DNA of 64,000 nt from Streptacidiphilus rugosus AM-16 (GTDB lineage: Bacteria > Actinomycetota > Actinomycetes > Streptomycetales > Streptomycetaceae): assembly GCF_000744655.1 (NCBI RefSeq), contig NZ_JQMJ01000004.1, forward strand, positions 5,022,001-5,086,000, given 5' to 3'. Under the pieces are notes generated by a model, which had not been told where the DNA came from, made no database searches, and saw nothing but the letters and a program-made list of their open reading frames with translations. Positions 1-64,000 of this stretch are shown one piece after another. The translations under genes and the position numbers were made by a program. Position 1 is the first letter of the stretch; every line of letters starts with the position of its first letter.

Positions 1-598
1 ACATCCGGTTCATCCGGTCGAGCAGGCTGTGGCAGTGGTCGAGGAGCTGCCCGGCGGGAATGACGGCGAGTACCAGGCCCGCCGTCAGGGCCGCGGCCGG
101 GTCCAGCCTTCGCCCCGCCAGCAGCATCTGCATCGCCAGTGACTCGCCCACCAGCTGCGACAGGCTCCAGCAGGCGCTGACGGCCGAGAGGACGCCGCAC
201 CCCGGCACCGGACTGCCGAAGACGGCCCGCTCGGTGGCGATCCGCACGTCGCACGCGTAGGCCAACGCCGCCCCACCGCCCAGGGCCCGACCGTCGACGG
301 CGGCCAGCGTCGGCATGGGCAGTCGCCGGATCCGGGTGAACAGACGGCTGGTGACGCTGTGCTCCGCGTCGTCGCAGCCGTGCTCGTGCACCTCGGGGCT
401 CTCCCGCCCGGACGAGGGACCACCGCCGTCGAATCCGGTCAGCAGGAGCAGCCTGGGGTCGACCTCCAGGGAGAGACACACCTCGTGCAGTTCGGCGACG
501 GCACCCTCACTGACGCCGCGCCCCGCGCGGGAGTCGGCGAGAGTGACGACGAGCCGGTCGGGGAGTTCCTCGACGTACAGATGGTCGAAGTCGTTCAC
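1..598 (-). CDS. Enoyl-CoA hydratase/isomerase (crotonase) family protein, partial
   Basis: The reading frame runs off the left edge, so only the N-terminal 199 residues are visible. The N-terminus ([12 protein letters not shown]) is followed by a crotonase core. The segment [22 protein letters not shown] is the oxyanion-hole region in which backbone amides bind the acyl-CoA carbonyl, and [18 protein letters not shown] is the second conserved loop. The acidic residues usual for hydratases are not obvious, so the reaction cannot be named. Many relatives act in fatty acid degradation or in polyketide and dihydroxyphenylglycine pathways. The only in-frame start after the upstream stop is GTG at 598. 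It overlaps the stop of a 17-codon leader as GTGA, so translation is probably coupled to that leader. Confidence 0.75.
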
Positions 599-648
599 GG
601 CCGGCCCGCCGGGGTGGTGGCCCGCCCGGCCAGGGACTGATCAGGCAT
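595..648 (-). CDS. 17-codon leader ORF coupled to the crotonase gene
   Basis: An ATG at 648 is preceded by a strong GGAGGA ribosome binding site, whereas the crotonase GTG start at 598 has no recognisable one. The small frame encodes [17 protein letters not shown] and ends in TGA overlapping the GTG. It may be a translated leader that feeds ribosomes to the crotonase start. Alternatively a base has been lost and the 17 codons are really the N-terminus of the crotonase. Confidence 0.4.
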
Positions 649-725
649 GAGTCCTCCAGATGCGAGAGTCGAAGGAGCAGGGCGGAGCGGCCCGCGCTCA
701 GCGCGCGGGCCGAACGAGGGCGGTC

Positions 726-1493
726 TCAGAGGACCTTGGAGAGGAACGCCTGGGTGCGTTCGTGCTGCGGGTTGGTCAGGACCTCGCGCGGGTGGCCGGA
801 CTCGACGACGATGCCGTCGTCCATGAAGACGAGGGAGTCGCCGACCTCGCGGGCGAAGCCCATCTCGTGGGTGACCACGATCATGGTCATGCCGTCCTCG
901 GCGAGTTGCCGCATGACGTCGAGGACGTCGCCGACGAGTTCGGGGTCGAGGGCGGAGGTGGGCTCGTCGAAGAGCATCAGCTTGGGTTCCATCGCCAGTG
1001 CGCGGGCGATGGCGACGCGCTGCTGCTGGCCGCCGGAGAGCTGGGAGGGGTAGTTGCCGGCCTTGTCGGCCAGGCCGACCCTGGCCAGCAGTTCCATGGC
1101 GTGCTCGCGGGCGGCCGCCTTGGGGACGCCCTTGACCTGGACCGGCGCCTCGATGATGTTCTCCACCGCGGTCTTGTGCGGGAAGAGGTTGAAGCGCTGG
1201 AACACCATGCCGATGTCGAGGCGCTGTTCGGCGACCTCGTGGTCGCGCAGTTCGTGGAGCTTGCCGCCCTTCTCCTTGTAGCCGACCAGCTTGCCGTCGA
1301 CGTAGAGGCGGCCGGCGTTGATCTTCTCCAGGTGGTTGATGCAGCGCAGGAAGGTCGACTTGCCCGAGCCGGACGGGCCGACCAGGCAGAACACCTGCCC
1401 CGGCATGACCTTCAGATCGATGCCTCGCAGCACCTGGACCGGTCCGTAGGACTTGTGCACCTGCTCGGCGCGGACCATGGGTTCGACGGTCAT
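726..1493 (-). CDS. Polar amino acid ABC transporter ATP-binding protein
   Basis: This 255-residue protein is the cytoplasmic ATPase of a polar amino acid importer of the GlnQ/HisP type. Walker A (GPSGSGKST) lies at residues 39-47. The signature [15 protein letters not shown] and the Walker B with D-loop ([12 protein letters not shown]) follow, then the switch histidine in VVTHEMGFA. Length and motif order are normal for the family. The ATG at 1493 overlaps the stop of the permease gene by four bases (ATGA), which shows coupled translation. It is the third gene of the substrate-binding protein, permease, ATPase order. The amino acid cannot be read from the ATPase. Confidence 0.93.
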
Positions 1494-2431
1494 CCGGTAC
1501 CTCCGGAACGCTTGACGCTGAAGAGGTTCTTCCGCACGGTCTGCCAGGGGGTGTCGGGCAGGAGCCGGTTGGCGCCCCGTGCGTAGTAGCGCTCGACGTA
1601 GTACTGGCCGACGGACAGGACCGAGGTCAGCAGCAGGTACCAGAGGCTGATCGCGACCAGGGCCGGGATCTCGTAGAAGGTGCGCGAGGCGATGTCCTGG
1701 CCGGCGCGGGTCAGGTCCTCCAGGGCGATGGCGGAGACCAGCGAGGTGGTCTTCAGCATGGAGATGGTCTCGTTGCCGGCCGGCGGGATGATGACCCGCA
1801 TGGCCTGCGGCAGCACGATCCGGCGCAGGGTCTGTATCCGGGTCAGGCCGAGCGAGTGGGCGGCCTCGGTCTGGCCCTCGTCGACGGACTGGATGCCCGC
1901 GCGGACGATCTCCGCCATGTAGGCGGCCTCGTTCAGGCCGAGGGCCAGCACGGCGGCGGTGAACAGCCCGATCAGGTCGTTGTAGCTCCACGACACGAAG
2001 GTCGGACCGAACGGGATGCCCAGTCCCACCCTGGGCACGAGTGCGCCGAGGAAGTTCCAGACGTAGAGCTGGACCAGGACGGGGGTGCCGCGGAAGACCC
2101 AGATGTAGATCCAGGAGACCCCGGACAGCACCGGGTTCCCCGAGAGCCGCATCACGGCGAGCAGGACGCCGCCGACCAGGCCGATGAGCATGGCCAGCAC
2201 GGTGAGTCCCATGGTCCGGCCGAGGCCGGCGATCACGGTGGGGTAGGTGAAGATCTGGCCGACCACGTCCCAGTGCAGGACGCTGCTGGTGAGGGCCAGA
2301 TGTCCCAGCATCGCGGTGAGCACGCCGATGACGGCGACGGCGACCCAGCGGCCCGGGTGGCGGACGGCCACGGCGTCGATGGCCTCGGGGGCGTCGACGG
2401 GTGGCGAGCCCACCTTCTGATGAATCGTCAT
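1490..2431 (-). CDS. Amino acid ABC transporter permease
   Basis: A 313-residue membrane protein of the HisM/GlnP type. A first membrane helix lies near residues 30-55 and a cluster of further helices follows. The EAA loop that contacts the ATPase is visible as [28 protein letters not shown] single permease gene suggests that it works as a homodimer. The N-terminal cytoplasmic stretch of about 28 residues and the long charged C-terminal tail are slightly longer than in short family members. It lies 34 bases after the binding-protein gene and overlaps the ATPase gene, so all three are probably on one transcript. Confidence 0.92.
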
Positions 2432-2465
2432 GAAGAATGTCTCTCGTGGGGAGCGCGGGGAGCGG

Positions 2466-3413
2466 TCAGCCGGCGGCGGCGTTGATGAGGACCTTGTCCG
2501 CGGTGAGCGCGCCGGACTCGACGCCCCACTTGGTCAGGATCTGGGTGTAGGTGCCGTCGGCGATGATGTCCTTGATGGCGCCCTGGACGGCCTGGGCGAG
2601 CCGGCCGTCGCCCTTGGGGAGCGCGATGCCGTAGGGGGCGGTGTTGTAGTCCTGGCCGATCTTGATGAGCTGGCCGTTGCTCTGCTTGACGGCGTAGTCG
2701 ATGACCGGGGAGTCGGCCATCATGGCCTGGTCGCGCTTGGCGATCAGGGCGGAGGTGGCGTCGGTCTGGGCGTTGAACTGGTCGCCGTTGTTGGGGACCT
2801 CGGGCTTGCCGGCCTTCTTGCAGGCGGGGTTGACGGTGTTCTTGATCTCGTCGGCCTCGGTGGTGCCGGTCTGGACGGAGACCTTGATGCCGCACAGGTC
2901 GGCGGCGTTGCCGGTGAGCTTGTCCGGGTTGCCGGTCAGCGTGGCGATGGCCTCGCCAGCGTTGTAGTACTGGACCATGTCGACCTGCTTCTCGCGGTCC
3001 TTGGTGTCGGTGAAGGAGGAGAAGCTGAGGTCGTACTTCTTGGCGGTGATGCCGACGAGGATGCTGGAGAAGTCGGCGCTCTGCCAGTTGGCCTTGAGCC
3101 CGAGCTTCTTCATGATCGCGTTGCCGAGCTCGATGTCCATGCCGACGATGTTGCCGCCGGCGTCCTTGAACTCGGAGGGCGCGTAGGTCGAGTCGGTGGC
3201 GATGGTGACGGTGCCCTTGGCCTTGAGGTCCGCGGGGACCATGGCGACCAGCGCGGCGTCCGTGCCCTCGGCGTTGACGGACTGCGTGGCGTCGGGGGCC
3301 GCACCCGAGTTGCCGCCGATCTTGGAGCTGCCGCAGCCGGTCAGGAGCAGCGAGCCCGACAGGGCGATCATCGCGGCAGAGGTCGTGGCGCTGGTGCGTC
3401 GGGAGTGTCTCAT
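2466..3413 (-). CDS. Amino acid ABC transporter substrate-binding lipoprotein
   Basis: A 315-residue family 3 solute-binding protein. The N-terminus MRHSRRTSATTSAAMIALSG continues into a lipobox LLTGC, so the mature protein should be lipid-anchored outside the membrane. The mature part shows the usual two-lobe features: TDSTYAPSEFKDAGGNIVGMDIELGNAI near the start, then DLCGIKVSVQTGTTE and a C-terminal DIIADGTYTQILTKWGV. The start is taken at 3413, where the signal peptide begins, rather than the in-frame codon at 3527, which would place unrelated residues before it. The gene begins 10 bases after the decarboxylase-like gene stops. This suggests that the imported amino acid feeds that enzyme. 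Confidence 0.92.
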   Translation of the reverse strand: MRHSRRTSATTSAAMIALSGSLLLTGCGSSKIGGNSGAAPDATQSVNAEGTDAALVAMVPADLKAKGTVTIATDSTYAPSEFKDAGGNIVGMDIELGNAIMKKLGLKANWQSADFSSILVGITAKKYDLSFSSFTDTKDREKQVDMVQYYNAGEAIATLTGNPDKLTGNAADLCGIKVSVQTGTTEADEIKNTVNPACKKAGKPEVPNNGDQFNAQTDATSALIAKRDQAMMADSPVIDYAVKQSNGQLIKIGQDYNTAPYGIALPKGDGRLAQAVQGAIKDIIADGTYTQILTKWGVESGALTADKVLINAAAG

Positions 3414-3423
3414 CCGTGGTCCT

Positions 3424-4905
3424 TCATCTTCGAGGGGTGACGACGCGCAACGTCCGGACCTCGGGGTCCGCCGCTCCGCGTACATGGCCGCCCTGGGTCG
3501 CGGCGGTGTTCCGGAGGAAGTCGACAAGCTCGGCTGTGATCACCTCACCGGGCAGGACGTTGGGGACGCCGGGCGGGTAGGCGGCCAGCGTGCTGGCCGA
3601 CACCTGACCGATCGCCTCGGCGGCGGGAACGCTGCGGGCGCCGGCGAAGAACGCCTGACGCGGCGTCATGCGGACCTCGCCGGGGACGGGAAGCTTGATG
3701 CGGCGGCCGCCCAGGGGTGCGGTGGCCCACCCGCCCGGCAGGTCGTGCAGCGCGTCCACGAAACGGTCGACGTCGGGAACCGCGCCGGCCCCCACCACAC
3801 CGACCACGACGGAGTCGGTGGCCATCTCGACCAGGACGGCCTGCTCCGACTGCAGCCGCCACCGCGCCTCGTGGCCCGTGATGCCGCCGGCGCGCGTGTC
3901 GACCGCCACCCGCAGCCGGTCCGTCGCCACGATGTCGGGGAAGTCGCCGAATCCGTCGCTCACCACGCCGAACCGGCCGCGCTCCCTGATGCGCTCGCGG
4001 ATCCGATCGCTCGCGCGCAGCGAGCGGCCGATCCCGACCTTGTCCGTCGCGAGTTGACGCCGTGCCAGGTCGAGGGAGGCGAGCAGCAGGGAGCTCTCGC
4101 TGGTGGACTGGGTGAGCCGGAACGCCTCCTCCAGCAAGGGCTCCAGGGCGTCGGCATGGGGGCCGTGTCCGAGATGGAGCATGGCGGACTGGGTGAGGCT
4201 GCCACCGAGCTTGTGGGTGCTGGAGACGACCAGATCGGCTCCGAGCGCGAGGGCGTTCGGCGGCAGTCCCGGATGGAACCCGAGATGCGCGCCCCAGGCC
4301 TCGTCCACCACCAGCGGCACTCCGGCCGCGTGGGCCGCGTCGGCCAGCGCCCGGACGTCGGCGACCGCGCCGAAGTAACTGGGCGTCACGACATAGGCGG
4401 CGACCGCGTCCGGGTGCGCCGCGAGGGCGGCCTCCACGTCGCAGGCCGTGACGCCGTGCGCGATGCCCAGGTCGTCGTCCAGGCTGGGGTGCACGAAGAC
4501 CGCGTTCAGGCCGGAGAGGACCAGGCCGTCGATGACGCTGGCGTGCACGCTGCGCTGGACCACCACCCGCGACCCCAGCAGGCCGAGGGCAAGCGTGGCG
4601 ATGCGGTTGCCCTGCGAGGCGCCGTTGGTCAGGAACCAGGTGCGCCGGGCACCCCAGGCTCCGGCGGCGAGCCGGAGGGCCTGGTCCTTCGGATTGTCGG
4701 CGCCCAGATCGATGCCGTCGATCAGCGGGGGGACGTCCGTGCCGAGCGGCACGGCGCCGACGAGGTCGGCGAGCCCGGCGAAGGCCTCGGAGCTCGCCGC
4801 GTGTCCGGGGACGTGCAGTCGCAGCCAGGGCACCTGTCCATGGGCGGCCAACGCCTCGGCGTAGGGGGCGGAAGTCTGGGAGAGGGAGGGTTGTTGCTGA
4901 GCCAC
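3424..4905 (-). CDS. Orn/Lys/Arg decarboxylase-like PLP enzyme
   Basis: This 493-residue fold-type I PLP enzyme resembles the short SpeA/lysine decarboxylase group, which lacks the wing domain of enterobacterial inducible decarboxylases. The family start signature LRLHVPGH appears at residues 28-35. FLTNGASQGN marks the cofactor phosphate loop, DEAWGAHLGFHP the PLP-binding aspartate, and SSTHKLGGSLTQSA contains the Schiff-base lysine. The C-terminal domain ends with the substrate-entry region AAYPPGVPNVLPGE typical of the family. Members convert arginine to agmatine, lysine to cadaverine or ornithine to putrescine. The start is GTG at 4905; no strong ribosome binding site is seen. It is flanked by an APC permease and an amino acid importer. 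Arginine as substrate is an inference, attractive because agmatine deiminases lie 35 kb away. Confidence 0.85.
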   Translation of the reverse strand: MAQQQPSLSQTSAPYAEALAAHGQVPWLRLHVPGHAASSEAFAGLADLVGAVPLGTDVPPLIDGIDLGADNPKDQALRLAAGAWGARRTWFLTNGASQGNRIATLALGLLGSRVVVQRSVHASVIDGLVLSGLNAVFVHPSLDDDLGIAHGVTACDVEAALAAHPDAVAAYVVTPSYFGAVADVRALADAAHAAGVPLVVDEAWGAHLGFHPGLPPNALALGADLVVSSTHKLGGSLTQSAMLHLGHGPHADALEPLLEEAFRLTQSTSESSLLLASLDLARRQLATDKVGIGRSLRASDRIRERIRERGRFGVVSDGFGDFPDIVATDRLRVAVDTRAGGITGHEARWRLQSEQAVLVEMATDSVVVGVVGAGAVPDVDRFVDALHDLPGGWATAPLGGRRIKLPVPGEVRMTPRQAFFAGARSVPAAEAIGQVSASTLAAYPPGVPNVLPGEVITAELVDFLRNTAATQGGHVRGAADPEVRTLRVVTPRR

Positions 4906-4980
4906 GGGGCGATCTTCGCACCGGGGTCGGGCGACAGGAATGCGGGAGTTTTCTTCAGACGTCCATAGCCCGTATGGCAG

Positions 4981-5010
4981 CCGGCCCCGCCCATTCGGGG
5001 CGGGCCGGCC
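4981..5010 (-). terminator. Imperfect GC-rich hairpin after the APC permease
   Basis: An inverted repeat with a 7-pair outer stem, two mismatches and a 3-pair inner stem lies just after the permease stop, reading leftward, and before the decarboxylase start. No T-tract follows, as is common in high-GC actinobacteria. It may reduce read-through rather than stop it. Confidence 0.4.
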
Positions 5011-5036
5011 GGGTCGACCCGCCGTGGGGCGGCCGG

Positions 5037-6662
5037 TCAGAGGGCTTCGGCGTTCCTGATCGCTGCCTGGATCTCCGCCGTTCCGAGGGCCACCGCGACC
5101 GCCCAGTAGTACACGACCAGGGACAGGACGGTGATCAGGGCGATGTCCCAGCCCAGCGGGATCCGGCCGGCGCCGCCGAACCCGCCCTGCCAGGAGATCA
5201 GGCCCACCCCGAGCAGGTAGACCGGCAGCCACTGGGCCGGACGCATCTGCATGCTCGGCGCCTGGGGCAGGTTCATCGCCCGCGCGTAGAGCGCGTAGCA
5301 GCCCATCAGCCCGTAGCCGAGCAGGACCGCGAGGCCGAGCCGCCAGAGGGTTCCCCAGCCGGACCAGTAGATGATCAGCGTGGCGATCACGAAGGAGAGC
5401 GGCGAGATCACGCCGCCCGCGGGCAGCCGGTAGGGACGGTGGTGGCGCGGGAGGTTGCGGCGCAGCGCGCCGTAGGCCAGGGGCGCGCCCGCGTACATCA
5501 GCACCGAGGCGGAGGTGATGAACGAGACGAGCTGCTGCCAGCTGGGGAACGGCAGGAAGCAGACGACGCCGACCACCAGGGAGACCAGCAGTCCCAGCCA
5601 AGGGACGCCGCGTCGGTTGGTCCTGGCCAGCGCCTGCGGGAAGTAGCCGTTGGCGGCGAGGCCGTAGGAGACGCGCGAGGTGGAGGTGGTGTAGATCAGC
5701 GCGGTGCCTGCGGGCGAGACGACGGCGTCGATGTAGAGGAAGGTCGCCAGCCAGCCGAGGCTGAGCACCCCGGCCAGCCCGGCCCAGGGGCCGGAGATGC
5801 CCTGGTAGGCCAGGGCGGCCCAACCGTGCCGCAGCGCCGCGCTCGGCAGCGCTCCGATGTAGACGACCTGGAGCAGCACGTAGACCACCCCGCCGATCAC
5901 CACGGAGCCGAGCACGGCCCGCGGGATGTGGCTGCCGGGGTTGCTGCTCTCACCGGCGAGCTGGATCGCCTGCTCGAAGCCGAGCAGGGCGAAGATGATG
6001 CCGCTGGTGCTGATCGCGGCGAGCACGCCCTTCGAGCCGTAGGGCGCGAATCCGTGCGAGGTGAAGTTGCCGGTGTCGAAATGGGCGAGGGCCACCACGA
6101 ATATCGTGAGCAGCGGCACGAAGATCTTCCACCAGGTGGCCGTGCTATTGGTATGGGCCAACACCTTCACGCCGAGGAAGTTGACGGCCACGAACACGCA
6201 CATGAGCACGGTCGCGAAGACGAAGCCGGAGAGGGTCAGCGTCCCGTCCGCGTGCTGCAGTCCGGCCGCCCAGGACCAGTGACCCGCATATCCGATGACC
6301 GCCTCGACCTCGATGGGGGCGACCGTCACCGCCTGCAGCCAGGAGAACCAGCCGAAGGACATGCCCACCACGCCGCCGAATGCGTAGTGCGGATAGCGTG
6401 CGGTGCCGCCGGAGACCGGGAACATCCCGCCGAGCTCCGCGTGGACCAGGGCGAGCAGGCCGATCGCCACCGCGCCGACGCCCCAGCTGATCAGCGCCGC
6501 GGGGCCGGCGGCGGTGACGCCGTTCTTGGCTCCGTAGAGCCAGCCGGAGCCGATGATCGAGCCGACCGAGGCCCACATCAGGCCGATGAGGCCGACCTCC
6601 CGGCGCAGGTTCCCCGATCGCCGCGCGGTGGTGACCGGACCGGAAAGTTGATCGAAAACCAT
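5037..6662 (-). CDS. APC superfamily amino acid permease
   Basis: A 541-residue membrane protein with about 12-14 predicted helices. The first helix carries the APC unwound motif SIIGSGWLYGAK (G-S/T-G type), where the substrate alpha-amino and carboxyl groups bind. A second signature, FALLGFEQAIQLAGESSNPG, corresponds to the TM6 region. Relatives transport amino acids with protons or exchange amino acid for amine. The neighbouring decarboxylase makes an amino acid/amine antiporter possible but not proven. A GAGGAG ribosome binding site stands four bases before the ATG. The gene is 132 bases upstream of the decarboxylase on the same strand, with a hairpin between them. Confidence 0.9.
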   Translation of the reverse strand: MVFDQLSGPVTTARRSGNLRREVGLIGLMWASVGSIIGSGWLYGAKNGVTAAGPAALISWGVGAVAIGLLALVHAELGGMFPVSGGTARYPHYAFGGVVGMSFGWFSWLQAVTVAPIEVEAVIGYAGHWSWAAGLQHADGTLTLSGFVFATVLMCVFVAVNFLGVKVLAHTNSTATWWKIFVPLLTIFVVALAHFDTGNFTSHGFAPYGSKGVLAAISTSGIIFALLGFEQAIQLAGESSNPGSHIPRAVLGSVVIGGVVYVLLQVVYIGALPSAALRHGWAALAYQGISGPWAGLAGVLSLGWLATFLYIDAVVSPAGTALIYTTSTSRVSYGLAANGYFPQALARTNRRGVPWLGLLVSLVVGVVCFLPFPSWQQLVSFITSASVLMYAGAPLAYGALRRNLPRHHRPYRLPAGGVISPLSFVIATLIIYWSGWGTLWRLGLAVLLGYGLMGCYALYARAMNLPQAPSMQMRPAQWLPVYLLGVGLISWQGGFGGAGRIPLGWDIALITVLSLVVYYWAVAVALGTAEIQAAIRNAEAL

Positions 6663-6714
6663 GGAACTCCTCGTTGTTCGCGTCCTGGGCTCCCGAAAGT
6701 GCGGATCACGTTAG

Positions 6715-6731
6715 GTGTCGCTACCTGACAC
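6715..6731. promoter_or_regulatory. Candidate operator upstream of the APC permease
   Basis: The palindrome GTGTC-gctacct-GACAC has perfect 5-base arms. It sits about 55 bases before the permease ATG, within the divergent region shared with the next gene on the right. On the minus strand a TTGATA box lies just upstream, so the palindrome would overlap the spacer or -10 region of a permease promoter. No regulator gene is adjacent. Confidence 0.35.
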
Positions 6732-6885
6732 AGAAAGTCCCCGTTATCAAAAAGTCATGGCCGGGGGCCCAGGAGGCGCTGCGGAGGGGGAATCGGGCGC
6801 CATTTGAGGAAAATTTGAGGCTGCTCGTCGTATTGGCCCACTCCAAAGGCTTCGCAAGAGCCTGTCCGGCTCGTAGCGTCGCTCC

Positions 6886-7848
6886 ATGACCTTCATGGCA
6901 CGCGGTCGGCGGACCATTCCCCGCCTCGCCCCTGAGCTCGATGACGAGCCATTGGGAATCGTCTGCCGACAGCTGTGCAATACACCTGTCATGCCTGGGG
7001 CGGTGGACAATCAGGTCGACGCGGCGACCCGCCTCTTCGACAGCGCCGCCGGGGACTGGGACCGGATCGGGCACCGGATGTCCGTCCTCGCCGAGGAGTT
7101 CGCCGATCCGTCCTTCGCCCGCTCCTGGGTGATGCGGCACCCGAGGAGCGCGGACGCCCGGATCTTCCGGGCCAGGGTCGCCTACGTCCGGCTGCGCTCC
7201 GACCGCTCCCTCACCGACGAGGCGGCCGCCGCCATGCACGACTGCGCCCAGGCCGCCGCCCTGCGGACGGGCGATCCGACCCCCTGGGTGGTCAGGCTGG
7301 GCCTGTGCCGGCTGCTCAGGCGACCGGCCGGAGAGGTCATCTCGCTGTGGCAGGAGGCGGTGGCCCGCGACCCCTGGAACCGCGAGGCCGACCTGCAGAT
7401 GCTGTCGTACCTGACGACGGTCGACGACTCCTCGCACTGGCGGGTCGACGACTTCGTCGACCGCCGCTGCTTCGAGATGCCCGCCGACGCCCCGGGAATC
7501 GGACTGGAACTGGCCACGACGCTCGGCCGCTCCGGCCAGTCGGCGGACACGTCCGGGCTCGGCGGACTGCTGGCGGACCGCTGGTGGCAGTCGCCCCGCC
7601 GGGCGCGGTTCCTCGACCGGGCGGTCGAGCAGTGGACCAGGCCCGGGTTCCTCCACCACGCCGGGGCGCTCGCGGACCTCAACGGCCTCGCCTTCGCCCT
7701 GGTCCAGGCCAACCGGCTGCGCGACGCCGGTCTGGTCTTCCTCCGGATCGGCCCCGTCGTCACCTCCTGGCCCTGGGCCGCGGAGGGGGAACCGGTCCGG
7801 CAGTTCGCGACCCACCAGAAGCAGGCGCTGCGCTTCGTGACGCCCTGA
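6886..7848 (+). CDS. Hypothetical repeat protein related to the Hsp90-operon anchor protein
   Basis: A 320-residue soluble protein without a signal peptide or membrane helix. It is alpha-helical and alanine/arginine rich, with repeated blocks such as SARSWVMRHPRSADARIFRAR-like and PWVVRLGLCRLLRRPAGEVISLWQEAVARDP, which resemble irregular TPR units. The C-terminal part (FALVQANRLRDAGLVFLRIGPVVTSWPWA) aligns by eye with the C-terminus of the protein at 27876-28907 (FWLAGERASATEMFRRIGDHPTRFPWA), so the two are probably paralogues. The ATG at 6886 has no clear ribosome binding site; another ATG 35 codons later is possible. No function can be assigned. Confidence 0.7.
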   Translation: MTFMARGRRTIPRLAPELDDEPLGIVCRQLCNTPVMPGAVDNQVDAATRLFDSAAGDWDRIGHRMSVLAEEFADPSFARSWVMRHPRSADARIFRARVAYVRLRSDRSLTDEAAAAMHDCAQAAALRTGDPTPWVVRLGLCRLLRRPAGEVISLWQEAVARDPWNREADLQMLSYLTTVDDSSHWRVDDFVDRRCFEMPADAPGIGLELATTLGRSGQSADTSGLGGLLADRWWQSPRRARFLDRAVEQWTRPGFLHHAGALADLNGLAFALVQANRLRDAGLVFLRIGPVVTSWPWAAEGEPVRQFATHQKQALRFVTP

Positions 7849-7946
7849 CCCCGCGAGCCCGCCCACGAGCGCGCCAGGCCACGCCGGCCGGCGCAGTCAC
7901 CGCCGCACCAGACCGCACCGCACGAGAGCCAGGAAGCAAGCAGATC

Positions 7947-9014
7947 ATGGTGAAAGTCCGACCGACCCTCCTGCGTGTCCCCGCCTCGGTGCCGGGGGGA
8001 AGGTCGCCGGGCACCGCCTCCCTGGCCCGCAACGAGTGCCCGTTCGGACTGCTTCCGGCCGTGGCCCGGGTCCTCGCCGCGGCGAACGCCGCCACCTCGC
8101 GCTATCCGGATCCGCACGCGACCGGACTGGTCGGCGCCCTGGCCGCACATCTGCGGGTGCCGGCCGACCGGATCGCCGTGGGCGCGGGATCCTCGGAGGT
8201 GTGCAGTCAGCTGCTGCACACGGTGGTGGGCCCCGGCGACGAGGTGGTCTTCGGCTGGAGGTCCTTCGAGGCCTACCCGATCCTCACCATGGTGGCCGGC
8301 GGCGCGCCGGTCCGGGTGCCACTGGCCAGGAAGAAGCTGGACCTGGACGCCATGGCCCGGGCGGTCACGCACCGGACCCGTCTGATCTTCGTCTGCAATC
8401 CCAACAACCCGACCGCCACGGCGCTCGACGCGAGCGCGCTGCGCGCCTTCGCGGACCGGGTCCCGACCGAGGTGCTGATCGTGGTCGACGAGGCCTACCG
8501 CGAGTACGCGGCCGCGACCGCGGTGCCGGACGCGTTGGCGCTGCTCGGCGACCGGCCCAACGTGGTGGTGATGCGCACCTTCTCCAAGGCCTACGCACTG
8601 GCGGGCCTCAGGGTCGGCTACTGTGTGGGCCCCGCGGAGCTGATCGCCGAGGTCCGCAAGGCGCAACTCCCCTTCAGTGTCGGAGCCCTGGCCCAGGACG
8701 CCGCCGTGGCGGCGCTCGGCGAACGGGCCGAGGTGGCGCGCCGGGTCGGGCTCACCCTGCTGGAGCGCGAGCGGGTGATGTCCGACCTCCACGAGCTCGG
8801 CTACCCGGTCCCCTCCTCGCACACCAACTTCCTGTGGCTGCCCCTGCGGGAGGCCAGTTCGGCCTTCACCGAGTTCTGCCTGAACCGCGGCGTCGCCGTG
8901 CGCGGCTTCCCCGGGGAGGGCGTCCGCGTCACGGTCGGGCTCGCCGCCGAGAACTCCGCCTTCCTCGCCCTGGCCGCCGACTGGACGGCGGCCCGGCGGT
9001 TCACCGGACGGTGA
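7947..9014 (+). CDS. Histidinol-phosphate aminotransferase-like enzyme
   Basis: A 355-residue fold-type I aminotransferase of the HisC group. LARNECPFG near residue 26 is the N-terminal substrate loop. VGAGSSEV marks the cofactor phosphate-binding region, FVCNPNNPTAT holds the conserved asparagine, VVDEAYREYA the PLP-contacting aspartate and tyrosine, and RTFSKAYALAGLRVGY the Schiff-base lysine. Length is normal for HisC. No other histidine genes are near, so it may instead act on an aromatic amino acid, as several stand-alone actinobacterial HisC homologues do. An AGGAAG ribosome binding site precedes the ATG. It follows the hypothetical gene at 6886 after 98 bases and may be cotranscribed. 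Confidence 0.88.
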   Translation: MVKVRPTLLRVPASVPGGRSPGTASLARNECPFGLLPAVARVLAAANAATSRYPDPHATGLVGALAAHLRVPADRIAVGAGSSEVCSQLLHTVVGPGDEVVFGWRSFEAYPILTMVAGGAPVRVPLARKKLDLDAMARAVTHRTRLIFVCNPNNPTATALDASALRAFADRVPTEVLIVVDEAYREYAAATAVPDALALLGDRPNVVVMRTFSKAYALAGLRVGYCVGPAELIAEVRKAQLPFSVGALAQDAAVAALGERAEVARRVGLTLLERERVMSDLHELGYPVPSSHTNFLWLPLREASSAFTEFCLNRGVAVRGFPGEGVRVTVGLAAENSAFLALAADWTAARRFTGR

Positions 9015-9297
9015 CCTGATCGCTTCGACCGGATCACGAACGACCGGCTCGACTCCGTCGGCTCCCACCGGGCCTTCGCCGCCTGCCCCGCTCACCCGGC
9101 GTCGGGACCCACCGGTCATCCCCCGGCTTCACTGCAGAGCCACGGGAGGTGCCCACCCGGGCCGACTGGTCACACAGCGTCACATCGTGCGCCGCTGCGG
9201 TGGCGGACGGAACGGGGCGGCGGCACGGTCGAGCCAGGCGGGCCGGTCCGGCGGTCCCGTCCGCCGGCCCTCGACGCCCTGACCTGGAGCTCGGACG

Positions 9298-10941
9298 ATG
9301 CGACTCTCACGGTTTCCCGTCCTCGTCGGCGCTGCCGCGGTCCTCGCGATTCCCGGCGGGCTCTACGGCCTGACCGGCTGTACCGGCGCGCCGCAGGACG
9401 CCTCGCCGCCCGGGGCCTCGTCACCGGCGACCGCTCCGTCCGCGGGCCTGTCGGCCGCGCCGCCCGCGCAGGAGCCGCCGCAGCTGTCGCAGGCGCAGGT
9501 CACGGGGGCGCTCGGGCAGTTGGACGGGGTGGTCGAGGCGGCGATGAGACGCACGGGCGTGCCCGGGGTGGCGGTCGGCGTCGTGTACCAGGACAGGACC
9601 GCCTACGCGAAGGGGTTCGGCGTGCGCGAGGTGGGCCGACCCGACCGTGTCGACCCCGACACCGTGTTCCAGCTGGCCTCGATGTCGAAGCCGCTGGCCT
9701 CCACCGTGGTGGCGGAGGCGGTGGGCCGGAAGGTCGTCGGCTGGGACACCCCGGTGGTGGCGCACGAGCCCGGCTTCGCGCTCAAGGACCCCTACGTGAC
9801 CGCTCACGTGACGGTCGCCGACATGTTCTCGCACCGCAGCGGCCTGCCCGACCACGCGGGCGACCTGCTGGAGGATCTCGGCTACGACGGCGACTACATC
9901 GTCTCGCACCTGCGGCTGGAGCCGCTGGACCCGTTCCGGGCGAGCTACGCCTACACCAACTACGGCGTCACCGCGGCCGGTCTCGCCGTGGCCGCCGCGG
10001 CGAAGTCCTCCTGGCCCGATCTGGCCGCCGCGTCGCTGTTCCAGCCGCTCGGGATGGACCACAGCAGCTACCGACGCGCCGACTACGACCGGGCCGCCGA
10101 CAGGGCGTCCGCGCACGTGAAGGCGGGGGGACACTGGGAGCCCTCCACCACCGAGAACGCGGACTCCCAGGCTCCGGCCGGCGGCGCGAGCTCGACGGTG
10201 GACGACCTGACCCGGTGGATGCGGCTGCAGCTCGACAACGGGTCCTACGGCGGCAGGCAGCTCGTCGACGCCGCCGCGCTGGACGAGACCCGCGTTCCGC
10301 ACTCCGTCGCCGCCCCGCCGCGCTCCCCCGGCGGCGGGGAGCCCCAGTTCTACGGACTGGGCTGGAACGTCAACTACGACCAGCTCGGCCGGCTGCGGCT
10401 GAACCACTTCGGCGCGTTCACGCTGGGCGCGGCCACCACCGTCACCCTGCTGCCCACCGAGCGGCTGGGGATCGTGGTGCTCAGCAACGGGCAGCCGATC
10501 GGCGTTCCCGAGGCCGTCGCCGCCGCCTTCTTCGACATCGCCCAGAACGGCCGGCAGACCGTCGACTGGCTCAGCCTGTACGGCAAGGTCCTGGGCAGCG
10601 CCACCGGCGCCGGCGTCTCCCCCACCGACTACGCGAAGCCGCCGACCTCCCCGGCGCCCGAGATGGCGAACAGCGCCTACACGGGCAACTTCGGGAACGA
10701 CTTCTACGGACCGGCCACTGTCACCGCCGGCCGCGACGGGCAGCTGACCCTGGTGCTCGGCCCGGACAAGCAGTCGTTCCCGCTGCAGCACTACAGCGGG
10801 AACACCTTCAGCTACCGCACCCGCGGCGAGAACGCCGTCGGCCTGTCCGGCGTCGCCTTCCACCTCGGGTCCGGCGGCACCGCCGACAGCGTGACGCTGG
10901 AGAACCTGGACGCCGCCGGCCTGGGCACCTTCAGCCGTTGA
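9298..10941 (+). CDS. Secreted beta-lactamase-fold serine hydrolase (class C/PBP type)
   Basis: A 547-residue exported protein. The N-terminus has a signal sequence and a possible lipobox (GLTGC near residue 27), followed by an Ala/Pro/Ser linker. All three catalytic motifs of the SxxK family are present: SMSK after QLA, YTN in RASYAYTNYGV, and HFG in LRLNHFGAF. About 110 residues beyond the hydrolase domain form an extra C-terminal domain, probably the beta-barrel often found in esterase or D-aminopeptidase members. Substrate is unknown; peptidoglycan peptides, esters or D-amino acid peptides are all possible. Its last 11 bases overlap the convergent MFS gene. Confidence 0.88.
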   Translation: MRLSRFPVLVGAAAVLAIPGGLYGLTGCTGAPQDASPPGASSPATAPSAGLSAAPPAQEPPQLSQAQVTGALGQLDGVVEAAMRRTGVPGVAVGVVYQDRTAYAKGFGVREVGRPDRVDPDTVFQLASMSKPLASTVVAEAVGRKVVGWDTPVVAHEPGFALKDPYVTAHVTVADMFSHRSGLPDHAGDLLEDLGYDGDYIVSHLRLEPLDPFRASYAYTNYGVTAAGLAVAAAAKSSWPDLAAASLFQPLGMDHSSYRRADYDRAADRASAHVKAGGHWEPSTTENADSQAPAGGASSTVDDLTRWMRLQLDNGSYGGRQLVDAAALDETRVPHSVAAPPRSPGGGEPQFYGLGWNVNYDQLGRLRLNHFGAFTLGAATTVTLLPTERLGIVVLSNGQPIGVPEAVAAAFFDIAQNGRQTVDWLSLYGKVLGSATGAGVSPTDYAKPPTSPAPEMANSAYTGNFGNDFYGPATVTAGRDGQLTLVLGPDKQSFPLQHYSGNTFSYRTRGENAVGLSGVAFHLGSGGTADSVTLENLDAAGLGTFSR

Positions 10942-12688
10942 CCGCGTCCCGCGCGGGCACGGAGCGGGTGGTGAAGGCCGAGGCGACGGCGGCGACCAGG
11001 CAGGCCGCCAGGGCGAACCAGAAGGCGACCGCGAGGCCGTCCCTGAACGGCCCGGTGACCAGGTGCGGGAAGAAGTCACGGCCGGTCAGGTACTCCGCCC
11101 GCCCCGGCGGCAGGTGCTGGAGCACCTGCGGGCCGAGCAGCTGCCGGATCGGGTTGTAGCCGAGGAACGCCGCGAAGAGCACCGCCAGCGGGGGAAGCTG
11201 GCTGACCTTCGCCGCGACCGGCGCCGGCACGTTCTGCGCGACCAGCCCGTGGTCGAGGGCGCCGGGGAGGCTCTGGGCCAGACCGAGCACGATCAGGCTG
11301 AAGAACAGTCCGATCGACAGCACCATGGCCGCGTTCTGGAACGTCGCGGTCATGCCCGCGCCGACGCCGCGCTGGCGGGCGGGGACGGCGTTCATGATCT
11401 CGGCACGGTTCGGGGAGGCGAACAGTCCCGCGCCCAGGCCGTTCAGCACGAGGATGGCGGCGAACGCGGGGTAGGGGAAGTCGACCGGCAGCACCATCAG
11501 CAGGCCGAAACTGGCCGCGTTCAGCAGGGCGCCCGCGATCGTGAAGAGCCGCGAGCCGAAGCGGTCGGAGAGCAGACCGGAGACGGGCGCGGCCACCAGC
11601 AGTCCGACGGTCAGCGGGATCATGTAGATCCCGGCCCACAGCGGGGTCTGCTCGAAGCTGTACCCGTGCAGCGGCAGCCAGATGCCCTGGAGCCAGATCA
11701 CCAGGATGAACTGGAGGCCGCCGCGCCCGAGCGCGGTCAGCAGATTGGCCAGGTTGCCTGCGGCGAAGGTCCGCAGCCGGAACAGGGAGAGGTCGAACAG
11801 CGGCTCGGCGACCTTGGACTCCACCACGCAGAACACCGCCAGGAGCACCACCCCGACGCCCATCGCCGCGAGCACCCACGGGTTGCCCCAGCCGGTGGTC
11901 GCGCCGTGGTAGGGCTGGATGCCGTAGGTGATGCCGACCAGCAGCGTGATCAGACCGGCCGCGAAGGTGATGTTGCCCCACCAGTCGATCGCCGCGGGCT
12001 GCCGGTGGCCGGTGTCCTTGAGCTTGAGGTAGGCCCAGACCGAGCCGAAGACGCCGACGGGCACGGAGACCAGGAACACCCAGCGCCAGCCGACCGGGCC
12101 GAGGACGCCGCCGAGCATCAGCCCGATGAAGGCCCCGGCTATACCGGCGATCACGTTGATGCCCAGGGCGGTCCCGCGCTGCCGCGCCGGGAAGGCGTCG
12201 GTGATGATCGCGGTCGAGTTGGCGAAGATCAGCGCACCGCCGACGCCCTGCACCACGCGCCAGCCGATCAGCCACAGCGCGGCCTGTGTCCCGCTCCCCC
12301 AGGTCAACGACAGGGCGACGGAGCACGCGGTGAAGACCGCGAAGCCGAGGTTGTACATCCGGACCCGGCCGAACATGTCACCGAGCCGCCCGAAGGTCAC
12401 CACCAGCACGGCGGTGACCACCATGAAGCCCATCATCATCCACAGCAGGTAGCTGGTGTTGTGCGGGTCGAGCGGGTCGAGGTGGATGCCGTCGAAGATG
12501 TTCGGCATGGCGATCAGCACGATCGACTGGTTGATCATCACCATCAGCATGCCGAGGGTCGTGTTCGACAGTGCGATCCACTTGTAGTGGGGCCCGTGCC
12601 GGTCCTCGACCTCGGAGGGAGCCGGGGAAGCCACGTCGGGCGAGGAGGTCGGACCGCCGGACGGCGAGGCGGCGGATGAGCTGGCCAT
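10931..12688 (-). CDS. DHA2-type MFS drug efflux transporter
   Basis: A 585-residue integral membrane protein with 14 predicted helices, the count typical of the DHA2 (drug:proton antiporter, 14-helix) family. The loop 2-3 motif appears as GRLGDMFGRVRMYNLG, and the helix 5 antiporter motif as GPVGWRWVFLVSVPVG. A 35-residue Ser/Pro-rich cytoplasmic N-terminus precedes the first helix. The ATG is preceded by AAGGGAAG. No dedicated regulator is adjacent: the gene to the right encodes a SnoaL-like protein in the opposite direction. Exported compounds cannot be inferred. Confidence 0.92.
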   Translation of the reverse strand: MASSSAASPSGGPTSSPDVASPAPSEVEDRHGPHYKWIALSNTTLGMLMVMINQSIVLIAMPNIFDGIHLDPLDPHNTSYLLWMMMGFMVVTAVLVVTFGRLGDMFGRVRMYNLGFAVFTACSVALSLTWGSGTQAALWLIGWRVVQGVGGALIFANSTAIITDAFPARQRGTALGINVIAGIAGAFIGLMLGGVLGPVGWRWVFLVSVPVGVFGSVWAYLKLKDTGHRQPAAIDWWGNITFAAGLITLLVGITYGIQPYHGATTGWGNPWVLAAMGVGVVLLAVFCVVESKVAEPLFDLSLFRLRTFAAGNLANLLTALGRGGLQFILVIWLQGIWLPLHGYSFEQTPLWAGIYMIPLTVGLLVAAPVSGLLSDRFGSRLFTIAGALLNAASFGLLMVLPVDFPYPAFAAILVLNGLGAGLFASPNRAEIMNAVPARQRGVGAGMTATFQNAAMVLSIGLFFSLIVLGLAQSLPGALDHGLVAQNVPAPVAAKVSQLPPLAVLFAAFLGYNPIRQLLGPQVLQHLPPGRAEYLTGRDFFPHLVTGPFRDGLAVAFWFALAACLVAAVASAFTTRSVPARDAVNG

Positions 12689-12874
12689 ACGGGCTTCCCT
12701 TCGGTCAATGTGCCCTACAACTATTTCAGGTCGACAGTCTTCCTGTCATCATTGGTCGGTCCTCGAACCTGCGTCCCCGAAGATGGGGAGCTCTCCCCAT
12801 GTGCCGGGCGGCCCGGCGGCGGATTCTCGTGGCAGCACGGAGACGAGTCCGTCGACACGAGAGGAGCCGAGGCC

Positions 12875-13300
12875 ATGACCGGCACCGCAGGAGCACGCTT
12901 CGCCCAGGCGCTGGCCGCCAAGGACCGGGAGGGGCTGAACGCGCTGCTGGCCCCCGGAGTGGATTTCCAGGCGCTGACCCCGGGCCGCTTCTGGCAGTCC
13001 GGCGACCCCGACGAGGTGGTGGACCAGTTCGTGCTGGGCCACTGGTTCGGCCCGTCCGCCGAGATGCGCGGACTGCGGATGCTGGCCGACCGTGAGGTCG
13101 CGCAGCGCCGTCACGTCGCCTACGAGCTGCGGGTACGCCGCGAGGGCGCGGACTACCTGGTCGAGCAGCAGGTCTACTACGAGGCCGGGGAGGACGGGCG
13201 GATCGGCTGGCTGCGGCTGCTGTGCGCGGGGTACCAGCCGGACGCCTCAGCCGTCGCGGGCCCCGAGACCGTCGAGTCCGTCGTCGCCGCCGCCGGCTGA
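12875..13300 (+). CDS. SnoaL/NTF2-like fold protein
   Basis: A 141-residue protein with the cone-shaped NTF2-like pattern. An N-terminal helix pair (RFAQALAAKDREGLNALLAPGVDFQALTPGRFW) is followed by a curved sheet region containing VAYELRVRREGADYLVEQQVYYEAG and GWLRLLCAGY. The family includes polyketide cyclases, steroid isomerases and many proteins of unknown role. A GAGGAG site lies nine bases before the ATG at 12875, which is why this start is preferred over the longer frame beginning at 12710. The last 54 bases overlap the 3' end of the convergent HD-GYP/LuxR gene. Confidence 0.8.
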   Translation: MTGTAGARFAQALAAKDREGLNALLAPGVDFQALTPGRFWQSGDPDEVVDQFVLGHWFGPSAEMRGLRMLADREVAQRRHVAYELRVRREGADYLVEQQVYYEAGEDGRIGWLRLLCAGYQPDASAVAGPETVESVVAAAG

Positions 13301-14884
13301 GCCCGCGTCCTGGACGGCGCCCGTCGTGGGACCGAGGCCGTGGCGGGCGGCGAACAGGCCCGCCAGGGCCCGGTTGGTGGCGCCGGTCTTGGCGTAGATG
13401 TGCTCGATGTGGTGCCCGGCGGTGCGCGGGGAGATGTGCAGCGACTCGGCGATCCGGCGGGTGGAAAGGCCCAGGGCCAGCAGCCGCAGCACCTCCACCT
13501 CACGGGTGGTCAGCCCGGCGGGCCAGGTGCCGCGGCGCGGTCTGGTGTGGCCCGCTGCGCCCAGCACCGCCTCGGCCGCTCCGGCGTCGATCCGGCCGGC
13601 CCGCACCTCGGCGCGGAGCAGCGCGGCCGCCTCCGCCGGACTGCCCGCGGGCCGGTGCGGACGGCCCTCGGTGTGCGCCCGGTACAGGTCGGCGGCGGCC
13701 AGCAGCCGGCCCTCGGGGGTCAGCGCGGCGCCGGACAGGCCGCGCGGATAGCCGGAGCCGTCCAGCCGCTCGTGGTGCTGCACCGCGACCGCCGCGATCT
13801 GCGCCAGGGCGGGTGAGCAGGCCAGCATCCGCTCCGTCAGGTACGGGTGCAGCCGCACCCGTTCGGTCTCCCCCAGGGTGAGCGGCCCCGGCTTGTCCCA
13901 GACCGTGTTGGGCACGCCGAGCCGCCCGAGGTCGTGGACCAGCGCGGCCCGGCGCAGGGTGGCGCGGGTGGGGGCGGGCAGCCCGGCGAGCCCTGCGGCG
14001 GCCTCCACCAGTTCCGCGACCCCGCGTGAATGACCGATCGTCCAGGGGGACTTGACGTCGGCGAAGTCCGCGACCGCGAGCAGCGCGGCGTCCAGCTCGG
14101 CCTCGGTCAGGGGGGTGCCGGGGGCCGGGTCGGCGCGCTGCACCTGGTCCCAGCCGCCGTCCAGGTCGGCCAGCAGCTGCGCGGCGCGCGCGGTGAACGC
14201 GTCCACCACGGCCGGATCGAACTGCGTGCCGCGCCGTTCCCGCGCCACCGCGACCGCGGCCGCCGTCCCGCCCGAGCGGTGGTAGGCCACGACCACATCG
14301 GCCAGGTTCACCAGCCGCGAGGTGAGCAGGATCTCCTCGCCGCGGGCGCCCTTGGGAGCGCCGCGTCCGTCCCAGCGCTCGAAGGTCTGCTCCACGCAGG
14401 CCCGCACCCGGGGGGCGAGCCCCAGCTGGGCGGCGAGAGCGTCGGCGGCCTGCCAGTGGTTGCTGAGGATGGCCTCGGCGTCACGCCGTCCGGGCCCGAG
14501 GAAGGCGAGGCCGAGCCGGGCCCGGCCGCCGACCCCGGCCGGCTGGGGGCCGCCGCCCAGATGACGCAGCATGAACCGGGCCTCGACGGCGGGCCCGGAG
14601 AAGTCGGTGCGCCGGAAGTCGGCCTTCAGCACGGTGTCGTCGCCGAACCACTTGGCCTGCTCGTAGGCGTCGACGTGGCAGCCCACCCAGGAGACCAGCG
14701 AGGCGTAGTAGACGACCTCCCGATCGGCGTCGTCCAGGCCGAGCTCGCCCGCCAGTCGCAGCGCCACCAAACACTGACACAGCACATGCTCCATGGGCTG
14801 GCCCATGCCGAGGTCCGCGCCGAGCGACAGCACCGCCAGCAGCTCCGCCAGCCGCACCCGCGAGAACGCAGAGGGCTCCGCCAC
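13247..14884 (-). CDS. HD-GYP phosphohydrolase fused to a LuxR-type DNA-binding domain
   Basis: A 545-residue protein with a degenerate HD-like N-terminal half, a C-terminal HD-GYP domain at about residues 280-420 and a LuxR helix-turn-helix at about 450-515. The HD-GYP motifs are present: LVHDLGRLGVPN, HPYLTERML and QHHERLDGSGYPRG. The LuxR part reads LTTREVEVLRLLALGLSTRRIAESLHISPRTAGHHIEHIYAKTGA. Classical HD-GYP domains hydrolyse cyclic di-GMP. In this actinobacterial architecture the ligand is not established. It may be a transcription factor controlled by a metal-dependent hydrolase domain. A Gly/Asp-rich tail ends the protein inside the overlap with the SnoaL-like gene. Confidence 0.87.
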   Translation of the reverse strand: MAEPSAFSRVRLAELLAVLSLGADLGMGQPMEHVLCQCLVALRLAGELGLDDADREVVYYASLVSWVGCHVDAYEQAKWFGDDTVLKADFRRTDFSGPAVEARFMLRHLGGGPQPAGVGGRARLGLAFLGPGRRDAEAILSNHWQAADALAAQLGLAPRVRACVEQTFERWDGRGAPKGARGEEILLTSRLVNLADVVVAYHRSGGTAAAVAVARERRGTQFDPAVVDAFTARAAQLLADLDGGWDQVQRADPAPGTPLTEAELDAALLAVADFADVKSPWTIGHSRGVAELVEAAAGLAGLPAPTRATLRRAALVHDLGRLGVPNTVWDKPGPLTLGETERVRLHPYLTERMLACSPALAQIAAVAVQHHERLDGSGYPRGLSGAALTPEGRLLAAADLYRAHTEGRPHRPAGSPAEAAALLRAEVRAGRIDAGAAEAVLGAAGHTRPRRGTWPAGLTTREVEVLRLLALGLSTRRIAESLHISPRTAGHHIEHIYAKTGATNRALAGLFAARHGLGPTTGAVQDAGSAGGGDDGLDGLGARDG

Positions 14885-14916
14885 GGAGCCGATTCTAGGG
14901 CCCGGAGGGGCCGACG

Positions 14917-14956
14917 GGCGGCGGCGCCCCGCGCGTGGGCGCGGGGCGCCGCCGCC
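14917..14956. terminator. 18-bp perfect hairpin after the chitinase gene
   Basis: Arms of 18 perfectly paired bases at 14917-14934 and 14939-14956 enclose a GTGG loop. The hairpin lies 17 bases beyond the chitinase stop, in the short gap before the start of the HD-GYP gene. It is GC-only with no T-tract. Confidence 0.75.
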
Positions 14957-14972
14957 TGCCGGCCGACCGGGG

Positions 14973-16598
14973 TCAGCCGGTGAAACCGGCGAAGATCTTC
15001 GAGAACTGGTAGGGCGACTGGGGGACGTTGGTGCACTTGGACAGACCGCCGGTGCAGGCGTTGGCGTCCCTGGTCATCTCCCAGAAGGCCAGCTCGCCCA
15101 GGTGGTTCTGCTGCGCGAAGGCCACCAGCTGCGAGGCGTCGGACAGGCCGAACACCTCGGAGGTGTTGTCGTTCTGGCCGAGCATCGGGGTGACGCCGAC
15201 CATCGCCCAGGCCTGGGCCGCCGTCAGCGTGGGCCAGACGGAGAGGATCTGGGCCCGGGTGGACTGGGCCGACTGGATCGCGTAGGCGCCCATCTTCCCC
15301 GAGGGGTTGGGGGCCTCGGAGTCGCCGAAGTCCATCGCCATCACGTTGACCACGTCGACCTTGAGCCCGGCCGCCTTGGCCGACTGGAGCACGTAGAGGC
15401 CGTCGGCGGTGAGCCCGGACGGCAGCACCGGCAGGGTCAGGCTGACCTTGAGGTCCCGGCCCTTGGCGGCCTGGGCCGCCTGCAGTTGGGCGAGGGCCTG
15501 CGAGCGGCGGTCGATCGAGGCGTGGTCGGTGACGGCCGTGCCTTCGATGTCGAAGTCGATCCGGTCCAGACCGTAGGCGTCGACGACCTTCTGGTACTGG
15601 GTCTCCAGCGCGGCCGTGGTGGTGCAGGACTGCGCCAGCTCGGTGCCGTTGGCCCCGCCGAAGGAGACCCGCACGTCGCCGCCGGTGGCCCGGAACGCAT
15701 CGATGTCGGCCTTGTCCCAGCCCGCGGTGGCGTCGTACGCGCCGAACCAGCTGGCGCTGCACGCGGTGCTGCCGTTGATGACGAAGGCCAGCGAGAACTG
15801 CTTGAGCCCGCTGTTGGCGGCCAGCGTGCTGAGACTGGGGGTCGGGTACGCGCCCAGGTCCACGTAGGGCGCGGCCGCGCCGGGGACCGTGCCGCTGCCG
15901 GCGACCGCGGTGACCGCGGCCGAGGCGGGGGACTCGTTGCCACTCGGGTCGAAGGCGGAGACGCTGACCGCCAGGCTGCTGCCCTGGATCAGCCCGGTCA
16001 CCGTGGCGCTGGTCCCGGTGACGGTGGCCAGCACCGCGCCGTTGGCCCACAGGTGGTAGCCGGCCACCGACTGGTTGTCCGTGGCGGCGTTCCAGGAGAG
16101 CGAGAACGCGCCGGGGGCGCTGCCGCTCACCTTGAGTCCGGCAGGCGTCGAGGGCGGTGTGGTGTCGGCGGGGAGTCCGGCGCAGGGGGCGTTGTTGATG
16201 GTGCAGTTGGCGGGTGCCGTCTGCGGGTTGCTGCCGTTGGAGACGTCGAACCCGACGACGGCGGCGGTGGCTCCGGGCGCGAGCGGACCGGCCCAGCTGG
16301 GGGCGGAGATCGTGTAGTGCGTGCCGCTGGCCGTGAGCGTGCCGTTCCAGGCGCTGGTGACCGTCTCCCCGGCGGGCAGGTCGAAGGAGATCGACCAGGT
16401 GGCGACGGCGGCGTTGGTGTTGTTGGTGACGGTGTAACCGGCCTCGAAGCCGCTCGACCAGGTGGAGGTGACCGCGTAGTTCGCGATCAGCCCGGTGAGT
16501 CCCCCGGCCGCCTGGGCCGTGGTCGCGGTGGCCGCGGCGGTGAGCGGCGTGGCCAGCAGCCCTGCGGCCGTGGCGAGGGACAGAGTGACGCGCCTCAT
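14973..16598 (-). CDS. Secreted GH18 chitinase with CBM2-like and fibronectin III domains
   Basis: A 541-residue secreted chitinase. The Sec signal peptide ends near residue 30 (TTAQA). A family 2-like carbohydrate-binding module follows at about 31-135 (YTVTNNTNAAVATWSISFDLPAG), then a fibronectin III domain at about 150-235 and a GH18 barrel from about 250. The catalytic DxxDxDxE signature is intact in LDRIDFDIEG. It cleaves chitin by a substrate-assisted mechanism. The start at 16598 has a GAGGAGGA ribosome binding site. The promoter carries a DasR-type operator, so induction by N-acetylglucosamine or chitooligomers is likely. A strong hairpin ends the gene. Confidence 0.93.
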   Translation of the reverse strand: MRRVTLSLATAAGLLATPLTAAATATTAQAAGGLTGLIANYAVTSTWSSGFEAGYTVTNNTNAAVATWSISFDLPAGETVTSAWNGTLTASGTHYTISAPSWAGPLAPGATAAVVGFDVSNGSNPQTAPANCTINNAPCAGLPADTTPPSTPAGLKVSGSAPGAFSLSWNAATDNQSVAGYHLWANGAVLATVTGTSATVTGLIQGSSLAVSVSAFDPSGNESPASAAVTAVAGSGTVPGAAAPYVDLGAYPTPSLSTLAANSGLKQFSLAFVINGSTACSASWFGAYDATAGWDKADIDAFRATGGDVRVSFGGANGTELAQSCTTTAALETQYQKVVDAYGLDRIDFDIEGTAVTDHASIDRRSQALAQLQAAQAAKGRDLKVSLTLPVLPSGLTADGLYVLQSAKAAGLKVDVVNVMAMDFGDSEAPNPSGKMGAYAIQSAQSTRAQILSVWPTLTAAQAWAMVGVTPMLGQNDNTSEVFGLSDASQLVAFAQQNHLGELAFWEMTRDANACTGGLSKCTNVPQSPYQFSKIFAGFTG

Positions 16599-16691
16599 GG
16601 GCGAGTCCTCCTCGACAGTGTCAGGTGACGGCGCGGTGTGGGGCCGCGCCGCACGAGGGATGTGGGGGTGAACCGCGCGGCTCCTCCAAGA

Positions 16692-16703
16692 TGGTCCAGA
16701 CCA
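16692..16703. promoter_or_regulatory. DasR-type (dre) operator in the chitinase promoter
   Basis: The 12-base palindrome TGGTCCAGACCA matches the core of the DasR-responsive element and the TGGTCTAGACCA repeats known in Streptomyces chitinase promoters. It lies 94 bases upstream of the chitinase ATG. On the minus strand a TTGACG box at 16712-16717 would put a -10 hexamer (CCATCT) at 16689-16694, so the operator overlaps the core promoter. Confidence 0.75.
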
Positions 16704-16876
16704 ATACGGATCGTCAATAGACAGGTTTCTTAACAGTCCCCTAAGGCGCGTCCGGCGTTCACCGGAGCGTGGGGTTGTCCCCACCGGCGCGTCGGGGGCA
16801 GGCTCCATGGGCGCCGGGCTCGGCGACTGCCAGGCTGAAGGCGACCACCGCACCCGTCCGGACGAGGTCCCCACCC

Positions 16877-18046
16877 ATGCGCCGCCCTCGCGTCCTCCTG
16901 CCGGCCCTCTGCGCCGCGCTGCTGGTCTGCGCCGCCGTCCCCGCGAGCGCGTCCGCCGCGGCGTCGGGCGCCGAACCCGCGCCGCTCGCCGCCGCGCTGC
17001 GCACCGCGACCGCCCGGGCGGTGGCCGACGGCTACCCCGCCGCGATCGCCTACGCCCGCCGGGGCGACGCGAGCGCCACGGCCACGTCGGGCTCGGCCGA
17101 CCTCGCGACCGGCCGCCCGGCCGACGCCGGGGACCGGTTCAGGATCGCCAGCAACACCAAGTCCTTCGTCGCCACCGTGCTGCTGCAACTGGTCGCCGAA
17201 CACCGGCTCGGCCTGGACGACCCGGTGCAGAGGTGGCTGCCGGGCGTCGTCTCCGGGGCCGGCAACGACGGTCGGCGGATCACCCTGCGCGAGTTGCTGA
17301 ACCAGACCAGCGGCCTCTACGACCCCACCACCGACCCGGCCTTCTTCGCCCCCTACCTGCAGCGCCACGACATGGGCTACGTCTACACCCCGCGCCGGGT
17401 GGTGGCCGAGGCGACGGCCCACCCGCCGCTCTTCGCCCCGGGCACGAGGTGGAACTACTCCAACACCAACTACCTGCTGGCCGGTCTGGTGATCGAGGCG
17501 GTCACCGGACACAGCGCGGGCCGGGAGATCGCCGACCGGATCCTGCGCCCGCTCGGCCTGACCCGCACCACACTGCCGCGCACCGATCCGCGGATCCACG
17601 GCCGTCACCTGCACGGCTACGACCTCTCCCACCGCGACGTCACCGTGTTCAGCCCGTCCTACGACTGGACGGCGGGCGCGATGATCTCCACCCTGGCCGA
17701 CCTGGCCGCCTTCGACCGGGCCCTGTTCGCCGGACGGCTGCTGCCCCCGGCCGAGCAGCGCGCCCTCGAGACAGTCCCCGACGTGCCCGGCGAGGACGGC
17801 TACGCGCTGGGCGTGACCAGGTCCACGGTCGACTGCGGCGACGGCCGCACGGCGGCGGTCTGGGAGACCGACGGCGGCGGACCCGGCTTCACCAGCCTCT
17901 CGCTCACCTCGGCCGAGGGCCGGGCCGACCGCCAACTCGTCCTGGTCGGAACGGTCTTCGACCTCGGCCAGGATCTGCGCAACGAGCGGCCGGTGCCCGC
18001 GTCCGGCGCCTTCGGTCCGGCCGAGACGGCGGTCTTCTGCGACTGA
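16877..18046 (+). CDS. Secreted D-alanyl-D-alanine carboxypeptidase-like serine hydrolase
   Basis: A 389-residue exported SxxK-family protein. The signal peptide begins MRRPRVLLPALCAALLVCAAV and ends near ASASA. The catalytic serine and lysine are in IASNTKSF, and the second motif is YSN in RWNYSNTNYLL. The third motif, normally HxG as in the R61 DD-peptidase, reads TDG in WETDGGGPGF: the histidine is replaced by threonine. The start at 16877 is chosen because the signal peptide begins there. The frame extends upstream to 16769 without signal-like residues. It is divergent from the chitinase gene. Peptidase, esterase or another hydrolase role is possible. Confidence 0.87.
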   Translation: MRRPRVLLPALCAALLVCAAVPASASAAASGAEPAPLAAALRTATARAVADGYPAAIAYARRGDASATATSGSADLATGRPADAGDRFRIASNTKSFVATVLLQLVAEHRLGLDDPVQRWLPGVVSGAGNDGRRITLRELLNQTSGLYDPTTDPAFFAPYLQRHDMGYVYTPRRVVAEATAHPPLFAPGTRWNYSNTNYLLAGLVIEAVTGHSAGREIADRILRPLGLTRTTLPRTDPRIHGRHLHGYDLSHRDVTVFSPSYDWTAGAMISTLADLAAFDRALFAGRLLPPAEQRALETVPDVPGEDGYALGVTRSTVDCGDGRTAAVWETDGGGPGFTSLSLTSAEGRADRQLVLVGTVFDLGQDLRNERPVPASGAFGPAETAVFCD

Positions 18047-18065
18047 CCCGGCGCCCGCCGTCCGG

Positions 18066-18398
18066 TCAGGGCCTCAGCAGGACCGCCCCGACGCTGCGGC
18101 GGTCCTCCAGGGCCGCGTGGGCCTCGGCCGCCCGCTCCAGCGGCAGGACGGCGTGGACCTCCGGCCTGAGCGTGCCCGCCGTGACCGCGCCGAGAGCCTT
18201 CTCGGCGTCGGCGCGCTGGTCGGCGTGGGGCTTGGCGAAGGCGACGCCCAGCGGGCCGACGACGGTGAGGCCGCGACGTCCGATGTCGAAGGCGTCCAGC
18301 GCGGTCCACCGACCCGAGGTGAACGACCGGCCCGTTCCGCCGCGCGAGATCGCGCTGCGGTCCCCACGCCTGGCGGGGGCGGTGATCCGCGAGGCCAA
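18066..18398 (-). pseudogene. Remnant of a zinc-independent quinone reductase/alcohol dehydrogenase
   Basis: The last 75 or so codons match the C-terminus of NADPH:quinone reductases (GLTVVGPLGVAFAKPHADQRADAEKAL, then VLPLERAAEAHAALEDRRSVGAVLLRP). The N-terminal GroES-like domain and the nucleotide-binding GxGxxG are missing, and upstream residues are low-complexity Arg/Gly. The space before the next gene is too small for the missing part. This is probably a decayed or truncated copy, so its 5' boundary is arbitrary. Confidence 0.6.
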
Positions 18399-18439
18399 CG
18401 CCCCTGGCTTCCCGCACCACGTCCCGCACCACGACGTCC

Positions 18440-18472
18440 CGCCCCGGCACGGTAACCCGTGAGGCCGGGGCG
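18440..18472. terminator. Hairpin after the alpha/beta hydrolase gene
   Basis: An 8-base outer stem (18440-18447 with 18465-18472) and a 5-base inner stem (CACGG/CCGTG) with a TAAC loop follow the hydrolase stop by 14 bases on the minus strand. It probably ends that transcript before the quinone reductase remnant. Confidence 0.55.
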
Positions 18473-18486
18473 GACACGCCGGTCCG

Positions 18487-19245
18487 TCAGGCGCAGATGT
18501 ACTGGTCGGCCCAGGCGCTGATGATGTGGGCCGCCCGCTTCGCCTGCCCGCGGGCGGTCAGCAGGTGGTCCGCGCCTTCGAGGGAGACGAAGCTGCGCGG
18601 GTGGCGCGCCTCGCGGAAGATCTCCCCGGCGTTGGCGATGTCGACGGTGTCGTCCGCGGGCGAGTGCAGGACGATCAGCGGCAGGTTCAACTCGCGGATC
18701 CGGTCGCGCAGGCGGGCCTGACGGACGTCGTCGACGAAGGCCCGCTTCAGCACCAGGGTGCGTCCGCCGACGAACCACTCGTGCGAGCCCTCGCTGATGA
18801 CGCGGTCCACGACGGCGTCGTACTGCCGCTCGACGGTGCGGGGATCGGCCGGCGCGCCGATCGTGGCGACCGCCCGGACGCCGGGCACCTCGGACGCCGC
18901 CGCGATGGCCGCGGCGCCTCCCCAGGAGTGGCCGACCAGCAGGTCCACCGGCGTCCCCCGCTCGGCCATCAACGCCGCCGCGCGGACGGTGTCCTGGACC
19001 TTGACGGTGAAGGAGCCGTCCCCCCAGTCCCCGTCCGACTCCCCGATCCCGAGGTTGTCGTAGCGCAGCATGCCGATCCCCTCGCGGGCCAGCTGCTTGC
19101 TGACCCGCGAGGCGGCGGGCGAGTCCTTGCCGAGAGTGAATCCGTGCACGAACAGGCCCCAGCCCCTGACCTCCCCCTCGGGCAGGTCGATCGTCCCGGC
19201 CAGTTCGGGGCCGACGACGCTCTTGAATCTCACATCTTCACTCAT
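18487..19245 (-). CDS. Alpha/beta hydrolase
   Basis: A 252-residue cytoplasmic alpha/beta hydrolase. The nucleophile elbow is GHSWGG with serine as the likely nucleophile. The oxyanion region is FVHGFTLGKDSP, the acid is probably the aspartate in LHSPADDTVD, and the catalytic histidine lies in LEGADHLL. Sequence style (strand-order LRYDNLGIGESDG and the ADHLL ending) is like the serine aminopeptidase_S33-type hydrolases that are often fused to OsmC domains, but no OsmC domain is present here. Substrate is unknown. It ends at a hairpin and starts 74 bases after the GltB-like gene on the same strand. Confidence 0.85.
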   Translation of the reverse strand: MSEDVRFKSVVGPELAGTIDLPEGEVRGWGLFVHGFTLGKDSPAASRVSKQLAREGIGMLRYDNLGIGESDGDWGDGSFTVKVQDTVRAAALMAERGTPVDLLVGHSWGGAAAIAAASEVPGVRAVATIGAPADPRTVERQYDAVVDRVISEGSHEWFVGGRTLVLKRAFVDDVRQARLRDRIRELNLPLIVLHSPADDTVDIANAGEIFREARHPRSFVSLEGADHLLTARGQAKRAAHIISAWADQYICA

Positions 19246-19318
19246 GCTGGGCTCACTTCGGCGGAACTGTGCGCGGAACGGGGGGCGGACGACGCGGGCG
19301 GGGCGGCGGAAGGACAGG

Positions 19319-20860
19319 TCAGACGGCCGGCGTCCAGTCGGACCTGCTGCCGGTCAGCAGCGCGGTGATCTCCTCGGCGAGGTGCGGGCCGAGCTCGCCC
19401 CAGCCGTCCTTGTAGCCGTAGACGCCGGCCAGGGTGCGGGCCTCGTAGTCGCCGTTGAGGATCTCGATGTCGTTGGCCGTGATGAGCGCCGGGTGCGCGA
19501 CGCCGACCGCCGAGGAGACCTTGGTCAGCTCCTTGCGCAGAGTGCGCAGGTAGACGGCGGCCCGGGTGGACTTCGAGCTCGGGTCGAGGCCGCGGGCCAG
19601 CCACGGGTTCTGCGTGGCGATGCCGGTGGGGCACTTGTCGGTGTGACACTTCTGCGACTGGATGCAGCCGATGGACAGCATCGCCTCGCGGGCCACGTTG
19701 ACCATGTCGGCGCCCAGGGCGAACGCGACCGCGGCGTTGTCGGGCAGGCCGAGCTTGCCCGAGCCGATGAAGGTCAGCTGATCCGTCAGCCCCAGCTCGG
19801 CGAAGGTGCCGTAGACCCGCGAGAAGCCCATCCGGAACGGCAGCGCCACCGAGTCCGCGAAGATTCGCGGCGCGGCGCCGGTGCCGCCCTCGCCGCCGTC
19901 GACGGTGACGAAGTCGACACCGCGGTCACCGCGCTCCATCAGCGTGGCCAGCTCCTGCCAGAAGCCCATCTCTCCGACCGCGCTCTTCACCCCGACCGGC
20001 AGGCCGGTCTCGGCGGCGAGCAGCTCGACGAAGTCGAGCATCGAGTCGACGTCGCCGAACGCGGAGTGCCGCGAAGGGGAGGCGCAGTCCTTGCCGACCG
20101 GGATGCCGCGGATCTCGGCGATCTCCGGGGTCACCTTGGCTCCCGGGAGCATGCCGCCCAGGCCCGGCTTGGCACCCTGGGAGAGCTTGATCTCCAGCGC
20201 CTTGACCGGGGCGCTCGCGACGACGTCCTTGAGCTTGTCGAGGTTGAAGCTGCCGTCCTCGTTGCGGCAGCCGAAGTACGCGGTGCCGATCTGCAGCACG
20301 AGGTCGCCGCCGTTGCGGTGGTACGGCGACAGGCCGCCCTCCCCCGTGTTGTGCATGGTGCCGGCCTGCGCCGCGCCCTTGTTCAGCGCCGTGACGGCCG
20401 CGCCGGAGAGCGAGCCGAAGCTCATCGCGGATATGTTCACCACGCTCGCGGGCCGGAACGCCTTGGCGCGCCCGCGCGGCCCGCCCAGCACCTTGGCCGA
20501 GGGCAGCGGGGACTGCGGGTCGTGCGCGTCGGGCAGCGCGCCGGCGAAGGTGCGCTGCTTGATGTAGGCGTGTCCCTGCACGTGCTCGACGTCGACCTCG
20601 GTGCCGAACCCGAAGTAGTTGTTCTCCTCCTTCGCCGAGGCGTAGATCCAGCTGCGCTGGTCACGGCTGAAGGGGCGCTCCTCCTCGTTGGAGGTCACGA
20701 TGTACTGCCGCAGCTCCGGCCCGATGGTCTCCAGCAGGTACCGGGCGTGCCCGACCACGGGGAAGTTGCGGAGCAGTGCGTGCCTCTTCTGGATGAGGTC
20801 GCGGGCGGCGACCAGCGCCACAGCTGTCGCGGCGACCGCGCCGATCCTCCGGGCGTGCAT
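19319..20860 (-). CDS. FMN-binding glutamate synthase-like protein
   Basis: A 513-residue protein matching the central and FMN domains of the glutamate synthase large subunit, without the glutaminase domain. An N-terminal hydrophobic stretch (IGAVAATAVALVAA) probably anchors it in the membrane. The FMN barrel is marked by MSFGSLSGAA, NTGEGGLSPYH, KLSQGAKPGLGG, VDGGEGGTG and GSGKLGLPDNA. The three cysteines of the 3Fe-4S cluster appear in CIQSQKCHTDKCPTG. Stand-alone proteins of this type are not proven glutamate synthases. An AAGGAGGAAA site stands just before the ATG at 20860. Confidence 0.9.
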   Translation of the reverse strand: MHARRIGAVAATAVALVAARDLIQKRHALLRNFPVVGHARYLLETIGPELRQYIVTSNEEERPFSRDQRSWIYASAKEENNYFGFGTEVDVEHVQGHAYIKQRTFAGALPDAHDPQSPLPSAKVLGGPRGRAKAFRPASVVNISAMSFGSLSGAAVTALNKGAAQAGTMHNTGEGGLSPYHRNGGDLVLQIGTAYFGCRNEDGSFNLDKLKDVVASAPVKALEIKLSQGAKPGLGGMLPGAKVTPEIAEIRGIPVGKDCASPSRHSAFGDVDSMLDFVELLAAETGLPVGVKSAVGEMGFWQELATLMERGDRGVDFVTVDGGEGGTGAAPRIFADSVALPFRMGFSRVYGTFAELGLTDQLTFIGSGKLGLPDNAAVAFALGADMVNVAREAMLSIGCIQSQKCHTDKCPTGIATQNPWLARGLDPSSKSTRAAVYLRTLRKELTKVSSAVGVAHPALITANDIEILNGDYEARTLAGVYGYKDGWGELGPHLAEEITALLTGSRSDWTPAV

Positions 20861-20996
20861 GAACGTTTCCTCCTTGGGGCACGGCTCCGTTGCCGTGCGG
20901 GGTCGAGCGTCGGAATGCGAAAGGCATCGTAGGAGGCCCGGATGACCGGCAGGTGCGCAGGGTGGCCGGTCGGCCTCGGGGACGTGAACCGGCGAC

Positions 20997-21941
20997 TCAG
21001 GCCGGGGGCACGAAGCCCTTGAGCGCGTGCTTGCCGAGCGTGGCGCGCACGGCCTCCGGCAGGGTGGCGACGAGGCTGAACTCCAGGCCCTGTTCCTTGC
21101 GGGCCGCGTCCGCCTCGTTGCCCGCGGGAAGCACCAGGACGGTCGAGTAGCCCTTCCTCGTCGCCCGGGCCCTGCTCTTCGTCGCGGTGACGGGCAGCAC
21201 CTCACCGGTCGCGGCGATGCCGCCGGTCACGGCCACCTCGGCGCGGGCGATGCGGCCGCTCAGCAGGGAGACGACGGCGACGGCGACCGCGAGCGCGGCG
21301 CCCGCGACGTCCTCGGCGGTCGCGCCGGGCGGCACGTCGCCGTAGGGCTCGTCGATCCGCAGGTCGTGCCGGGCGAACCAGTCGGCCGGGAGCTGCGGCA
21401 GCAGCAGCCCGGCGAGGGCGCGCACGGCGGCGACGGCGGTCTCGGCGTCGTGCTGCAGCACGACGCCCAGCGCGCCGGTGGCGGTCACCCGGCCCCTACC
21501 GGGCGTCAGCATCACCGCGACGGGGAGCAGCGTGTCGGCGACGGGCGTCCAGACCATGCCGAGCCGTTGGTCGTAGCGGTGGGCGAGCCGGTCGAGGTCG
21601 GCGCTCAGGTGCACCTTCTCGCGCAGGTCGGCCTCGTAGTCGACGACCACCCTGCTGTGGTCGGCCGGGTCGTACCAGACCGGCACATGGCCGCCCTGCA
21701 GCTTCATCGTGTGGACGCGGGTCAGCACACTCGCCTCGAACGGCAGCTCGGCCCGGTCCTCGGGCACCACCCTGAGCTTCATCGAGCAGTCCGTCCAGCC
21801 GGAGGAGAGATCCGTGTCGGACGCCCAGACGGCCCGGATGCTGCTGCCGCTGCCGACCGTCTTGATCGACAGGATCTCGGCCGTGGCACTGCGTCCGTCG
21901 CGGCGCAGCTCGTTCAACAGGTGCTTGTGCTTGAAGAACAT
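20997..21941 (-). CDS. Lon-type protease domain protein lacking the catalytic serine
   Basis: A 314-residue protein. The N-terminal 180 residues (MFFKHKHLLNELRRDGRSATAEILSI) include a beta-rich segment ending in HVPVWYDPADHSRVVVDYEAD. The C-terminal 130 residues follow the S16 Lon proteolytic domain: EPYGDVPPGATAEDVAGAALAVAV and EVAVTGGIAATGEVLPVTATKSRA. In Lon the serine lies in SAG after the PKDGP turn. Here the corresponding residues are VAG, so the nucleophile is absent, while the lysine of the dyad has a counterpart in TATKSRA. It is therefore probably not a peptidase; a binding or regulatory role is possible. The start at 21941 removes 15 unrelated residues of the longer frame. Confidence 0.7.
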   Translation of the reverse strand: MFFKHKHLLNELRRDGRSATAEILSIKTVGSGSSIRAVWASDTDLSSGWTDCSMKLRVVPEDRAELPFEASVLTRVHTMKLQGGHVPVWYDPADHSRVVVDYEADLREKVHLSADLDRLAHRYDQRLGMVWTPVADTLLPVAVMLTPGRGRVTATGALGVVLQHDAETAVAAVRALAGLLLPQLPADWFARHDLRIDEPYGDVPPGATAEDVAGAALAVAVAVVSLLSGRIARAEVAVTGGIAATGEVLPVTATKSRARATRKGYSTVLVLPAGNEADAARKEQGLEFSLVATLPEAVRATLGKHALKGFVPPA

Positions 21942-22092
21942 CGACGCCCCTCCGCAGGACCACCCCCGGCGGGCGGCGCCCCTCACCTTACGAGCCGCGA
22001 CCGCGGGCGCCGCACCCGGAGATCGCCTGGTCCCGATCGGTGCCGCAGTTGTGACGTGGCGGTGACGAGGGGCGGGGACGCCGTCGCGGGCC

Positions 22093-22728
22093 CTACGGCC
22101 GCGGCGCGGGCAGGCCCGCGATCGCGCGCGGGAAGTAGGTCTGCAGCGGCTCTCCGATGTGGTGCAGCCGCCGGACGAAGTCGCGGGCGCTGCGGACGGC
22201 CTCTGCCTCGAAGTAGCGGGTGGCCCCGTCCGGAGCGCCTCCGGGGGTGTAGTGGATCTGGTACACCGCCTCGTCGCCGAGCACCACCAGATCCGGCAGC
22301 GGGCCGGCGCCGACGAGAGCAGCCGCCTGGTCGTCGGTCAGCACGGAGACGTTCTCGCCGCAGCGGTCCTTGGCGTGCAGGACGTGCAGTTCCCACTGCA
22401 CGTAGGGACTCAGCGGTTCCGCCACCACGCGTGCGCGACGGTGCCCGATCCCGGCCGCGGCGAGCTTCGCCAGTTGCCGCTCGATGTCGGGCTGCGACTC
22501 CCGGATCAGGCTGAGCGACTTCTCCCAGTCGCCGCCCTGGAAGGCCTCCCAGCTGGTGCACCCGCTCTCCTGGTAGTCCTGGAGGCTCTCCAGCTTCCAG
22601 AAGCCCTCGGGGCCGATACGCCAGAACCTGTCCTCGAAGTCGGCGAGGTAGGTCTCCGGGTCGAGACGCAGCCCTCTCGCCCGGTCGAGGAGTGCCCGCA
22701 GTTCGAGGAGTCCGCCCATTCGCCGCAT
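22093..22728 (-). CDS. DUF6879-like hypothetical protein
   Basis: A 211-residue soluble protein. The core WEKSLSLIRESQPDIERQLAKLAAAGIGHRRARVV followed by PYVQWELHVLHAKDRCGENVSVL is the pattern of a protein family (DUF6879) that is abundant in Streptomyces, often next to helix-turn-helix or kinase genes. Here no such partner is adjacent. The N-terminal 60 residues are less typical. The start at 22728 is chosen for the GGAAGG site six bases before it; ATG codons at 22749 and 22719 are alternatives. Function is unknown. Confidence 0.7.
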   Translation of the reverse strand: MRRMGGLLELRALLDRARGLRLDPETYLADFEDRFWRIGPEGFWKLESLQDYQESGCTSWEAFQGGDWEKSLSLIRESQPDIERQLAKLAAAGIGHRRARVVAEPLSPYVQWELHVLHAKDRCGENVSVLTDDQAAALVGAGPLPDLVVLGDEAVYQIHYTPGGAPDGATRYFEAEAVRSARDFVRRLHHIGEPLQTYFPRAIAGLPAPRP

Positions 22729-22837
22729 GCGCCTTCCGCCCAGTGCCATGGCTGATGCGGGGCGAGTGCGCCGACTCACTCCGCGTACGCATCACATCCT
22801 GATCGCATCGCCCCTGCATTGACAAGGGCACATCACA

Positions 22838-22874
22838 GCAGCCGCCCCCGCCCACGGGGGCGAAGGGCGGCTGC
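22838..22874. terminator. Hairpin after the large TPR gene
   Basis: Ten-base perfect arms at 22838-22847 and 22865-22874 enclose a loop that can form a further G/C stem. It lies 11 bases beyond the stop of the TPR gene, ending the Hsp90 operon. Confidence 0.65.
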
Positions 22875-22885
22875 CTGATCGACCC

Positions 22886-25800
22886 TCAGCGGAGGCTGTC
22901 CCTCAGGCGGCGGAGCGTCTGCGCCGCCTGGGGCAGGCGCGCCGAGTCCGCCTCGGCGATCGCCCTGTCGAGTCGCTCGCGCGCCGCGCCCGACCGGTCC
23001 AGCACCCGGCTCTCCACGATGGCGGCGAGCCGGATCGCCTCGAAGCGCGGTGGGGCGGCCGCGTGGCCCGCCTGCTCGTAGACGGCGATGGCCCGCTCGA
23101 ACGCCGCCAGCGCCGCTTCTCCCTCCCCCACGGTTCCGTGCACCTGCCCGCGGGTGTACCAGCACTGCGCCACATCGACCTCGACGCTGCGGAACTGCTC
23201 GCGGGCGGCGTCGGGGAACTCCTCGCGCAGCCGGTCGGCCCGGTCCAGGTAGCCGAGGGCCTCCTCCATGGCCTCCTTGCCCGTGGCCTGGACAAGCTCG
23301 AACGCGAGGGTGCGCAGCGCGTCGCTCAGCTCGGGCAGGTTGGGCGCCTCCGCGTTGGACGCCAGAGCCCGCTCCAGCGCCGCGCGGGCGCCGTCCCAGT
23401 TGCCCGCCTGCGCCAGCGCCGCGGCCGCGGCTGCGGCGGCCGAGGTGAGCGGCCCCTGGTCAGGCCAACGGCCCACCATGTCGGCCAGCAGCAGGAACTC
23501 CCGCGCGGCGTCGCGCGGCTCCTCCAGCGCCAGCAGGCAGTTGGCCAGATCGATGCGGATCTGCGCGGTCAACTGTTCTGCGCCGGAGGGCCCGGACGAC
23601 TCCACGGCGCCGTCCTGGTCCGCGCCGTCCTGGTCCGCACCGTCCTGGCCCGCGCCCTTCGCGGCGCCAGCGGACGGCGCGTCGAGCAGCGACTCCAGCA
23701 CGGCGGCCGCGTCGCCGGTCGCGCCCTGTGCCCGCAGCACCCGGCTCAGCTCCCAGCGCGTCTCGCGCGCCTGCTGCACCTCGCCCTCGCGGTCCATCCG
23801 GGCCGCCGCCTCGGAGAACGCCCGCACCGCCGTCGCATGCTGCCCGGCCCGCAGCGCGACGGAGCCCAGCATCCGGTGCAGCGGCGTCAGCTCGTTGGGC
23901 GGCACGTCCGAGGGAGCCTCGGCGAGCCCACGCTCGAGCTCGGCCATCGCCTCGCCGTGACGCTGCTGCGCATCGAGCGCCAGGGCCAGCAGCAGACGGG
24001 CGCGGGGCAGCCGCCACGGCCAGCCCTGCTCGGTGAAGATCGCGATCGCCGCGCGGGCCGAGGCCTCACCCTCGATCGGGGCGCCGTGCAGGGCCCGGAA
24101 CTCGGCGAGCAGTTCGTGCGACATCGACACCTGCCGGAGCCGACCCGCGGCCGTTCCTTCGGCGATCCCGGCCTCGGCCTCGGCCGCGAACACCTCGGCC
24201 CAGCGCGCGTGCTGCTCCGGACCCTGGGCGCGGAACAGTGCGTGGCGAGCCGTCAGGACCCGGCTCTGCCGGACCACCAGCCGCCGGTCCAGCGTCTCGC
24301 CTTCGTCCTCCCGGCCGCCGGACCCGGCTGCCGCGAGCGCGTCGATGCGCGTCAACAGCTCGTCCAGCTCCGGCATCGCCGCCTCAGCGGCGGCGACACC
24401 GTCCGCGACGTCGCTCCGCACCGACTCGCACCAGACGAGCCTCGCCTCGGACGCGATCACGCGGGCGGTCCGGCCGATCCGCCGGTAGTGCTCGATCGCC
24501 TCGCGCAGGCGGGCGGCGCAGTCGTCCCAGTCCTGCGCGTCGGCCGCGCGCTGGGCCAGCTCCGAGGAGACCTCCCCCGGCAGCAGCTCGTCCCCGTCGA
24601 CGGCGGCTGCGGCAGCCTCGGCGTCACCGCCGACCGCGTCCGCACGGGCGACGCGCTCCAGCACGGCGTCCCACAGGGCCCGGACGGCCGGGCCCCCGAT
24701 CCGGTCACCGGCACGCGCCGCGGCCACCAGTTCCGTGAAGTCCTCCGGCACCTCGGTCGCCGACGGCGCCGACGGGGTGCCGGTCTCCGTGGCGGTCGGC
24801 GCAGCGGTCGGCGCGGCGGTCGCCGCGGCATCGGCCCCGGGCAGCGCCGAGGTCTGGACGCCCAGGTTCAGCGAGGCGGTCAGCGGCCGGCCGGCAAGCC
24901 GTTCCCTTCGGCGCGCGGAGACGGCGTCGTTGCCGTTGCGCGCGTCGAAGCGCGACGCCAGCTCGTCCGCCTGCGCGGCGACGGCATCCCGCAGTGACGA
25001 GACGGTCCACTCCGTGCCGAGCGGCCCGGCGCACGGCAGTTCGCCGTGGCCGGTCCCGACCAGCCGGGCCAGCAGCACCTGGACGCCGGTGAGGAACTCG
25101 AGTCGACTGGACGGATCGGCGGCGAAACCGAACGCCGCGCGGTTCTGCGCCAGCAGTTCGAGGCCCCGTGCCGCGTTTCCGGTCAGTGCGCAGAACTCCA
25201 GGTGCTGACCGACCGGGGTGAGCTCCGCCTCGTTCCCGCGGACCTTGCGGTAACCGGTGAGGTGCGCGGCCCGGGCCTCTTCGAGCCGCCCCAGGCGCAG
25301 CAGCGGGAGCAGGGCCAGGGCCTGGCTGTTGTGCGGCTCCTCGTCACAGCTGTGCTCGCCGTCGAAGGTCGGCCGCAGCTCCGCCAGTCCGCGCTCGTCC
25401 TCTCCGCAGCGGAAGTGGTAGCCCGCCCGGGACCTCGCCTCGCAGGCGGCGCAGTCGCTGAACTGCGTCCGCCCCCTGGTCGCCCACAGCTCGTAGGCCA
25501 GTTCCTCGCCGTCGCCCAACTGCCGTGCCAGGAAGAACTCCTGTGCGTAGACGGGCTGCAGCTCGTGTCCTGCCTCCTGGTAGCGGCGCCGCATCTCGGC
25601 GATCCAGCCGCGGATCGAGGCGAGCGGCACGTCGGGGGTGGTCAGCAGGCCGGTGCCGACCCACTTGAAGAACCAGAACAGCCGGTAGACCTCGTCCTCG
25701 CTGAACGCCTTGGGGTTGGCGTCCCACAGACGCAGCAGGCGGGCGAAGGCGACCGGGTACTTCACCGACTCGCCGCTGCCGTGGTAGGCGCGCATCAGCT

Positions 25801-25966
25801 CCACCAGGGCCGAGACGGTGACCTCGTCGTCGCCGAAGGCCTCGGCGGCCTCCACCAGGTCCTCGGCGATCGCGGCCGTGGGGCGCCCCTTGGGCCGCTC
25901 CCGGTTCTCACCGAGGGCCTGGAAGAACTCGTCCCTGGTGGTGGGCGTCATGGTGGGTGCGGTCAT
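22886..25966 (-). CDS. Large tetratricopeptide-repeat protein of an Hsp90-type operon
   Basis: A 1026-residue soluble protein built mainly of helical repeats. Recognisable TPR-like units occur in the C-terminal two thirds, for example HGEAMAELERGLAEAPSDVPPNELTPLHRMLGSVALRAGQHATAVRAFSEAAARM and GEGEAALAAFERAIAVYEQAG. A cysteine-containing segment near residue 180 (FSDCAACEARSRAGYHFRCG) may bind metal. An Ala/Thr/Pro linker lies near residues 380-410, and a DQDGA tandem repeat near residue 780. The ATG overlaps the stop of the Hsp90-like gene by four bases. TPR proteins commonly dock on Hsp90, so this may be a cofactor of the neighbouring ATPase; that is inference. Confidence 0.8.
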   Translation of the reverse strand: MTAPTMTPTTRDEFFQALGENRERPKGRPTAAIAEDLVEAAEAFGDDEVTVSALVELMRAYHGSGESVKYPVAFARLLRLWDANPKAFSEDEVYRLFWFFKWVGTGLLTTPDVPLASIRGWIAEMRRRYQEAGHELQPVYAQEFFLARQLGDGEELAYELWATRGRTQFSDCAACEARSRAGYHFRCGEDERGLAELRPTFDGEHSCDEEPHNSQALALLPLLRLGRLEEARAAHLTGYRKVRGNEAELTPVGQHLEFCALTGNAARGLELLAQNRAAFGFAADPSSRLEFLTGVQVLLARLVGTGHGELPCAGPLGTEWTVSSLRDAVAAQADELASRFDARNGNDAVSARRRERLAGRPLTASLNLGVQTSALPGADAAATAAPTAAPTATETGTPSAPSATEVPEDFTELVAAARAGDRIGGPAVRALWDAVLERVARADAVGGDAEAAAAAVDGDELLPGEVSSELAQRAADAQDWDDCAARLREAIEHYRRIGRTARVIASEARLVWCESVRSDVADGVAAAEAAMPELDELLTRIDALAAAGSGGREDEGETLDRRLVVRQSRVLTARHALFRAQGPEQHARWAEVFAAEAEAGIAEGTAAGRLRQVSMSHELLAEFRALHGAPIEGEASARAAIAIFTEQGWPWRLPRARLLLALALDAQQRHGEAMAELERGLAEAPSDVPPNELTPLHRMLGSVALRAGQHATAVRAFSEAAARMDREGEVQQARETRWELSRVLRAQGATGDAAAVLESLLDAPSAGAAKGAGQDGADQDGADQDGAVESSGPSGAEQLTAQIRIDLANCLLALEEPRDAAREFLLLADMVGRWPDQGPLTSAAAAAAAALAQAGNWDGARAALERALASNAEAPNLPELSDALRTLAFELVQATGKEAMEEALGYLDRADRLREEFPDAAREQFRSVEVDVAQCWYTRGQVHGTVGEGEAALAAFERAIAVYEQAGHAAAPPRFEAIRLAAIVESRVLDRSGAARERLDRAIAEADSARLPQAAQTLRRLRDSLR
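23608..23652. repeat. Three 15-base tandem units inside the TPR gene
   Basis: Two identical units and a third with two changes encode the run GADQD/GADQD in a disordered linker between helical repeats. Such an in-frame repeat can vary in copy number between strains without breaking the protein. Confidence 0.8.
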
Positions 25967-27864
25967 GACTGTGCCCTCCCGTCTCCGCTGCCGTTGTTGT
26001 GTCCGCTGTCGTTGGTGTTCCCGCCGCCGATCGCCGCCTGGGCCGCGAAGTCGATCAGGCCCAGGAAGGACCGGTTGAGCAGCGCGTGGTCCGACGGCCG
26101 CAGCGGTCGCCGGGAGAGCAGCAGGGCCTGCCCGTAGAGCGCTTCGATCGCCGTCTCCGACAGCTCCGTGTGGGACGTCCCCGCGAGTTCCGCGAGCTTG
26201 CGGATCAGCGGATTGAGGTGGTTGACGATCAGTTGGGCACGCGGCGCGGACGAGCTGAGCGACCCGAGGATCCCGGCCCACAGTTCGTCCGCCCCCGCGG
26301 ACAGCTCGCTGCGCCGGCGCTCGTGCCTGGCCTCGCGGTTGTCCACGAGCATCGCCGGCACCCCCACCGGCTGGAAGGAGCGCAGCACCACGTCGGTGTC
26401 GAAGCGGTCCACGACCTTGCGGGCACGGGCCAGGAACGGTGCGGCCGCAAGCTCCGCCGCCGGGTCGACGCTGTCGAGATGCGCGCTGACGGTCTCAGGG
26501 TCCAGGTCCGCGACCGTCACGCCGGGCCGGACCTGCGGGAGTTGGTGCACCAGCTCCCGGTCGTACACGTAGCCGCCGTTGACCACACCGAGCCCGGCGG
26601 CAGCGGCGATGGGAGCGACCTGCCGGAACTCCTCGACCGACTGCGTGACCAGCACCACGGGGTGCGCGCGGGCGAACTCGTCCAGGCTGACGGTGCCGTC
26701 CGTGGTCTCGAACGGCAGCCACGGCAGCAGCAGTCGGAGCAGTTGGTCGTCGTAGCGGGCCAGCGCCTTCACCGCGAGGTGGTGAACGTCGAGGAAGCGG
26801 CGCAGCAGGGAGAGGTCCGAGGCCGCGAGTCCGGTCAGCCACTGCCGGATCCGCTCGCCGATGGCGTCCCTGACCGCGCCCAGGGTCTCGTCCTCGTACA
26901 GCGCCTCGCGTGAGGCGGTCGGGCGCAGACCGGTGGTGTCGACCACGCAGGAGACGAAGAAGGCCCAGTCGGGGACCAGTTCCGTCGCCTGGTCGGACAG
27001 GAGCATCCCCTTGAGGTGCACCCGGTTGCCGGACCGCTTGGTCGGGTGCGCGGGCGTCGGCAGCACGAAGGCCACGCCCTTGAGCCCGACCAGCGGGATG
27101 TCCAGGTCGATGGTGTCGAGCGGGGTGAAGTCGAAGACGGACTTGCCGTACGCGGCCAAGGCCTCGCGGCGGGCGAAGGGCGATCCGTACGGCCGCTCCC
27201 ACACCGGCGGCGTGTCGTTGACCCGGATCAGGTCGCCGTTCCGGTCGACCACCTCGACCTGGTACCGCAGCAGGGAGCCGAAGTGCCGGGCCAGGCCCAC
27301 CACCTGGCCGTGCTGCAGCCACTCGCTGCCCTCGGCGCGCGGGGTCAGCGTGACGGTGGTGCCGGGCTGCGCCACGGTGCCGGCGGGCAGGGTGCGGATG
27401 CTGTACGTGCCGTCGCTGCGGCCACGCCACTCGACGGCGGGCGCGCCCGCCTCCCGCGCGCTGCGCGAGACGACCGTGATCTCGTCCGCGACGACGAAGC
27501 AGGCCAGCAGGCCGATGCCGAACTGCCCGATGAAGTCGGCGCGGGCGGCGGAGAGGTCGAGTTCCCCGTCGGCGCTGCGCTTGGAGGAACGGCCGATGGT
27601 GGCCAGGAAGGTGTGGACGTCCGATTCGGTGAGCCCGACGCCGGAGTCCTCGACGACGATGCCGCCGCCGACGCCGGTACGGATGGTGATCCGCGCCGGA
27701 GCCTCGGGGTCGAGCAGCCGCCGCGCGGTGATCGCGTCGACGGCGTTCTGCATGAGCTCCCGGAGGTAGACCTTCGGCGAGGAGTAGAGATGGTGCGACA
27801 ACAGGTCGACGAGACCGCGCAGGTCGACCTGGAAGGTGTGGCCCGGCGGCTGGGGTGTGGTCAC
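25963..27864 (-). CDS. Hsp90-family (HtpG-like) GHKL ATPase
   Basis: A 633-residue protein of the Hsp90 family. The ATP-binding GHKL motifs are in order: YLRELMQNAVDAI, VVEDSGVGLTESDV, ATIGRSSKR (ATP lid region) and GQFGIGLLACF. The middle domain has the arginine-containing segment DTTGLRPTASREALYED, corresponding to the client- and ATP-contacting loop of HtpG. The C-terminal third diverges from E. coli HtpG and ends in a Gly/Asn-rich tail. It is translationally coupled (ATGA) to the TPR gene after it and starts 11 bases after the anchor protein gene. It is probably a specialised paralogue. Confidence 0.9.
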   Translation of the reverse strand: MTTPQPPGHTFQVDLRGLVDLLSHHLYSSPKVYLRELMQNAVDAITARRLLDPEAPARITIRTGVGGGIVVEDSGVGLTESDVHTFLATIGRSSKRSADGELDLSAARADFIGQFGIGLLACFVVADEITVVSRSAREAGAPAVEWRGRSDGTYSIRTLPAGTVAQPGTTVTLTPRAEGSEWLQHGQVVGLARHFGSLLRYQVEVVDRNGDLIRVNDTPPVWERPYGSPFARREALAAYGKSVFDFTPLDTIDLDIPLVGLKGVAFVLPTPAHPTKRSGNRVHLKGMLLSDQATELVPDWAFFVSCVVDTTGLRPTASREALYEDETLGAVRDAIGERIRQWLTGLAASDLSLLRRFLDVHHLAVKALARYDDQLLRLLLPWLPFETTDGTVSLDEFARAHPVVLVTQSVEEFRQVAPIAAAAGLGVVNGGYVYDRELVHQLPQVRPGVTVADLDPETVSAHLDSVDPAAELAAAPFLARARKVVDRFDTDVVLRSFQPVGVPAMLVDNREARHERRRSELSAGADELWAGILGSLSSSAPRAQLIVNHLNPLIRKLAELAGTSHTELSETAIEALYGQALLLSRRPLRPSDHALLNRSFLGLIDFAAQAAIGGGNTNDSGHNNGSGDGRAQS

Positions 27865-27875
27865 TGGAGCGGTTC

Positions 27876-28907
27876 CTACTTCCTCTTCTTGCTTTCCTGC
27901 CGTGCCTTGGCGAACAACCGTGCCGGGTCCCCGACGTAGGCCCAGGGGAAACGGGTCGGGTGGTCGCCGATGCGCCGGAACATCTCCGTGGCGGAGGCCC
28001 GTTCACCGGCGAGCCAGAACGCCACGGCGAAGGCGTTGAGCGCGACATAGGGCGACTCGGTCGGGGCGAACGCCGGATGCAGCACGGACGCCTGGGCCGC
28101 CGCCTTGAGCTCGGCGCGGACCTCGGCGCCCCTGATGTAGGCGGCGTCCTCACCCTTGGGGAGGTCGAGCCAGCGCTCCAGGTGCGCGTAGGCGACCAAC
28201 AGGCCCATGGCACTGCCCGGCGGCGCCTCGGCCAACGCGTTGCGGGCGAAGGCGAACATCTCCTCGTGCGAGCCGCCCCACTTCTCGCACACCTGCTGCA
28301 GCATCTGTGCGTGCAGCGCCACGTGGTGCGGAGCGCGGCGGACTCCGGCCTCGAAGCGCCGCCGGGTCACATCGTGCCCGTGCTGCAGACCGCGCGAGGA
28401 GGTGGTCAGCGAGCACCAGGGCGCAGCCGACTTCGGATCCAGCTCGATCGCCGCGTAGAGGTGCTCCTCAGCGGTCCTGAGCCGCTCGTGGAAGATCCGG
28501 AACTGGTCCTGCGAGACGTGGGCTCCGGAGGCTCGACCCCGCGCCTCCCAGGCCCACGCGACGTGCCGCGCGCCGGAGACGGTGCGGACGAGCGGGTTGT
28601 CGGGGTGCTGCCGGGGCAGCTCGAGCAGGAAGTTCCCGCCGCTCTCCTCGATGCCGCCGATCAGCCAGGTGAGCCGGGCATGGTCGCCACGGTCCCGGCA
28701 GGGCTGCAGGATCGCCTCGGCCGCGGGCCAGTTCCCCGAGCTCACCGCCTGCCGCAGGGCGGCCAGCTCCGGGTCCCCGAAGGTGAGGTCGATCGGAACC
28801 GGCTTGGGCCCACGGGCCGCGGCGGGGGTCGGCTTGCGGTTCGCGAGCGCGCGGACCGCGGCGCCGGCCGCGATCACGGCAGGCACCACCAGCGGAAAGC
28901 TTGACAC
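27876..28907 (-). CDS. Membrane-anchored helical repeat protein of the Hsp90-type operon
   Basis: A 343-residue protein. An N-terminal hydrophobic helix (FPLVVPAVIAAGAAVRAL) precedes a basic stretch, and the rest is helical with TPR-like spacing (LRTAEEHLYAAIELDPKSAAPWCSLTTSSRGL). The GTG at 28907 is preferred over the ATG at 28922 because GGAGGA stands five bases before it. The C-terminus (MFRRIGDHPTRFPWAYVGDPARLFAKARQE) resembles that of the protein at 6886-7848. It is the first gene of the operon, 11 bases before the Hsp90-like gene, and may hold the complex at the membrane. Confidence 0.75.
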   Translation of the reverse strand: MSSFPLVVPAVIAAGAAVRALANRKPTPAAARGPKPVPIDLTFGDPELAALRQAVSSGNWPAAEAILQPCRDRGDHARLTWLIGGIEESGGNFLLELPRQHPDNPLVRTVSGARHVAWAWEARGRASGAHVSQDQFRIFHERLRTAEEHLYAAIELDPKSAAPWCSLTTSSRGLQHGHDVTRRRFEAGVRRAPHHVALHAQMLQQVCEKWGGSHEEMFAFARNALAEAPPGSAMGLLVAYAHLERWLDLPKGEDAAYIRGAEVRAELKAAAQASVLHPAFAPTESPYVALNAFAVAFWLAGERASATEMFRRIGDHPTRFPWAYVGDPARLFAKARQESKKRK

Positions 28908-29115
28908 GTGTTCCTCCAACAACGGCCGACTCCGCTCGGCGGTTCGCGCGCGGTCGGCAGCCGCAGGTTAACCGACTCCGCTGACAGCGCGACACCGGGT
29001 TCTGGAGGGCTCCGCCGCAGATGGGAGGCCATATGCCCGGTTCTGCAGGCCTGCGCCTGAATCCTCCCCGGCGATCACCGCTCCCGTCGGGCTCCCGCCG
29101 GCCGGACACGCGAAC

Positions 29116-29146
29116 GCCCGCGATCCCGTCCGACGGAGTCGCGGGC
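29116..29146. terminator. Hairpin after the small membrane protein gene
   Basis: Eight-base perfect arms (GCCCGCGA/TCGCGGGC), with an inner CCGTC/GACGG pair, lie 24 bases beyond the stop at 29171. The remaining bases between 28908 and 29115 hold no gene that I can support. They should contain the promoter of the Hsp90-type operon, but no clear -35/-10 pair is visible. Confidence 0.5.
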
Positions 29147-29170
29147 GCCGAGGACGCCTCAGGAAGGGCG

Positions 29171-29515
29171 TCAGTGCCCGAATCGCTGGAGCAGTCGGCT
29201 GCGCAGGGAGGCGCCCGGAGCGCCCGGGGCGCCGGCCGGGCGGCGGGTGAGGCGGGAGAGGGCGCGGTGGGCGGTGCGGAGGCGGGTACGGCGGCGACGG
29301 AGCAGGCTCGCGCCGGCGCCCGCGGTCACCAGGCCGAGGCCGAAGACCAGCGCCAGTGCCGCCCCAGCCAGGAAGATCTCCAGGCCGTTCATCGTCACCG
29401 TGGTGCTTCCGAAGAGCACGACGGTCTGGTCCTGGCCGCCGGAGATGTTGTTCGCGATGAGCAGTCCGGTGAAGGCCGCCGCCCCGCAGAGCAGCAGCAG
29501 GCCGAGCAGGAGCAT
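29171..29515 (-). CDS. Small membrane protein with two helices (LapA-like)
   Basis: A 114-residue protein with two hydrophobic segments, at residues 1-23 (MLLLGLLLLCGAAAFTGLLIA) and about 48-72 (IFLAGAALALVFGLGLVTAGAG). They are joined by a short loop with GGQDQTVVLFGSTTVTMNGL and followed by a very basic C-terminal tail of arginines. This is the layout of small LapA/DUF1049-like membrane proteins of Streptomyces. The tail is expected in the cytoplasm. AAGGAGAT precedes the ATG. Function is unknown. Confidence 0.72.
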   Translation of the reverse strand: MLLLGLLLLCGAAAFTGLLIANNISGGQDQTVVLFGSTTVTMNGLEIFLAGAALALVFGLGLVTAGAGASLLRRRRTRLRTAHRALSRLTRRPAGAPGAPGASLRSRLLQRFGH

Positions 29516-29584
29516 GCCGATCTCCTTCGTCGTGACCGTCCCCCGTAGCTCATCTGACCGCTTTTCAGTTCCACAAACGGTACG

Positions 29585-29618
29585 GGCCGGGGCGGGCCGG
29601 GCAGGCTCCGCCCCGGCC
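29585..29618. terminator. Hairpin after the GH12 cellulase gene
   Basis: Eleven-base perfect arms at 29585-29595 and 29608-29618 with a 12-base loop stand four bases beyond the cellulase stop. Confidence 0.65.
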
Positions 29619-29622
29619 GTGG

Positions 29623-30849
29623 TCAGCGCAGCGTCCAGACCTGGTTGGCCTGGGTGCCGCCGCCCCCGTAGCAGTCCCAGATCTGCAGCAGGGTCCCGTT
29701 CGCCGTGCCCTGGCCGTCCGCGTCCAGGCAGCGCCCGGACTGGGGGTTGGTGACGGTGCCGTTGGCGTTCACCTGCCACTGCTGGGCGCCCGAGCCGTTG
29801 CAGGTCCACTGGCGCACCTGGGTCCCGTTCGCCGTCGCGCCGCCCGCGACGTCGAGGCACTTGCCCGAGGTGGCGTTGACGAAGGTGCCGCCGCTGCGGG
29901 TCCACCGCTGGTTGGGCCACGTGCCCGAACCGGCGTAACAGTCCCATAGCTGGACGGCGGCGCCGTCCGCCGTGCTGCCGTTCTGGTCGTCCAGGCAGCG
30001 CCCGCTGCCCTGGCCGACGATGCTGACGCCGCCCGCTCCGCCGCCACCGCCGCTGCTGCTGCCGCTGCCGTTGGCGGTGTAGGAGAAGGAGTTGACAGCC
30101 AGGCCGGGGCCGCCCTGCCAGGGCTCGAAGCCGAACTGGACGCTGGTCAGGTACCAGGCCGGCTGGAGGTAACCGCGGGCGGTCGAGTCGTTGGTGAAGT
30201 CCTTGATGTCGACCGTCAGCGCGTCGGTCGGCTGCTGCCGCACGTAGGAGACGGTGTTCCAGGCGGGGCTGCTGCCCTGGCGTCCGTACCAGACGTCCCA
30301 GGTGGCGCCCTCCAGCGAGACGGTGCCGACCTTGCTGCCGAACGGAGCGGGCGGGCCGGAGTGGTTGGCCCAGATCATCAGCTCCTCACCGTCGTTCTGC
30401 CCGGAGGGGTTGGGCTGGGTGTCGAACCAGATGTCGTAGGAGGCGTCCCAGGAGCCGGAGGTGGTCGTGAAGGCCACGCTGGACTGCGGGTCGGCGAACG
30501 CGGACACCTGCTGCGGCAGGCCGTTGCCGGTGGAGCAGTTGCCGTAGTGGCAGCCCGCGTAGATCGAGGGATAGGCGGCCGGGGCGCCGCCGGTGCCGAC
30601 GTTGTGGTTCCCGGTGGTGACCGTGAAGCCGTCGTTGGCGACGTCGATGCACTGCTGGATCGAGTCACCCCATTCGTTGTTCTGGACGATGTACGCGCCA
30701 CCGGACACGGCGGCGCTGCCGAACTTGTCGCAGATCGTCGTGTCGGCGTGCGCCACGCCGGCGGACGCCAGTGGCAGCAGGCAGGACGCGGCGAGCACCG
30801 CGACCGAGACACCGGCTCGCCGGACTGCGCGCAGGGCGGATCCGAACAT
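29623..30849 (-). CDS. Secreted GH12 endoglucanase with ricin-type lectin domain
   Basis: A 408-residue secreted enzyme. The signal peptide ends near residue 34 (GVAHA). A GH12 jelly-roll domain at about 35-265 contains EWGDSIQQCIDV, WDASYDIWFDTQPNP, DGEELMIWANHSG and GFEPWQGGPGLAVNSFSY; the glutamates in GEELMIW and GFEPWQG are the expected nucleophile and acid/base. A Gly/Ser linker is followed by a beta-trefoil ricin-like module (CBM13) with three repeats, each with GRCLD or GKCLD and a QxW-like motif. It hydrolyses beta-1,4-glucans. The CebR-type box upstream implies induction by cellobiose. Confidence 0.93.
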   Translation of the reverse strand: MFGSALRAVRRAGVSVAVLAASCLLPLASAGVAHADTTICDKFGSAAVSGGAYIVQNNEWGDSIQQCIDVANDGFTVTTGNHNVGTGGAPAAYPSIYAGCHYGNCSTGNGLPQQVSAFADPQSSVAFTTTSGSWDASYDIWFDTQPNPSGQNDGEELMIWANHSGPPAPFGSKVGTVSLEGATWDVWYGRQGSSPAWNTVSYVRQQPTDALTVDIKDFTNDSTARGYLQPAWYLTSVQFGFEPWQGGPGLAVNSFSYTANGSGSSSGGGGGAGGVSIVGQGSGRCLDDQNGSTADGAAVQLWDCYAGSGTWPNQRWTRSGGTFVNATSGKCLDVAGGATANGTQVRQWTCNGSGAQQWQVNANGTVTNPQSGRCLDADGQGTANGTLLQIWDCYGGGGTQANQVWTLR

Positions 30850-30896
30850 GCGTCGTCCCTTCGTCGTCGAGAGGTGCGGAAGTGGGCCCCGGCGCT

Positions 30897-30910
30897 TGGG
30901 AGCGCTCCCA
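30897..30910. promoter_or_regulatory. Perfect CebR-type operator
   Basis: The 14-base palindrome TGGGAGCGCTCCCA is the consensus CebR box of Streptomyces cellulose utilisation genes. It lies 48 bases before the GH12 cellulase start. Upstream of it on the minus strand a TTGACG box (30952-30957) and an AT-rich CTTGAT about 18 bases further form a plausible promoter, so the repressor would block just after the transcription start. Confidence 0.85.
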
Positions 30911-31099
30911 GGCGGGGCCGTAGGAGTATCAAGCCAGGCATGACGGAGCAGCGTCAATAACCGTGCCGCCTTCAAGGACTGAAGACACCGACAGGCGAGC
31001 GCTCGGCCTCCGGACCCCATCGCCCGACTTCCGTCTCCCGAGCAGGGCGTTGACACCTTCACAAGTTGATGGTCCGTCAGGACGAGTTAGCATGGCAGC

Positions 31100-31963
31100 A
31101 TGCGATCCGGCGGGGGCGGGACTGGCAGCACGGCCATGTGGGATGTCGCGCGTCCCCAGGGGCCGAGCCCACTGGCCGGGGTGACCATGGCCGGCTTCCG
31201 GGACCGGCGCGTGCTGCCGGTGGACCTCAGGGTGATCCCGCATCCCACCGTGATGCTGGCGTTGGAGTTCGGTTCCGGCTCGACCTGCGTGGAGGATGCC
31301 GACGGCCGGCGGCATCACGGCAGTCTGGTCTGCGCGCTCGGGACCGGGTCGCGAGGCACGGTCCGGGTGCGCGGTGAGGGATTCGAGCTCGTCCAGGTGC
31401 GGCTGTCCCCGGTCGTCGCCCGCGCGGTGCTGGGCGTCGCACCGGCCGAGCTGGACAGCGCCGTGGTGACGCTGGACGACCTCTGGGGCAGGGAGGCGTC
31501 CCGGCTGCGCGAACAGATGGACGACGCCTCTTCCTGGGGGGAGCGCTTCGCGCTGGCCGACGCGCAGCTCGCCCGACGTGCCGCGGCAGGACCAGCCGTG
31601 GACCCGGAGGTCGCCTGGGTCTGGCGCCGTATGGTGCTCGGCTGCGGCCTGGTCAGGATCGAAGCACTGGCCGACGAGGTCGGCTGGACCCGCAAGCGGC
31701 TGTGGTCCAGGTTCCAGGCACAGATCGGTCTGCCGCCCAAACGCGCGGCGAACCTGGTCCGGTTCGACCATGCCGTCCACCGGCTGGTGGCGGGTGACGG
31801 CGCGGCAGGAGTCGCGGCCGACAGCGGCTACGCCGACCAGTCCCACCTGCACCGGGACGTCGTGGCGCTCTCCGGGGCGACCCCGGCGACCGTGGCCAGG
31901 GAGCCCTGGCTGGCGGTCGACGAGATCGCCTGGCCGGGCAGCGGGCACCCTCGGCGAGCCTGA
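31100..31963 (+). CDS. AraC-family transcriptional regulator
   Basis: A 287-residue regulator. The first 160 residues form a sensor part (RVLPVDLRVIPHPTVMLALEFGSG, then LVQVRLSPVVARAVLGVAPAELDSAVVTLDDLWG) as in the AraC proteins with the DUF6597-type N-terminus. The C-terminal double helix-turn-helix is IEALADEVGWTRKRLWSRFQAQIGLPPKRAANLVRFDHAVHRL followed by GVAADSGYADQSHLHRDVVALSGATPA, the normal AraC signature with minor changes. It is divergent from the GH12 cellulase gene. A link to the cellulase is not required, since that gene has a CebR box. The next gene, a methyltransferase, lies 102 bases away. Confidence 0.87.
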   Translation: MRSGGGGTGSTAMWDVARPQGPSPLAGVTMAGFRDRRVLPVDLRVIPHPTVMLALEFGSGSTCVEDADGRRHHGSLVCALGTGSRGTVRVRGEGFELVQVRLSPVVARAVLGVAPAELDSAVVTLDDLWGREASRLREQMDDASSWGERFALADAQLARRAAAGPAVDPEVAWVWRRMVLGCGLVRIEALADEVGWTRKRLWSRFQAQIGLPPKRAANLVRFDHAVHRLVAGDGAAGVAADSGYADQSHLHRDVVALSGATPATVAREPWLAVDEIAWPGSGHPRRA

Positions 31964-32015
31964 CGCCCACGCCCACGCCCACGCGCGCACCGACGCCGAC
32001 GCCGACGCCGACGCC
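31962..32015. repeat. Short tandem hexanucleotide repeats
   Basis: A run of CCCACG units is followed by four GACGCC units in the gap between the AraC and methyltransferase genes. No gene function is implied. Such tracts can change length by slippage and might alter the spacing of a promoter or leader of the next gene. Confidence 0.7.
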
Positions 32016-32065
32016 GGGAACATTTCTTCAATACGCCTGCCCCCCGGGCTCGTCACGCTGCGGGT

Positions 32066-32815
32066 ATGTCGAAGAACCTCAGCGGCGCACCGGTGTCGCC
32101 ACCCCCGCCCCTCTCGCTCTCCGGTCCCCGTTTCGGCGTCGACGCACCCGGATTCGTGGCCCTCACCGGCGCCGCCGGCACGGCCTCCTGCCTGGCCGCC
32201 GCTCGTTGGCGGCGCGGACGGATCCCCGCGGCGCTCGCGGGGAGTGTGCTGCTCGCCTCCACGGGCGTCTATCTGCACACCACCCTGCGCGGCAAACTCC
32301 GCTTCTGGGCCGGGGAGCTGGACCGGATCGGGCTGAAGGGCGACGAGGAGCTGCTGGATCTCGGCTGCGGTCGCGGCGCGGTGCTGGTCGAGGCGGCCAG
32401 GCGGCTTCCTGCCGGGCGCGCCCACGGCGTCGACCTCTGGTCCGGGGCGGACCAGAGCGGGAACCGCCCCGAGGCGACGCTGGCCAACGCCGCCGCGGCC
32501 GGGGTGGCCGACCGGGTGGAGGTGCACACCGCCGACATGACGGAGCTGCCCTTCCAGGACGCCTCCTTCGACGTCGTCACGAGTGCGATGGCCATCCACA
32601 ACATCCCCGCCCGCGAGGCGCGCCGCCGCGCGGTGGAGGAGGCGATGCGGGTGCTGCGGCCGGGTGGCCGGCTGCTGATCGCGGACATCTGGTGGGCGGC
32701 CAGGGACTACGCCGCCCATCTCGGCCAGGGCACCCTGCGTCCGCTCGGGGTCGGGTACTGGTACGGCGGCCCGTGGCTCGGCGTCACCCTGCTGCACGTC
32801 GTCAAGGAGCACTGA
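32066..32815 (+). CDS. Class I SAM-dependent methyltransferase with N-terminal membrane segment
   Basis: A 249-residue protein. A Pro-rich start is followed by two hydrophobic stretches (residues 30-46 and 52-72), then a Rossmann methyltransferase. Motif I is LLDLGCGRGAVLVEA, the acidic post-I residue is in HGVDLW, and further motifs are VEVHTADMTELPF and FDVVTSAMAIHNIP. The C-terminal region VLRPGGRLLIADIW is typical of the ubiE/methyltransf_11 type. The substrate is unknown, and the membrane segments suggest a hydrophobic one. Its stop lies two bases before the start of the MMPL gene, so the two are probably coexpressed. Confidence 0.85.
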   Translation: MSKNLSGAPVSPPPPLSLSGPRFGVDAPGFVALTGAAGTASCLAAARWRRGRIPAALAGSVLLASTGVYLHTTLRGKLRFWAGELDRIGLKGDEELLDLGCGRGAVLVEAARRLPAGRAHGVDLWSGADQSGNRPEATLANAAAAGVADRVEVHTADMTELPFQDASFDVVTSAMAIHNIPAREARRRAVEEAMRVLRPGGRLLIADIWWAARDYAAHLGQGTLRPLGVGYWYGGPWLGVTLLHVVKEH

Positions 32816-32817
32816 TC

Positions 32818-35014
32818 ATGTCGGCCCTCGCCCGCTGGTGCTGGCGGCACCGCCTCGTCGTGATCGCCGCCTGGGTCGGACTGCTCCTCGCCCTGGCGGT
32901 GCTGTCACAGGCGGTGCGGACCTCCTACGACAACACGCTGACCCTGCCGGGCACGGACTCCGGCAGCGCCCAGCGACTGCTGCAGCGGTCCGCGCCGGAC
33001 CGTGCGGGCGACTCCGACCAGATCGTCTGGCGGGTGAGCCGGGGCGGTGTCGCCGACCCTGCGGTCCGGCAGAGGGTGTCGGCGATGCTCGCGCAGGTGT
33101 CCCGGCTGCCCGAGGTGGCCTCGGTCGTCGGCCCCTACCGACCGGGCGGACAGGTCCGGTCGAGCCGGGACGGGCGCACCGCCTACGCCACGGTGACCTT
33201 CACCGGGGCGGCGGACGATCTGGAGCGTGCCGACGTCGGGCGGGTGATCGCGACGGCGACCGCCGCCCGTGCGCCGGGCCTGGCGGTCGAGCTCGGCGGC
33301 AAGGCGATCGCGGGCGCGGAGGAGACTCCCGCCTCGAACGCGTCGCTGATCGGGATCGTCGCCGCCGCGGTCATCCTGCTGGTCGCGTTCGGCTCGGTCC
33401 TGGCCATGGCGCTGCCGATCGTCACCGCGGTGGCCGGCGTGGGCAGCGGCCTGCTGCTCATCGCCCCGCTCAGCCATCTGATGTCCGTCAACGCCATCGC
33501 GCCGATCCTCGGCGCACTCGTCGGCCTCGGCGTCGGGGTCGACTACGCCCTGTTCATCGTGACCAGGCACCGCCGCGGCCTGCGGTCGGGGATGGATCCG
33601 GAGCAGTCGGTCGTACAGGCCTTGAACACCTCGGGCCGCGCGGTGCTCTTCGCCGGCGGCACGGTCTGCATCGCGCTGCTCGGACTGCTCTCGGTCGGCC
33701 TGCGGTTCATCGACGGACTGGCCGTGCCCGCGGCGGTCACCGTGGTGTGCACGGTCCTCGCGGCCGTCACCCTGCTGCCCGCGCTGCTCGGCGTCCTCGG
33801 CCATCGGGTCCTCAGCCGCAGGGAACGCCGCGCGCTCCCGGCCGCCGGCCCCGTCCGGGTGGAGCGGGACGACGGCCCGTGGGCGCGCTGGTCGCGGACC
33901 GTGCGACGCTTCCCCGCCGCCCTGGCCGCCCTGGGGCTCGCGGTGATGCTCGTCGTGTCCGTTCCCGTGCTCCACCTGCGGCTCGGCTTCGCCGACGCCT
34001 CCAACGACCCTGGCGTCGACCCACACCCACCGGGCCTACGCGATGCTGGCCCAGGGCTTCGGACCCGGCTTCAACGGCCCGCTGTTCCTGGTGGCCCGAA
34101 CGCGGTCCGCGGCCGACCGCGCCGCCCTGGACCGGCTCGACCACGCGCTGGCCGCGGTGCCCGGGGTGGCCGCGGTGGAGACGGGGCCGGGCGCGCCGGG
34201 TGCCGGGCCGGAGACCGAGGTGACCCAGGTCGTCCCCACCACCGCCCCCGAGGACCCGGCCACGGCCGCCCTGATCGACCGGCTGCGCGGCGACGTCCTG
34301 CCCCGGTACGTCCGCGGCACCACGCTGGAGGTCCACGTGGGCGGCCTGACGGCGACCTTCGCCGACTTCGCGACGGTGACCGCCGCCGAACTGCCCTGGC
34401 TGCTGACCACAGTCGTGGGGTTCAGCTTCCTGCTGCTGGTGCTCGCCTTCCGCAGCCTGCTCGTCCCCGCGCTCACGGCGGTGCTCAACCTGCTGTCGGC
34501 GGCGGCCTCGTTCGGCGTGCTCACCGCCTTCTTCCAGTGGGGTTGGGGAACCGACGCCTTCGGCCTCGGCTCGCCCAGCCCGATCGAGGGCTACCTGCCC
34601 GAGCTGGTGCTGGCGGTCCTCTTCGGCCTGTCCATGGACTACCAGGTGTTCCTGGTGAGCCGGATGGCCGAGGAGTGGTCGCACTCCCGCGACAACGCCC
34701 GCGCGGTGCTCGCCGGGGTGACCCACACCGCGCGGGTGATCACCGCCGCCGCGCTGATCATGATCGCGGTGTTCACCGCCTTCGTCCTCACCGGCCAGCG
34801 CAGCATCGCCGAGTTCGGCGTCGGGCTGGCCGCCGCCGTGGCGCTGGACGCCTTCGTGCTGCGGACGGCGCTGGTGCCCGCCGTCATGTACCTCTGCGGC
34901 CGGGCCAACTGGTGGCTGCCCGGTTGGCTGGACCGCCGCCTGCCGCGGCTGACGGTCGAACCACCCCCGGAGGAGGAGCGGCCCGCCCGGGCGCCGGGAG
35001 CGGCGCTGGTCTGA
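32818..35014 (+). pseudogene. MMPL-family transporter interrupted by a single-base frameshift
   Basis: The gene encodes a 730-residue RND-type MMPL lipid/drug exporter split between two frames. The first half (from MSALARWCWRHRLVVIAAWVG) has the N-terminal helix, a porter domain and helices 2-6 with GVGVDYALFIVTRHR. It reaches RLGFADASNDP, then leaves the frame. The second half continues in the +1 frame from about 34012 (ASTHTHRAYAMLAQGFGP) with the second porter domain, GLSMDYQVFLVSRMAEEW and helices 8-12. Removing one base, most simply T34011, restores a continuous protein. This is either a real inactivating mutation or a sequence error. ATG at 34043 could also start a separate C-terminal product. 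Confidence 0.85.
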
Positions 35015-35069
35015 CCGGCCGGACCGGTCGGGCCGTGGGCGCGCTCGGGCACGCGCCGAGGCGGACTTG

Positions 35070-35093
35070 CTATAACTGGCCATGCGCTCGGCC
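35070..35093. promoter_or_regulatory. Promoter/operator motif shared with the tatA-AIH region
   Basis: This 24-base element contains a TATAAC hexamer followed by TGGCC-ATGCGCTC-GGCC. It lies 64 bases upstream of the TetR gene start at 35157. An almost identical element (21 of 24 bases) occurs at 56551-56574, in front of tatA and a deiminase gene. A TetR-type operator overlapping a -10 box is the simplest reading. Confidence 0.55.
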
Positions 35094-35156
35094 GAGATCT
35101 TGCGCACGAGGGCGGTTCGCCCCCGGTCCCCGTGACGGCATGGCTAAGGTGGGCGC

Positions 35157-35828
35157 GTGGCTGGAGCAGCAGGCAACGACGTGAACGACAGCGCACCCGT
35201 GGCGGCCCGCACGCCGGTCGGCACGGCGCGGAAGCCCCGGGTGTCGGCCAAGGGCGAGCAGACCCGCGCCCGCCTGATCGCCGCCGCGCGCAGCCTGCTC
35301 GCCGGGGCCGACGACGTGCCCTTCACCACCAGGAACGTCGCCGCCCTGGCCGGGGTGACCCACGGGATGTGCCACTACCACTTCAAGGACCGCACCGACC
35401 TCATCGTCGCGGTGATCGAGGACATCCGCCCGGAGTGGGTCACCCCCATGGAGAAGGCCGTCGCCGAACCGGGCGACTTCACCGCCCGGGCCGATCGCGT
35501 CGTCGACCTGCTCTCCCACCCCGAGGCCGCCGACCTCGCCCGGATGCACTCCGCGCTGCACTGGTTCTCGCTGACCGACGAACGGGTGCGCGAATCCCTG
35601 GAAGCCGAGTACGCCCGCTGGCGCGCCTGCTTCGTCGACCTGTTCCGGGTGCTGTCCACCGAACGTGAGGGCGGGGTCGACGCACTCACCCTCGGCGAGG
35701 CGCTGGCCGCGGCCGCCGACGGTCTCGCCGCCATCCAGTCCCTCGGCTCCGACGTCGACGCCCGGGCCATCATCCGCGCCCTCGTCCTCGGCCTGGCCAC
35801 CGGCGCCGACCGGCTCTCCGACGGCTGA
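35157..35828 (+). CDS. TetR-family transcriptional regulator
   Basis: A 223-residue regulator with a GTG start. After a 30-residue disordered N-terminus comes a TetR helix-turn-helix: GEQTRARLIAAARSLLAGADDVPFTTRNVAALAGVTHGMCHYHFKDRTDLIVAVI. The C-terminal ligand domain has helices with LARMHSALHWFSLTDERVRESLEAEYARW and a late TLGEALAAAADGLAAIQSLGSDVDARAI dimer region. The promoter carries a palindromic element found again at the tat/deiminase promoter, so this protein may control its own gene and that region. The MMPL gene ends upstream on the same strand. Confidence 0.88.
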   Translation: MAGAAGNDVNDSAPVAARTPVGTARKPRVSAKGEQTRARLIAAARSLLAGADDVPFTTRNVAALAGVTHGMCHYHFKDRTDLIVAVIEDIRPEWVTPMEKAVAEPGDFTARADRVVDLLSHPEAADLARMHSALHWFSLTDERVRESLEAEYARWRACFVDLFRVLSTEREGGVDALTLGEALAAAADGLAAIQSLGSDVDARAIIRALVLGLATGADRLSDG

Positions 35829-35832
35829 ACCG

Positions 35833-36213
35833 GTGACCCAGCCCACCCCGGAGGAGAAACTCGCCGACGCGAAGAGGCTGTTGAGCCTCCCGCGTATCGT
35901 CGTCGTCTGCGGCTCGACCCGCTTCATGACGGAGATGAACGAGGCCGATCTGCGGGAGACCACCGCCGGAAGGATCGTCGTCAAACCGGGCTGCGACCTG
36001 AAGTCGCCGCACGCACTCTGGTCCGATCCGGTCGAGGCCGAGGCGCTGAAGGCTCGACTCGACGATCTGCACCGAGCGAAGATCCGGCTCGCTGACGAGG
36101 TCCTCGTCGTCGGCGACTACATCGGCGACAGCACCCGAGCCGAAATCGCCTACGCCCGCTCGCTGGGCAAGCCCGTGCGATTCACCCACCCCGACGTCGA
36201 CCCTGACGCCTGA
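35833..36213 (+). CDS. Nucleoside 2-deoxyribosyltransferase-like hypothetical protein
   Basis: A 126-residue protein with a Rossmann-like fold. RIVVVCGSTRF near residue 22 and EVLVVGDYIGDSTRAEIAYARSLGKPVRF near residue 93 match the pattern of the nucleoside 2-deoxyribosyltransferase/DUF4406 group, in which the conserved glutamate of such an E(I/V)xYA segment is catalytic. The true reaction is unknown. The GTG start at 35833 follows the TetR stop by four bases, so the pair is probably an operon. Confidence 0.7.
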   Translation: MTQPTPEEKLADAKRLLSLPRIVVVCGSTRFMTEMNEADLRETTAGRIVVKPGCDLKSPHALWSDPVEAEALKARLDDLHRAKIRLADEVLVVGDYIGDSTRAEIAYARSLGKPVRFTHPDVDPDA

Positions 36214-36240
36214 CCCCCCGCCGCCCTTCCGGCGAGGCGG

Positions 36241-37689
36241 TCATCGGCTCGACCGGCCCGGACTCGGCATGGCGGCCGTGGCCGGGGCGGGGGTGAGCCT
36301 CGGTGGGCGGTGGCGGGCGAGGGCGGCGGCGGTGAGGGCGGTGACCGTCATCGCGGCGACGCCGACCAGTGCTGCGGTGGTGTAGGCGTGGTCGTTCGGG
36401 AAGAGACGACCGGTGTCGGTGCCGGCCGCCAGGACCAGGCCGCCCATCGCGCTGCCCAGGGAGTACCCGACGCTGCGGACGACGTAGTTGAAGCTCATCG
36501 CGCTCGACGTCTCGCTCTGTGGTGTGACGGCCAGGATGACACCGGGCATCGCGGCCGAGAAGCTGCCGACGCCGAAGCCCAGCACACCCATCGCGACGAG
36601 CAGTTCGGCCAGGTTCGACCGGGCCGCGGCGAAGAGGACGAACCCGCCGCCGACGACGACCGCGCTGCCGGCCAGGAGCACGGGTGCGTCGACCAGCGTC
36701 CGGACCCGGGGCGTGAGCCTGCCGGCGACGAACCCCAGCACCGAGAACGGGACCAGGACCAGCCCGGCGACGAAGGTGGTCAGTCCGAAGCCGTAGCCGG
36801 CGCTGTGCGGCGTCTGCGCGTACCGCGTGATGAGCGTCAGCAGGAGGTACATGCCGCTCCCGCCGACGAACATGGCGATGTTCGCTCCGGCGACCGCCGG
36901 GTGCCGTACCGCGCGGACATCGACCAGGGGCGTCCTGCTGCGCAGCTCGGAAACGGTCCACACGCACAGCAGGAACACGGCGGCGACGGCGAGGACCACC
37001 GCCACGGCGAGGTGACGGCTCCACAGGCTCTGCCGGCCGGCCAGGAAGAGGACGAGGAACAGCCCGCCCGCCAGGACGAGCGCGCCCGCCAGGTTCACGT
37101 GGGCGGATCGGCCTTCGGGAGCCGCGGGTACGGAACGCCAGGCGGTCAGGAGGGCGACAGCGGTGACGAACAGGCCGAATCCGTAGGCCGCCCGCACGCC
37201 GCCCGTCTCGGCGAGCAGCGCGGTGAGCGGGTAGCCGACGCCGGCGCCGATGATCGAGACCACCGAGATCAGGGCGATCGTCGCCGCGCTGCGCTCCTCG
37301 GGAAGGTGGTCCCGGGCCACGCCCATCATCAGCGCCGTCAGACCGAGCCCGACGCCTTGGGCCGCGCGACCGACGAGCAACCCCGCGAACGGCAGCGGCA
37401 GCACGGTGAGCGCACTGCCGACGACGACGATCGCCAGCGTGGCGAGGATCGTGGCCCGCCGGTGCGGGCCGGCTCCGAGCCGGCCCAGGACGGGCGTGGC
37501 GACGGCGCCGCTGAGAAGTGCGACGGTCAGCGTCCACTGCGCACTGTCGAGCGACACGTGGAACGTGGTCGCCACGCTGGTGATCAGCGGCGTCCCGAGG
37601 CTGCCGACCGCCGCCACGACCAGGGCGATGAACATCAGGGCGGGGACCAGCGACCGCGCCTCGGACCGCTCAGGGGTGCGCCCGGTCAC
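36241..37689 (-). CDS. MFS transporter coupled to a MarR regulator
   Basis: A 482-residue transporter with about 14 hydrophobic helices. It has TPLITSVATTFHVSLDSAQWTLTVALLSGAVATPVLGRLGAGPHRR as the first helices and the loop motif, and GRAAQGVGLGLTALMMGVARDHLPEERSA as the helix 4-5 region. The type is that of the multidrug DHA families. The start is GTG at 37689, which overlaps the stop of the MarR gene as GTGA. That coupling implies that the MarR protein regulates this pump. Exported compounds are unknown. Confidence 0.88.
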   Translation of the reverse strand: MTGRTPERSEARSLVPALMFIALVVAAVGSLGTPLITSVATTFHVSLDSAQWTLTVALLSGAVATPVLGRLGAGPHRRATILATLAIVVVGSALTVLPLPFAGLLVGRAAQGVGLGLTALMMGVARDHLPEERSAATIALISVVSIIGAGVGYPLTALLAETGGVRAAYGFGLFVTAVALLTAWRSVPAAPEGRSAHVNLAGALVLAGGLFLVLFLAGRQSLWSRHLAVAVVLAVAAVFLLCVWTVSELRSRTPLVDVRAVRHPAVAGANIAMFVGGSGMYLLLTLITRYAQTPHSAGYGFGLTTFVAGLVLVPFSVLGFVAGRLTPRVRTLVDAPVLLAGSAVVVGGGFVLFAAARSNLAELLVAMGVLGFGVGSFSAAMPGVILAVTPQSETSSAMSFNYVVRSVGYSLGSAMGGLVLAAGTDTGRLFPNDHAYTTAALVGVAAMTVTALTAAALARHRPPRLTPAPATAAMPSPGRSSR

Positions 37690-38144
37690 CGCTTCGGCCC
37701 TTCGTGGTACTGGCTTTCGAGCTCCGCCAGGTGCGCCAGCGCCGGAAGCGCCGCCACCAGGGCCTCGACCTCGTCGTCGGCGAGTTCGTCGATCAGCCGC
37801 GCGAACGCCTCGACGCCCGCCTGGTGCCGCGTCCGGACGTACGACGCGCCGGCCTCGGTCAGACACACCAGCGTGACCCGCCGGTCGGACGCCTCACCCC
37901 TCCTCTCGACCAGTCCCGACTCCTCCATCACCCGGACCAGCACGGTCATCGCGGGCTGGGTGACACCCTCGATCGCGGCCAGATCGGTGATCCGTCGCGG
38001 GCCGGTCCTGTGCAGGGTGGCCAGGGTGGCGGCGGACGTGATGCTCATGTCGCGCGGAAGGCGCCTCACGGCCCTGGTGGCCAGCCCGTAGAGGGCCGAC
38101 CCGATCGCAGTGGACGCGCCGCGGGTGGGGTCTTGACGGCTCAT
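37686..38144 (-). CDS. MarR-family transcriptional regulator
   Basis: A 152-residue winged-helix regulator. The DNA-binding part reads ITDLAAIEGVTQPAMTVLVRVMEESGLVERRGEASDRRVTLVCLTEAG, with the conserved DRR in the wing. The flanking helices form the dimer interface. The ATG at 38144 is chosen over the upstream TTG at 38159, which would add five residues; neither has a clear ribosome binding site. The gene is coupled to the MFS gene after it and divergent from a DUF1330-like gene, with a palindromic AT-rich region between them. Confidence 0.88.
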   Translation of the reverse strand: MSRQDPTRGASTAIGSALYGLATRAVRRLPRDMSITSAATLATLHRTGPRRITDLAAIEGVTQPAMTVLVRVMEESGLVERRGEASDRRVTLVCLTEAGASYVRTRHQAGVEAFARLIDELADDEVEALVAALPALAHLAELESQYHEGPKR

Positions 38145-38152
38145 GAGTGAAG

Positions 38153-38190
38153 CATACAAGATTTATATGAATCGTTTATACATCTGGCCG
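38153..38190. promoter_or_regulatory. Probable MarR operator and divergent promoters
   Basis: This AT-rich stretch in an otherwise GC-rich genome holds the palindrome GATT-TATATG-AATC (38160-38173) within a wider imperfect inverted repeat (ATACAAG to CGTTTAT). It lies between the divergent MarR and DUF1330-like genes and overlaps the likely promoters of both. Confidence 0.5.
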
Positions 38191-38206
38191 ATCACAGGAG
38201 GTCTCC

Positions 38207-38500
38207 ATGGCCAAGGGCTACTGGGCCAGCGTCTACCCCGCCGTTTCCGACCCTGAGACGCTGACCGCCTACAACGAGCTGGCGGGCCCGGCGGTCCGGG
38301 CTGCGGGCGGGCGCGTCCTCTCCCGTGGCGCTCGAGTCGTCGCCCACGAGGCCGGAATCGCCCACCGTGTCGTTCTGATCGAGTTCGACAGCTTCGAAGA
38401 GGCGGTCGCGGCATACGAGAGCGAGGCGTACCAGAAGGCGCTGGCGGCCCTGCCCGCCGGCTTCGAGCGCGATCTGCGCATCGTCGAGGGCGTCGACTGA
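38207..38500 (+). CDS. DUF1330-like protein
   Basis: A 97-residue protein with the dimeric ferredoxin-like pattern of DUF1330: KGYWASVYPAVSDPETLTAYNELAGPAVRAAGGRVLSRG, then HRVVLIEFDSFEEAVAAYESEAYQKALA. An AGGAGG site is ideally placed before the ATG. Function of the family is unknown. The divergent arrangement with the MarR/MFS pair and the shared operator region suggest the same inducing signal, for example a toxic small molecule. Confidence 0.85.
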   Translation: MAKGYWASVYPAVSDPETLTAYNELAGPAVRAAGGRVLSRGARVVAHEAGIAHRVVLIEFDSFEEAVAAYESEAYQKALAALPAGFERDLRIVEGVD

Positions 38501-38542
38501 CCGGCCGCCGCCGTCACGTCCGGTGAACCACGGGCCGGAGCG

Positions 38543-38962
38543 TCAGAAGGGCGGCCAGTCGGCACCGGGCGGCGGCGCGGGCCGCGCCCGCTCCCGCTTC
38601 TCACCTCGCACGTCAACGGGCCAGCGGCTGTCGATGACGACGGCTGCCGCCCTGCATCCCGGGCAGGCGTCGTCCCATTCGGGGACCCACGGGTAGGGCG
38701 TGGGGACCACGTCCTCCCGCTGCATGCCGCACAAGGTCGCGCCGAACCAGCCGTACGCGTGGGAGACGCCAGTGGGAAGTTCCGCGGCCTCGGCGCGCTC
38801 CCACCGCAGGTGCGCGGGCTCGTACCACGACCGGCTGACCAGGCCGGGATGAGCCCCCAGCTCGGTCCACGCGTAGCACCAGGAGCAGGCCCACCGTTCC
38901 TTCACCCGCGGGTCCGCCTTCGGCACTTGTCGCATCTCGTGCCCGCACACGTCACACACCAC
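38543..38962 (-). CDS. Small zinc-ribbon-like hypothetical protein
   Basis: A 139-residue protein with three CxxC pairs: CDVCGHE at the start, CSWCYAW at about residue 26, and CPGCRAA at about residue 100. These could bind one or two zinc ions. Between them are tryptophan-rich stretches and the C-terminal tail is Pro/Arg-rich. The GTG at 38962 has GGAAGGA upstream. I do not recognise the family. Confidence 0.65.
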   Translation of the reverse strand: MVCDVCGHEMRQVPKADPRVKERWACSWCYAWTELGAHPGLVSRSWYEPAHLRWERAEAAELPTGVSHAYGWFGATLCGMQREDVVPTPYPWVPEWDDACPGCRAAAVVIDSRWPVDVRGEKRERARPAPPPGADWPPF

Positions 38963-39086
38963 GGGCCGATCCTTCCACCCGGCCCGACAGCGTGGTCCGG
39001 GCCCCGTCGCCCCACGGAGGCCGCGACGTCCGCGAAGGCCGCGAAGGCCGCACGATCGTCGGAAGGCTCGACGCCCTCATGGGCCG

Positions 39087-39989
39087 TCAGGCCGGCGGCG
39101 TGGCCCGGTCCACCGCGAGGGATCGGCGTTCCTGGCGGACCCCCAGCGCGGCGGTGAGGGCCAGGCTCGCGGCGATCAGGCCCTCGGCCCAGAAGAAGGC
39201 GACGTAGTCGATCAGGGAGCCGATCGGCGGGCTGCCGGGAGCGGCGTTGCGCAGGCCCACGAGGGCGAACAGGGTGGCCGCCATCCATCCGAGCGCCGGC
39301 CAGACCATGCCCTGACGGCGGCGGGCCAGGACCTCGGCCCCGGCCAGGACGGCCAGGGCCAGCGCCCACATCGCGATCATCATGAACCAGGCCAGGATGA
39401 AGGTGCCGCGCGAGCGGCTCGCCCGGGCGTCGAGCCGTGCGGCCTGTCCGGCTGTCGCGCTCCTGGTGGGCTTGACCACGAAGAACGAGTCGGAGTCGCT
39501 GAAGGTCAGCGAGAGCGGCACCGGGTGTCCGTTCACCGTGGCGATCCAGCCGGCCGAGACGTCGTAGCGGTCGAAGGGGTAGTCGGTCGGGGTGCCGTTG
39601 TTGAGGCCCGCAGTGACCACCTGGAGCGGCGCGGGCTCGCCGGGCGTGGTGTGGAAGGTCGTGGTGGTCAGCGAGACCGTGGTGATCTCCACGTCCTTGG
39701 TGAAGACGATCGAGTCGGGCTCCTCGGCGAGCGAGCCGTGCGGGATCGCGAAGACGGAGAGGGAGAGCTCCAGCGCCGAGGTGTCCACGCCCTGGCTGGT
39801 GACGTCGAGTTCGATCCAGTCGTTCGCGGTCGGGTTGCCGATGACGGCGACCTGCTGGCGGCTGTTCCGTTCGTTGAGATAGAGCCCGACGCCCGCGCCG
39901 CAGAGCAGCGCGACCAGCAGCGCGAGGACGATCGGGTGCCGCAGCCTCCGCAGCCCGGCTCGGCGGCGCGGTCCGGCCACCGGCCTCAT
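39087..39989 (-). CDS. DUF4436-like membrane protein coupled to a deiminase gene
   Basis: A 300-residue membrane protein. A basic N-terminus and one helix (PIVLALLVALLCGAGVGLYL) lead to an extracytoplasmic domain of about 160 residues, beta-rich, with VTSQGVDTSALELSLSVFAIPHG and PTDYPFDRYDVSAGWI. Three more helices follow (TFILAWFMMIAMWALALAVLAG, VWPALGWMAATLFALVGL and a last one ending in ALGV). This is the layout of DUF4436. The ATG overlaps the stop of the upstream exported agmatine deiminase-like gene by four bases. The two are therefore made together and may act together at the membrane surface. Confidence 0.8.
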   Translation of the reverse strand: MRPVAGPRRRAGLRRLRHPIVLALLVALLCGAGVGLYLNERNSRQQVAVIGNPTANDWIELDVTSQGVDTSALELSLSVFAIPHGSLAEEPDSIVFTKDVEITTVSLTTTTFHTTPGEPAPLQVVTAGLNNGTPTDYPFDRYDVSAGWIATVNGHPVPLSLTFSDSDSFFVVKPTRSATAGQAARLDARASRSRGTFILAWFMMIAMWALALAVLAGAEVLARRRQGMVWPALGWMAATLFALVGLRNAAPGSPPIGSLIDYVAFFWAEGLIAASLALTAALGVRQERRSLAVDRATPPA

Positions 39990-41173
39990 GAGGCGGATGC
40001 CTGCGGCGAGGCGGCCCCGAGCCTTGGCTGCTGCTGGGTCGAGCAGTGGATGCCGCCGCCGCCCGAGGCGACGGCGTTGATGGAGACCTGGACGACGTCG
40101 CGCCCGGGATGCAGCTCGCGCAGGGTCGAGGCGGCCTTGTCGTCGGCCGCCCGGTCGCCGAAACGGGGCGCGATCACGGCGCCGTTCACGACGTAGTAGT
40201 TGAGATAGGTGGCCAGGAAGTCGTTGCCGGTCCCCTGGATCTTGTTGAAGTCGGGTTCGGTGATCTCGACGACCCGCAGGCTGCGGCCGGCGGCGTCGGT
40301 GGCCTGCCGCAGCACGGTGAGGGCCTGGTCCGAGGCGGCCGACCAGATGTCCGGCGGGGTGTCCGGGCCCGGCCGGTGCAGCGCGACGACGCCGGGCTCG
40401 ACGAAGCGGGCGAGCGCGTCGACGTGGCAGTCGGTGATGTCCTTGCCGGCCACTCCCCGGAACCAGATGACCTTGTCCACCCCGAACAGGTCCATCAGCG
40501 CGGCCTCGATGTCGTCGCGGCTGCGCCCGGGGTTGCGGTTGCTGTTGACCAGCGAGCTCTCCGTGGCCATCAGGGTGCCCTCGCCGTCGATCTCGATGGC
40601 CCCGCCCTCCCCGGTGATCGGCGCCTGGATGCGCCGGATCCGGTACCTGCTCAGCAGGTTCGCGGCCACCCGGCTGTCGGCGGCGTGGGTCTGCTTGCCG
40701 CCCCAGCCGTTGAAGTTCAGGTCCACCCCGGCGAGCCCGGCCGGGCCGGTGACGAAGGTCGGCCCCGTGTCGCGCGCCCACAGGTCGTCGACCTGCAGCG
40801 GAATGACCTCGACGTCGTTGCCGCACTGCTGCTGGGCCTGGTCCGCCTGGTCGGGGCGGGCCATCAGCACGACCGGCTCGTACGAGGCGATGGCCCTGGC
40901 GACGGCGGCGATGTCCTGCCGCACCGCGCCGAGCTGGTCGCCCCAGACCTCGCTGAGAGCGGGCCAGGCCATGAAGGTGCGCTCGTGCTCCAGCCATTCG
41001 GCGGGCATCGCGTAACCGCTCGACGCGGGACTTCCGCCTTCCGAGGCGGCGCCCGAAGGGCTCGGGGCGCTGTTGTCCGCACCGCTGGAGCCGCAGCCCG
41101 CCAGGGCGGCCGCGGTGAGCACGCCCGCTCCGGCCCGGAGCAGGCTGCGTCGGTTCAGGTCGGGCTGGTGCAT
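39986..41173 (-). CDS. Tat-exported lipoprotein of the agmatine deiminase family (AIH-1)
   Basis: A 395-residue protein of the agmatine deiminase/PAD_porph family. These enzymes hydrolyse a guanidino group to a ureido group and ammonia through a cysteine nucleophile. The N-terminus has a twin-arginine signal (NRRSLLRAG, RR at 8-9) and a lipobox with Cys27, so it is predicted to be folded, exported and lipid-anchored. Active-site motifs are all present: LWARDTGPTF, GEGGAIEIDG, ITDCHVDALARF and GGGGIHCSTQQQP with Cys377. The ATG at 41173 is preferred over TTG at 41206 because it gives a normal signal peptide. Agmatine is the usual substrate; an exported enzyme might use another guanidino compound. 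Confidence 0.9.
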   Translation of the reverse strand: MHQPDLNRRSLLRAGAGVLTAAALAGCGSSGADNSAPSPSGAASEGGSPASSGYAMPAEWLEHERTFMAWPALSEVWGDQLGAVRQDIAAVARAIASYEPVVLMARPDQADQAQQQCGNDVEVIPLQVDDLWARDTGPTFVTGPAGLAGVDLNFNGWGGKQTHAADSRVAANLLSRYRIRRIQAPITGEGGAIEIDGEGTLMATESSLVNSNRNPGRSRDDIEAALMDLFGVDKVIWFRGVAGKDITDCHVDALARFVEPGVVALHRPGPDTPPDIWSAASDQALTVLRQATDAAGRSLRVVEITEPDFNKIQGTGNDFLATYLNYYVVNGAVIAPRFGDRAADDKAASTLRELHPGRDVVQVSINAVASGGGGIHCSTQQQPRLGAASPQASAS

Positions 41174-41377
41174 GGCGCCCCGATCGGCAGGCAGAGCGGT
41201 TTTCAAGGCTTCGACGAATTATGTCGCTTTTGTTCCGCCTGCTCCCGGTCCCTCGGCCGTCCGGGCGAGCCCGGCCGCCCCTCACCATGAGCCCTGACCA
41301 GCACTTCCCTGGTTCCCGCTCGGGTGGGCCCGCCCTCGGTACCCCACGCACCGGGGACAGGCCCACCGGTTCGGGCC

Positions 41378-42184
41378 CTACAGCGCGCGGCGGGCCGCCG
41401 CGATGCGCTTCGGGTCCCAGCCGGGGCGCGGGACGGAGTCCAGCAGCAGCCGGGCGTAGGGGTGTCGCGGGTCGTCGAGGACCTCGGCGGTCGGCCCCGC
41501 CTCGACGATCCGCCCGTTCCGCATGACCACCACGTCGTCGGTGACGCAGCGGACCACACCCAGGTCGTGGGTGATGAAGAGGTAGCCGATGCCGGTCTCG
41601 CCGCGGATGTCGGCGAGCAGGTTGAGGATCTGCGCCTGCACCGAGACGTCCAGTGCGGCCACCGCCTCGTCCAGCACCAGCACCGTCGGTTCGACCGCCA
41701 GCGCACGGGCGATGGCGACCCGCTGGCGCTGGCCGCCGGACAGCTGCCGGGGCAGCGCTCCGGCCTCCCGCGAGCCGAGGCCGACCTGGTCGAGCAGTTC
41801 GCCGATGCGGCGCTCGTGGTCGGCCCTGCCCTGGGGGAAGTGCAGCCGCAGCGTCTCGCGCAGCACGTCGTGGACGGTGGTGCGGGGATCGAGCGAGAGG
41901 AAGGGGTCCTGGAAGACCATCTGCACCTCGCGGGCCCGCTCCAGGCGGTTCGCCCGCCCGCGCCCCGCGGGCCCCGACCGGTCCCTGCCGCGGACCAGGA
42001 CCTCACCGGCGTCGGCCCGCTCCAGACCGACGACGATGCGCGCGGTGGTCGTCTTTCCGGAGCCCGACTCCCCCACGATCCCCAGCGATTCGCCCCTGGC
42101 GAGGCTGAACGAGACGTCGTGGACGGCCTGGACGCTGCCGAACGCCCGGTGCAGCCCGGTCACTTCGAGGACGGTCTCAGTCAT
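41378..42184 (-). CDS. Oligopeptide/nickel-type ABC transporter ATP-binding protein (DppF-like)
   Basis: A 268-residue ATPase. Walker A (GESGSGKTT), Q-loop in MVFQDPFLSLDPR, signature [15 protein letters not shown] and Walker B VLVLDEAVAALD are in place. The C-terminal region DDPRHPYARLLLDSVP is the oligopeptide/dipeptide transporter type. The first eight bases of the gene overlap the end of the DppD-like gene. It is the last gene of a five-gene import operon. The transported substrate cannot be read from this subunit. Confidence 0.92.
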   Translation of the reverse strand: MTETVLEVTGLHRAFGSVQAVHDVSFSLARGESLGIVGESGSGKTTTARIVVGLERADAGEVLVRGRDRSGPAGRGRANRLERAREVQMVFQDPFLSLDPRTTVHDVLRETLRLHFPQGRADHERRIGELLDQVGLGSREAGALPRQLSGGQRQRVAIARALAVEPTVLVLDEAVAALDVSVQAQILNLLADIRGETGIGYLFITHDLGVVRCVTDDVVVMRNGRIVEAGPTAEVLDDPRHPYARLLLDSVPRPGWDPKRIAAARRAL

Positions 42185-43169
42185 GGCCGGCGCTCCCTGC
42201 GAGTTGGTCGGCGAGCTGGTCGCTGTGGTGACAGGCGACCAGCCGGAGCGGCTCGTCGCGCACCGGCCGGTGCGGCGGCAGTTCCTCGCGGCACTCCTGC
42301 GTGGCGAAGACGCAGCGGGCGGCGAACGGACAGCCCGTCAGCTCCTCGCGCAGGCTGGGCGGCTGGCCCTCGATGGCGGACAGCCGGCCCTGCGGGGCGT
42401 CGAGGCGGGGCGTGGACCGCAGCAGCGCGGCGGTGTAGGGGTGGCGCGGCCGCTGGAACAGCGCCTCGGCCGGGCCGGTCTCGGCGATCCGGCCGGCGTA
42501 CATGACGTACACCCGGTCGCTGATGGCCGCGGCCAGACCCAGGTCGTGGGTGACGAACAGCAGACCGGTGCCGAAGCGGTCGCGCAGGTCGCCGAGCAGT
42601 CCCACGACCTCGGCCTGGGTGGTGACGTCCAGCGCGGTGGTGGGCTCGTCGGCCAGGATCAGGGCCGGATCGCCCATCAGGGCAGCGGCGATGACGACGC
42701 GTTGCAGCATGCCTCCGGAGAGCTGGCCCGGGTACTGCCGCAGCACCCGGTCGCCCAGACCCACGGCGTCCAGCATCTGCACGGCCCGTTCGGCGGCCTC
42801 GGCCGCCGCCAGGTCGGCGTTCAGGCGCAGGCTCTCGGTGAGGAAGTCGCCGATCCTGCGCAGCGGGTTGATGGCCGCCCGCGGGTCCTGGAAGATCATC
42901 GCCGCGGTGTGGGTGCGCAGCCGCCGCAGCGCCTTGGCGTCCATGGTCAGGACGTCCTCGCCCTGGACCCGGACCACGCCCTCGGTGCCGGCGCCCGGCG
43001 GCAGCAGCCGCAGCACGCTGCGCGAGGTGAGGGACTTGCCCGAGCCCGACTCGCCGACCAGCGCCACGGTCTCGCGTTCGGCGACCCGCAGGTCGACGCC
43101 GGCCAGCACCGGCCGGGCGGCGCCGGGGAGGCTCAGTCGCAGCCCCCGGATGTCGAGGGTGTCGGTCAT
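42177..43169 (-). CDS. Oligopeptide/nickel-type ABC transporter ATP-binding protein (DppD-like)
   Basis: A 330-residue ATPase with Walker A (GESGSGKSL), signature LSGGMLQRVVIAAAL and Walker B LILADEPTTALD. The C-terminal oligopeptide-transporter extension carries cysteines in GCPFAARCVFATQECREELP. In DppD/OppD proteins this CxxRC-type region can bind an iron-sulphur cluster. The start overlaps the permease stop by four bases (ATGA). Confidence 0.92.
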   Translation of the reverse strand: MTDTLDIRGLRLSLPGAARPVLAGVDLRVAERETVALVGESGSGKSLTSRSVLRLLPPGAGTEGVVRVQGEDVLTMDAKALRRLRTHTAAMIFQDPRAAINPLRRIGDFLTESLRLNADLAAAEAAERAVQMLDAVGLGDRVLRQYPGQLSGGMLQRVVIAAALMGDPALILADEPTTALDVTTQAEVVGLLGDLRDRFGTGLLFVTHDLGLAAAISDRVYVMYAGRIAETGPAEALFQRPRHPYTAALLRSTPRLDAPQGRLSAIEGQPPSLREELTGCPFAARCVFATQECREELPPHRPVRDEPLRLVACHHSDQLADQLAGSAGHD

Positions 43170-44020
43170 CGGTCCCTCCTGGCGACCTGGTCGGCCCAGC
43201 GCTCGCCGACGACGTTGAAGGCGACGACCGTCAGCACGATCGCGACGCAGGGCAGGATCGCGGAGAGCGGGTATCCGGCCTGGATCGCGCTCTCACCGTC
43301 GAAGACCATCCGGCCCCAGTCGGGAATCAGCGCCGGGACGCCGAGACCGAGGAAGGAGAGTCCGGCCAGGTCGATCAGGGCGTAGCCGAAGTTGATGGTG
43401 GACTGCGCCAGGATCACCGGCGCGATGTTGGGCAGCACGTGGCGCAGACAGATCTGCGGCCCGGAGTGGCCCTGCACGCGGTACGCCTCGACGTAGGGGC
43501 GTTCCCGCTCGGCCAGCACCAGCGAGCGGGTGAGCCGGCTGACATAGGGCAGGTAGGCCACACCGAGCGCGATGACCGGGGCGGTCAGGCCCTCCCCGTA
43601 GACGGAGACGATCAGCAGGGCCAGCAGCAGGCCGGGGAAGGCGAAGACCAGCTCGGTGCTGCGCGAGAGCAGCGAGTCGAGCCAGCCTCCGCGCCAGCCG
43701 GCCGCGACGCCGACCACGACGCCGGCGATCGTGGAGAAGACCACCACGCCCAGCGGGCCGAGCAGCGAGGTGCGGGCGCCGGTGATCAGCCGCGACGCGG
43801 TGTCGCGTCCGGAGCCGTCGACGCCGAGGGGGTGGGCGGCGGAGGGTCCGGCCAGCGCGTTGCCGAGGTCCACGGCGTTGGGGTCGTGCGGGGAGAGCCA
43901 CGGCGTGAACAGGGCGAGCACCACGACGAGCCCGAGGAAGCCCAGACAGAGCAGGTACCGCCAGGAGCGGTCGGTCCTGACGCGGGCGAGGCCCGGTCGG
44001 CGGACGACGGTGAGGGTCAT
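43166..44020 (-). CDS. Oligopeptide/nickel-type ABC transporter permease (DppC-like)
   Basis: A 284-residue membrane protein. The N-terminal domain HPLGVDGSGRDTASRLITGARTSL is the typical OppC_N segment, followed by five or six helices and the EAA loop (ERPYVEAYRVQGHSGPQICLRHVLPNI). The ATG at 44020 overlaps the stop of the DppB-like gene. The longer frame further upstream is antisense-like coding and was not used. Confidence 0.9.
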   Translation of the reverse strand: MTLTVVRRPGLARVRTDRSWRYLLCLGFLGLVVVLALFTPWLSPHDPNAVDLGNALAGPSAAHPLGVDGSGRDTASRLITGARTSLLGPLGVVVFSTIAGVVVGVAAGWRGGWLDSLLSRSTELVFAFPGLLLALLIVSVYGEGLTAPVIALGVAYLPYVSRLTRSLVLAERERPYVEAYRVQGHSGPQICLRHVLPNIAPVILAQSTINFGYALIDLAGLSFLGLGVPALIPDWGRMVFDGESAIQAGYPLSAILPCVAIVLTVVAFNVVGERWADQVARRDR

Positions 44021-44976
44021 GCCGCCGCTCCTCTCGTCCCGAGGGTGATCCGCGGGTCGACCAGCGGGAGCACGAGGTCGACCACGAGGTTGACGATCAT
44101 GAACATTCCGACAACGATCAGCGAGATGGCCTGCACGACCGGGAAGTCCTTCGTGGTCGTCGACAGGTCGAGCAACTGCCCGATGCCGTTGACGCTGAAG
44201 GCCGTCTCGACCAGGACGGTGCAGATGAGCAGGGTGGAGACGATCAGGCCGCCCATGGTGAGCACGGTGCCGAGGGTGTTGCGGAACACGTGACGGTGGA
44301 TCACCTGCCGCTCCGGCACCCCCCTGCTGCGGGCCACGGTGACGTGCTCGTGGCCCATGGCCTCCAGCATGGTGCTGCGGGTGACCCGGGCGAGCATGCC
44401 GATCAGGTACAGCGCCAGGGCGATCGCGGGGAGGGTGAGATGCCAGAGCATCTGGACGAACCCGGTGCCGCTGCCGCTGCTGGGGAACCAGCCGAGCTTG
44501 ACGGAGAACAGGCCCTGCAGCAGCACCGCCGCCACGAAGGACGGGGTGCCGACCGCGAACGTGGTCGCCAGCAGGATCGAGGTGTCCGTGGCGCCGCCGC
44601 GGACCGCGCCGACCCAGCCCAGCACCAGGCCGAGGACCACGACCAGGATCAGCGCCATCGCCACCAGCAGCAGCGTGCTGGGCAGTCGGGACGCGAGCAG
44701 CGTGGACACCGGTGTGCGGTACTCGATGGACCGGCCGAAGTCCCCGTGCAGTACCTGGCCGAGCCAGCGCAGGTACTGCTGCCAGAACGGGTCGTCCAGG
44801 TGGTACTGCTCGTTGATCGCCCGCATCGCCTCGGGGGAGGCGGAGCGGCCCGAGAGCAGGAAGCTCGCCGGGTTGCCCGGAGCCAGGTACAGCGCCCCGA
44901 AGATCACGAAGGAGGCGGCCAGCAGGGTCGCCGCCATCTCCGCGACGCGTCGCAGGGCGAAGCGCAGAAAGGTCAT
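44017..44976 (-). CDS. Oligopeptide/nickel-type ABC transporter permease (DppB-like)
   Basis: A 319-residue membrane protein with six helices. The first is LRFALRRVAEMAATLLAASFVIFGALYLAPG. The periplasmic loop contains the typical LDDPFWQQYLRWLGQVLHGDFGRSI, and the EAA loop is HEHVTVARSRGVPERQVIHRHVFRN. The start at 44976 overlaps the stop of the binding-protein gene (ATGA). It forms the channel with the DppC-like subunit. Confidence 0.91.
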   Translation of the reverse strand: MTFLRFALRRVAEMAATLLAASFVIFGALYLAPGNPASFLLSGRSASPEAMRAINEQYHLDDPFWQQYLRWLGQVLHGDFGRSIEYRTPVSTLLASRLPSTLLLVAMALILVVVLGLVLGWVGAVRGGATDTSILLATTFAVGTPSFVAAVLLQGLFSVKLGWFPSSGSGTGFVQMLWHLTLPAIALALYLIGMLARVTRSTMLEAMGHEHVTVARSRGVPERQVIHRHVFRNTLGTVLTMGGLIVSTLLICTVLVETAFSVNGIGQLLDLSTTTKDFPVVQAISLIVVGMFMIVNLVVDLVLPLVDPRITLGTRGAAA

Positions 44977-46652
44977 CTCGCGGCTCCGACATCGGCGGCC
45001 CACGGGTAGTACAGGTAGGAGATGGTGGTGGGCGCGCCGGTGATCCGCTTGTTCATGAACACCGCCGTGGGCCACTCGGCCGCCGGGATCCACAGGTTCG
45101 CCCTGACGGCCATCTGCTGCAGCTCGGCCTCGATCGCCATCCGCTGCGCCGGGTCGTCGGTCGCGACGGCCTGCTCGACGAGCCTGTCGTACGCGGGGTC
45201 GCTGTAGCCGGGGTAGTTCTGGTAGTTGCCGGTCTCGAAGTTGGTGAGCAGGTCCATCGGGTCGGTGATGGACAGGTAGTACGTCTCGGGGAACATGTCG
45301 ATCCCCTCACGTGCCTTCGGGTCGGTGAACAGCGCCGAGAAGGCGTCCGGCGCGATGGTCTTCACCTTGACGTTCAGACCGATCTCGGTGCCGGCCGACT
45401 GCACGGCGGTGGCCATCAGCGAGACGTCCTGGCCGATGGCGCTGGTGGCGACGGTCACGGTCTTGCCCGTCGCCCCGGCCTCCTTGATCAGCTCCTTGGC
45501 CTTGGCCAGGTCGGGCGTGGTGGAGGGCAGGGTGTCGAAGGCCGCCTTGAGGGTCTCCGGATTGGCCCCTGCCCAGGCGGCCCGGTCGGTGAGCGCGTTG
45601 GTGACCCTGCCGTTGCCGGCCAGTCCCTGCTTGACGAAGCCGGCCCGGTCCAGGGCCAGCGAGAGCGCCTGCCGCACGCGGGCGTCGCCGAGCGCGCCCT
45701 TCATGCTGGTGATGTTGACGTTGACGGTGCTGAGGCTCTCGCCGAACCAGAGCGTGCCCACGCCGCTCTTCTGCAGCCGCTGGTAGCTCTCGGTCGGGAT
45801 CAGGTAGCCGCCGTCGACCGCGCCGGTGAGCATCGCGTTGGTGCGCGCCGAGGGGTCGGTCAGGAACTCGAAGGTGACCTTGCCGGACTTGGCCGGCGTG
45901 CCCCAGTAGTCGGCGAAGCGGTCCAGCTCCAACGACTGGCCCTTGTTCCACGCGCCGAGCTTGAACGGCCCGGTGCAGTCCACGCTCGCGCTGCCCCAGT
46001 TCGCACCCGCCGCCTTGATGCCCTTCTCGCTGGCCACCACGCCCGCGGCCGTGGCCATGTACTGCGGGAAGACCGCGTCAGGCCGCTTCAGCTTCACGGT
46101 GACCTGCAACGGGCCGGTCCTGGTGATCGAGCCGACGTTCTGGAAGACGCCGCCCCAGGCCGCGCCGACCTTCGGGTCCATCTGCCGGCCGAGGCTGTAG
46201 ACCACGTCGTCGGCGGTCATCACGCCGCCGTCGTGGAAGTGCACGCCGGGGCGCAGGTCGTAGACCCAGGTGGTCGGGTCGGGGTGCGAGGCCCGCTGCG
46301 CGAGGCCGGGGACCTCCTTGAGCTGCGGCGTCCACTTCATCAGGCTCTCGCAGACGTTGGAGAGGATGGTGTTCGACGGGTAGTCGAAGGCCATCGCGTA
46401 GTCCAGCGTGAGCGGTTCGGCGTAGGAGGCCCAGGTGAAGCCGGAGATGTCGCCCGCGGCGACGGGCGTCCCCGCCGAGAGCTTGAAGGCGTCGGCGTTG
46501 CCGCCACCGGTGGCGGGCGGTCCGGAGCAGGCCGCCACCAGGCCGAAGGCGGCCGCGGCGGCGCAGGCGAGGCCGAGCGGGCCGGAAGAGCCGTGACGGC
46601 GGGATCTGCGGGCCGGCGCTTCCGATCCCGTGCCGGGCAGGATTCTTGACAT
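44973..46652 (-). CDS. Family 5 extracellular solute-binding lipoprotein
   Basis: A 559-residue binding protein. The N-terminus is basic, followed by a hydrophobic stretch ending in the lipobox LVAAC (Cys42). The mature part has the family 5 pattern: LTLDYAMAFDYPSNTILSNVCESLMKW, the peptide-binding segment TTWVYDLRPGVHFHDGGVMTADDVVYSL, and the C-terminal LWIPAAEWPTAVFMNKRI. Family 5 proteins bind peptides, nickel chelates, opines or small amines. Lying between deiminase genes, this system may import a guanidino compound or the nickel that urease needs. Both are inferences. The ATG has an AAAGAGAG sequence upstream. Confidence 0.9.
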   Translation of the reverse strand: MSRILPGTGSEAPARRSRRHGSSGPLGLACAAAAAFGLVAACSGPPATGGGNADAFKLSAGTPVAAGDISGFTWASYAEPLTLDYAMAFDYPSNTILSNVCESLMKWTPQLKEVPGLAQRASHPDPTTWVYDLRPGVHFHDGGVMTADDVVYSLGRQMDPKVGAAWGGVFQNVGSITRTGPLQVTVKLKRPDAVFPQYMATAAGVVASEKGIKAAGANWGSASVDCTGPFKLGAWNKGQSLELDRFADYWGTPAKSGKVTFEFLTDPSARTNAMLTGAVDGGYLIPTESYQRLQKSGVGTLWFGESLSTVNVNITSMKGALGDARVRQALSLALDRAGFVKQGLAGNGRVTNALTDRAAWAGANPETLKAAFDTLPSTTPDLAKAKELIKEAGATGKTVTVATSAIGQDVSLMATAVQSAGTEIGLNVKVKTIAPDAFSALFTDPKAREGIDMFPETYYLSITDPMDLLTNFETGNYQNYPGYSDPAYDRLVEQAVATDDPAQRMAIEAELQQMAVRANLWIPAAEWPTAVFMNKRITGAPTTISYLYYPWAADVGAAR

Positions 46653-46725
46653 CGGTGCTCTCTTTCGTGCGCGGGCGGGCCTGCGCGGGGAGGGTGCGAA
46701 AGGCTGAGTCAGCGATCAGAGCGGG

Positions 46726-46756
46726 CCGGGGTCGGGGCCGTGGGGCCCGACCCCGG
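46726..46756. terminator. Hairpin after the cytoplasmic agmatine deiminase gene
   Basis: Eleven-base perfect arms at 46726-46736 and 46746-46756 with a nine-base loop stand 10 bases beyond the deiminase stop and 74 bases before the binding-protein start. This separates the deiminase transcript from the ABC transporter operon. Confidence 0.65.
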
Positions 46757-46765
46757 TGGGAGGGG

Positions 46766-47779
46766 TCAGCCGGCCGCGAAGGCCCGGGGCACCTGCTGGG
46801 TGATGCAGTGGACGCCGCCGCCGCCGAAGGCGATCACGCGGGAGCGGACGCCGACGACCTTGCGCCCGGGCAGCGCGGCCGCGAGCACGGCGAGCGCCTC
46901 CTCGTCCTGCGGGACGTCGGCGGTCGGGACCACGACGCCGCCGTTGGCGATGTAGAAGTTCAGGTAGCCGACCTCGGTGTGCTTGCCCTCGACGTCGACG
47001 AAGGCGCTCTGCGGCAGGTCGATGATCTCCAGCGCCCGGCCCTGCGCGTCGGTGGCGGCCTCCAGCACCGCGCGGTTGACCTTCATCCGCTCGAAGTCGG
47101 GGTGCTCCGGGTCGCTCGGGAGCTGGATGACGACCTTGCCCGGCGCCACGAACGCGCAGACGCCGTCGACGTGCCCGTCGGTCTCGGTGTCGAGCAGTCC
47201 GCCGTAGGGCAGCCAGATCACCTTGGTCACGCCGAGCCGCGCCTTGAGCTCGTCCTCGATCTGCTCCTGGCTCATGCCCGGGTTGCGGTTCGGGTTGAGC
47301 AGGCACTGCTCCGTGGTGATCAGCGTGCCCTCGCCGTCGACGGTGATCGCGCCGCCCTCGAGGATCATCGACGACTCGATGCGCTCCACGCCGAGGCGCT
47401 CCAGCAGCAGGGCGGAGATCCTGTCGTCGGTGTCCCAGGGGAAGTGCTTCTCACCCCAGGAGTTGAAGCGGAAGTCCACGCCGGCGCGCTCGCCCTGCGG
47501 ACCGAGCACGAAGATCGGGCCGGAGTCGCGGAACCAGGAGTCGTCGATCGGCAGTTCCACGACCTCGACGCCCTCCCCGCACAGGGCGCGGGCCCCGTCG
47601 CCCTGGCCAGGAACCGCGACCATGGTCACCGGCTCGAACTCGGCGATGGCGTTGGCGACCTGCGCGTACTCGCGCCGGGCCTCGTCCAGCGCCTCCTGGC
47701 CCCACAGCTCGGCCCTGGTCGGCCAGGCCATCAGGCAGCGCTCGTGCTCGGTCCACTCGGCAGGCATACGCAAAGTCAT
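46766..47779 (-). CDS. aguA: Agmatine deiminase, cytoplasmic type (AIH-2)
   Basis: A 337-residue enzyme without signal peptide, starting MTLRMPAEWTEHERCLMAWP as in classical bacterial and plant agmatine deiminases. It should convert agmatine to N-carbamoylputrescine and ammonia. Motifs: DDSWFRDSGPIFVLG, the glutamate loop LEGGAITVDGEG, DGHVDGVCAF with the catalytic histidine, and GGGGVHCITQQVP with Cys325. Of the five paralogues here it is closest to the textbook form. No N-carbamoylputrescine amidase gene is in the window. AAGGAAAGAG precedes the ATG. A promoter with a TTGACTGAA operator lies 246 bases upstream. Confidence 0.92.
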   Translation of the reverse strand: MTLRMPAEWTEHERCLMAWPTRAELWGQEALDEARREYAQVANAIAEFEPVTMVAVPGQGDGARALCGEGVEVVELPIDDSWFRDSGPIFVLGPQGERAGVDFRFNSWGEKHFPWDTDDRISALLLERLGVERIESSMILEGGAITVDGEGTLITTEQCLLNPNRNPGMSQEQIEDELKARLGVTKVIWLPYGGLLDTETDGHVDGVCAFVAPGKVVIQLPSDPEHPDFERMKVNRAVLEAATDAQGRALEIIDLPQSAFVDVEGKHTEVGYLNFYIANGGVVVPTADVPQDEEALAVLAAALPGRKVVGVRSRVIAFGGGGVHCITQQVPRAFAAG

Positions 47780-48004
47780 GAGGGCTCTTTCCTTGTGAAA
47801 GTCATGCGTCGGTCTCTCCCGACCGGAGAGCGCCCGGCGCTCCCGGCACGCCCGGCGGCGGGACGCAGCGCGCGTCCCCGTCGGTGGACGTCCCTTCGGG
47901 GGAGTCGCTCCCCACGGGCCTCGGGCCTGGGCGTGCAGGCGGCGTGGGTGTGGACGCCGGTTTCCGTTGCCCGCTGCACGGCGGCAGCGGTGGTGTCCCG
48001 AATC

Positions 48005-48034
48005 TTGCACCGAACTGAAACTTCAGTCAATACT
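48005..48034. promoter_or_regulatory. Operator A in the divergent promoter of AIH-2 and a TetR gene
   Basis: The palindrome ACTGAA-AC-TTCAGT (48014-48027) lies within the 316-base gap 47780-48095, which holds no gene. Toward the right, TTGCAC (48005-48010) and AATACT (48029-48034) form a promoter with an 18-base spacer. Toward the left, TTGACT overlaps one arm, with CAAGAT 17 bases on. The same half sites recur at three other promoters in this locus. Confidence 0.7.
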
Positions 48035-48095
48035 TGGCGACCGGGACCCCACCCGCATCCGACGTCTGCCGAATCCGCCCCCGCGGGAGTGTGCC

Positions 48096-48665
48096 GTGTC
48101 CGACCGCCGTACCGAGATCCTCCGCGCCGCCACCCGCGTCATCGCACGTCGGGGCGTGCGCGGACTGCGCGTGGCCGAGCTCGCCGCCGAGGCCGGCGTC
48201 TCGGTCGCCCTGATCTACTACCACTTCGACGACCGTTCGGGGATCCTGCGCCGAACCCTGGAGTTCATCGTGGACCGGGCCGAGCGGTACACCGCCGCGA
48301 GCGAGGACGAGGACCCCGGCGATCCGCGCTCCGAACTGGAGCGGGTCCTCATGCTCGAACTCCAGGACACCCCCGAGGTGCGCGAGAACAGCACCGCCTG
48401 GGGCGAGTTGCGGGCCAGCGCCGTCTTCGAGCCCGAGCTGCGCGAGGACCTGGCCAAGGCCACGCTGACCTGGGTGCACGAGACCGCCGAACTCCTCGGC
48501 CGGGCCGACCCCGGCGGGACCGCGCCCGCCCATGCGGCGGCCGCCGAGCGGCTGACCGCCCTGCTCGAGGGGCTGAGCCAGCGCTGGCACAGCGGCTCGC
48601 TCCCCCTGGAGCACGCCCGGCGCCTGCTCAGCGAGGCGATCGAGGTGGAACTGGAACGCGGGTGA
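48096..48665 (+). CDS. TetR-family regulator of the deiminase/urease locus (copy 1)
   Basis: A 189-residue TetR protein. The DNA-binding domain is TEILRAATRVIARRGVRGLRVAELAAEAGVSVALIYYHFDDRSGILRRTLEFI. Residues of the recognition helix (GVSVALIYYHF) are nearly the same in the second TetR at 54443-55021, and the ligand domain shares PEVRENSTAWGELRA with it. The two are therefore recent paralogues that probably see similar operators. GTG at 48096 with GGGAG upstream is the likely start. It is the first gene of a rightward run to ureC and has operator A at its promoter. Confidence 0.9.
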   Translation: MSDRRTEILRAATRVIARRGVRGLRVAELAAEAGVSVALIYYHFDDRSGILRRTLEFIVDRAERYTAASEDEDPGDPRSELERVLMLELQDTPEVRENSTAWGELRASAVFEPELREDLAKATLTWVHETAELLGRADPGGTAPAHAAAAERLTALLEGLSQRWHSGSLPLEHARRLLSEAIEVELERG

Positions 48666-48699
48666 CCTGCCCGCAGTCGCCCCACAGGGAGGCCGAACA

Positions 48700-48993
48700 G
48701 TGTTCTTCGACATAGGCGTGTTCAAGCTGGCGGCGCTCGTGGTGCTGGCCGTCCTGATCTTCGGCCCGGACAAGCTGCCGAAGCTGATCACCGAGGCCGT
48801 CGGCTTCGTCCGCAGGGTGCGGCGGTTCGCCGACTCCGCGAAGCAGGAGGTCCGCGACGGACTGGGTCCCGAGTTCCAGGACCTGGAGTTCGAGGACCTG
48901 AACCCGAAGACCTTCGTCCGCAAGCAGCTGGCCGCCCACGGCGACGACCTCGGCCTGGCGGAGATCAAGGACGCTGCTCGGCGGCTTGACTGA
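48700..48993 (+). CDS. tatB: TatB-type twin-arginine translocase subunit
   Basis: A 97-residue protein with one N-terminal membrane helix (MFFDIGVFKLAALVVLAVLIFGPDKLP) followed by an amphipathic helix and an acidic tail. The segment RFADSAKQEVRDGLGPEFQDLEFEDLNPKTFVRKQL matches Streptomyces TatB and distinguishes it from TatA. TatB recognises twin-arginine signal peptides together with TatC. It starts with GTG behind a GGGAGG site. Its stop lies inside operator B for the next gene. It is placed next to genes for twin-arginine exported deiminases and 8 kb from tatA-tatC. Confidence 0.9.
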   Translation: MFFDIGVFKLAALVVLAVLIFGPDKLPKLITEAVGFVRRVRRFADSAKQEVRDGLGPEFQDLEFEDLNPKTFVRKQLAAHGDDLGLAEIKDAARRLD

Positions 48994-49014
48994 AGTTTCA
49001 GTCAGTGCCAGAGT
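48986..49014. promoter_or_regulatory. Operator B and promoter of AIH-3, possibly leaderless
   Basis: The perfect palindrome TGACTGAA-GT-TTCAGTCA occupies 48987-49004. TTGACT (48986-48991) serves as a -35 box and CAGAGT (49009-49014) as -10 with a 17-base spacer. The transcription start would then fall at or within one or two bases of the AIH-3 ATG (49022), suggesting a leaderless mRNA; no ribosome binding site is present. Confidence 0.7.
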
Positions 49015-49021
49015 GATCCTC

Positions 49022-50044
49022 ATGAACCAACCCTCCTGGACGGGCGCACGGGTCGGTCCGGACGACGCGCCGCACTCACGCACCTGGATGTCGTGGCCCT
49101 CGGCCCGCTCGATCTGGGGACGCCACCTGGGCGGGGTCCAGCAGGACATCGCCCTGATCGCCCGGACCGTGGCGCAGTTCGAACCGGTGGTGATGTGCGC
49201 GGCCGACGAGGCCGCCGCCCACGCCGCCCGGTCCGCCTGCGGACCCACGGTCACGGTGACCGCGCTGATCCCGACCGACGACCTGTGGATGCGCGACACC
49301 GCGCCGGTCTTCCGGCGCGACCCACAGGGCCGGCTGGAGGCCGTCGGGCTGAACTTCAACGGCTGGGGCCGCAAGCAGGCCCACGGCAGGGACGCCGAGG
49401 TCGCCCGCGCGATCGCCGGGCGGGAGGGTCTCCGCTTCCACGCCGCCGCCTTCGTCGGCGAGGCCGGGGCTGTCGAGACCGACGGCGACGGCAACGTGAT
49501 GGCCACCGAGAGCAGCCTGGTCAACAGGAACCGCAACCGCGGCATGAGCCGCGACGAGATCGAGCGGGCGGTCCTGAGCGCCTACGGCGCCACCAGGATG
49601 ATCTGGGTGCCGGGGGTCGAGGGACGTGACATCACCGACGACCACATCGACGTGACCGCGCGCTTCGTCCGGCCGGGCGTGGTGATGGTCCAGGTCCCAC
49701 CGGCGGAGCGCAACGACATCTGGGCCCGCGACGCCCGCGAGCAGTTCGCGCTGCTGGCCCGGGCCACCGACGCCAGGGGTCGGCAGCTGCAGGTGATCCG
49801 GATGGAGGGCCCGGACACCGTCCGGTCCAGGCGCTCCACCTTCGTCGACTCCTACCTCAACTTCCACGTCGTCAACGGTGCGGTGATCACCGCCCAGTTC
49901 GGCGACCCGGCCAAGGACGTCGCGGCCCACCGCACCCTGGCCGCGGCCTTCCCCGGACGCCTGGTCGTCCAGCTCGACGTCGACCGCCTGATGGCGGGCG
50001 GCGGCGGCATCCACTGCTCCACGATGCACCAGCCGCTCCCCTAG
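49022..50044 (+). CDS. Agmatine deiminase family protein without signal peptide (AIH-3)
   Basis: A 340-residue deiminase-family protein, apparently cytoplasmic (MNQPSWTGARVGPDDAPHSRTWMSWP). The cysteine motif GGGGIHCSTMHQP (Cys332), the histidine motif ITDDHIDVTARF and the acidic motif LWMRDTAPVF are present. Two positions differ from the classical enzyme: GP of RDxGP is AP, and the glutamate loop reads GEAGAVETDG rather than EGG. Its closest look-alike here is AIH-5 (both have TWMxWP and [10 protein letters not shown]). The ATG at 49022 is taken instead of the GTG-type start at 48986, because the latter lies inside operator B. Substrate may not be agmatine. Confidence 0.88.
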   Translation: MNQPSWTGARVGPDDAPHSRTWMSWPSARSIWGRHLGGVQQDIALIARTVAQFEPVVMCAADEAAAHAARSACGPTVTVTALIPTDDLWMRDTAPVFRRDPQGRLEAVGLNFNGWGRKQAHGRDAEVARAIAGREGLRFHAAAFVGEAGAVETDGDGNVMATESSLVNRNRNRGMSRDEIERAVLSAYGATRMIWVPGVEGRDITDDHIDVTARFVRPGVVMVQVPPAERNDIWARDAREQFALLARATDARGRQLQVIRMEGPDTVRSRRSTFVDSYLNFHVVNGAVITAQFGDPAKDVAAHRTLAAAFPGRLVVQLDVDRLMAGGGGIHCSTMHQPLP

Positions 50045-50097
50045 GGCCGGCCCGACCCTCCGCCCGCACGCCCGCACGTCGCTCCTGGAGTCCTGCC

Positions 50098-51276
50098 ATG
50101 CCGACCCACCTTTCCCGCCGCGCCATGCTGCAGTCCCTGGCCGGAGCCGGGCTGCTCGCGCTCGGCGCGGCCGCCTGCTCCTCCTCCGTCCCCGCGGGCG
50201 AGTCCGACGGGAGTGGCGCGGCCGGGGCCGCCGACTCGCCCGGTCCGGCGACGAGGCCCGCCGGCCGCGTGCTCGGCGCCGAGTGGGAGAAGCACGCGCG
50301 CACCTTCATGTCCTGGCCCGCCTCCGACGGCATCTGGGGTGACCAGCTCTCCGGCGTCCGGCAGGACATCGCCGGTCTGGCCCGCGCGATCGCCGGCTAC
50401 GAGCCGGTCGTACTCTTCGCCCGGCCCGGGCAGGCGGACGACGCGCAGGCGGCGGTCGGCGACAACGTCGAGGTCGTGCCGATGCCGGTGGACGACCTGT
50501 GGGCCCGCGACACCTGCCCCGTCTTCGTGCACGACCGCGGCACGCTGAAGGGCGTCGACTTCAACTTCAACGGCTGGGGCGAGAAGCAGAAGGAGCACGG
50601 CGACGACTCCGCGCTCGCGGCCGCTCTGCTCGACAAGTACCGGATCCCGCGGATCGAGACCCCGTTGGTCGGCGAGGGCGGCGCGTTCGAGACGGACGGC
50701 CAGGGCACCCTGCTGGTCACGGAGAGCTCCGTGGTCAACGACAACCGCAATCCCGGCATGAGCCGGGACGACGTCGAGGCCGAGCTGATGAAGGCGCTGA
50801 GCGTCACGAAGGTGATCTGGTTGGCCGGGGTGCGCGGCAAGGACATCACCGACGCCCACGTCGACTGCCTGGCGCGCTTCGTCGCGCCCGGGGTGGTGCT
50901 GCTCGACACGCCCTTCCCCGGAGCGCCCGCCGACGTGTGGTCGCAAGCCTCCGCGCAGGCCCGCCAGGTGCTGAAGTCGGCCACGGACGCGCAGGGCAGG
51001 CCGCTGCGGATCATCGACCTGCCCCAGCCCGACCCGGACAGGATCACCGGGCGCGGCGACGCCTTCGTCTCCTCCTACATCAACTTCTATGTCGCCAACG
51101 GGGCCGTCTTCATGCCCAAGTTCGGCGACGACGACGCCGACCGCGCCGCGCAGAAGATCGTCGGCGACCGTTTTCCCGGCCGCGACATCGTCGCCCTGAA
51201 GATCGACAACATCGCCTCGGGCGGCGGCGGGATCCACTGCTCCACCCACGACCAGCCCGGCACCCCCGCAGCCTGA
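50098..51276 (+). CDS. Tat-exported lipoprotein of the agmatine deiminase family (AIH-4)
   Basis: A 392-residue protein with a twin-arginine signal (SRRAMLQSL, RR at 7-8) and lipobox AAAC (Cys27), followed by a Gly/Ala/Ser linker and the deiminase domain from about residue 58. Motifs: LWARDTCPVFV (the usual RDxGP is RDTCP), GEGGAFETDG, ITDAHVDCLARF and GGGGIHCSTHDQP with Cys381. It is very similar in layout to AIH-1. It follows AIH-3 after 53 bases and precedes ureAB by 42, so all are probably on one transcript. Predicted location is the outer face of the membrane. Confidence 0.9.
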   Translation: MPTHLSRRAMLQSLAGAGLLALGAAACSSSVPAGESDGSGAAGAADSPGPATRPAGRVLGAEWEKHARTFMSWPASDGIWGDQLSGVRQDIAGLARAIAGYEPVVLFARPGQADDAQAAVGDNVEVVPMPVDDLWARDTCPVFVHDRGTLKGVDFNFNGWGEKQKEHGDDSALAAALLDKYRIPRIETPLVGEGGAFETDGQGTLLVTESSVVNDNRNPGMSRDDVEAELMKALSVTKVIWLAGVRGKDITDAHVDCLARFVAPGVVLLDTPFPGAPADVWSQASAQARQVLKSATDAQGRPLRIIDLPQPDPDRITGRGDAFVSSYINFYVANGAVFMPKFGDDDADRAAQKIVGDRFPGRDIVALKIDNIASGGGGIHCSTHDQPGTPAA

Positions 51277-51318
51277 TCCGCACCACCCTTCGACCACGGC
51301 CTACCAAGACGAGGCACC

Positions 51319-52023
51319 ATGCGACTGACACCCACCGAACGGGACCGGCTGCTGATATTCACGGCCGCCGAGCTGGCGCGCGCCCGGCGCGCCCGCGGGC
51401 TGCGGCTCAACGTGCCGGAGGCGACCGCGTTGATCGCCGACACGGTCTGCGAGGCGGCCCGTGACGGCCGCAGGCTGGCCGAGGCGATCGAGGCCGGGCG
51501 GACCGTCCTGACGGCGGACGACATCCTGCCGGGGGTCGCGGACATCGTGACCCAGGTGCAGGTGGAGGCGGTGTTCGAGGACGGCACCCGGCTGTGCGTC
51601 ATCGACGCCCCCTTCGGCGACGCAGCCTCACTGGGTGACGAGGCGCCGGGTGCGGCACTGCCCGGGGACGGCGCGGGCTACGAGCCGGCCGAACCGGTCC
51701 TGCGGGTGCCGGTGCGCAACACCTCGGCGGTCCCTGTCAGTGTGACCTCGCACTTCCACTTCTTCGAGGCGAATCCGCGGCTCGCGTTCGACCGTGCGGC
51801 AGCCTTCGGGATGCGGCTGGCGGTCCCGGCCGGCTCCTCGGTCCGCTTCGACGCGGGCGCGGTCGTCGAGATCGGCCTGCTGCCCATCGGCGGCGACCGC
51901 ATCGTGATCGGCTTCGCCGGACTGGTCGACGGCCCCCTCGACGCCCCCGGCGCCCGCGACGCCGCCCTGGCCAAGGCCACAGCCTGCGGCTACCTGACCA
52001 ACTTTGAGGAGGCGGGACTGTGA
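51319..52023 (+). CDS. ureAB: Fused urease gamma/beta subunit
   Basis: A 234-residue fusion. Residues 1-100 match urease gamma (MRLTPTERDRLLIFTAAELARARRARGLRLNVPEATALI, then ARDGRRLAEAIEAGRTVLTADDILPGVADIVTQVQVEAVF). Residues 120-234 match urease beta (PVRNTSAVPVSVTSHFHFFEANPRLAFDRAAAFGMRL, then IGLLPIGGDRIVIGFAG). Gamma/beta fusions occur in some bacteria, Helicobacter included. The stop overlaps the ureC start (GTGA). Nickel is bound by the alpha subunit, so this part is structural. No ureD, ureE, ureF or ureG lies in the window. Confidence 0.92.
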   Translation: MRLTPTERDRLLIFTAAELARARRARGLRLNVPEATALIADTVCEAARDGRRLAEAIEAGRTVLTADDILPGVADIVTQVQVEAVFEDGTRLCVIDAPFGDAASLGDEAPGAALPGDGAGYEPAEPVLRVPVRNTSAVPVSVTSHFHFFEANPRLAFDRAAAFGMRLAVPAGSSVRFDAGAVVEIGLLPIGGDRIVIGFAGLVDGPLDAPGARDAALAKATACGYLTNFEEAGL

Positions 52024-53783
52024 CCGCGAGCAAGTTCGACTACCAGGGCTGCCACGGCCGCCCCGGCGCCTCCGTCGGTTCGACGGTCAGCGCGCACGAC
52101 TACATGGCGGTGCACGGGCCGCGGGCCGGGGACCGGATCCGGCTGGGCGACTCCGGACTGATCATCCGCATCGAAACCGACTCCCAACACCCCGGCGACG
52201 AGTTCCTGGCCGGCTTCGGCAAAACCGCCCGCGACGGCCTCAACCTCAAAGCCACCACCGTGAGGGAGACCTGCGACCTCGTCATCTCCAACGTCACCCT
52301 CATCGACGCCGTCCAAGGCATCCACAAAACCAGCATCGGCATCCGCGAAGGCCGCATCCACGCCATCGGCCGCGCCGGCAACCCCGACACCCTCGACCAC
52401 ATCGACATCATCGTCGGCACCGGCACCACCATCATCTCCGGCGAAGGCCTCATCGCCACCGCCGGCGCCATCGACACCCACGTCCACCTCCTCTCCCCCC
52501 GCATCATGGAAGCCTCCCTCGCCTCCGGCGTCACCACCATCATCGGCCAGGAATTCGGCCCCGTCTGGGGCGTCGGCGTCAACTCCCCCTGGGCCCTACG
52601 CCACGCCTTCAACGCCTTCGACGCCTGGCCCGTCAACATCGGCTTCCTCGCCCGCGGCTCCTCCTCCGACCCCGGCCCCCTCATCGAAGCCCTCGCCGAA
52701 GGCGGCGCCTCCGGCTTCAAAGTCCACGAAGACATGGGCGCCCACACCCGCGCCCTCGACACCGCCCTGCGCGTCGCCGAAGACCACGACGTCCAAGTCG
52801 CCCTCCACACCGACGGCCTCAACGAATGCCTCTCCGTCCAGGACACCCTCGCCGTCCTGGAAGGCCGCACCATCCACGCCTTCCACATCGAAGGCTGCGG
52901 CGGCGGACACGTCCCCAACGTCCTCAAAATGGCCGGCGTCCCCAACGTCATCGGCTCCTCCACCAACCCCACCCTCCCCTACGGCCGCGACGCCCTCGGC
53001 GAACACTTCGGCATGATCGTCTCCGCCCACGACCTCAAAACCGACCTCCCCGGCGACGCCGCCATGGCCCGCGACCGCATCCGCGCCGGCACCATGGGCG
53101 CCGAAGACGTCCTCCACGACCTCGGCGTCATCGGCATCACCAGCAGCGACGCCCAAGGCATGGGCCGCGCCGGCGAAACCGTCCGCCGCACCTTCGCCAT
53201 GGCCGGAAAAATGAAACACGAACTCGGCCCCCTCGACGGCCACGACAGCTACGGCGACACCCAAGCAGGCGACGACAACGAACGCGTCCTGCGCTACCTC
53301 GCCAAACTCACCATCAACCCCGCCATCGCCCACGGCCTCGCCCACGAAATCGGCTCCATCGAAACCGGGAAACTCGCCGACATCGTCCTGTGGCGCCCCG
53401 ACCACTTCGGCGCCAAACCCCAACTCGTCCTCAAATCCGGCTTCCCCGCCTACGGCGTCACCGGCGACCCCAACGCCTCCACCGACCGCTGCGAACCCCT
53501 CGTCCTCGGCCCCCAATTCGGCGCCCACGGCACCACCCCCGCCGACATCTCCGTCGCCTTCGTCGCCACCGCCGCCCTCCACAACGGCGACCACCTCCCC
53601 ACCCGCCGCCGCCGCGTCCCCGTCCAACACACCCGCGGCATCGGCCCCAAGGACATGCACCGCAACCACCGCCTCGGCACCGTCGACGTCAACCCCACCA
53701 CCGGCCTCGTCACCCTCGACGGAGACCCCCTCCACTCCCACCCCGCCGACACCGTCACCCTCAGCCGCCTCTACTTCCTCTGA
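52020..53783 (+). CDS. ureC: Urease alpha subunit-like amidohydrolase with altered active-site flap
   Basis: A 587-residue amidohydrolase clearly related to urease alpha. All nickel ligands align: His154 and His156 (DTHVHLL), Lys234 and His236 (FKVHED), His263 (ALHTDGLNE), His289 (AFHIEG) and Asp377 (TSSDAQG). The flap catalytic histidine is kept (His337) but the neighbouring cysteine, Cys319 in Klebsiella numbering, is Ala336. Ala363 becomes Gly380. The loop after VTTIIG (EFGPVWGVGVNSPWAL) bears little likeness to the usual GTGPAAGT-ATTCTPG. From codon 51 on, codon use changes to AAA and GAA for Lys and Glu. It may be a urease with a changed pocket or an enzyme for another ureido or guanidino substrate. 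Confidence 0.9.
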   Translation: MTASKFDYQGCHGRPGASVGSTVSAHDYMAVHGPRAGDRIRLGDSGLIIRIETDSQHPGDEFLAGFGKTARDGLNLKATTVRETCDLVISNVTLIDAVQGIHKTSIGIREGRIHAIGRAGNPDTLDHIDIIVGTGTTIISGEGLIATAGAIDTHVHLLSPRIMEASLASGVTTIIGQEFGPVWGVGVNSPWALRHAFNAFDAWPVNIGFLARGSSSDPGPLIEALAEGGASGFKVHEDMGAHTRALDTALRVAEDHDVQVALHTDGLNECLSVQDTLAVLEGRTIHAFHIEGCGGGHVPNVLKMAGVPNVIGSSTNPTLPYGRDALGEHFGMIVSAHDLKTDLPGDAAMARDRIRAGTMGAEDVLHDLGVIGITSSDAQGMGRAGETVRRTFAMAGKMKHELGPLDGHDSYGDTQAGDDNERVLRYLAKLTINPAIAHGLAHEIGSIETGKLADIVLWRPDHFGAKPQLVLKSGFPAYGVTGDPNASTDRCEPLVLGPQFGAHGTTPADISVAFVATAALHNGDHLPTRRRRVPVQHTRGIGPKDMHRNHRLGTVDVNPTTGLVTLDGDPLHSHPADTVTLSRLYFL

Positions 53784-53849
53784 CCGCCCACGGACGACGC
53801 GACGGGCGCACGGCGATTGCCGTGCGCCCGTCGCGTCGTCCGTGGGCGG
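53784..53849. terminator. 31-bp perfect hairpin between ureC and the anti-sigma-like gene
   Basis: Arms 53784-53814 and 53819-53849 are perfect inverted copies with a GATT loop, beginning at the first base after the ureC stop. The leftward gene on the other side ends at 53858, so the hairpin can serve both strands. Such long perfect arms are unusual for a terminator. Confidence 0.85.
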
Positions 53850-53857
53850 GCGCCGGA

Positions 53858-54280
53858 TCAGGCTGCGGTCATGAGCGCCCAGACGGCCTTGCCGCGGGCA
53901 CCGGCCGGGATCACGCCCCAGGCCTCGGCCAGAGCCTCGACCAGCAGGATGCCCCTTCCGTTGGTGCTGGTCGGGCTCTCGGCCCGGCGCTCCACCTGGG
54001 CGGGCGAGCGGTCCGCGACCGCGATGAGCAGGCGTCCGGCGCGCAGTTCGACGACAACGGACGGGTCGCAGCCGTGCACCAGGGCGTTGGTCAGCAGCTC
54101 GGTGAGGAGCAGGCACGGGGAGTCGTGGTCCAGCCGCACGGCGGTGAGCGCGTCGCGCAGAAGCCGCCGGACGCCCCCGACCCCGGCGGGCGTCGCCTCG
54201 GGACGCACGTCGAAGCGGAAGGTCGGCTGCTCGTCGTCGGGGCGGAAGATGCCCGACAGGGACGGCTGAGGGACTGGCAT
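53858..54280 (-). CDS. RsbW-like ATP-binding protein (anti-sigma factor type)
   Basis: A 140-residue protein of the GHKL ATPase fold as in RsbW/SpoIIAB-type serine kinases. N-box-like LLLTELLTNALVHG, G1-like LIAVADRSPAQVERR and G2-like NGRGILLVEALAEAWGV are visible. Streptomyces has many such single-domain proteins, and most have no proven sigma factor partner. No sigma factor gene is adjacent. GGAGG stands before the ATG at 54280. Its promoter contains operator C, so it appears to belong to the same regulon as the deiminases. Confidence 0.85.
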   Translation of the reverse strand: MPVPQPSLSGIFRPDDEQPTFRFDVRPEATPAGVGGVRRLLRDALTAVRLDHDSPCLLLTELLTNALVHGCDPSVVVELRAGRLLIAVADRSPAQVERRAESPTSTNGRGILLVEALAEAWGVIPAGARGKAVWALMTAA

Positions 54281-54360
54281 CAGGGGCCTCCATCGGCTGC
54301 CTGGCCGCGCCTCCCCCGGCGCGATGTCGTCGCCTGCGGCGACATGGCTTCGGCCTCTCC

Positions 54361-54389
54361 AGTGTCGCACCAACTAAAAATTCAGTCAA
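54361..54389 (-). promoter_or_regulatory. Operator C and promoter of the anti-sigma-like gene
   Basis: On the minus strand TTGACT (54384-54389) and GACACT (54361-54366) are separated by 17 bases, with the palindrome ACTGAA-TT-TTTAGT (one mismatch between arms) overlapping the -35 box exactly as in operators A and B. Transcription would run leftward to the gene at 54280. Confidence 0.65.
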
Positions 54390-54442
54390 TGCGTACGACC
54401 CGCCGGATCCCACGCGTTCCACGGTGCCCGGCCCGGCCCGGC

Positions 54443-55021
54443 CTATCCGGCCAGTCGCGCCAGTTCGGCGTCGACGGCGCCGACCACCAGGGCGCGCGCG
54501 TGCACCAGCGGCAGGCTGCCGCTGAGCCAGCGGCTGCTCAGGCCCTCGACCAGCGCGGTCAGTCGCTCGGCGGACATCGCCAGCGCGCCGGCCCCCGCCG
54601 TCGGGTGGACCCGGCCGAGCAGCTCGGCGATGTCCTGGACCCAGACGAGCGTGGACTTGGCCACGTCCTCCTGGAGGTCGGTCTCGAAGACGGCACAGGC
54701 CCTGAGCTCGCCCCAGGCGGTGCTGTTCTCGCGCACCTCGGGGACGTCCTGGAACTCCAGCAGCAGCGTGTGCTCCAGCTCGCCGCGGGCGTCGAGCGGC
54801 GGCGCCGCCGGGTCCCGCTCGGCGGTGTAGAGGTCCGCGCGGTCGTTGATGAACTCCAGGGTGGCGCGCAGGATGCCCGTGCGGTTCTTGAAGTGGTAGT
54901 AGATCAGCGCCGTCGAGACGCCGGCCTCGGCCGCGAGCTCCTCGACCCGGAGACCCCGCACCCCACGGCGCGCGATGACCCGCGCGGCGGCTTCCAGTAG
55001 CATCGTCCTGCGGTCGGCCAC
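54443..55021 (-). CDS. TetR-family regulator of the deiminase/urease locus (copy 2)
   Basis: A 192-residue TetR protein, closely related along its whole length to the one at 48096-48665: RRTMLLEAAARVIARRGVRGLRVEELAAEAGVSTALIYYHFKNRTGILRATLEFI, then PEVRENSTAWGELRACAVFE and a shared GLSSRWLSGSLPLVHAR region. The start is GTG at 55021 with GAGAGGAAG upstream. Operator D, 44 bases before the start, suggests autoregulation. It lies downstream of AIH-5 on the same strand, 180 bases away. Confidence 0.9.
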   Translation of the reverse strand: MADRRTMLLEAAARVIARRGVRGLRVEELAAEAGVSTALIYYHFKNRTGILRATLEFINDRADLYTAERDPAAPPLDARGELEHTLLLEFQDVPEVRENSTAWGELRACAVFETDLQEDVAKSTLVWVQDIAELLGRVHPTAGAGALAMSAERLTALVEGLSSRWLSGSLPLVHARALVVGAVDAELARLAG

Positions 55022-55064
55022 TGTGCGGCTTCCTCTCGGTCGCGGGCCCTGGTCAGTCCCCTCT

Positions 55065-55080
55065 GACTGAAATTATAGTC
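55065..55080. promoter_or_regulatory. Operator D upstream of the second TetR gene
   Basis: GACTGAA-AT-TATAGTC has one mismatch between its 7-base arms and matches operators A-C. Read leftward, it contains a consensus TATAAT -10 box, so a bound repressor would cover the promoter of the TetR gene that starts at 55021. No good -35 box is seen. Confidence 0.65.
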
Positions 55081-55201
55081 TGCACACGACGGGGATCTCC
55101 AGGGTGTCCGCCCACCGCTCACATGGTGAACGCCCGGCACGGGCCGGAACCGCCGTTCCGACGCGCGCACCGGGCGCCTCACGATGTTTCGGCCGCTCTC
55201 C

Positions 55202-56497
55202 TTACGGAGCCGGCTGCGGCTGGGTGACGCAGTGGATGCCACCGCCGCCGAGGCCGATGTAGTCGATGTTGATCTGCTCGACGACCCGACCGGGGAACAT
55301 CCGGGTGAGCACCGCCTTGGCGTTGGCGTCGCCGGTGGCGTCGCCGAACTGGGCCGAGATCACCGCGCCGTTGCAGACGTAGTAGTTGGCGTAGGAGTCG
55401 ACGAAGCTGCTGCTGGTCTGGCGGATGTAGTTGTAGTCGGGCGCCTGCAGCTTGGTGACCTGCATCGCGGCGCCCTTGGCGTTGGTGGACGCAGACAGCA
55501 TGTTGTACTGCTGCTGCTCGTCGTTGGACCAGATGTCCGAGGGGTCCGCCGGGTTCGGCGTCTGGACGAGGGCGGTGCCGGCGCCCACGAAGCGCGAGGT
55601 CGCGTCGACGTGGTCGTTGGTGATGTCCTGGCCGGAGATGCCGGTGAACCAGATCACCTTCGAGGCCCCGTAGGCGGCGCACATGGCGGCCTCCAGCTGG
55701 GCCTGCGTCATGTTGGGGTTGCGCTTGGGGTCGATGATGCTGCTCTTGGTCGCCATGAGCGTGCCGAGGCCGTCGTTCTCGATCGCGCCGCCCTCGCTGA
55801 CGAACCCGGCGGCCGTGAACGGCACCCCGGCGTAGGCGGCGACGGCAGCCGCGACGTGGGCGTCGTTGGTGACCGTCTGCTGGCCGCCCCAGCCGTTGAA
55901 GTTGAGGCCCACCGCGTCGACGCCGCCTGCGCCGTTGGTACGGAAGACCGGGCCGGAGTCCCGCATCCAGCAGTCGTTGACCGGGATCGAGGTGATCACG
56001 GTGACGTTGGCGTTGGTGCAGGCCGCCCGCGCGGACGCGGCACTGGCCGGGTTCGCGCACATGATGACCGGCTCGTACTTCGCGATCGTGTTCGCCACCC
56101 GGGCGATGTTCGACTGGATCTGCGCGACCGACGGTGACGATCCGCCCCGCCGCCCACCGCTGCCGCCGGTCCAGATGGTCGGGTCGTCCGGCCAGGCCAT
56201 CCAGGTGCAGGTGTGCCTGGCGCTGTCGATCGGCACCACGAACGTTCCGGTCCCACCGCCCGACGGCGTCGGGGAGGGCGTCGGGGTGGGCGAGGAGGAG
56301 CCGCAGGGGTCGGGGGTGGTGGCCGCCCGGGCGGCCGGGGAGCCGGCGCTGTTCGCCGCCCAGACCACGCCGACCGTCGTCAGCCCCGCGATCGCCAGAA
56401 AGCTGCGCCGGTCCACCGGTCGACGGTGCTTCGCCGCAGGCTGTGGCTCCTCGGCCCGCTGCTCCACCGGCTCCACGGGCTCCGCGTGATCGTTCAT
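55202..56497 (-). CDS. Tat-exported agmatine deiminase family protein (AIH-5)
   Basis: A 431-residue protein with an extended N-terminus and a twin-arginine signal ([13 protein letters not shown] at 30-31), with a likely signal peptidase I site after residue 58 (AARA). A Ser/Pro/Thr linker follows, then the deiminase domain: [46 protein letters not shown] and [13 protein letters not shown] with Cys423. Unlike AIH-1 and AIH-4 it has no lipobox and should be released from the membrane. It shares a divergent promoter region with tatA-tatC, the export machinery it needs. An insertion of about 10 residues after the TIW segment (GGSGGRRGG) is unusual. Confidence 0.9.
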
Positions 56498-56547
56498 GTC
56501 GTGCCTCCTGTTCGACCGCCCACGGGGCTTCCCGTCGGCTGCCGCGA

Positions 56548-56576
56548 AAGCTATAACTGACCATGCGCTCGGTCAA
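56548..56576. promoter_or_regulatory. Divergent promoter/operator between AIH-5 and tatA
   Basis: Rightward, TATAAC at 56552-56557 can serve as the -10 of tatA. Leftward, TTGACC (56571-56576) and TAGCTT (56548-56553) form a promoter for AIH-5 with a 17-base spacer. Between them lies TGACC-ATGCGCTC-GGTCA, a perfect 5-base-arm palindrome. The 24 bases from 56551 match those at 35070-35093 before a TetR gene, with three differences. Confidence 0.65.
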
Positions 56577-56633
56577 TACTTTGGACCGGTCCCGTCCACT
56601 TCCCCTTCACCTCGAGAACGAAATGGGTGTCAG

Positions 56634-56879
56634 ATGCTTGAGAACCGCGGACTTGAGATCGTCGTCATCGCCGTCGTCGTGCTGCTGCTCTTCGGCGCGA
56701 AGCGCCTGCCCGACTCCGCCCGCGCGCTGGGCAAGTCCCTGCGCATCCTCAAGTCCGAGGTCGGCGCGATGAAGACGGAGCCGGCCGGCGTCGAGGCGAC
56801 GGCGTCGGAGGCCGACCCGGTGCTCCTGCCCTCGCGGCCCATCACGGCCGCTCCCGGCGAGGCCACGACCGCACGGTGA
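56634..56879 (+). CDS. tatA: TatA-type twin-arginine translocase subunit
   Basis: An 81-residue protein: a membrane helix ([25 protein letters not shown]), the [24 protein letters not shown] hinge and amphipathic helix typical of TatA, then a flexible tail. TatA oligomers form the pore for folded proteins. The ATG at 56634 is chosen because the TatA-like sequence begins there. The stop overlaps the tatC start (GTGA). A housekeeping tatA is expected elsewhere in the genome, so this is probably a second copy. Confidence 0.9.
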
Positions 56880-57742
56880 CCGGAGCCTCCACCGCCGCCC
56901 CTCCTGCGACCGGCCGGGGACGCGACACCGGGACCATGCAACTGACGGACCACCTGCGGGAGTTGCGTCACCGCCTGCTGATCTCCTGCGCCGCGCTGCT
57001 GGTGACCACCGTGGTCGGCTGGATCGTCCACGGGCACGTGGTCGACCTGCTCACCGGTCCGGCCTGCGGCATCAAGGGCGTCCACGGCGTGGGCGGGCCC
57101 ACCCCGCAGTGTCCCAACGGGCTGCTGGTCAACCAGGGCGTCCTCGCCCCGCTGTCGCTGAGCTTCAAGGTCTCCATGACCGTCGGCCTGGTGCTGGCCT
57201 GCCCGGTGTGGAGCTACCAGCTCTGGGCCTTCGTCGCCCCGGGGCTGCACCGTCGGGAGAAGCGGTACGGCCTCGGCTTCACCGCCGCGGCCGCACCGCT
57301 CTTCTGCGCCGGCGGCACGCTCGCCTACTGGGTGTTCCCCAAGGCCCTGGGTGTGCTGGCCGGGTTCAACCCCGGCTCCTTCGCCCTGGCCCTGCCCGGC
57401 GACCAGTTCCTGGACTTCTTCGTCCGCCTGGTGCTGGTCTTCGGGCTCTCCTTCGAGATGCCCCTGCTGCTGGTCGCGCTCAACTTCGTCGGCGTGCTCA
57501 GCGCGGCGCGGCTGCGCGGGTGGTGGCGCGGCATCGTGTTCGCGATCTTCGTGCTCTCCGCCGTCGCCACACCCACCGGCGATCCCCTCACCATGACCGT
57601 GCTCGCGCTGCCGATCTGCCTGCTCTTCTTCGCCGCCCTCGGCGTCGTCAGCCTGCACGACCTGCGCAGCGGTCGGGCCCCGCGCACAGGGGAAGCACGG
57701 GGCCCGTCCGGGACGGAGGTCGAGCGGGGGGATGACGCCTGA
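56876..57742 (+). CDS. tatC: TatC twin-arginine translocase subunit
   Basis: A 288-residue membrane protein with six helices. The N-terminal motif [17 protein letters not shown] and the first loop region are those that bind the twin-arginine signal. [14 protein letters not shown] and [21 protein letters not shown] with the conserved F-E of helix 4 follow, and [22 protein letters not shown] makes up helices 5-6. Length and order are normal. It is coupled to tatA and, with tatB at 48700, completes a translocon inside the deiminase locus. Confidence 0.93.
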
Positions 57743-57754
57743 CGCTCCGTCGGT

Positions 57755-57781
57755 CCGGATGTGTTGTCCGGTCACATCCGG
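57755..57781 (+). terminator. Hairpin after tatC
   Basis: Nine-base perfect arms CCGGATGTG and CACATCCGG with a nine-base loop stand 13 bases beyond the tatC stop, in the gap before a convergent gene. Confidence 0.65.
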
Positions 57782-57861
57782 TCCACCGGCGTCTAACCCC
57801 GGAATCCCGGCCCAAACGCCGGATCGCGAGAATTCTCGGGTGCGTGGGGGTGGACGGGGGT

Positions 57862-58284
57862 TCAGCGGGCGGAGCAGAGCCGGCGCGGCCCCGGCGCGGC
57901 GGGGTGGAGTGCGAAGGAGCGCCGCAGGTCGCAGACCGCGAGGAGTCGGGAGACCGGATGCGGAGGCGCCGTCAGATACACGGGCGAGCCCGCCGTTTCG
58001 GCCAGCCGCCTGACCCGCAGCAGGGCGGTCAGCCCGGCCGCGTCGCAGAAGGTGAGCCCGCCCAGGTCCAGCACCAGGCCGGGCCCCGCGGGACCCGGCG
58101 GCCGGTCGAGCGCGTGTCCGACCGCGACGAGCAGCGTCGCCGTCGCCGCGACGTCCAACTCGCCGGTCAGGTGCAGGACCCGGCAGCAGGCGCGACGGCG
58201 CGGGCGGCGGCAGGCGCGCACCCGGAACGCGACGCGGCGCGGCGCGCGGATGCCGCAGGGGCGCAGCGGTCGGTGGTGGCGCAT
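57862..58284 (-). CDS. STAS-domain protein (anti-sigma factor antagonist type)
   Basis: A 140-residue protein. After a very arginine-rich start of about 35 residues comes a STAS domain: RVLHLTGELDVAATATLLVAVGHAL, then LVLDLGGLTFCDAAGLTALLRVRRLAE. In SpoIIAA-type proteins the phosphorylated serine lies in the DSSG/DSTG loop. Here it is DAAG, so control by serine phosphorylation is unlikely. It may be a constitutive antagonist or bind another partner. The start could be internal given the odd basic N-terminus. Confidence 0.75.
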   Translation of the reverse strand: MRHHRPLRPCGIRAPRRVAFRVRACRRPRRRACCRVLHLTGELDVAATATLLVAVGHALDRPPGPAGPGLVLDLGGLTFCDAAGLTALLRVRRLAETAGSPVYLTAPPHPVSRLLAVCDLRRSFALHPAAPGPRRLCSAR

Positions 58285-58303
58285 GGCGGTTCTCCGGGAG
58301 GGG

Positions 58304-59058
58304 TCATCCGGCCCGGCCGGTCACGCCGGTCAGGACGGCGGTGACGACGAGGTTGTCCGGATAGGTGTGGGTGGCCGCGTTCGGGCTCCCGGCGCAGGTG
58401 ACCAGGCGCAGTACCGGTTGCGGGTCGGGGCCGTAGACCTGCTGGTCGGGGAAGGCGGACTTGGCGAAGGTCTGCGTGGAGGCGACGGTGAACTCGGCGG
58501 TGGTGCCGTCCGCGCGGGCGACCTCGATCCGGTCGCCGGCGGTCAGCTTGCCGAGCCGGAGGAACACGCCGTCGCCGTACCGGCCGACGGTGACGTGCCC
58601 GAGGATGACCGAGGACCCCTGCTGCCCGGGGGTGACCGAGCCGTCGTACCAGCCGGCCGGGGAGTTCGCCGCGATCGGCGGGACCTGGACGGTGCGGTCC
58701 GGGGCCAGCCCCAGGCGCAGCAGCGAGGTGTCCACGCCGATGGCGGGGATGGCCAGGCGCTCGGGCGTCGACGCCGCCAGCGGCGCGGCGGCGGCCGGGG
58801 AGCCGGCCGCGCCGGCGGTGGCCCCGGGCGCGGGGCCCCGGCGGAGGGGCTGTCGGTGGTGAGTCCGGCGGCGCACCCTGCGGCGGCCGCGAGGACGGCC
58901 GCCGCCACCGTGAGACCGACGACCCTGGCCCGTCGCCCCGGGCGGGACGGGGCGGCCCGGCCGGGGCCGGGCCCGGCCGAGGAGCGCTCGGCGCTCCCCG
59001 GGGCCGATGCCCGGTCCTGGCCGGGAGTACCGCCGTCCTGGGGCCTGTGGCCGCTCAC
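58304..59058 (-). pseudogene. Class F sortase gene with an apparent frameshift in the linker
   Basis: The GTG at 59058 overlaps the stop of the cell-wall protein gene (GTGA) and opens a frame with a basic start, a membrane helix (ARVVGLTVAAAVLAAAAG) and a Pro/Ala linker. The catalytic sortase domain lies in another frame: RLAIPAIGVDTSLLRLGL, SSVILGHVTVGRYGDGVFLRLGKL with the catalytic histidine, and LRLVTCAG with the cysteine. The switch must fall in the GC-only run near 58820-58850. The total length is 755 bases, one short of a full frame, so a one-base loss is the simplest cause. A sequence error in that run is quite possible and the gene may be intact. Confidence 0.8.
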
Positions 59059-59675
59059 TTGCCGACGCCCTGGTGGTGACGGGCCCACCAGATGCCGAAC
59101 ACCGTGCCGCCGGCGAGCACGCCGGTGCCGGCGACGGCCAGCGGCCAGCCAGGGTCGTTGGCGCCGTTGCTGGCGACCCCGGTGTCCGGTGCGCCGGAGG
59201 GGATCGTGCCGGAGGTGCCCGGGTGGGAGGGCGTGGTCGGGGTCGTCGGGTGGGCCGGGGTGACCGGCTTGGTCGGGGTCGTCGGGGTGGAGGCGGGCGA
59301 CACGGTGAACGAGCCGTTGAAGCTCTCGACCTTGCCGCTCTTGTCGGTGCAGGTGACGGTGACGCCGTGGGCGCCGGTGGGGATGTCGGGCAGCACGGTG
59401 GCGCTGCCGGTGAACGCCTGGGGGTCGTTCTTGCCGATGGTCGCGTGGCCGCCCGCGAAGAACGGCGAGGAGATACCGTCCAGCTTGACCGCGTCGACGG
59501 GGCAGGTGCCGCTCAGGTGGACGTCGCTGCCGCCGTGGATGGGGGCGGACGCGTCCTTGGCGGAGGTGACGCTGACGACGCCGCCGGTGGGGGCGGTGGC
59601 GGCGAACGCCGGGCCGGTGGTGAGGGCGAGGGTGCCGAGGGTGAGTGCTGCGCCGGTGATCAGAATGGCCTTCAT
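59055..59675 (-). CDS. Secreted cell-surface protein, probable sortase substrate
   Basis: A 206-residue exported protein. The signal peptide is MKAILITGAALTLGTLALTTGPAFA. The mature part is a beta-rich domain with VHLSGTCPVDAVKLDGISSPFF and GVTVTCTDKSGKVESFNGSFTV, then a Pro/Thr linker (TPTTPTKPVTPAHPTTP). The end has SGAPDTGVAS, a hydrophobic helix (WPLAVAGTGVLAGGTVFGIWW) and basic residues, the layout of a sortase sorting signal with APDTG instead of LPxTG. It is directly coupled to the class F sortase gene, which probably attaches it. Confidence 0.82.
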   Translation of the reverse strand: MKAILITGAALTLGTLALTTGPAFAATAPTGGVVSVTSAKDASAPIHGGSDVHLSGTCPVDAVKLDGISSPFFAGGHATIGKNDPQAFTGSATVLPDIPTGAHGVTVTCTDKSGKVESFNGSFTVSPASTPTTPTKPVTPAHPTTPTTPSHPGTSGTIPSGAPDTGVASNGANDPGWPLAVAGTGVLAGGTVFGIWWARHHQGVGK

Positions 59676-59841
59676 GACAGTACCTGCTTCGCTGGCTCCC
59701 GGACCGCTGTGGTGTCGGTCCGTACAGGCCCTTCGGCCTGCACCACCAAGGTCCTTCGGCAGGGGCCCGCGCAGGGTCATCCGATCGGTGGACCGGGGGG
59801 ATGAAGTGGTCTGAACCAGTGAGTGGTCTGCGCCGGACGGC

Positions 59842-60498
59842 CTACTCCAGCAGGCCGCGCCTGAGCGCCTCCGCGACGGCCGCCGCACGGTCGGAGACGC
59901 CGAGTTTCGCGTACAGGTGCTGGACGTGGCTCTTGACCGTGCTGGGCGCAAGGAACAGCTCGGCGGCCACGTCGGGGACGCTCTTGCCCTGGGCGAACAG
60001 CTCCAGCACCTGACGCTCGCGCTCGGAGAGCACCGGCTGGTCGCTCTCGTGGCGCATCCGGATCTCGGCGGCCAGGCCGGTGGCCAGCCCGGCGGGCAGC
60101 ACGGTGGCGCCGGACGCCGCCTGCGCCACCGCGCCGACGATCTCGTCCCTGGAGGAGTCCTTGAGCAGGTAGCCGGCGGCGCCCTCCTGGACCGCCTTGA
60201 AGACCAGCGCGCTCTCCTCGAAGGCGGTCAGCAGCAGCACCCTGGTCGGCAGCTCGTCGCGGACCACGGCGTGGACCACGGCGATGCCGTCGAGGCCGGG
60301 CATCTGGTAGTCGACCAGGGCCACCTGGGGCCGGTGCTCCTTGATCGCCGCCAGCGCCTCGCGGCCGTTCTCCGCCTCGGCGACCACGTCGATCCTGCCG
60401 CTCTGCACCAGGGCCCGGCGCACCCCCTCCCGGTACAGCGGATGGTCGTCGGCCACGACCACGCGGATCTTGGCGTTCTCCAGGACGGTGCGTCCCAT
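59842..60498 (-). CDS. NarL/LuxR-type response regulator
   Basis: A 218-residue response regulator. The receiver domain has the acidic pair in VVADDHPLYREGV, the phosphorylated aspartate in VALVDYQMPGLDG and the lysine in YLLKDSS. The output domain is a LuxR helix-turn-helix (LSERERQVLELFAQGKSVPDVAAELFLAPSTVKSHVQHLYAKLGV). ATG at 60498 is used; a GTG at 60507 overlapping the kinase stop as GTGA is an equally good alternative and would add three residues. It pairs with the histidine kinase gene upstream. Confidence 0.92.
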   Translation of the reverse strand: MGRTVLENAKIRVVVADDHPLYREGVRRALVQSGRIDVVAEAENGREALAAIKEHRPQVALVDYQMPGLDGIAVVHAVVRDELPTRVLLLTAFEESALVFKAVQEGAAGYLLKDSSRDEIVGAVAQAASGATVLPAGLATGLAAEIRMRHESDQPVLSERERQVLELFAQGKSVPDVAAELFLAPSTVKSHVQHLYAKLGVSDRAAAVAEALRRGLLE

Positions 60499-60503
60499 CG
60501 TGC

Positions 60504-61871
60504 TCACCGTCCGTTTCCGCGAGGCCCGGCGCCGACGTCGGCGCTGACGCCGGCGCCGGAGTCCGTGAGGGTTCCCGCTCCGGCCGCGGCGGCGGGCCGT
60601 CCGTCCTGGCCCGGCCGGTCCAGCGGCAGGGTGATCCGGGCGGCGGTCCCCCTGGGCTCGTTCGCCGTGAGCACCATGGTGCCGCCCGCCTCCTCGACCC
60701 GCACCCGCTGGGCCGCCAGGCCGATGTGTCCCTGCGCGAGCCGGTTGCCGAGCGGGCTCGCCCCGTCGCGCAGGCCGACGCCGTCGTCCCTGACCTCCAG
60801 CACCGCGAGCGGTCCGCTCAGCGTCAGCAGCACCTCGACATGAGCGGCCCGCGCGTGCCGCACGACGTTGGCGAGCAGCTCGCGACCGCACTGGTAGAGC
60901 ACCCGGTCCGCCTCGCGGCCCGCGGTGGTCGCGTCGCTGCTGAACCGCACCTCGAAGCCGCCGCGCCGGGCGGAGCGCTCGGCCAGCTCCTCCAGCGCAC
61001 GGGCCAGCCCGGCCCGCTCCAGCACCGCGGGGTGCAACTGGGTGACGGAGGAGCGCAGCTGCCGTGCGGCGTCGCGCAGCGCCTCCTCCGCGCGGCCCAG
61101 GGCCTCGCCGAGGCCACCGCCAGGTTCCGCGCCGCGCGCCTCGTCCAGGTCCAGCCGGGCGGCCAGCACGTTCTGCAGCGGGCCGTCGTGCAGCGCCTCG
61201 GCGAGGTCCCTGCGCTCGCGGTCGCCCGCCTCGACGGTGCGGGCCAGCAGCTCGGCGCGCTGCCGGGCCAGCTCGGTGATCATCCGCACCCTGGACTGCT
61301 GGATCAGCGAGAGCACGACGCCGGCCACGCTGATCATCGCGATGAAGAGCCCGTGGCCCAGGGTGAACTGCAGGTCGGGGTTGGCGTGCAGGTGCCCGAC
61401 GCCCGAGGCCGCGGCGTAGGTCAGCGTCGCCGCGGCGCCGGACAGGGCGGTGATCCACGGCCGCAACTGGAAGGCGGCCAGGATCGGGACGAAGACGAAC
61501 GCGTCCTCGCTGAACGGCGAGGACCACTGCGGGTCGCTGAAGTCACCGGAGACGACGACGATCAGCGTCAGCAGCGGCAGGTCCACCAGCGGCACGGCCA
61601 GCGCCAGCGGCTCGCGACCCCGCCCGCGCCAGGAGACCAGCATCATCACGGCGCTCCACGCGGTGTAGACCAGGGTCATCGCCACCGTGGCCCACAGGTG
61701 CTCCCGCGGCTGGATCAGCCCGATCACGGCGAAGGCCACCACCACGACGGAGACGCGCAGCAGCGCCTGGACCCGGACCGCGCGCTGCTGGTGGGCCCGC
61801 AGGATCTGTTCGACGGCGCTCGTGTCCGTCGCGTCCGTAGGCTCGGGGGACCACAACCGCCTGGCGTGCAT
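60504..61871 (-). CDS. Membrane histidine kinase (NarL-partner type)
   Basis: A 455-residue sensor kinase with about six N-terminal membrane helices (residues 35-200) and no large extracellular domain. A HisKA_3 dimerisation region follows with the phosphorylated histidine in RDLAEALHDGPLQNVLAARLDLD. The HATPase domain shows RELLANVVRHARAAHV (N box), LEVRDDGVGLRDG and GHIGLAAQRVRVEEAGG. The signal is unknown. It forms an operon with the response regulator that starts at its stop. The ATG at 61871 is chosen; a GTG two codons upstream is possible. Confidence 0.9.
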   Translation of the reverse strand: MHARRLWSPEPTDATDTSAVEQILRAHQQRAVRVQALLRVSVVVVAFAVIGLIQPREHLWATVAMTLVYTAWSAVMMLVSWRGRGREPLALAVPLVDLPLLTLIVVVSGDFSDPQWSSPFSEDAFVFVPILAAFQLRPWITALSGAAATLTYAAASGVGHLHANPDLQFTLGHGLFIAMISVAGVVLSLIQQSRVRMITELARQRAELLARTVEAGDRERRDLAEALHDGPLQNVLAARLDLDEARGAEPGGGLGEALGRAEEALRDAARQLRSSVTQLHPAVLERAGLARALEELAERSARRGGFEVRFSSDATTAGREADRVLYQCGRELLANVVRHARAAHVEVLLTLSGPLAVLEVRDDGVGLRDGASPLGNRLAQGHIGLAAQRVRVEEAGGTMVLTANEPRGTAARITLPLDRPGQDGRPAAAAGAGTLTDSGAGVSADVGAGPRGNGR

Positions 61872-62014
61872 GACCACCGCCCCGTCGGCGCGCCGCCCCC
61901 GGCCCGGACCTCCCGGGCGACCGCGGCGCCCTCTCGCTCGTCTCCCAGTCTGCACCGCCCCGCCCGCCGCCACCGGCCGGGCGGAACCGTCAGGAGCGGC
62001 AGCCGCGCGGGGCC

Positions 62015-62917
62015 CTACTGCTGCTGCGGCAGCGGGAACGGGAAGGCGACCCCGGTCAGGGTCTCCGAGACCTCCCAGAGGCGGCGGGCCCGTTCGGGGT
62101 CGCGGGCGTTGTCGCTGAGGACCGCCGGGGCCGGGTGGCCCTTGAGCTCGCCGCGGCCGTCGGGTCCCGTGTAGCTGCCGCCGGGCAGGTCCTGGGTGGC
62201 GGCGTAGAGGACGGGCAGCGCGCCCATGGACTCGGACTGGGCCACCAGCCGGTTGGTGACCGTCATCATGGCGCGCTGCAGGGCGCTCCCGGTGCCGCGC
62301 TGCAGGTTGGTGGCCGCGTACCCGGGGTGGGCCGCGTGCGCGGTGACCGCGGAGCCGGCCCGGGTCAGGCGGCGCTGCAGCTCCTGGACGAACAGCAGGT
62401 CGGCGAGCTTGGACTGCTGGTAGGCCCGCCACGGGCTGTAGTCCCGCTCGGAGTTGAGGTCCGCGAAGTCGATGTCCACGCCCGGCCTGCGGTGGGCGTT
62501 GGAGGCGACGCTCACCACCCGGCCGGTGATCTGCGGCAGCAGCAGGTTGGAGAGCGCGAACGGTCCCAGGTGGTTGGTGCCGAACTGCATCTCGAAGCCG
62601 TCGACGGTGCGGCGCTGCGGGATCGCCATCACCCCCGCGTTGTTGACCAGCACGTCGAGCGGTCCCTCCCAGCCCGCGGCGAACCGGCGCACCGAGGCCA
62701 GGTCGGCGAGGTCGAGCTCGCGCACCTCGGTGCTGCCGCCGCAGGACCGCGCGGCCTCCGCGCCGCGCGCGGTGTCCCTGACGGCGAGCACCACGTGCGC
62801 GCCGACACGGGCCAGCTCCCGGGACGTGATCAGGCCCAGACCGCTGGTCGCGCCGGTGACCACGACCGTGCTCCCGGTCAGGTCGGGCAGGTCCGCGGCC
62901 GTCCACTTCTCACCCAT
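62015..62917 (-). CDS. Short-chain dehydrogenase/reductase
   Basis: A 300-residue SDR of the retinol-dehydrogenase-like (light-dependent protochlorophyllide reductase-related) group. The cofactor motif is TGATSGLG near residue 22, followed by LDLADLASVRRF, NNAGVM, the catalytic serine in VVSVASNAH and YQQSK with tyrosine and lysine. The arginine in VLAVRD after the second strand suggests NADP preference. The substrate is unknown. It is divergent from the VOC-fold gene. Confidence 0.9.
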   Translation of the reverse strand: MGEKWTAADLPDLTGSTVVVTGATSGLGLITSRELARVGAHVVLAVRDTARGAEAARSCGGSTEVRELDLADLASVRRFAAGWEGPLDVLVNNAGVMAIPQRRTVDGFEMQFGTNHLGPFALSNLLLPQITGRVVSVASNAHRRPGVDIDFADLNSERDYSPWRAYQQSKLADLLFVQELQRRLTRAGSAVTAHAAHPGYAATNLQRGTGSALQRAMMTVTNRLVAQSESMGALPVLYAATQDLPGGSYTGPDGRGELKGHPAPAVLSDNARDPERARRLWEVSETLTGVAFPFPLPQQQ

Positions 62918-63039
62918 CCCTCGATTCTTCTCCGGCCCACGCCCCGGGGCGAGTGGGCGGGAGGACCCGCGTTACGCGTCCGGGTGAGGGTGGCCGCAGC
63001 GGGAGCGCCGGGAGGCCGCCGCGGCAGCACACTGGCAGC

Positions 63040-63576
63040 ATGAACGCTCCCGATCCCGCCACCGTGGCCGCACGCGCGGCCGAACGCGAGCGGCTGCGCG
63101 CCGCCCATCTGCGCCCGCAGGGGCGACGCCCGGCGTCCTCCGCGCGCGGCATCCACCACACCGCGCTGATCAGCAGCGACGTGGAGGAGACCATCCGCTT
63201 CTACCAGGACCTGCTGGGCTTCCCGCTCGTCGAACTGATCGAGAACCGCGACTACCCGGGGTCCTCGCACTTCTTCTTCGACCTCGGCAACGGGAACCTG
63301 CTCGCCTTCTTCGACTTCCCCGGCCTCGACGTGGGCCCCTACGCCGAGGTGCTGGGCGGGCTGCACCACGTCGCCATCTCCGTCGAACCCGAGCGCTGGC
63401 GCGGACTGTGCGAGCGGGTCGCCGACGCCGGTGTCGCCCACGAGGTGCACAGCGAGGTCTCGCTCTACTTCCGCGATCCCGACGGCGCCCGCATCGAGCT
63501 GATCGCGGACCCGCTGGGCGAGATGTACGGCAGCGAGATCCTCGGCGCGGACGGGCCGGCCGCTACGGACGGCTGA
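63040..63576 (+). CDS. VOC-superfamily (glyoxalase/dioxygenase fold) protein
   Basis: A 178-residue protein. After a 35-residue charged N-terminal helix, two beta-alpha-beta-beta-beta modules of the vicinal oxygen chelate fold follow. Metal ligand candidates are His40 in GIHHTALISSDVEETIRFYQDLLGF, His in GGLHHVAISV, and the glutamate in DPDGARIELIAD. The family includes glyoxalases, dioxygenases and resistance proteins; the reaction is not evident. ATG at 63040 is chosen because the conserved part follows it. The last 14 bases overlap the convergent gene. Confidence 0.87.
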   Translation: MNAPDPATVAARAAERERLRAAHLRPQGRRPASSARGIHHTALISSDVEETIRFYQDLLGFPLVELIENRDYPGSSHFFFDLGNGNLLAFFDFPGLDVGPYAEVLGGLHHVAISVEPERWRGLCERVADAGVAHEVHSEVSLYFRDPDGARIELIADPLGEMYGSEILGADGPAATDG

Positions 63577-64000
63577 GCACGCCCCTGGCCAGCTGCGGAA
63601 TCCTGGCGCTCTGGAACGCCCCGTACCCGCCGCCTGCCACCAGCTGGAACTTGACCCCCTCACGGCCCTGGGGCCGCTCGTAGCCCCCGGGCACGAAACG
63701 CTGGTACTGCTCGCTCGCCCGCCGGAAGAACTGCGGGCGCTCGGAACGCGCGAGGCAGCCCGAGAGGTGGAGCAGGAAGAGGTGGTGACGGACCATCCGG
63801 GTGAACAGGAAGGGCGCGGCCTCGGTACGGGCGTACTCGCCCAGCAGGCCGAAGCTCTCCTCGTAGCGGTCGAAGACGTCGAAGTGCGTGGCGCCCGGCG
63901 ATCCCGCGGGGTGCTGGGTGTGCCTGCGGCGGATCTGCACGCAGTCCCACTTCAGCGCGGCCACGCGGTCCGCGGCCAGCAGGGCGCGGTGCACGACGGC
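63563..64000 (-). CDS. C-terminal part of a probable glycosyltransferase/glycerophosphotransferase
   Basis: The visible 145 or so residues are helical and basic: FDRYEESFGLLGEYARTEAAPFLFTRMVRHHLFLLHLSGCL, then QYQRFVPGGYERPQGREGVKFQLVAGGGYGAFQSARI. Similar tails, with PxGYxxPxGREGVKFxLV, end the large family 2 glycosyltransferase and CDP-glycerol glycerophosphotransferase proteins of Streptomyces that build wall teichoic acid-like polymers. The catalytic domain lies beyond the right edge, so the assignment rests on that tail only. Confidence 0.5.
   Translation of the reverse strand, partial: AVVHRALLAADRVAALKWDCVQIRRRHTQHPAGSPGATHFDVFDRYEESFGLLGEYARTEAAPFLFTRMVRHHLFLLHLSGCLARSERPQFFRRASEQYQRFVPGGYERPQGREGVKFQLVAGGGYGAFQSARIPQLARGVLSRP

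Follow-up and report, generated by a model that had tools for sequence, protein, structure and literature searches.

TetR/AcrR autorepressors whose operator is shared by the regulator gene and a divergent target are well known, tetR/tetA and TtgR/ttgABC being examples, and the ScbR-type gamma-butyrolactone receptors are TetR-type regulators of streptomycetes. The housekeeping promoters of actinobacteria follow the consensus TTGACN at -35 and TAnnnT at -10, about 17 bp apart. Here we analyzed a stretch of 64,000 nucleotides from Streptacidiphilus rugosus AM-16 (the window), in which a 24-base element had been noticed both before the TetR gene at 35157 (TetR-1) and before a tatA-like gene 21 kb away. 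Comparison with related genomes makes it very probable that this element is the operator of TetR-1, which would repress its own gene and AIH genes and, less surely, tatA(C), and that the regulator/target pair has been split in this genome. A literature search, with most subscription journals outside its coverage, found no title describing this regulon; in PMC1550398 the matching letters belong to a PCR primer for S. coelicolor tatA and are unrelated to an operator. The features under discussion are the following.

35077..35094, + strand: putative operator copy A (site A), TGGCCATGCGCTCGGCCG, with 0 mismatches to TGRCCAWGCGCTYGGYCR; putative autoregulatory site
35157..35828, + strand: TetR-1, TetR-family regulator by TetR_N profile and predicted fold; proposed repressor
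54443..55021, - strand: TetR-2, rival regulator adjoining AIH-5 (TetR_N 52.9 bits)
55202..56497, - strand: AIH-5, PAD_porph deiminase with a twin-arginine signal (PF04371 300.3 bits, cut-off 25); proposed target
56548..56553, - strand: putative -10 TAGCTT of the leftward AIH-5 promoter (motif match), 17 bp from the -35
56558..56575, + strand: putative operator copy B (site B), TGACCATGCGCTCGGTCA, matched by both pattern and matrix
56571..56576, - strand: putative -35 TTGACC of the leftward AIH-5 promoter (motif match), overlapping the right arm of the operator
56634..56879, + strand: tatA-like gene (PF02416 55.7 bits), possible second target of site B
56876..57742, + strand: tatC, downstream of tatA (PF00902 207.5 bits)
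G000:C4:5226904 (G000 is the own genome): site C, third copy, before AIH-I

The two 24-mers at 35070-35093 and 56551-56574 are indeed alike, with identity at 22 of 24 positions and not at the 21 counted in the original prediction. Its other measurements hold: a palindrome TGACC-N8-GGTCA lies at 56558-56575, and the spacing of about 85 bases is 87 from 35070 to the GTG of TetR-1 at 35157 and 83 from 56551 to the ATG of tatA at 56634; the gap between site A and the TetR-1 start is 62 bases. The dyad-symmetric core of the element is the 18-bp palindrome TGRCCAWGCGCTCGGTCA. A 25-mer pattern spanning both copies, and built from copies A and B themselves, matched the window twice at up to 3 mismatches and never in 100 dinucleotide shuffles. 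A fairer count is that 59 direct 24-mer pairs in the window agree at 21 positions at least; with 54% GC, the A/B pair is tied with two others as the least GC-rich of them, and seven of the next nine pairs by GC, among the best 25 lowest-GC pairs of the 59, join two AIH paralogues. With a scoring matrix made of 41 sites, all from other genomes, sites B and A ranked first and second in the window (47.1 and 21.3), site B scored 14.1 on the other strand, and the next place reached -7.6 against 0.9 for the best of 20 triplet-shuffled windows. Site A is thus the weakest copy and its right arm is degenerate.

In the own genome (9,002,860 bases, 4 contigs), three places matched at up to 3 mismatches, all of them fitting the degenerate pattern without a mismatch, and the reversed pattern matched nowhere in these four contigs. 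The third place, site C, lies 141 kb past the window end and 170 kb from site A. Another own-genome scan, at up to 2 mismatches, gave 61+42 matches versus 18+10 with the reversed pattern, so that weak own-genome sites are indistinguishable from background; three places had 1 mismatch. The loose palindrome TGACCNNGCGCNNGGTCA was discarded as too general, since it matches 192 of 394 family genomes. Palindromes in the same frame recur in the family scan, mostly in genus g14 and, among the matches listed, as TGACCTCGCGCGAGGTCA and TGACCCAGCGCTGGGTCA, which are perhaps operators of other regulators.

TetR-1 scored 23.4 bits with TetR_N, just below the cut-off of 24, and two of three relatives scanned were above it (L018 27.7, L025 29.9) and one below (L020 19.6). 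Its predicted fold (pLDDT 89.9, 30-sequence alignment) matched TetR structures, 3e7q_A among them (Z 18.6, rmsd 3.4, 194 residues aligned), and the top Foldseek rows for the model were transcriptional regulators, many titled TetR family. TetR-1 therefore belongs to the TetR/AcrR family by an all-helical TetR fold, its N-terminal HTH being borderline by profile and supported by the fold; the predicted helix at 69-75 reads HGMCHYH. A sequence search of the PDB gave no relative close enough to name TetR-1 (best E 1e-07, profile positions 31-98), and the plasmid collection gave no match at E<=1e-30.

The distribution of the element follows that of TetR-1. At up to 3 mismatches, the pattern was found in 12 of 100 relatives and TetR-1 (E<=1e-30) in 10 of them; G005 and G032 have a single match each, with 3 mismatches, a broken right arm and an overlap with a called ORF, and the remaining ten genomes, in which the element is intact, are precisely those that carry TetR-1. 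Seven of them are Streptacidiphilus and the other three belong to two further genera, and AIH-5 relatives (E<=1e-60) occur in the same seven of 14 Streptacidiphilus genomes. The conservation in related strains that the original prediction had called for is thus seen as a coincidence of intact site and TetR-1 in 10 of 10 genomes, counted with a pattern that would overlook more diverged sites and among genomes that are not independent because of shared descent.

A second set consisted of 56 named loci from a TetR-1 alignment search, 44 of them with TetR-1 orthologues (>150 bits) and 12 with weaker TetR; eight of these loci may coincide with genomes of the 100-relative set. A site was counted if it had at most 1 mismatch, three positions being allowed alternatives, and lay in the 450 bp upstream of the profile match. 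An autorepressor-type palindrome of this kind stands ahead of the gene's own start in 40 of the 44 orthologous loci, a divergent AIH in 39 and both in 37, and the site in none of the 12 loci with a weaker TetR. Loci from Streptacidiphilus, Streptantibioticus, Kitasatospora and Streptomyces show the site between the TetR-1 orthologue and the divergent AIH, a regulator/target layout from which the window genome departs, the pair being split there. The 56 loci, 654,303 bases in all, contain two such sites elsewhere: in L036, some 1.2 kb ahead of TetR-1, and in L038, before a second AIH. In L049, L052 and L065 the site is present, no AIH is seen and the contigs end on that side. In L018 (3053-5040, G003) a GDSL-lipase-like gene, codirectional with TetR-1, stands between the operator and TetR-1.

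Four orthologues lack the standard site. In L036 it lies the mentioned 1.2 kb upstream, at the contig end. The recognition helix of L072, from a MAG with the label Microbacterium, is still HGMCHYHF, and the site there is a variant, TTACCAAGCGCTTGGTTA. In L071 (Amycolatopsis), where TetR and the divergent AIH are retained, RSLTHYYF replaces HGMCHYHF and no such site is present; by eye, the intergenic region of this locus (5860-6010) holds a different palindrome and TTGACA-17-TACGGT towards AIH, which makes it a candidate for a natural operator switch. In L074 (Streptomyces roseus, 5700-6420) TetR-1 is without an in-frame DNA-binding part and there is no operator; to the eye, the recognition-helix coding seems to be on the other strand, as an inversion would leave it. 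The absence of the site in L071 and L074 is expected if TetR-1 reads the site. The covariation of helix and operator comes from one case, L071: no second case of the Amycolatopsis type was found among 297 genomes of its family (9 candidates scored in each, E<=1e-45), where the same genome alone matched. The diversity of helices is also limited because the named orthologues were searched with the peptides HGMCHYH and KGEQTRAR. In all, the link between TetR-1 and the element drawn in the original prediction is upheld by the co-occurrence in ten of ten genomes, the site before 40 of 44 orthologues and the changed-helix orthologue without it.

Among the alternatives, the one that survives best, improbable as we judge it, has TetR-2 bind the site at AIH-5, the likeness to the TetR-1 promoter reflecting another role. 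In G000, G011 and G009, TetR-2 adjoins AIH-5 or the AIH-5 orthologue; the seven Streptacidiphilus genomes with the site all have TetR-2 (a partial match in G007), and on contig G006:C62 (L228, around 230-260) a variant site just before the TetR-2 gene speaks for some link. The two regulators are alike over 54 residues alone (35%). TetR-2 (E<=1e-40) was found in 15 of 62 relatives scanned, G050 being outside this set, including G026 and the seven site-bearing Streptacidiphilus. However, G039 has the site and TetR-1 with no TetR-2 at E<=1e-40, TetR-2-like genes occur without the site in G014, G016, G063, G065, G066, G067 and G073, and it is TetR-1 itself that the site precedes in 40 of the 44 named loci. 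By these sequence counts, the distribution of TetR-2 fits that of the site less well than TetR-1's does.

Concerning the AIH side, TTGACC stands exactly 17 bp from TAnnnT towards AIH in 45 of 46 distinct sites (47 found minus site A), a motif match to the sigma70-type consensus from which L072, the lone exception, and site A depart. Since this holds at nearly every site, the dyad fills the spacer between the -35 and the -10 of what we take to be the AIH promoter; and because the palindrome sits inside this leftward promoter, binding of TetR should block AIH transcription. AIH-5 accordingly keeps its place as a predicted target. Across the 12 proteins aligned, neither the RR pair nor GGGIHC varies. 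At site A the AIH-side -35 reads TCGGCC and the -10 TAGCAA, with no AIH adjacent; by its letters, the leftward promoter there is decayed, the left arm and centre of the putative operator remaining. A conserved sigma-factor promoter alone, with no specific repressor, would explain the 17-bp arrangement, and we hold this to be quite unlikely: the spacer is conserved with dyad symmetry, varying mainly at three positions of the 18 bp, whereas the middle three bases of the -10 are free to vary (TAGCTT 16, TACCTT 7, TACGTT 6, others), the left arm and centre of site A survive without a good -35 or -10, and the presence of the site goes with the TetR gene.

On the other side of site B, control of tatA by TetR-1 is plausible, as judged from position. 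AIH-II (AIH-5 or its orthologue), operator and tatA are neighbours in G000, G011 and G009, where the operator start precedes the tatA start codon by 76, 41 and 55 bases, respectively; tatC comes after tatA in G000 and G011, and none follows in G009. There are two TatC genes in G000 (the other match at C4:4656191), G004, G006, G009 and G011, and one in G003. No exact site was present within 3.7 kb around the TatC genes of G009:C60, G004:C33 and G006:C62. On the last of these contigs the variant site has 3 mismatches and lies about 930 bases before tatA; tatA/tatC are some 0.9 kb from it, and the contig has no AIH match. The sequence TATAAC, which the original prediction had placed before the core in both copies, does not stand as a shared rightward -10: relatives read TAAAAC, TAGAAC, TATTAC or TATGAC, and its TA and the preceding bases belong to the leftward -10. 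At the sites, no conserved promoter reading rightward into TetR or tatA was recognised.

An RNA stem-loop in the tatA or tetR leader (an attenuator or protein-binding RNA), in place of a DNA operator, is a still more distant prospect than a bare promoter. As read from the sequence, the dyad would allow a stem of 5 bp and a loop of 8 bases on the downstream side of TATAAC, but this stem is short, it has no conserved rightward promoter upstream, and on the AIH side the dyad is conserved even though it lies between the -35 and -10 motifs, where it should escape transcription. That the element is a mobile or dispersed repeat has next to no chance: its three near-identical copies in one genome are just three in 9 Mb, the A/B similarity largely ends at the element and the gene context is the same in other genera, so that the genome-wide motif scan suggested with the original prediction excludes a widespread repeat.

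The explanation that remains, TetR-1 acting at the element, must account for a pair that is not divergent in this genome. The gene at site C, AIH-I, is a Tat-signal PAD_porph deiminase gene missed in the original prediction; it shows 83% identity with the AIH that is divergent from TetR-1 in S. fuscans (L031), with which AIH-5 compares at 72% over 348 columns. AIH-I, the usual left-hand partner of TetR-1, is now 170 kb off, with its own putative operator. The AIH at 39986-41173 in the window shares 78% identity with the AIH that flanks TetR-1 on its other side in L031, so a gene related to the usual right-hand neighbour is still close to TetR-1. Sites A and C have TGGCC as left arm, where site B has TGACC; the common TGGCC is expected if both descend from one site. 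From these comparisons an ancestral divergent TetR/AIH pair seems to have been split here, each half holding an operator. With tblastn, neither a TetR remnant at site C nor an AIH-I remnant near site A gave a credible match (best E 2.7 and 0.37, respectively).

Just before site A, an MMPL transporter on the + strand is split over two frames (32206-33990 and 34043-35014, both matching PF03176), by either a frameshift or an assembly error. The region 39986-56497 holds five PAD_porph genes, an ABC transporter (by eye), two related TetR genes and urease subunit genes (51319-53783), as well as a TatA/B-like gene at its cut-off (48700-48993). Its content suggests a guanidino/urea nitrogen cluster.

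We propose the following mechanism. A TetR-1 dimer on the 18-bp dyad would block RNA polymerase at the AIH genes and, through site A, would repress the TetR-1 gene itself. A ligand would release the repressor; perhaps this is a compound of guanidino or amine type, akin to the substrate of the deiminase, a guess made from the target genes. The ancestral unit would have been AIH-I and TetR on either side of one operator, and its split would have left site A at TetR and site C at AIH-I, with AIH-5 at site B as a paralogous target. With less assurance, tatA(C) at site B would be repressed together with AIH-5. The idea, contained in the original prediction, that TetR-1 represses both itself and AIH-5 is in this way well supported at the level of genome comparison; the third site and the divergent TetR/AIH arrangement usual in relatives had been missed. 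A further reading is a substrate-induced export cassette, in which one TetR operator would switch an exported deiminase and its own extra TatA(C); we regard it as possible, with the balance somewhat against it. If true, export capacity would rise with the enzyme needing it, and, were tatA(C) co-regulated, the idea of a Tat translocase dedicated to a single substrate could be put to the test here.

The locus would provide a defined operator, regulator and targets for Tat-exported PAD_porph deiminases in Streptacidiphilus, Kitasatospora and Streptomyces. The substrate of these enzymes is uncertain, and a repressor whose operator is known would give a handle for finding the inducer and perhaps the substrate. 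It also illustrates how a divergent regulator/target pair may split by rearrangement, its wiring being kept by an operator on each side.

Compared with known systems, AIH-5 has the PAD_porph domain and the GGGIHC motif in common with AguA and the Porphyromonas peptidylarginine deiminase, but its score with the AguA family (TIGR03380) is 223.1 bits for a cut-off of 381.8 and it has a twin-arginine signal. TetR-1 matches the Pfam TetR_C_6 domain of the BetI choline repressors weakly (21.9 bits, cut-off 27), is far from BetI proper (TIGR03384, 23.4 bits against 201.3) and has a different gene context. Its match to NF041196 is likewise weak (33.2 bits versus a cut-off of 150), which places it outside the ScbR-type receptors. 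With tetR/tetA and TtgR/ttgABC it shares the TetR fold with its HTH, the palindrome over the target promoter and, in relatives, the divergent pair. In contrast to those systems, the putative targets here are exported PAD_porph deiminases and one site goes with a Tat gene, the pair is split, the sites are dispersed and the binding is a prediction. The mechanism itself seems ordinary, that of a TetR autorepressor: a switch of the classic kind on genes where it is apparently new.
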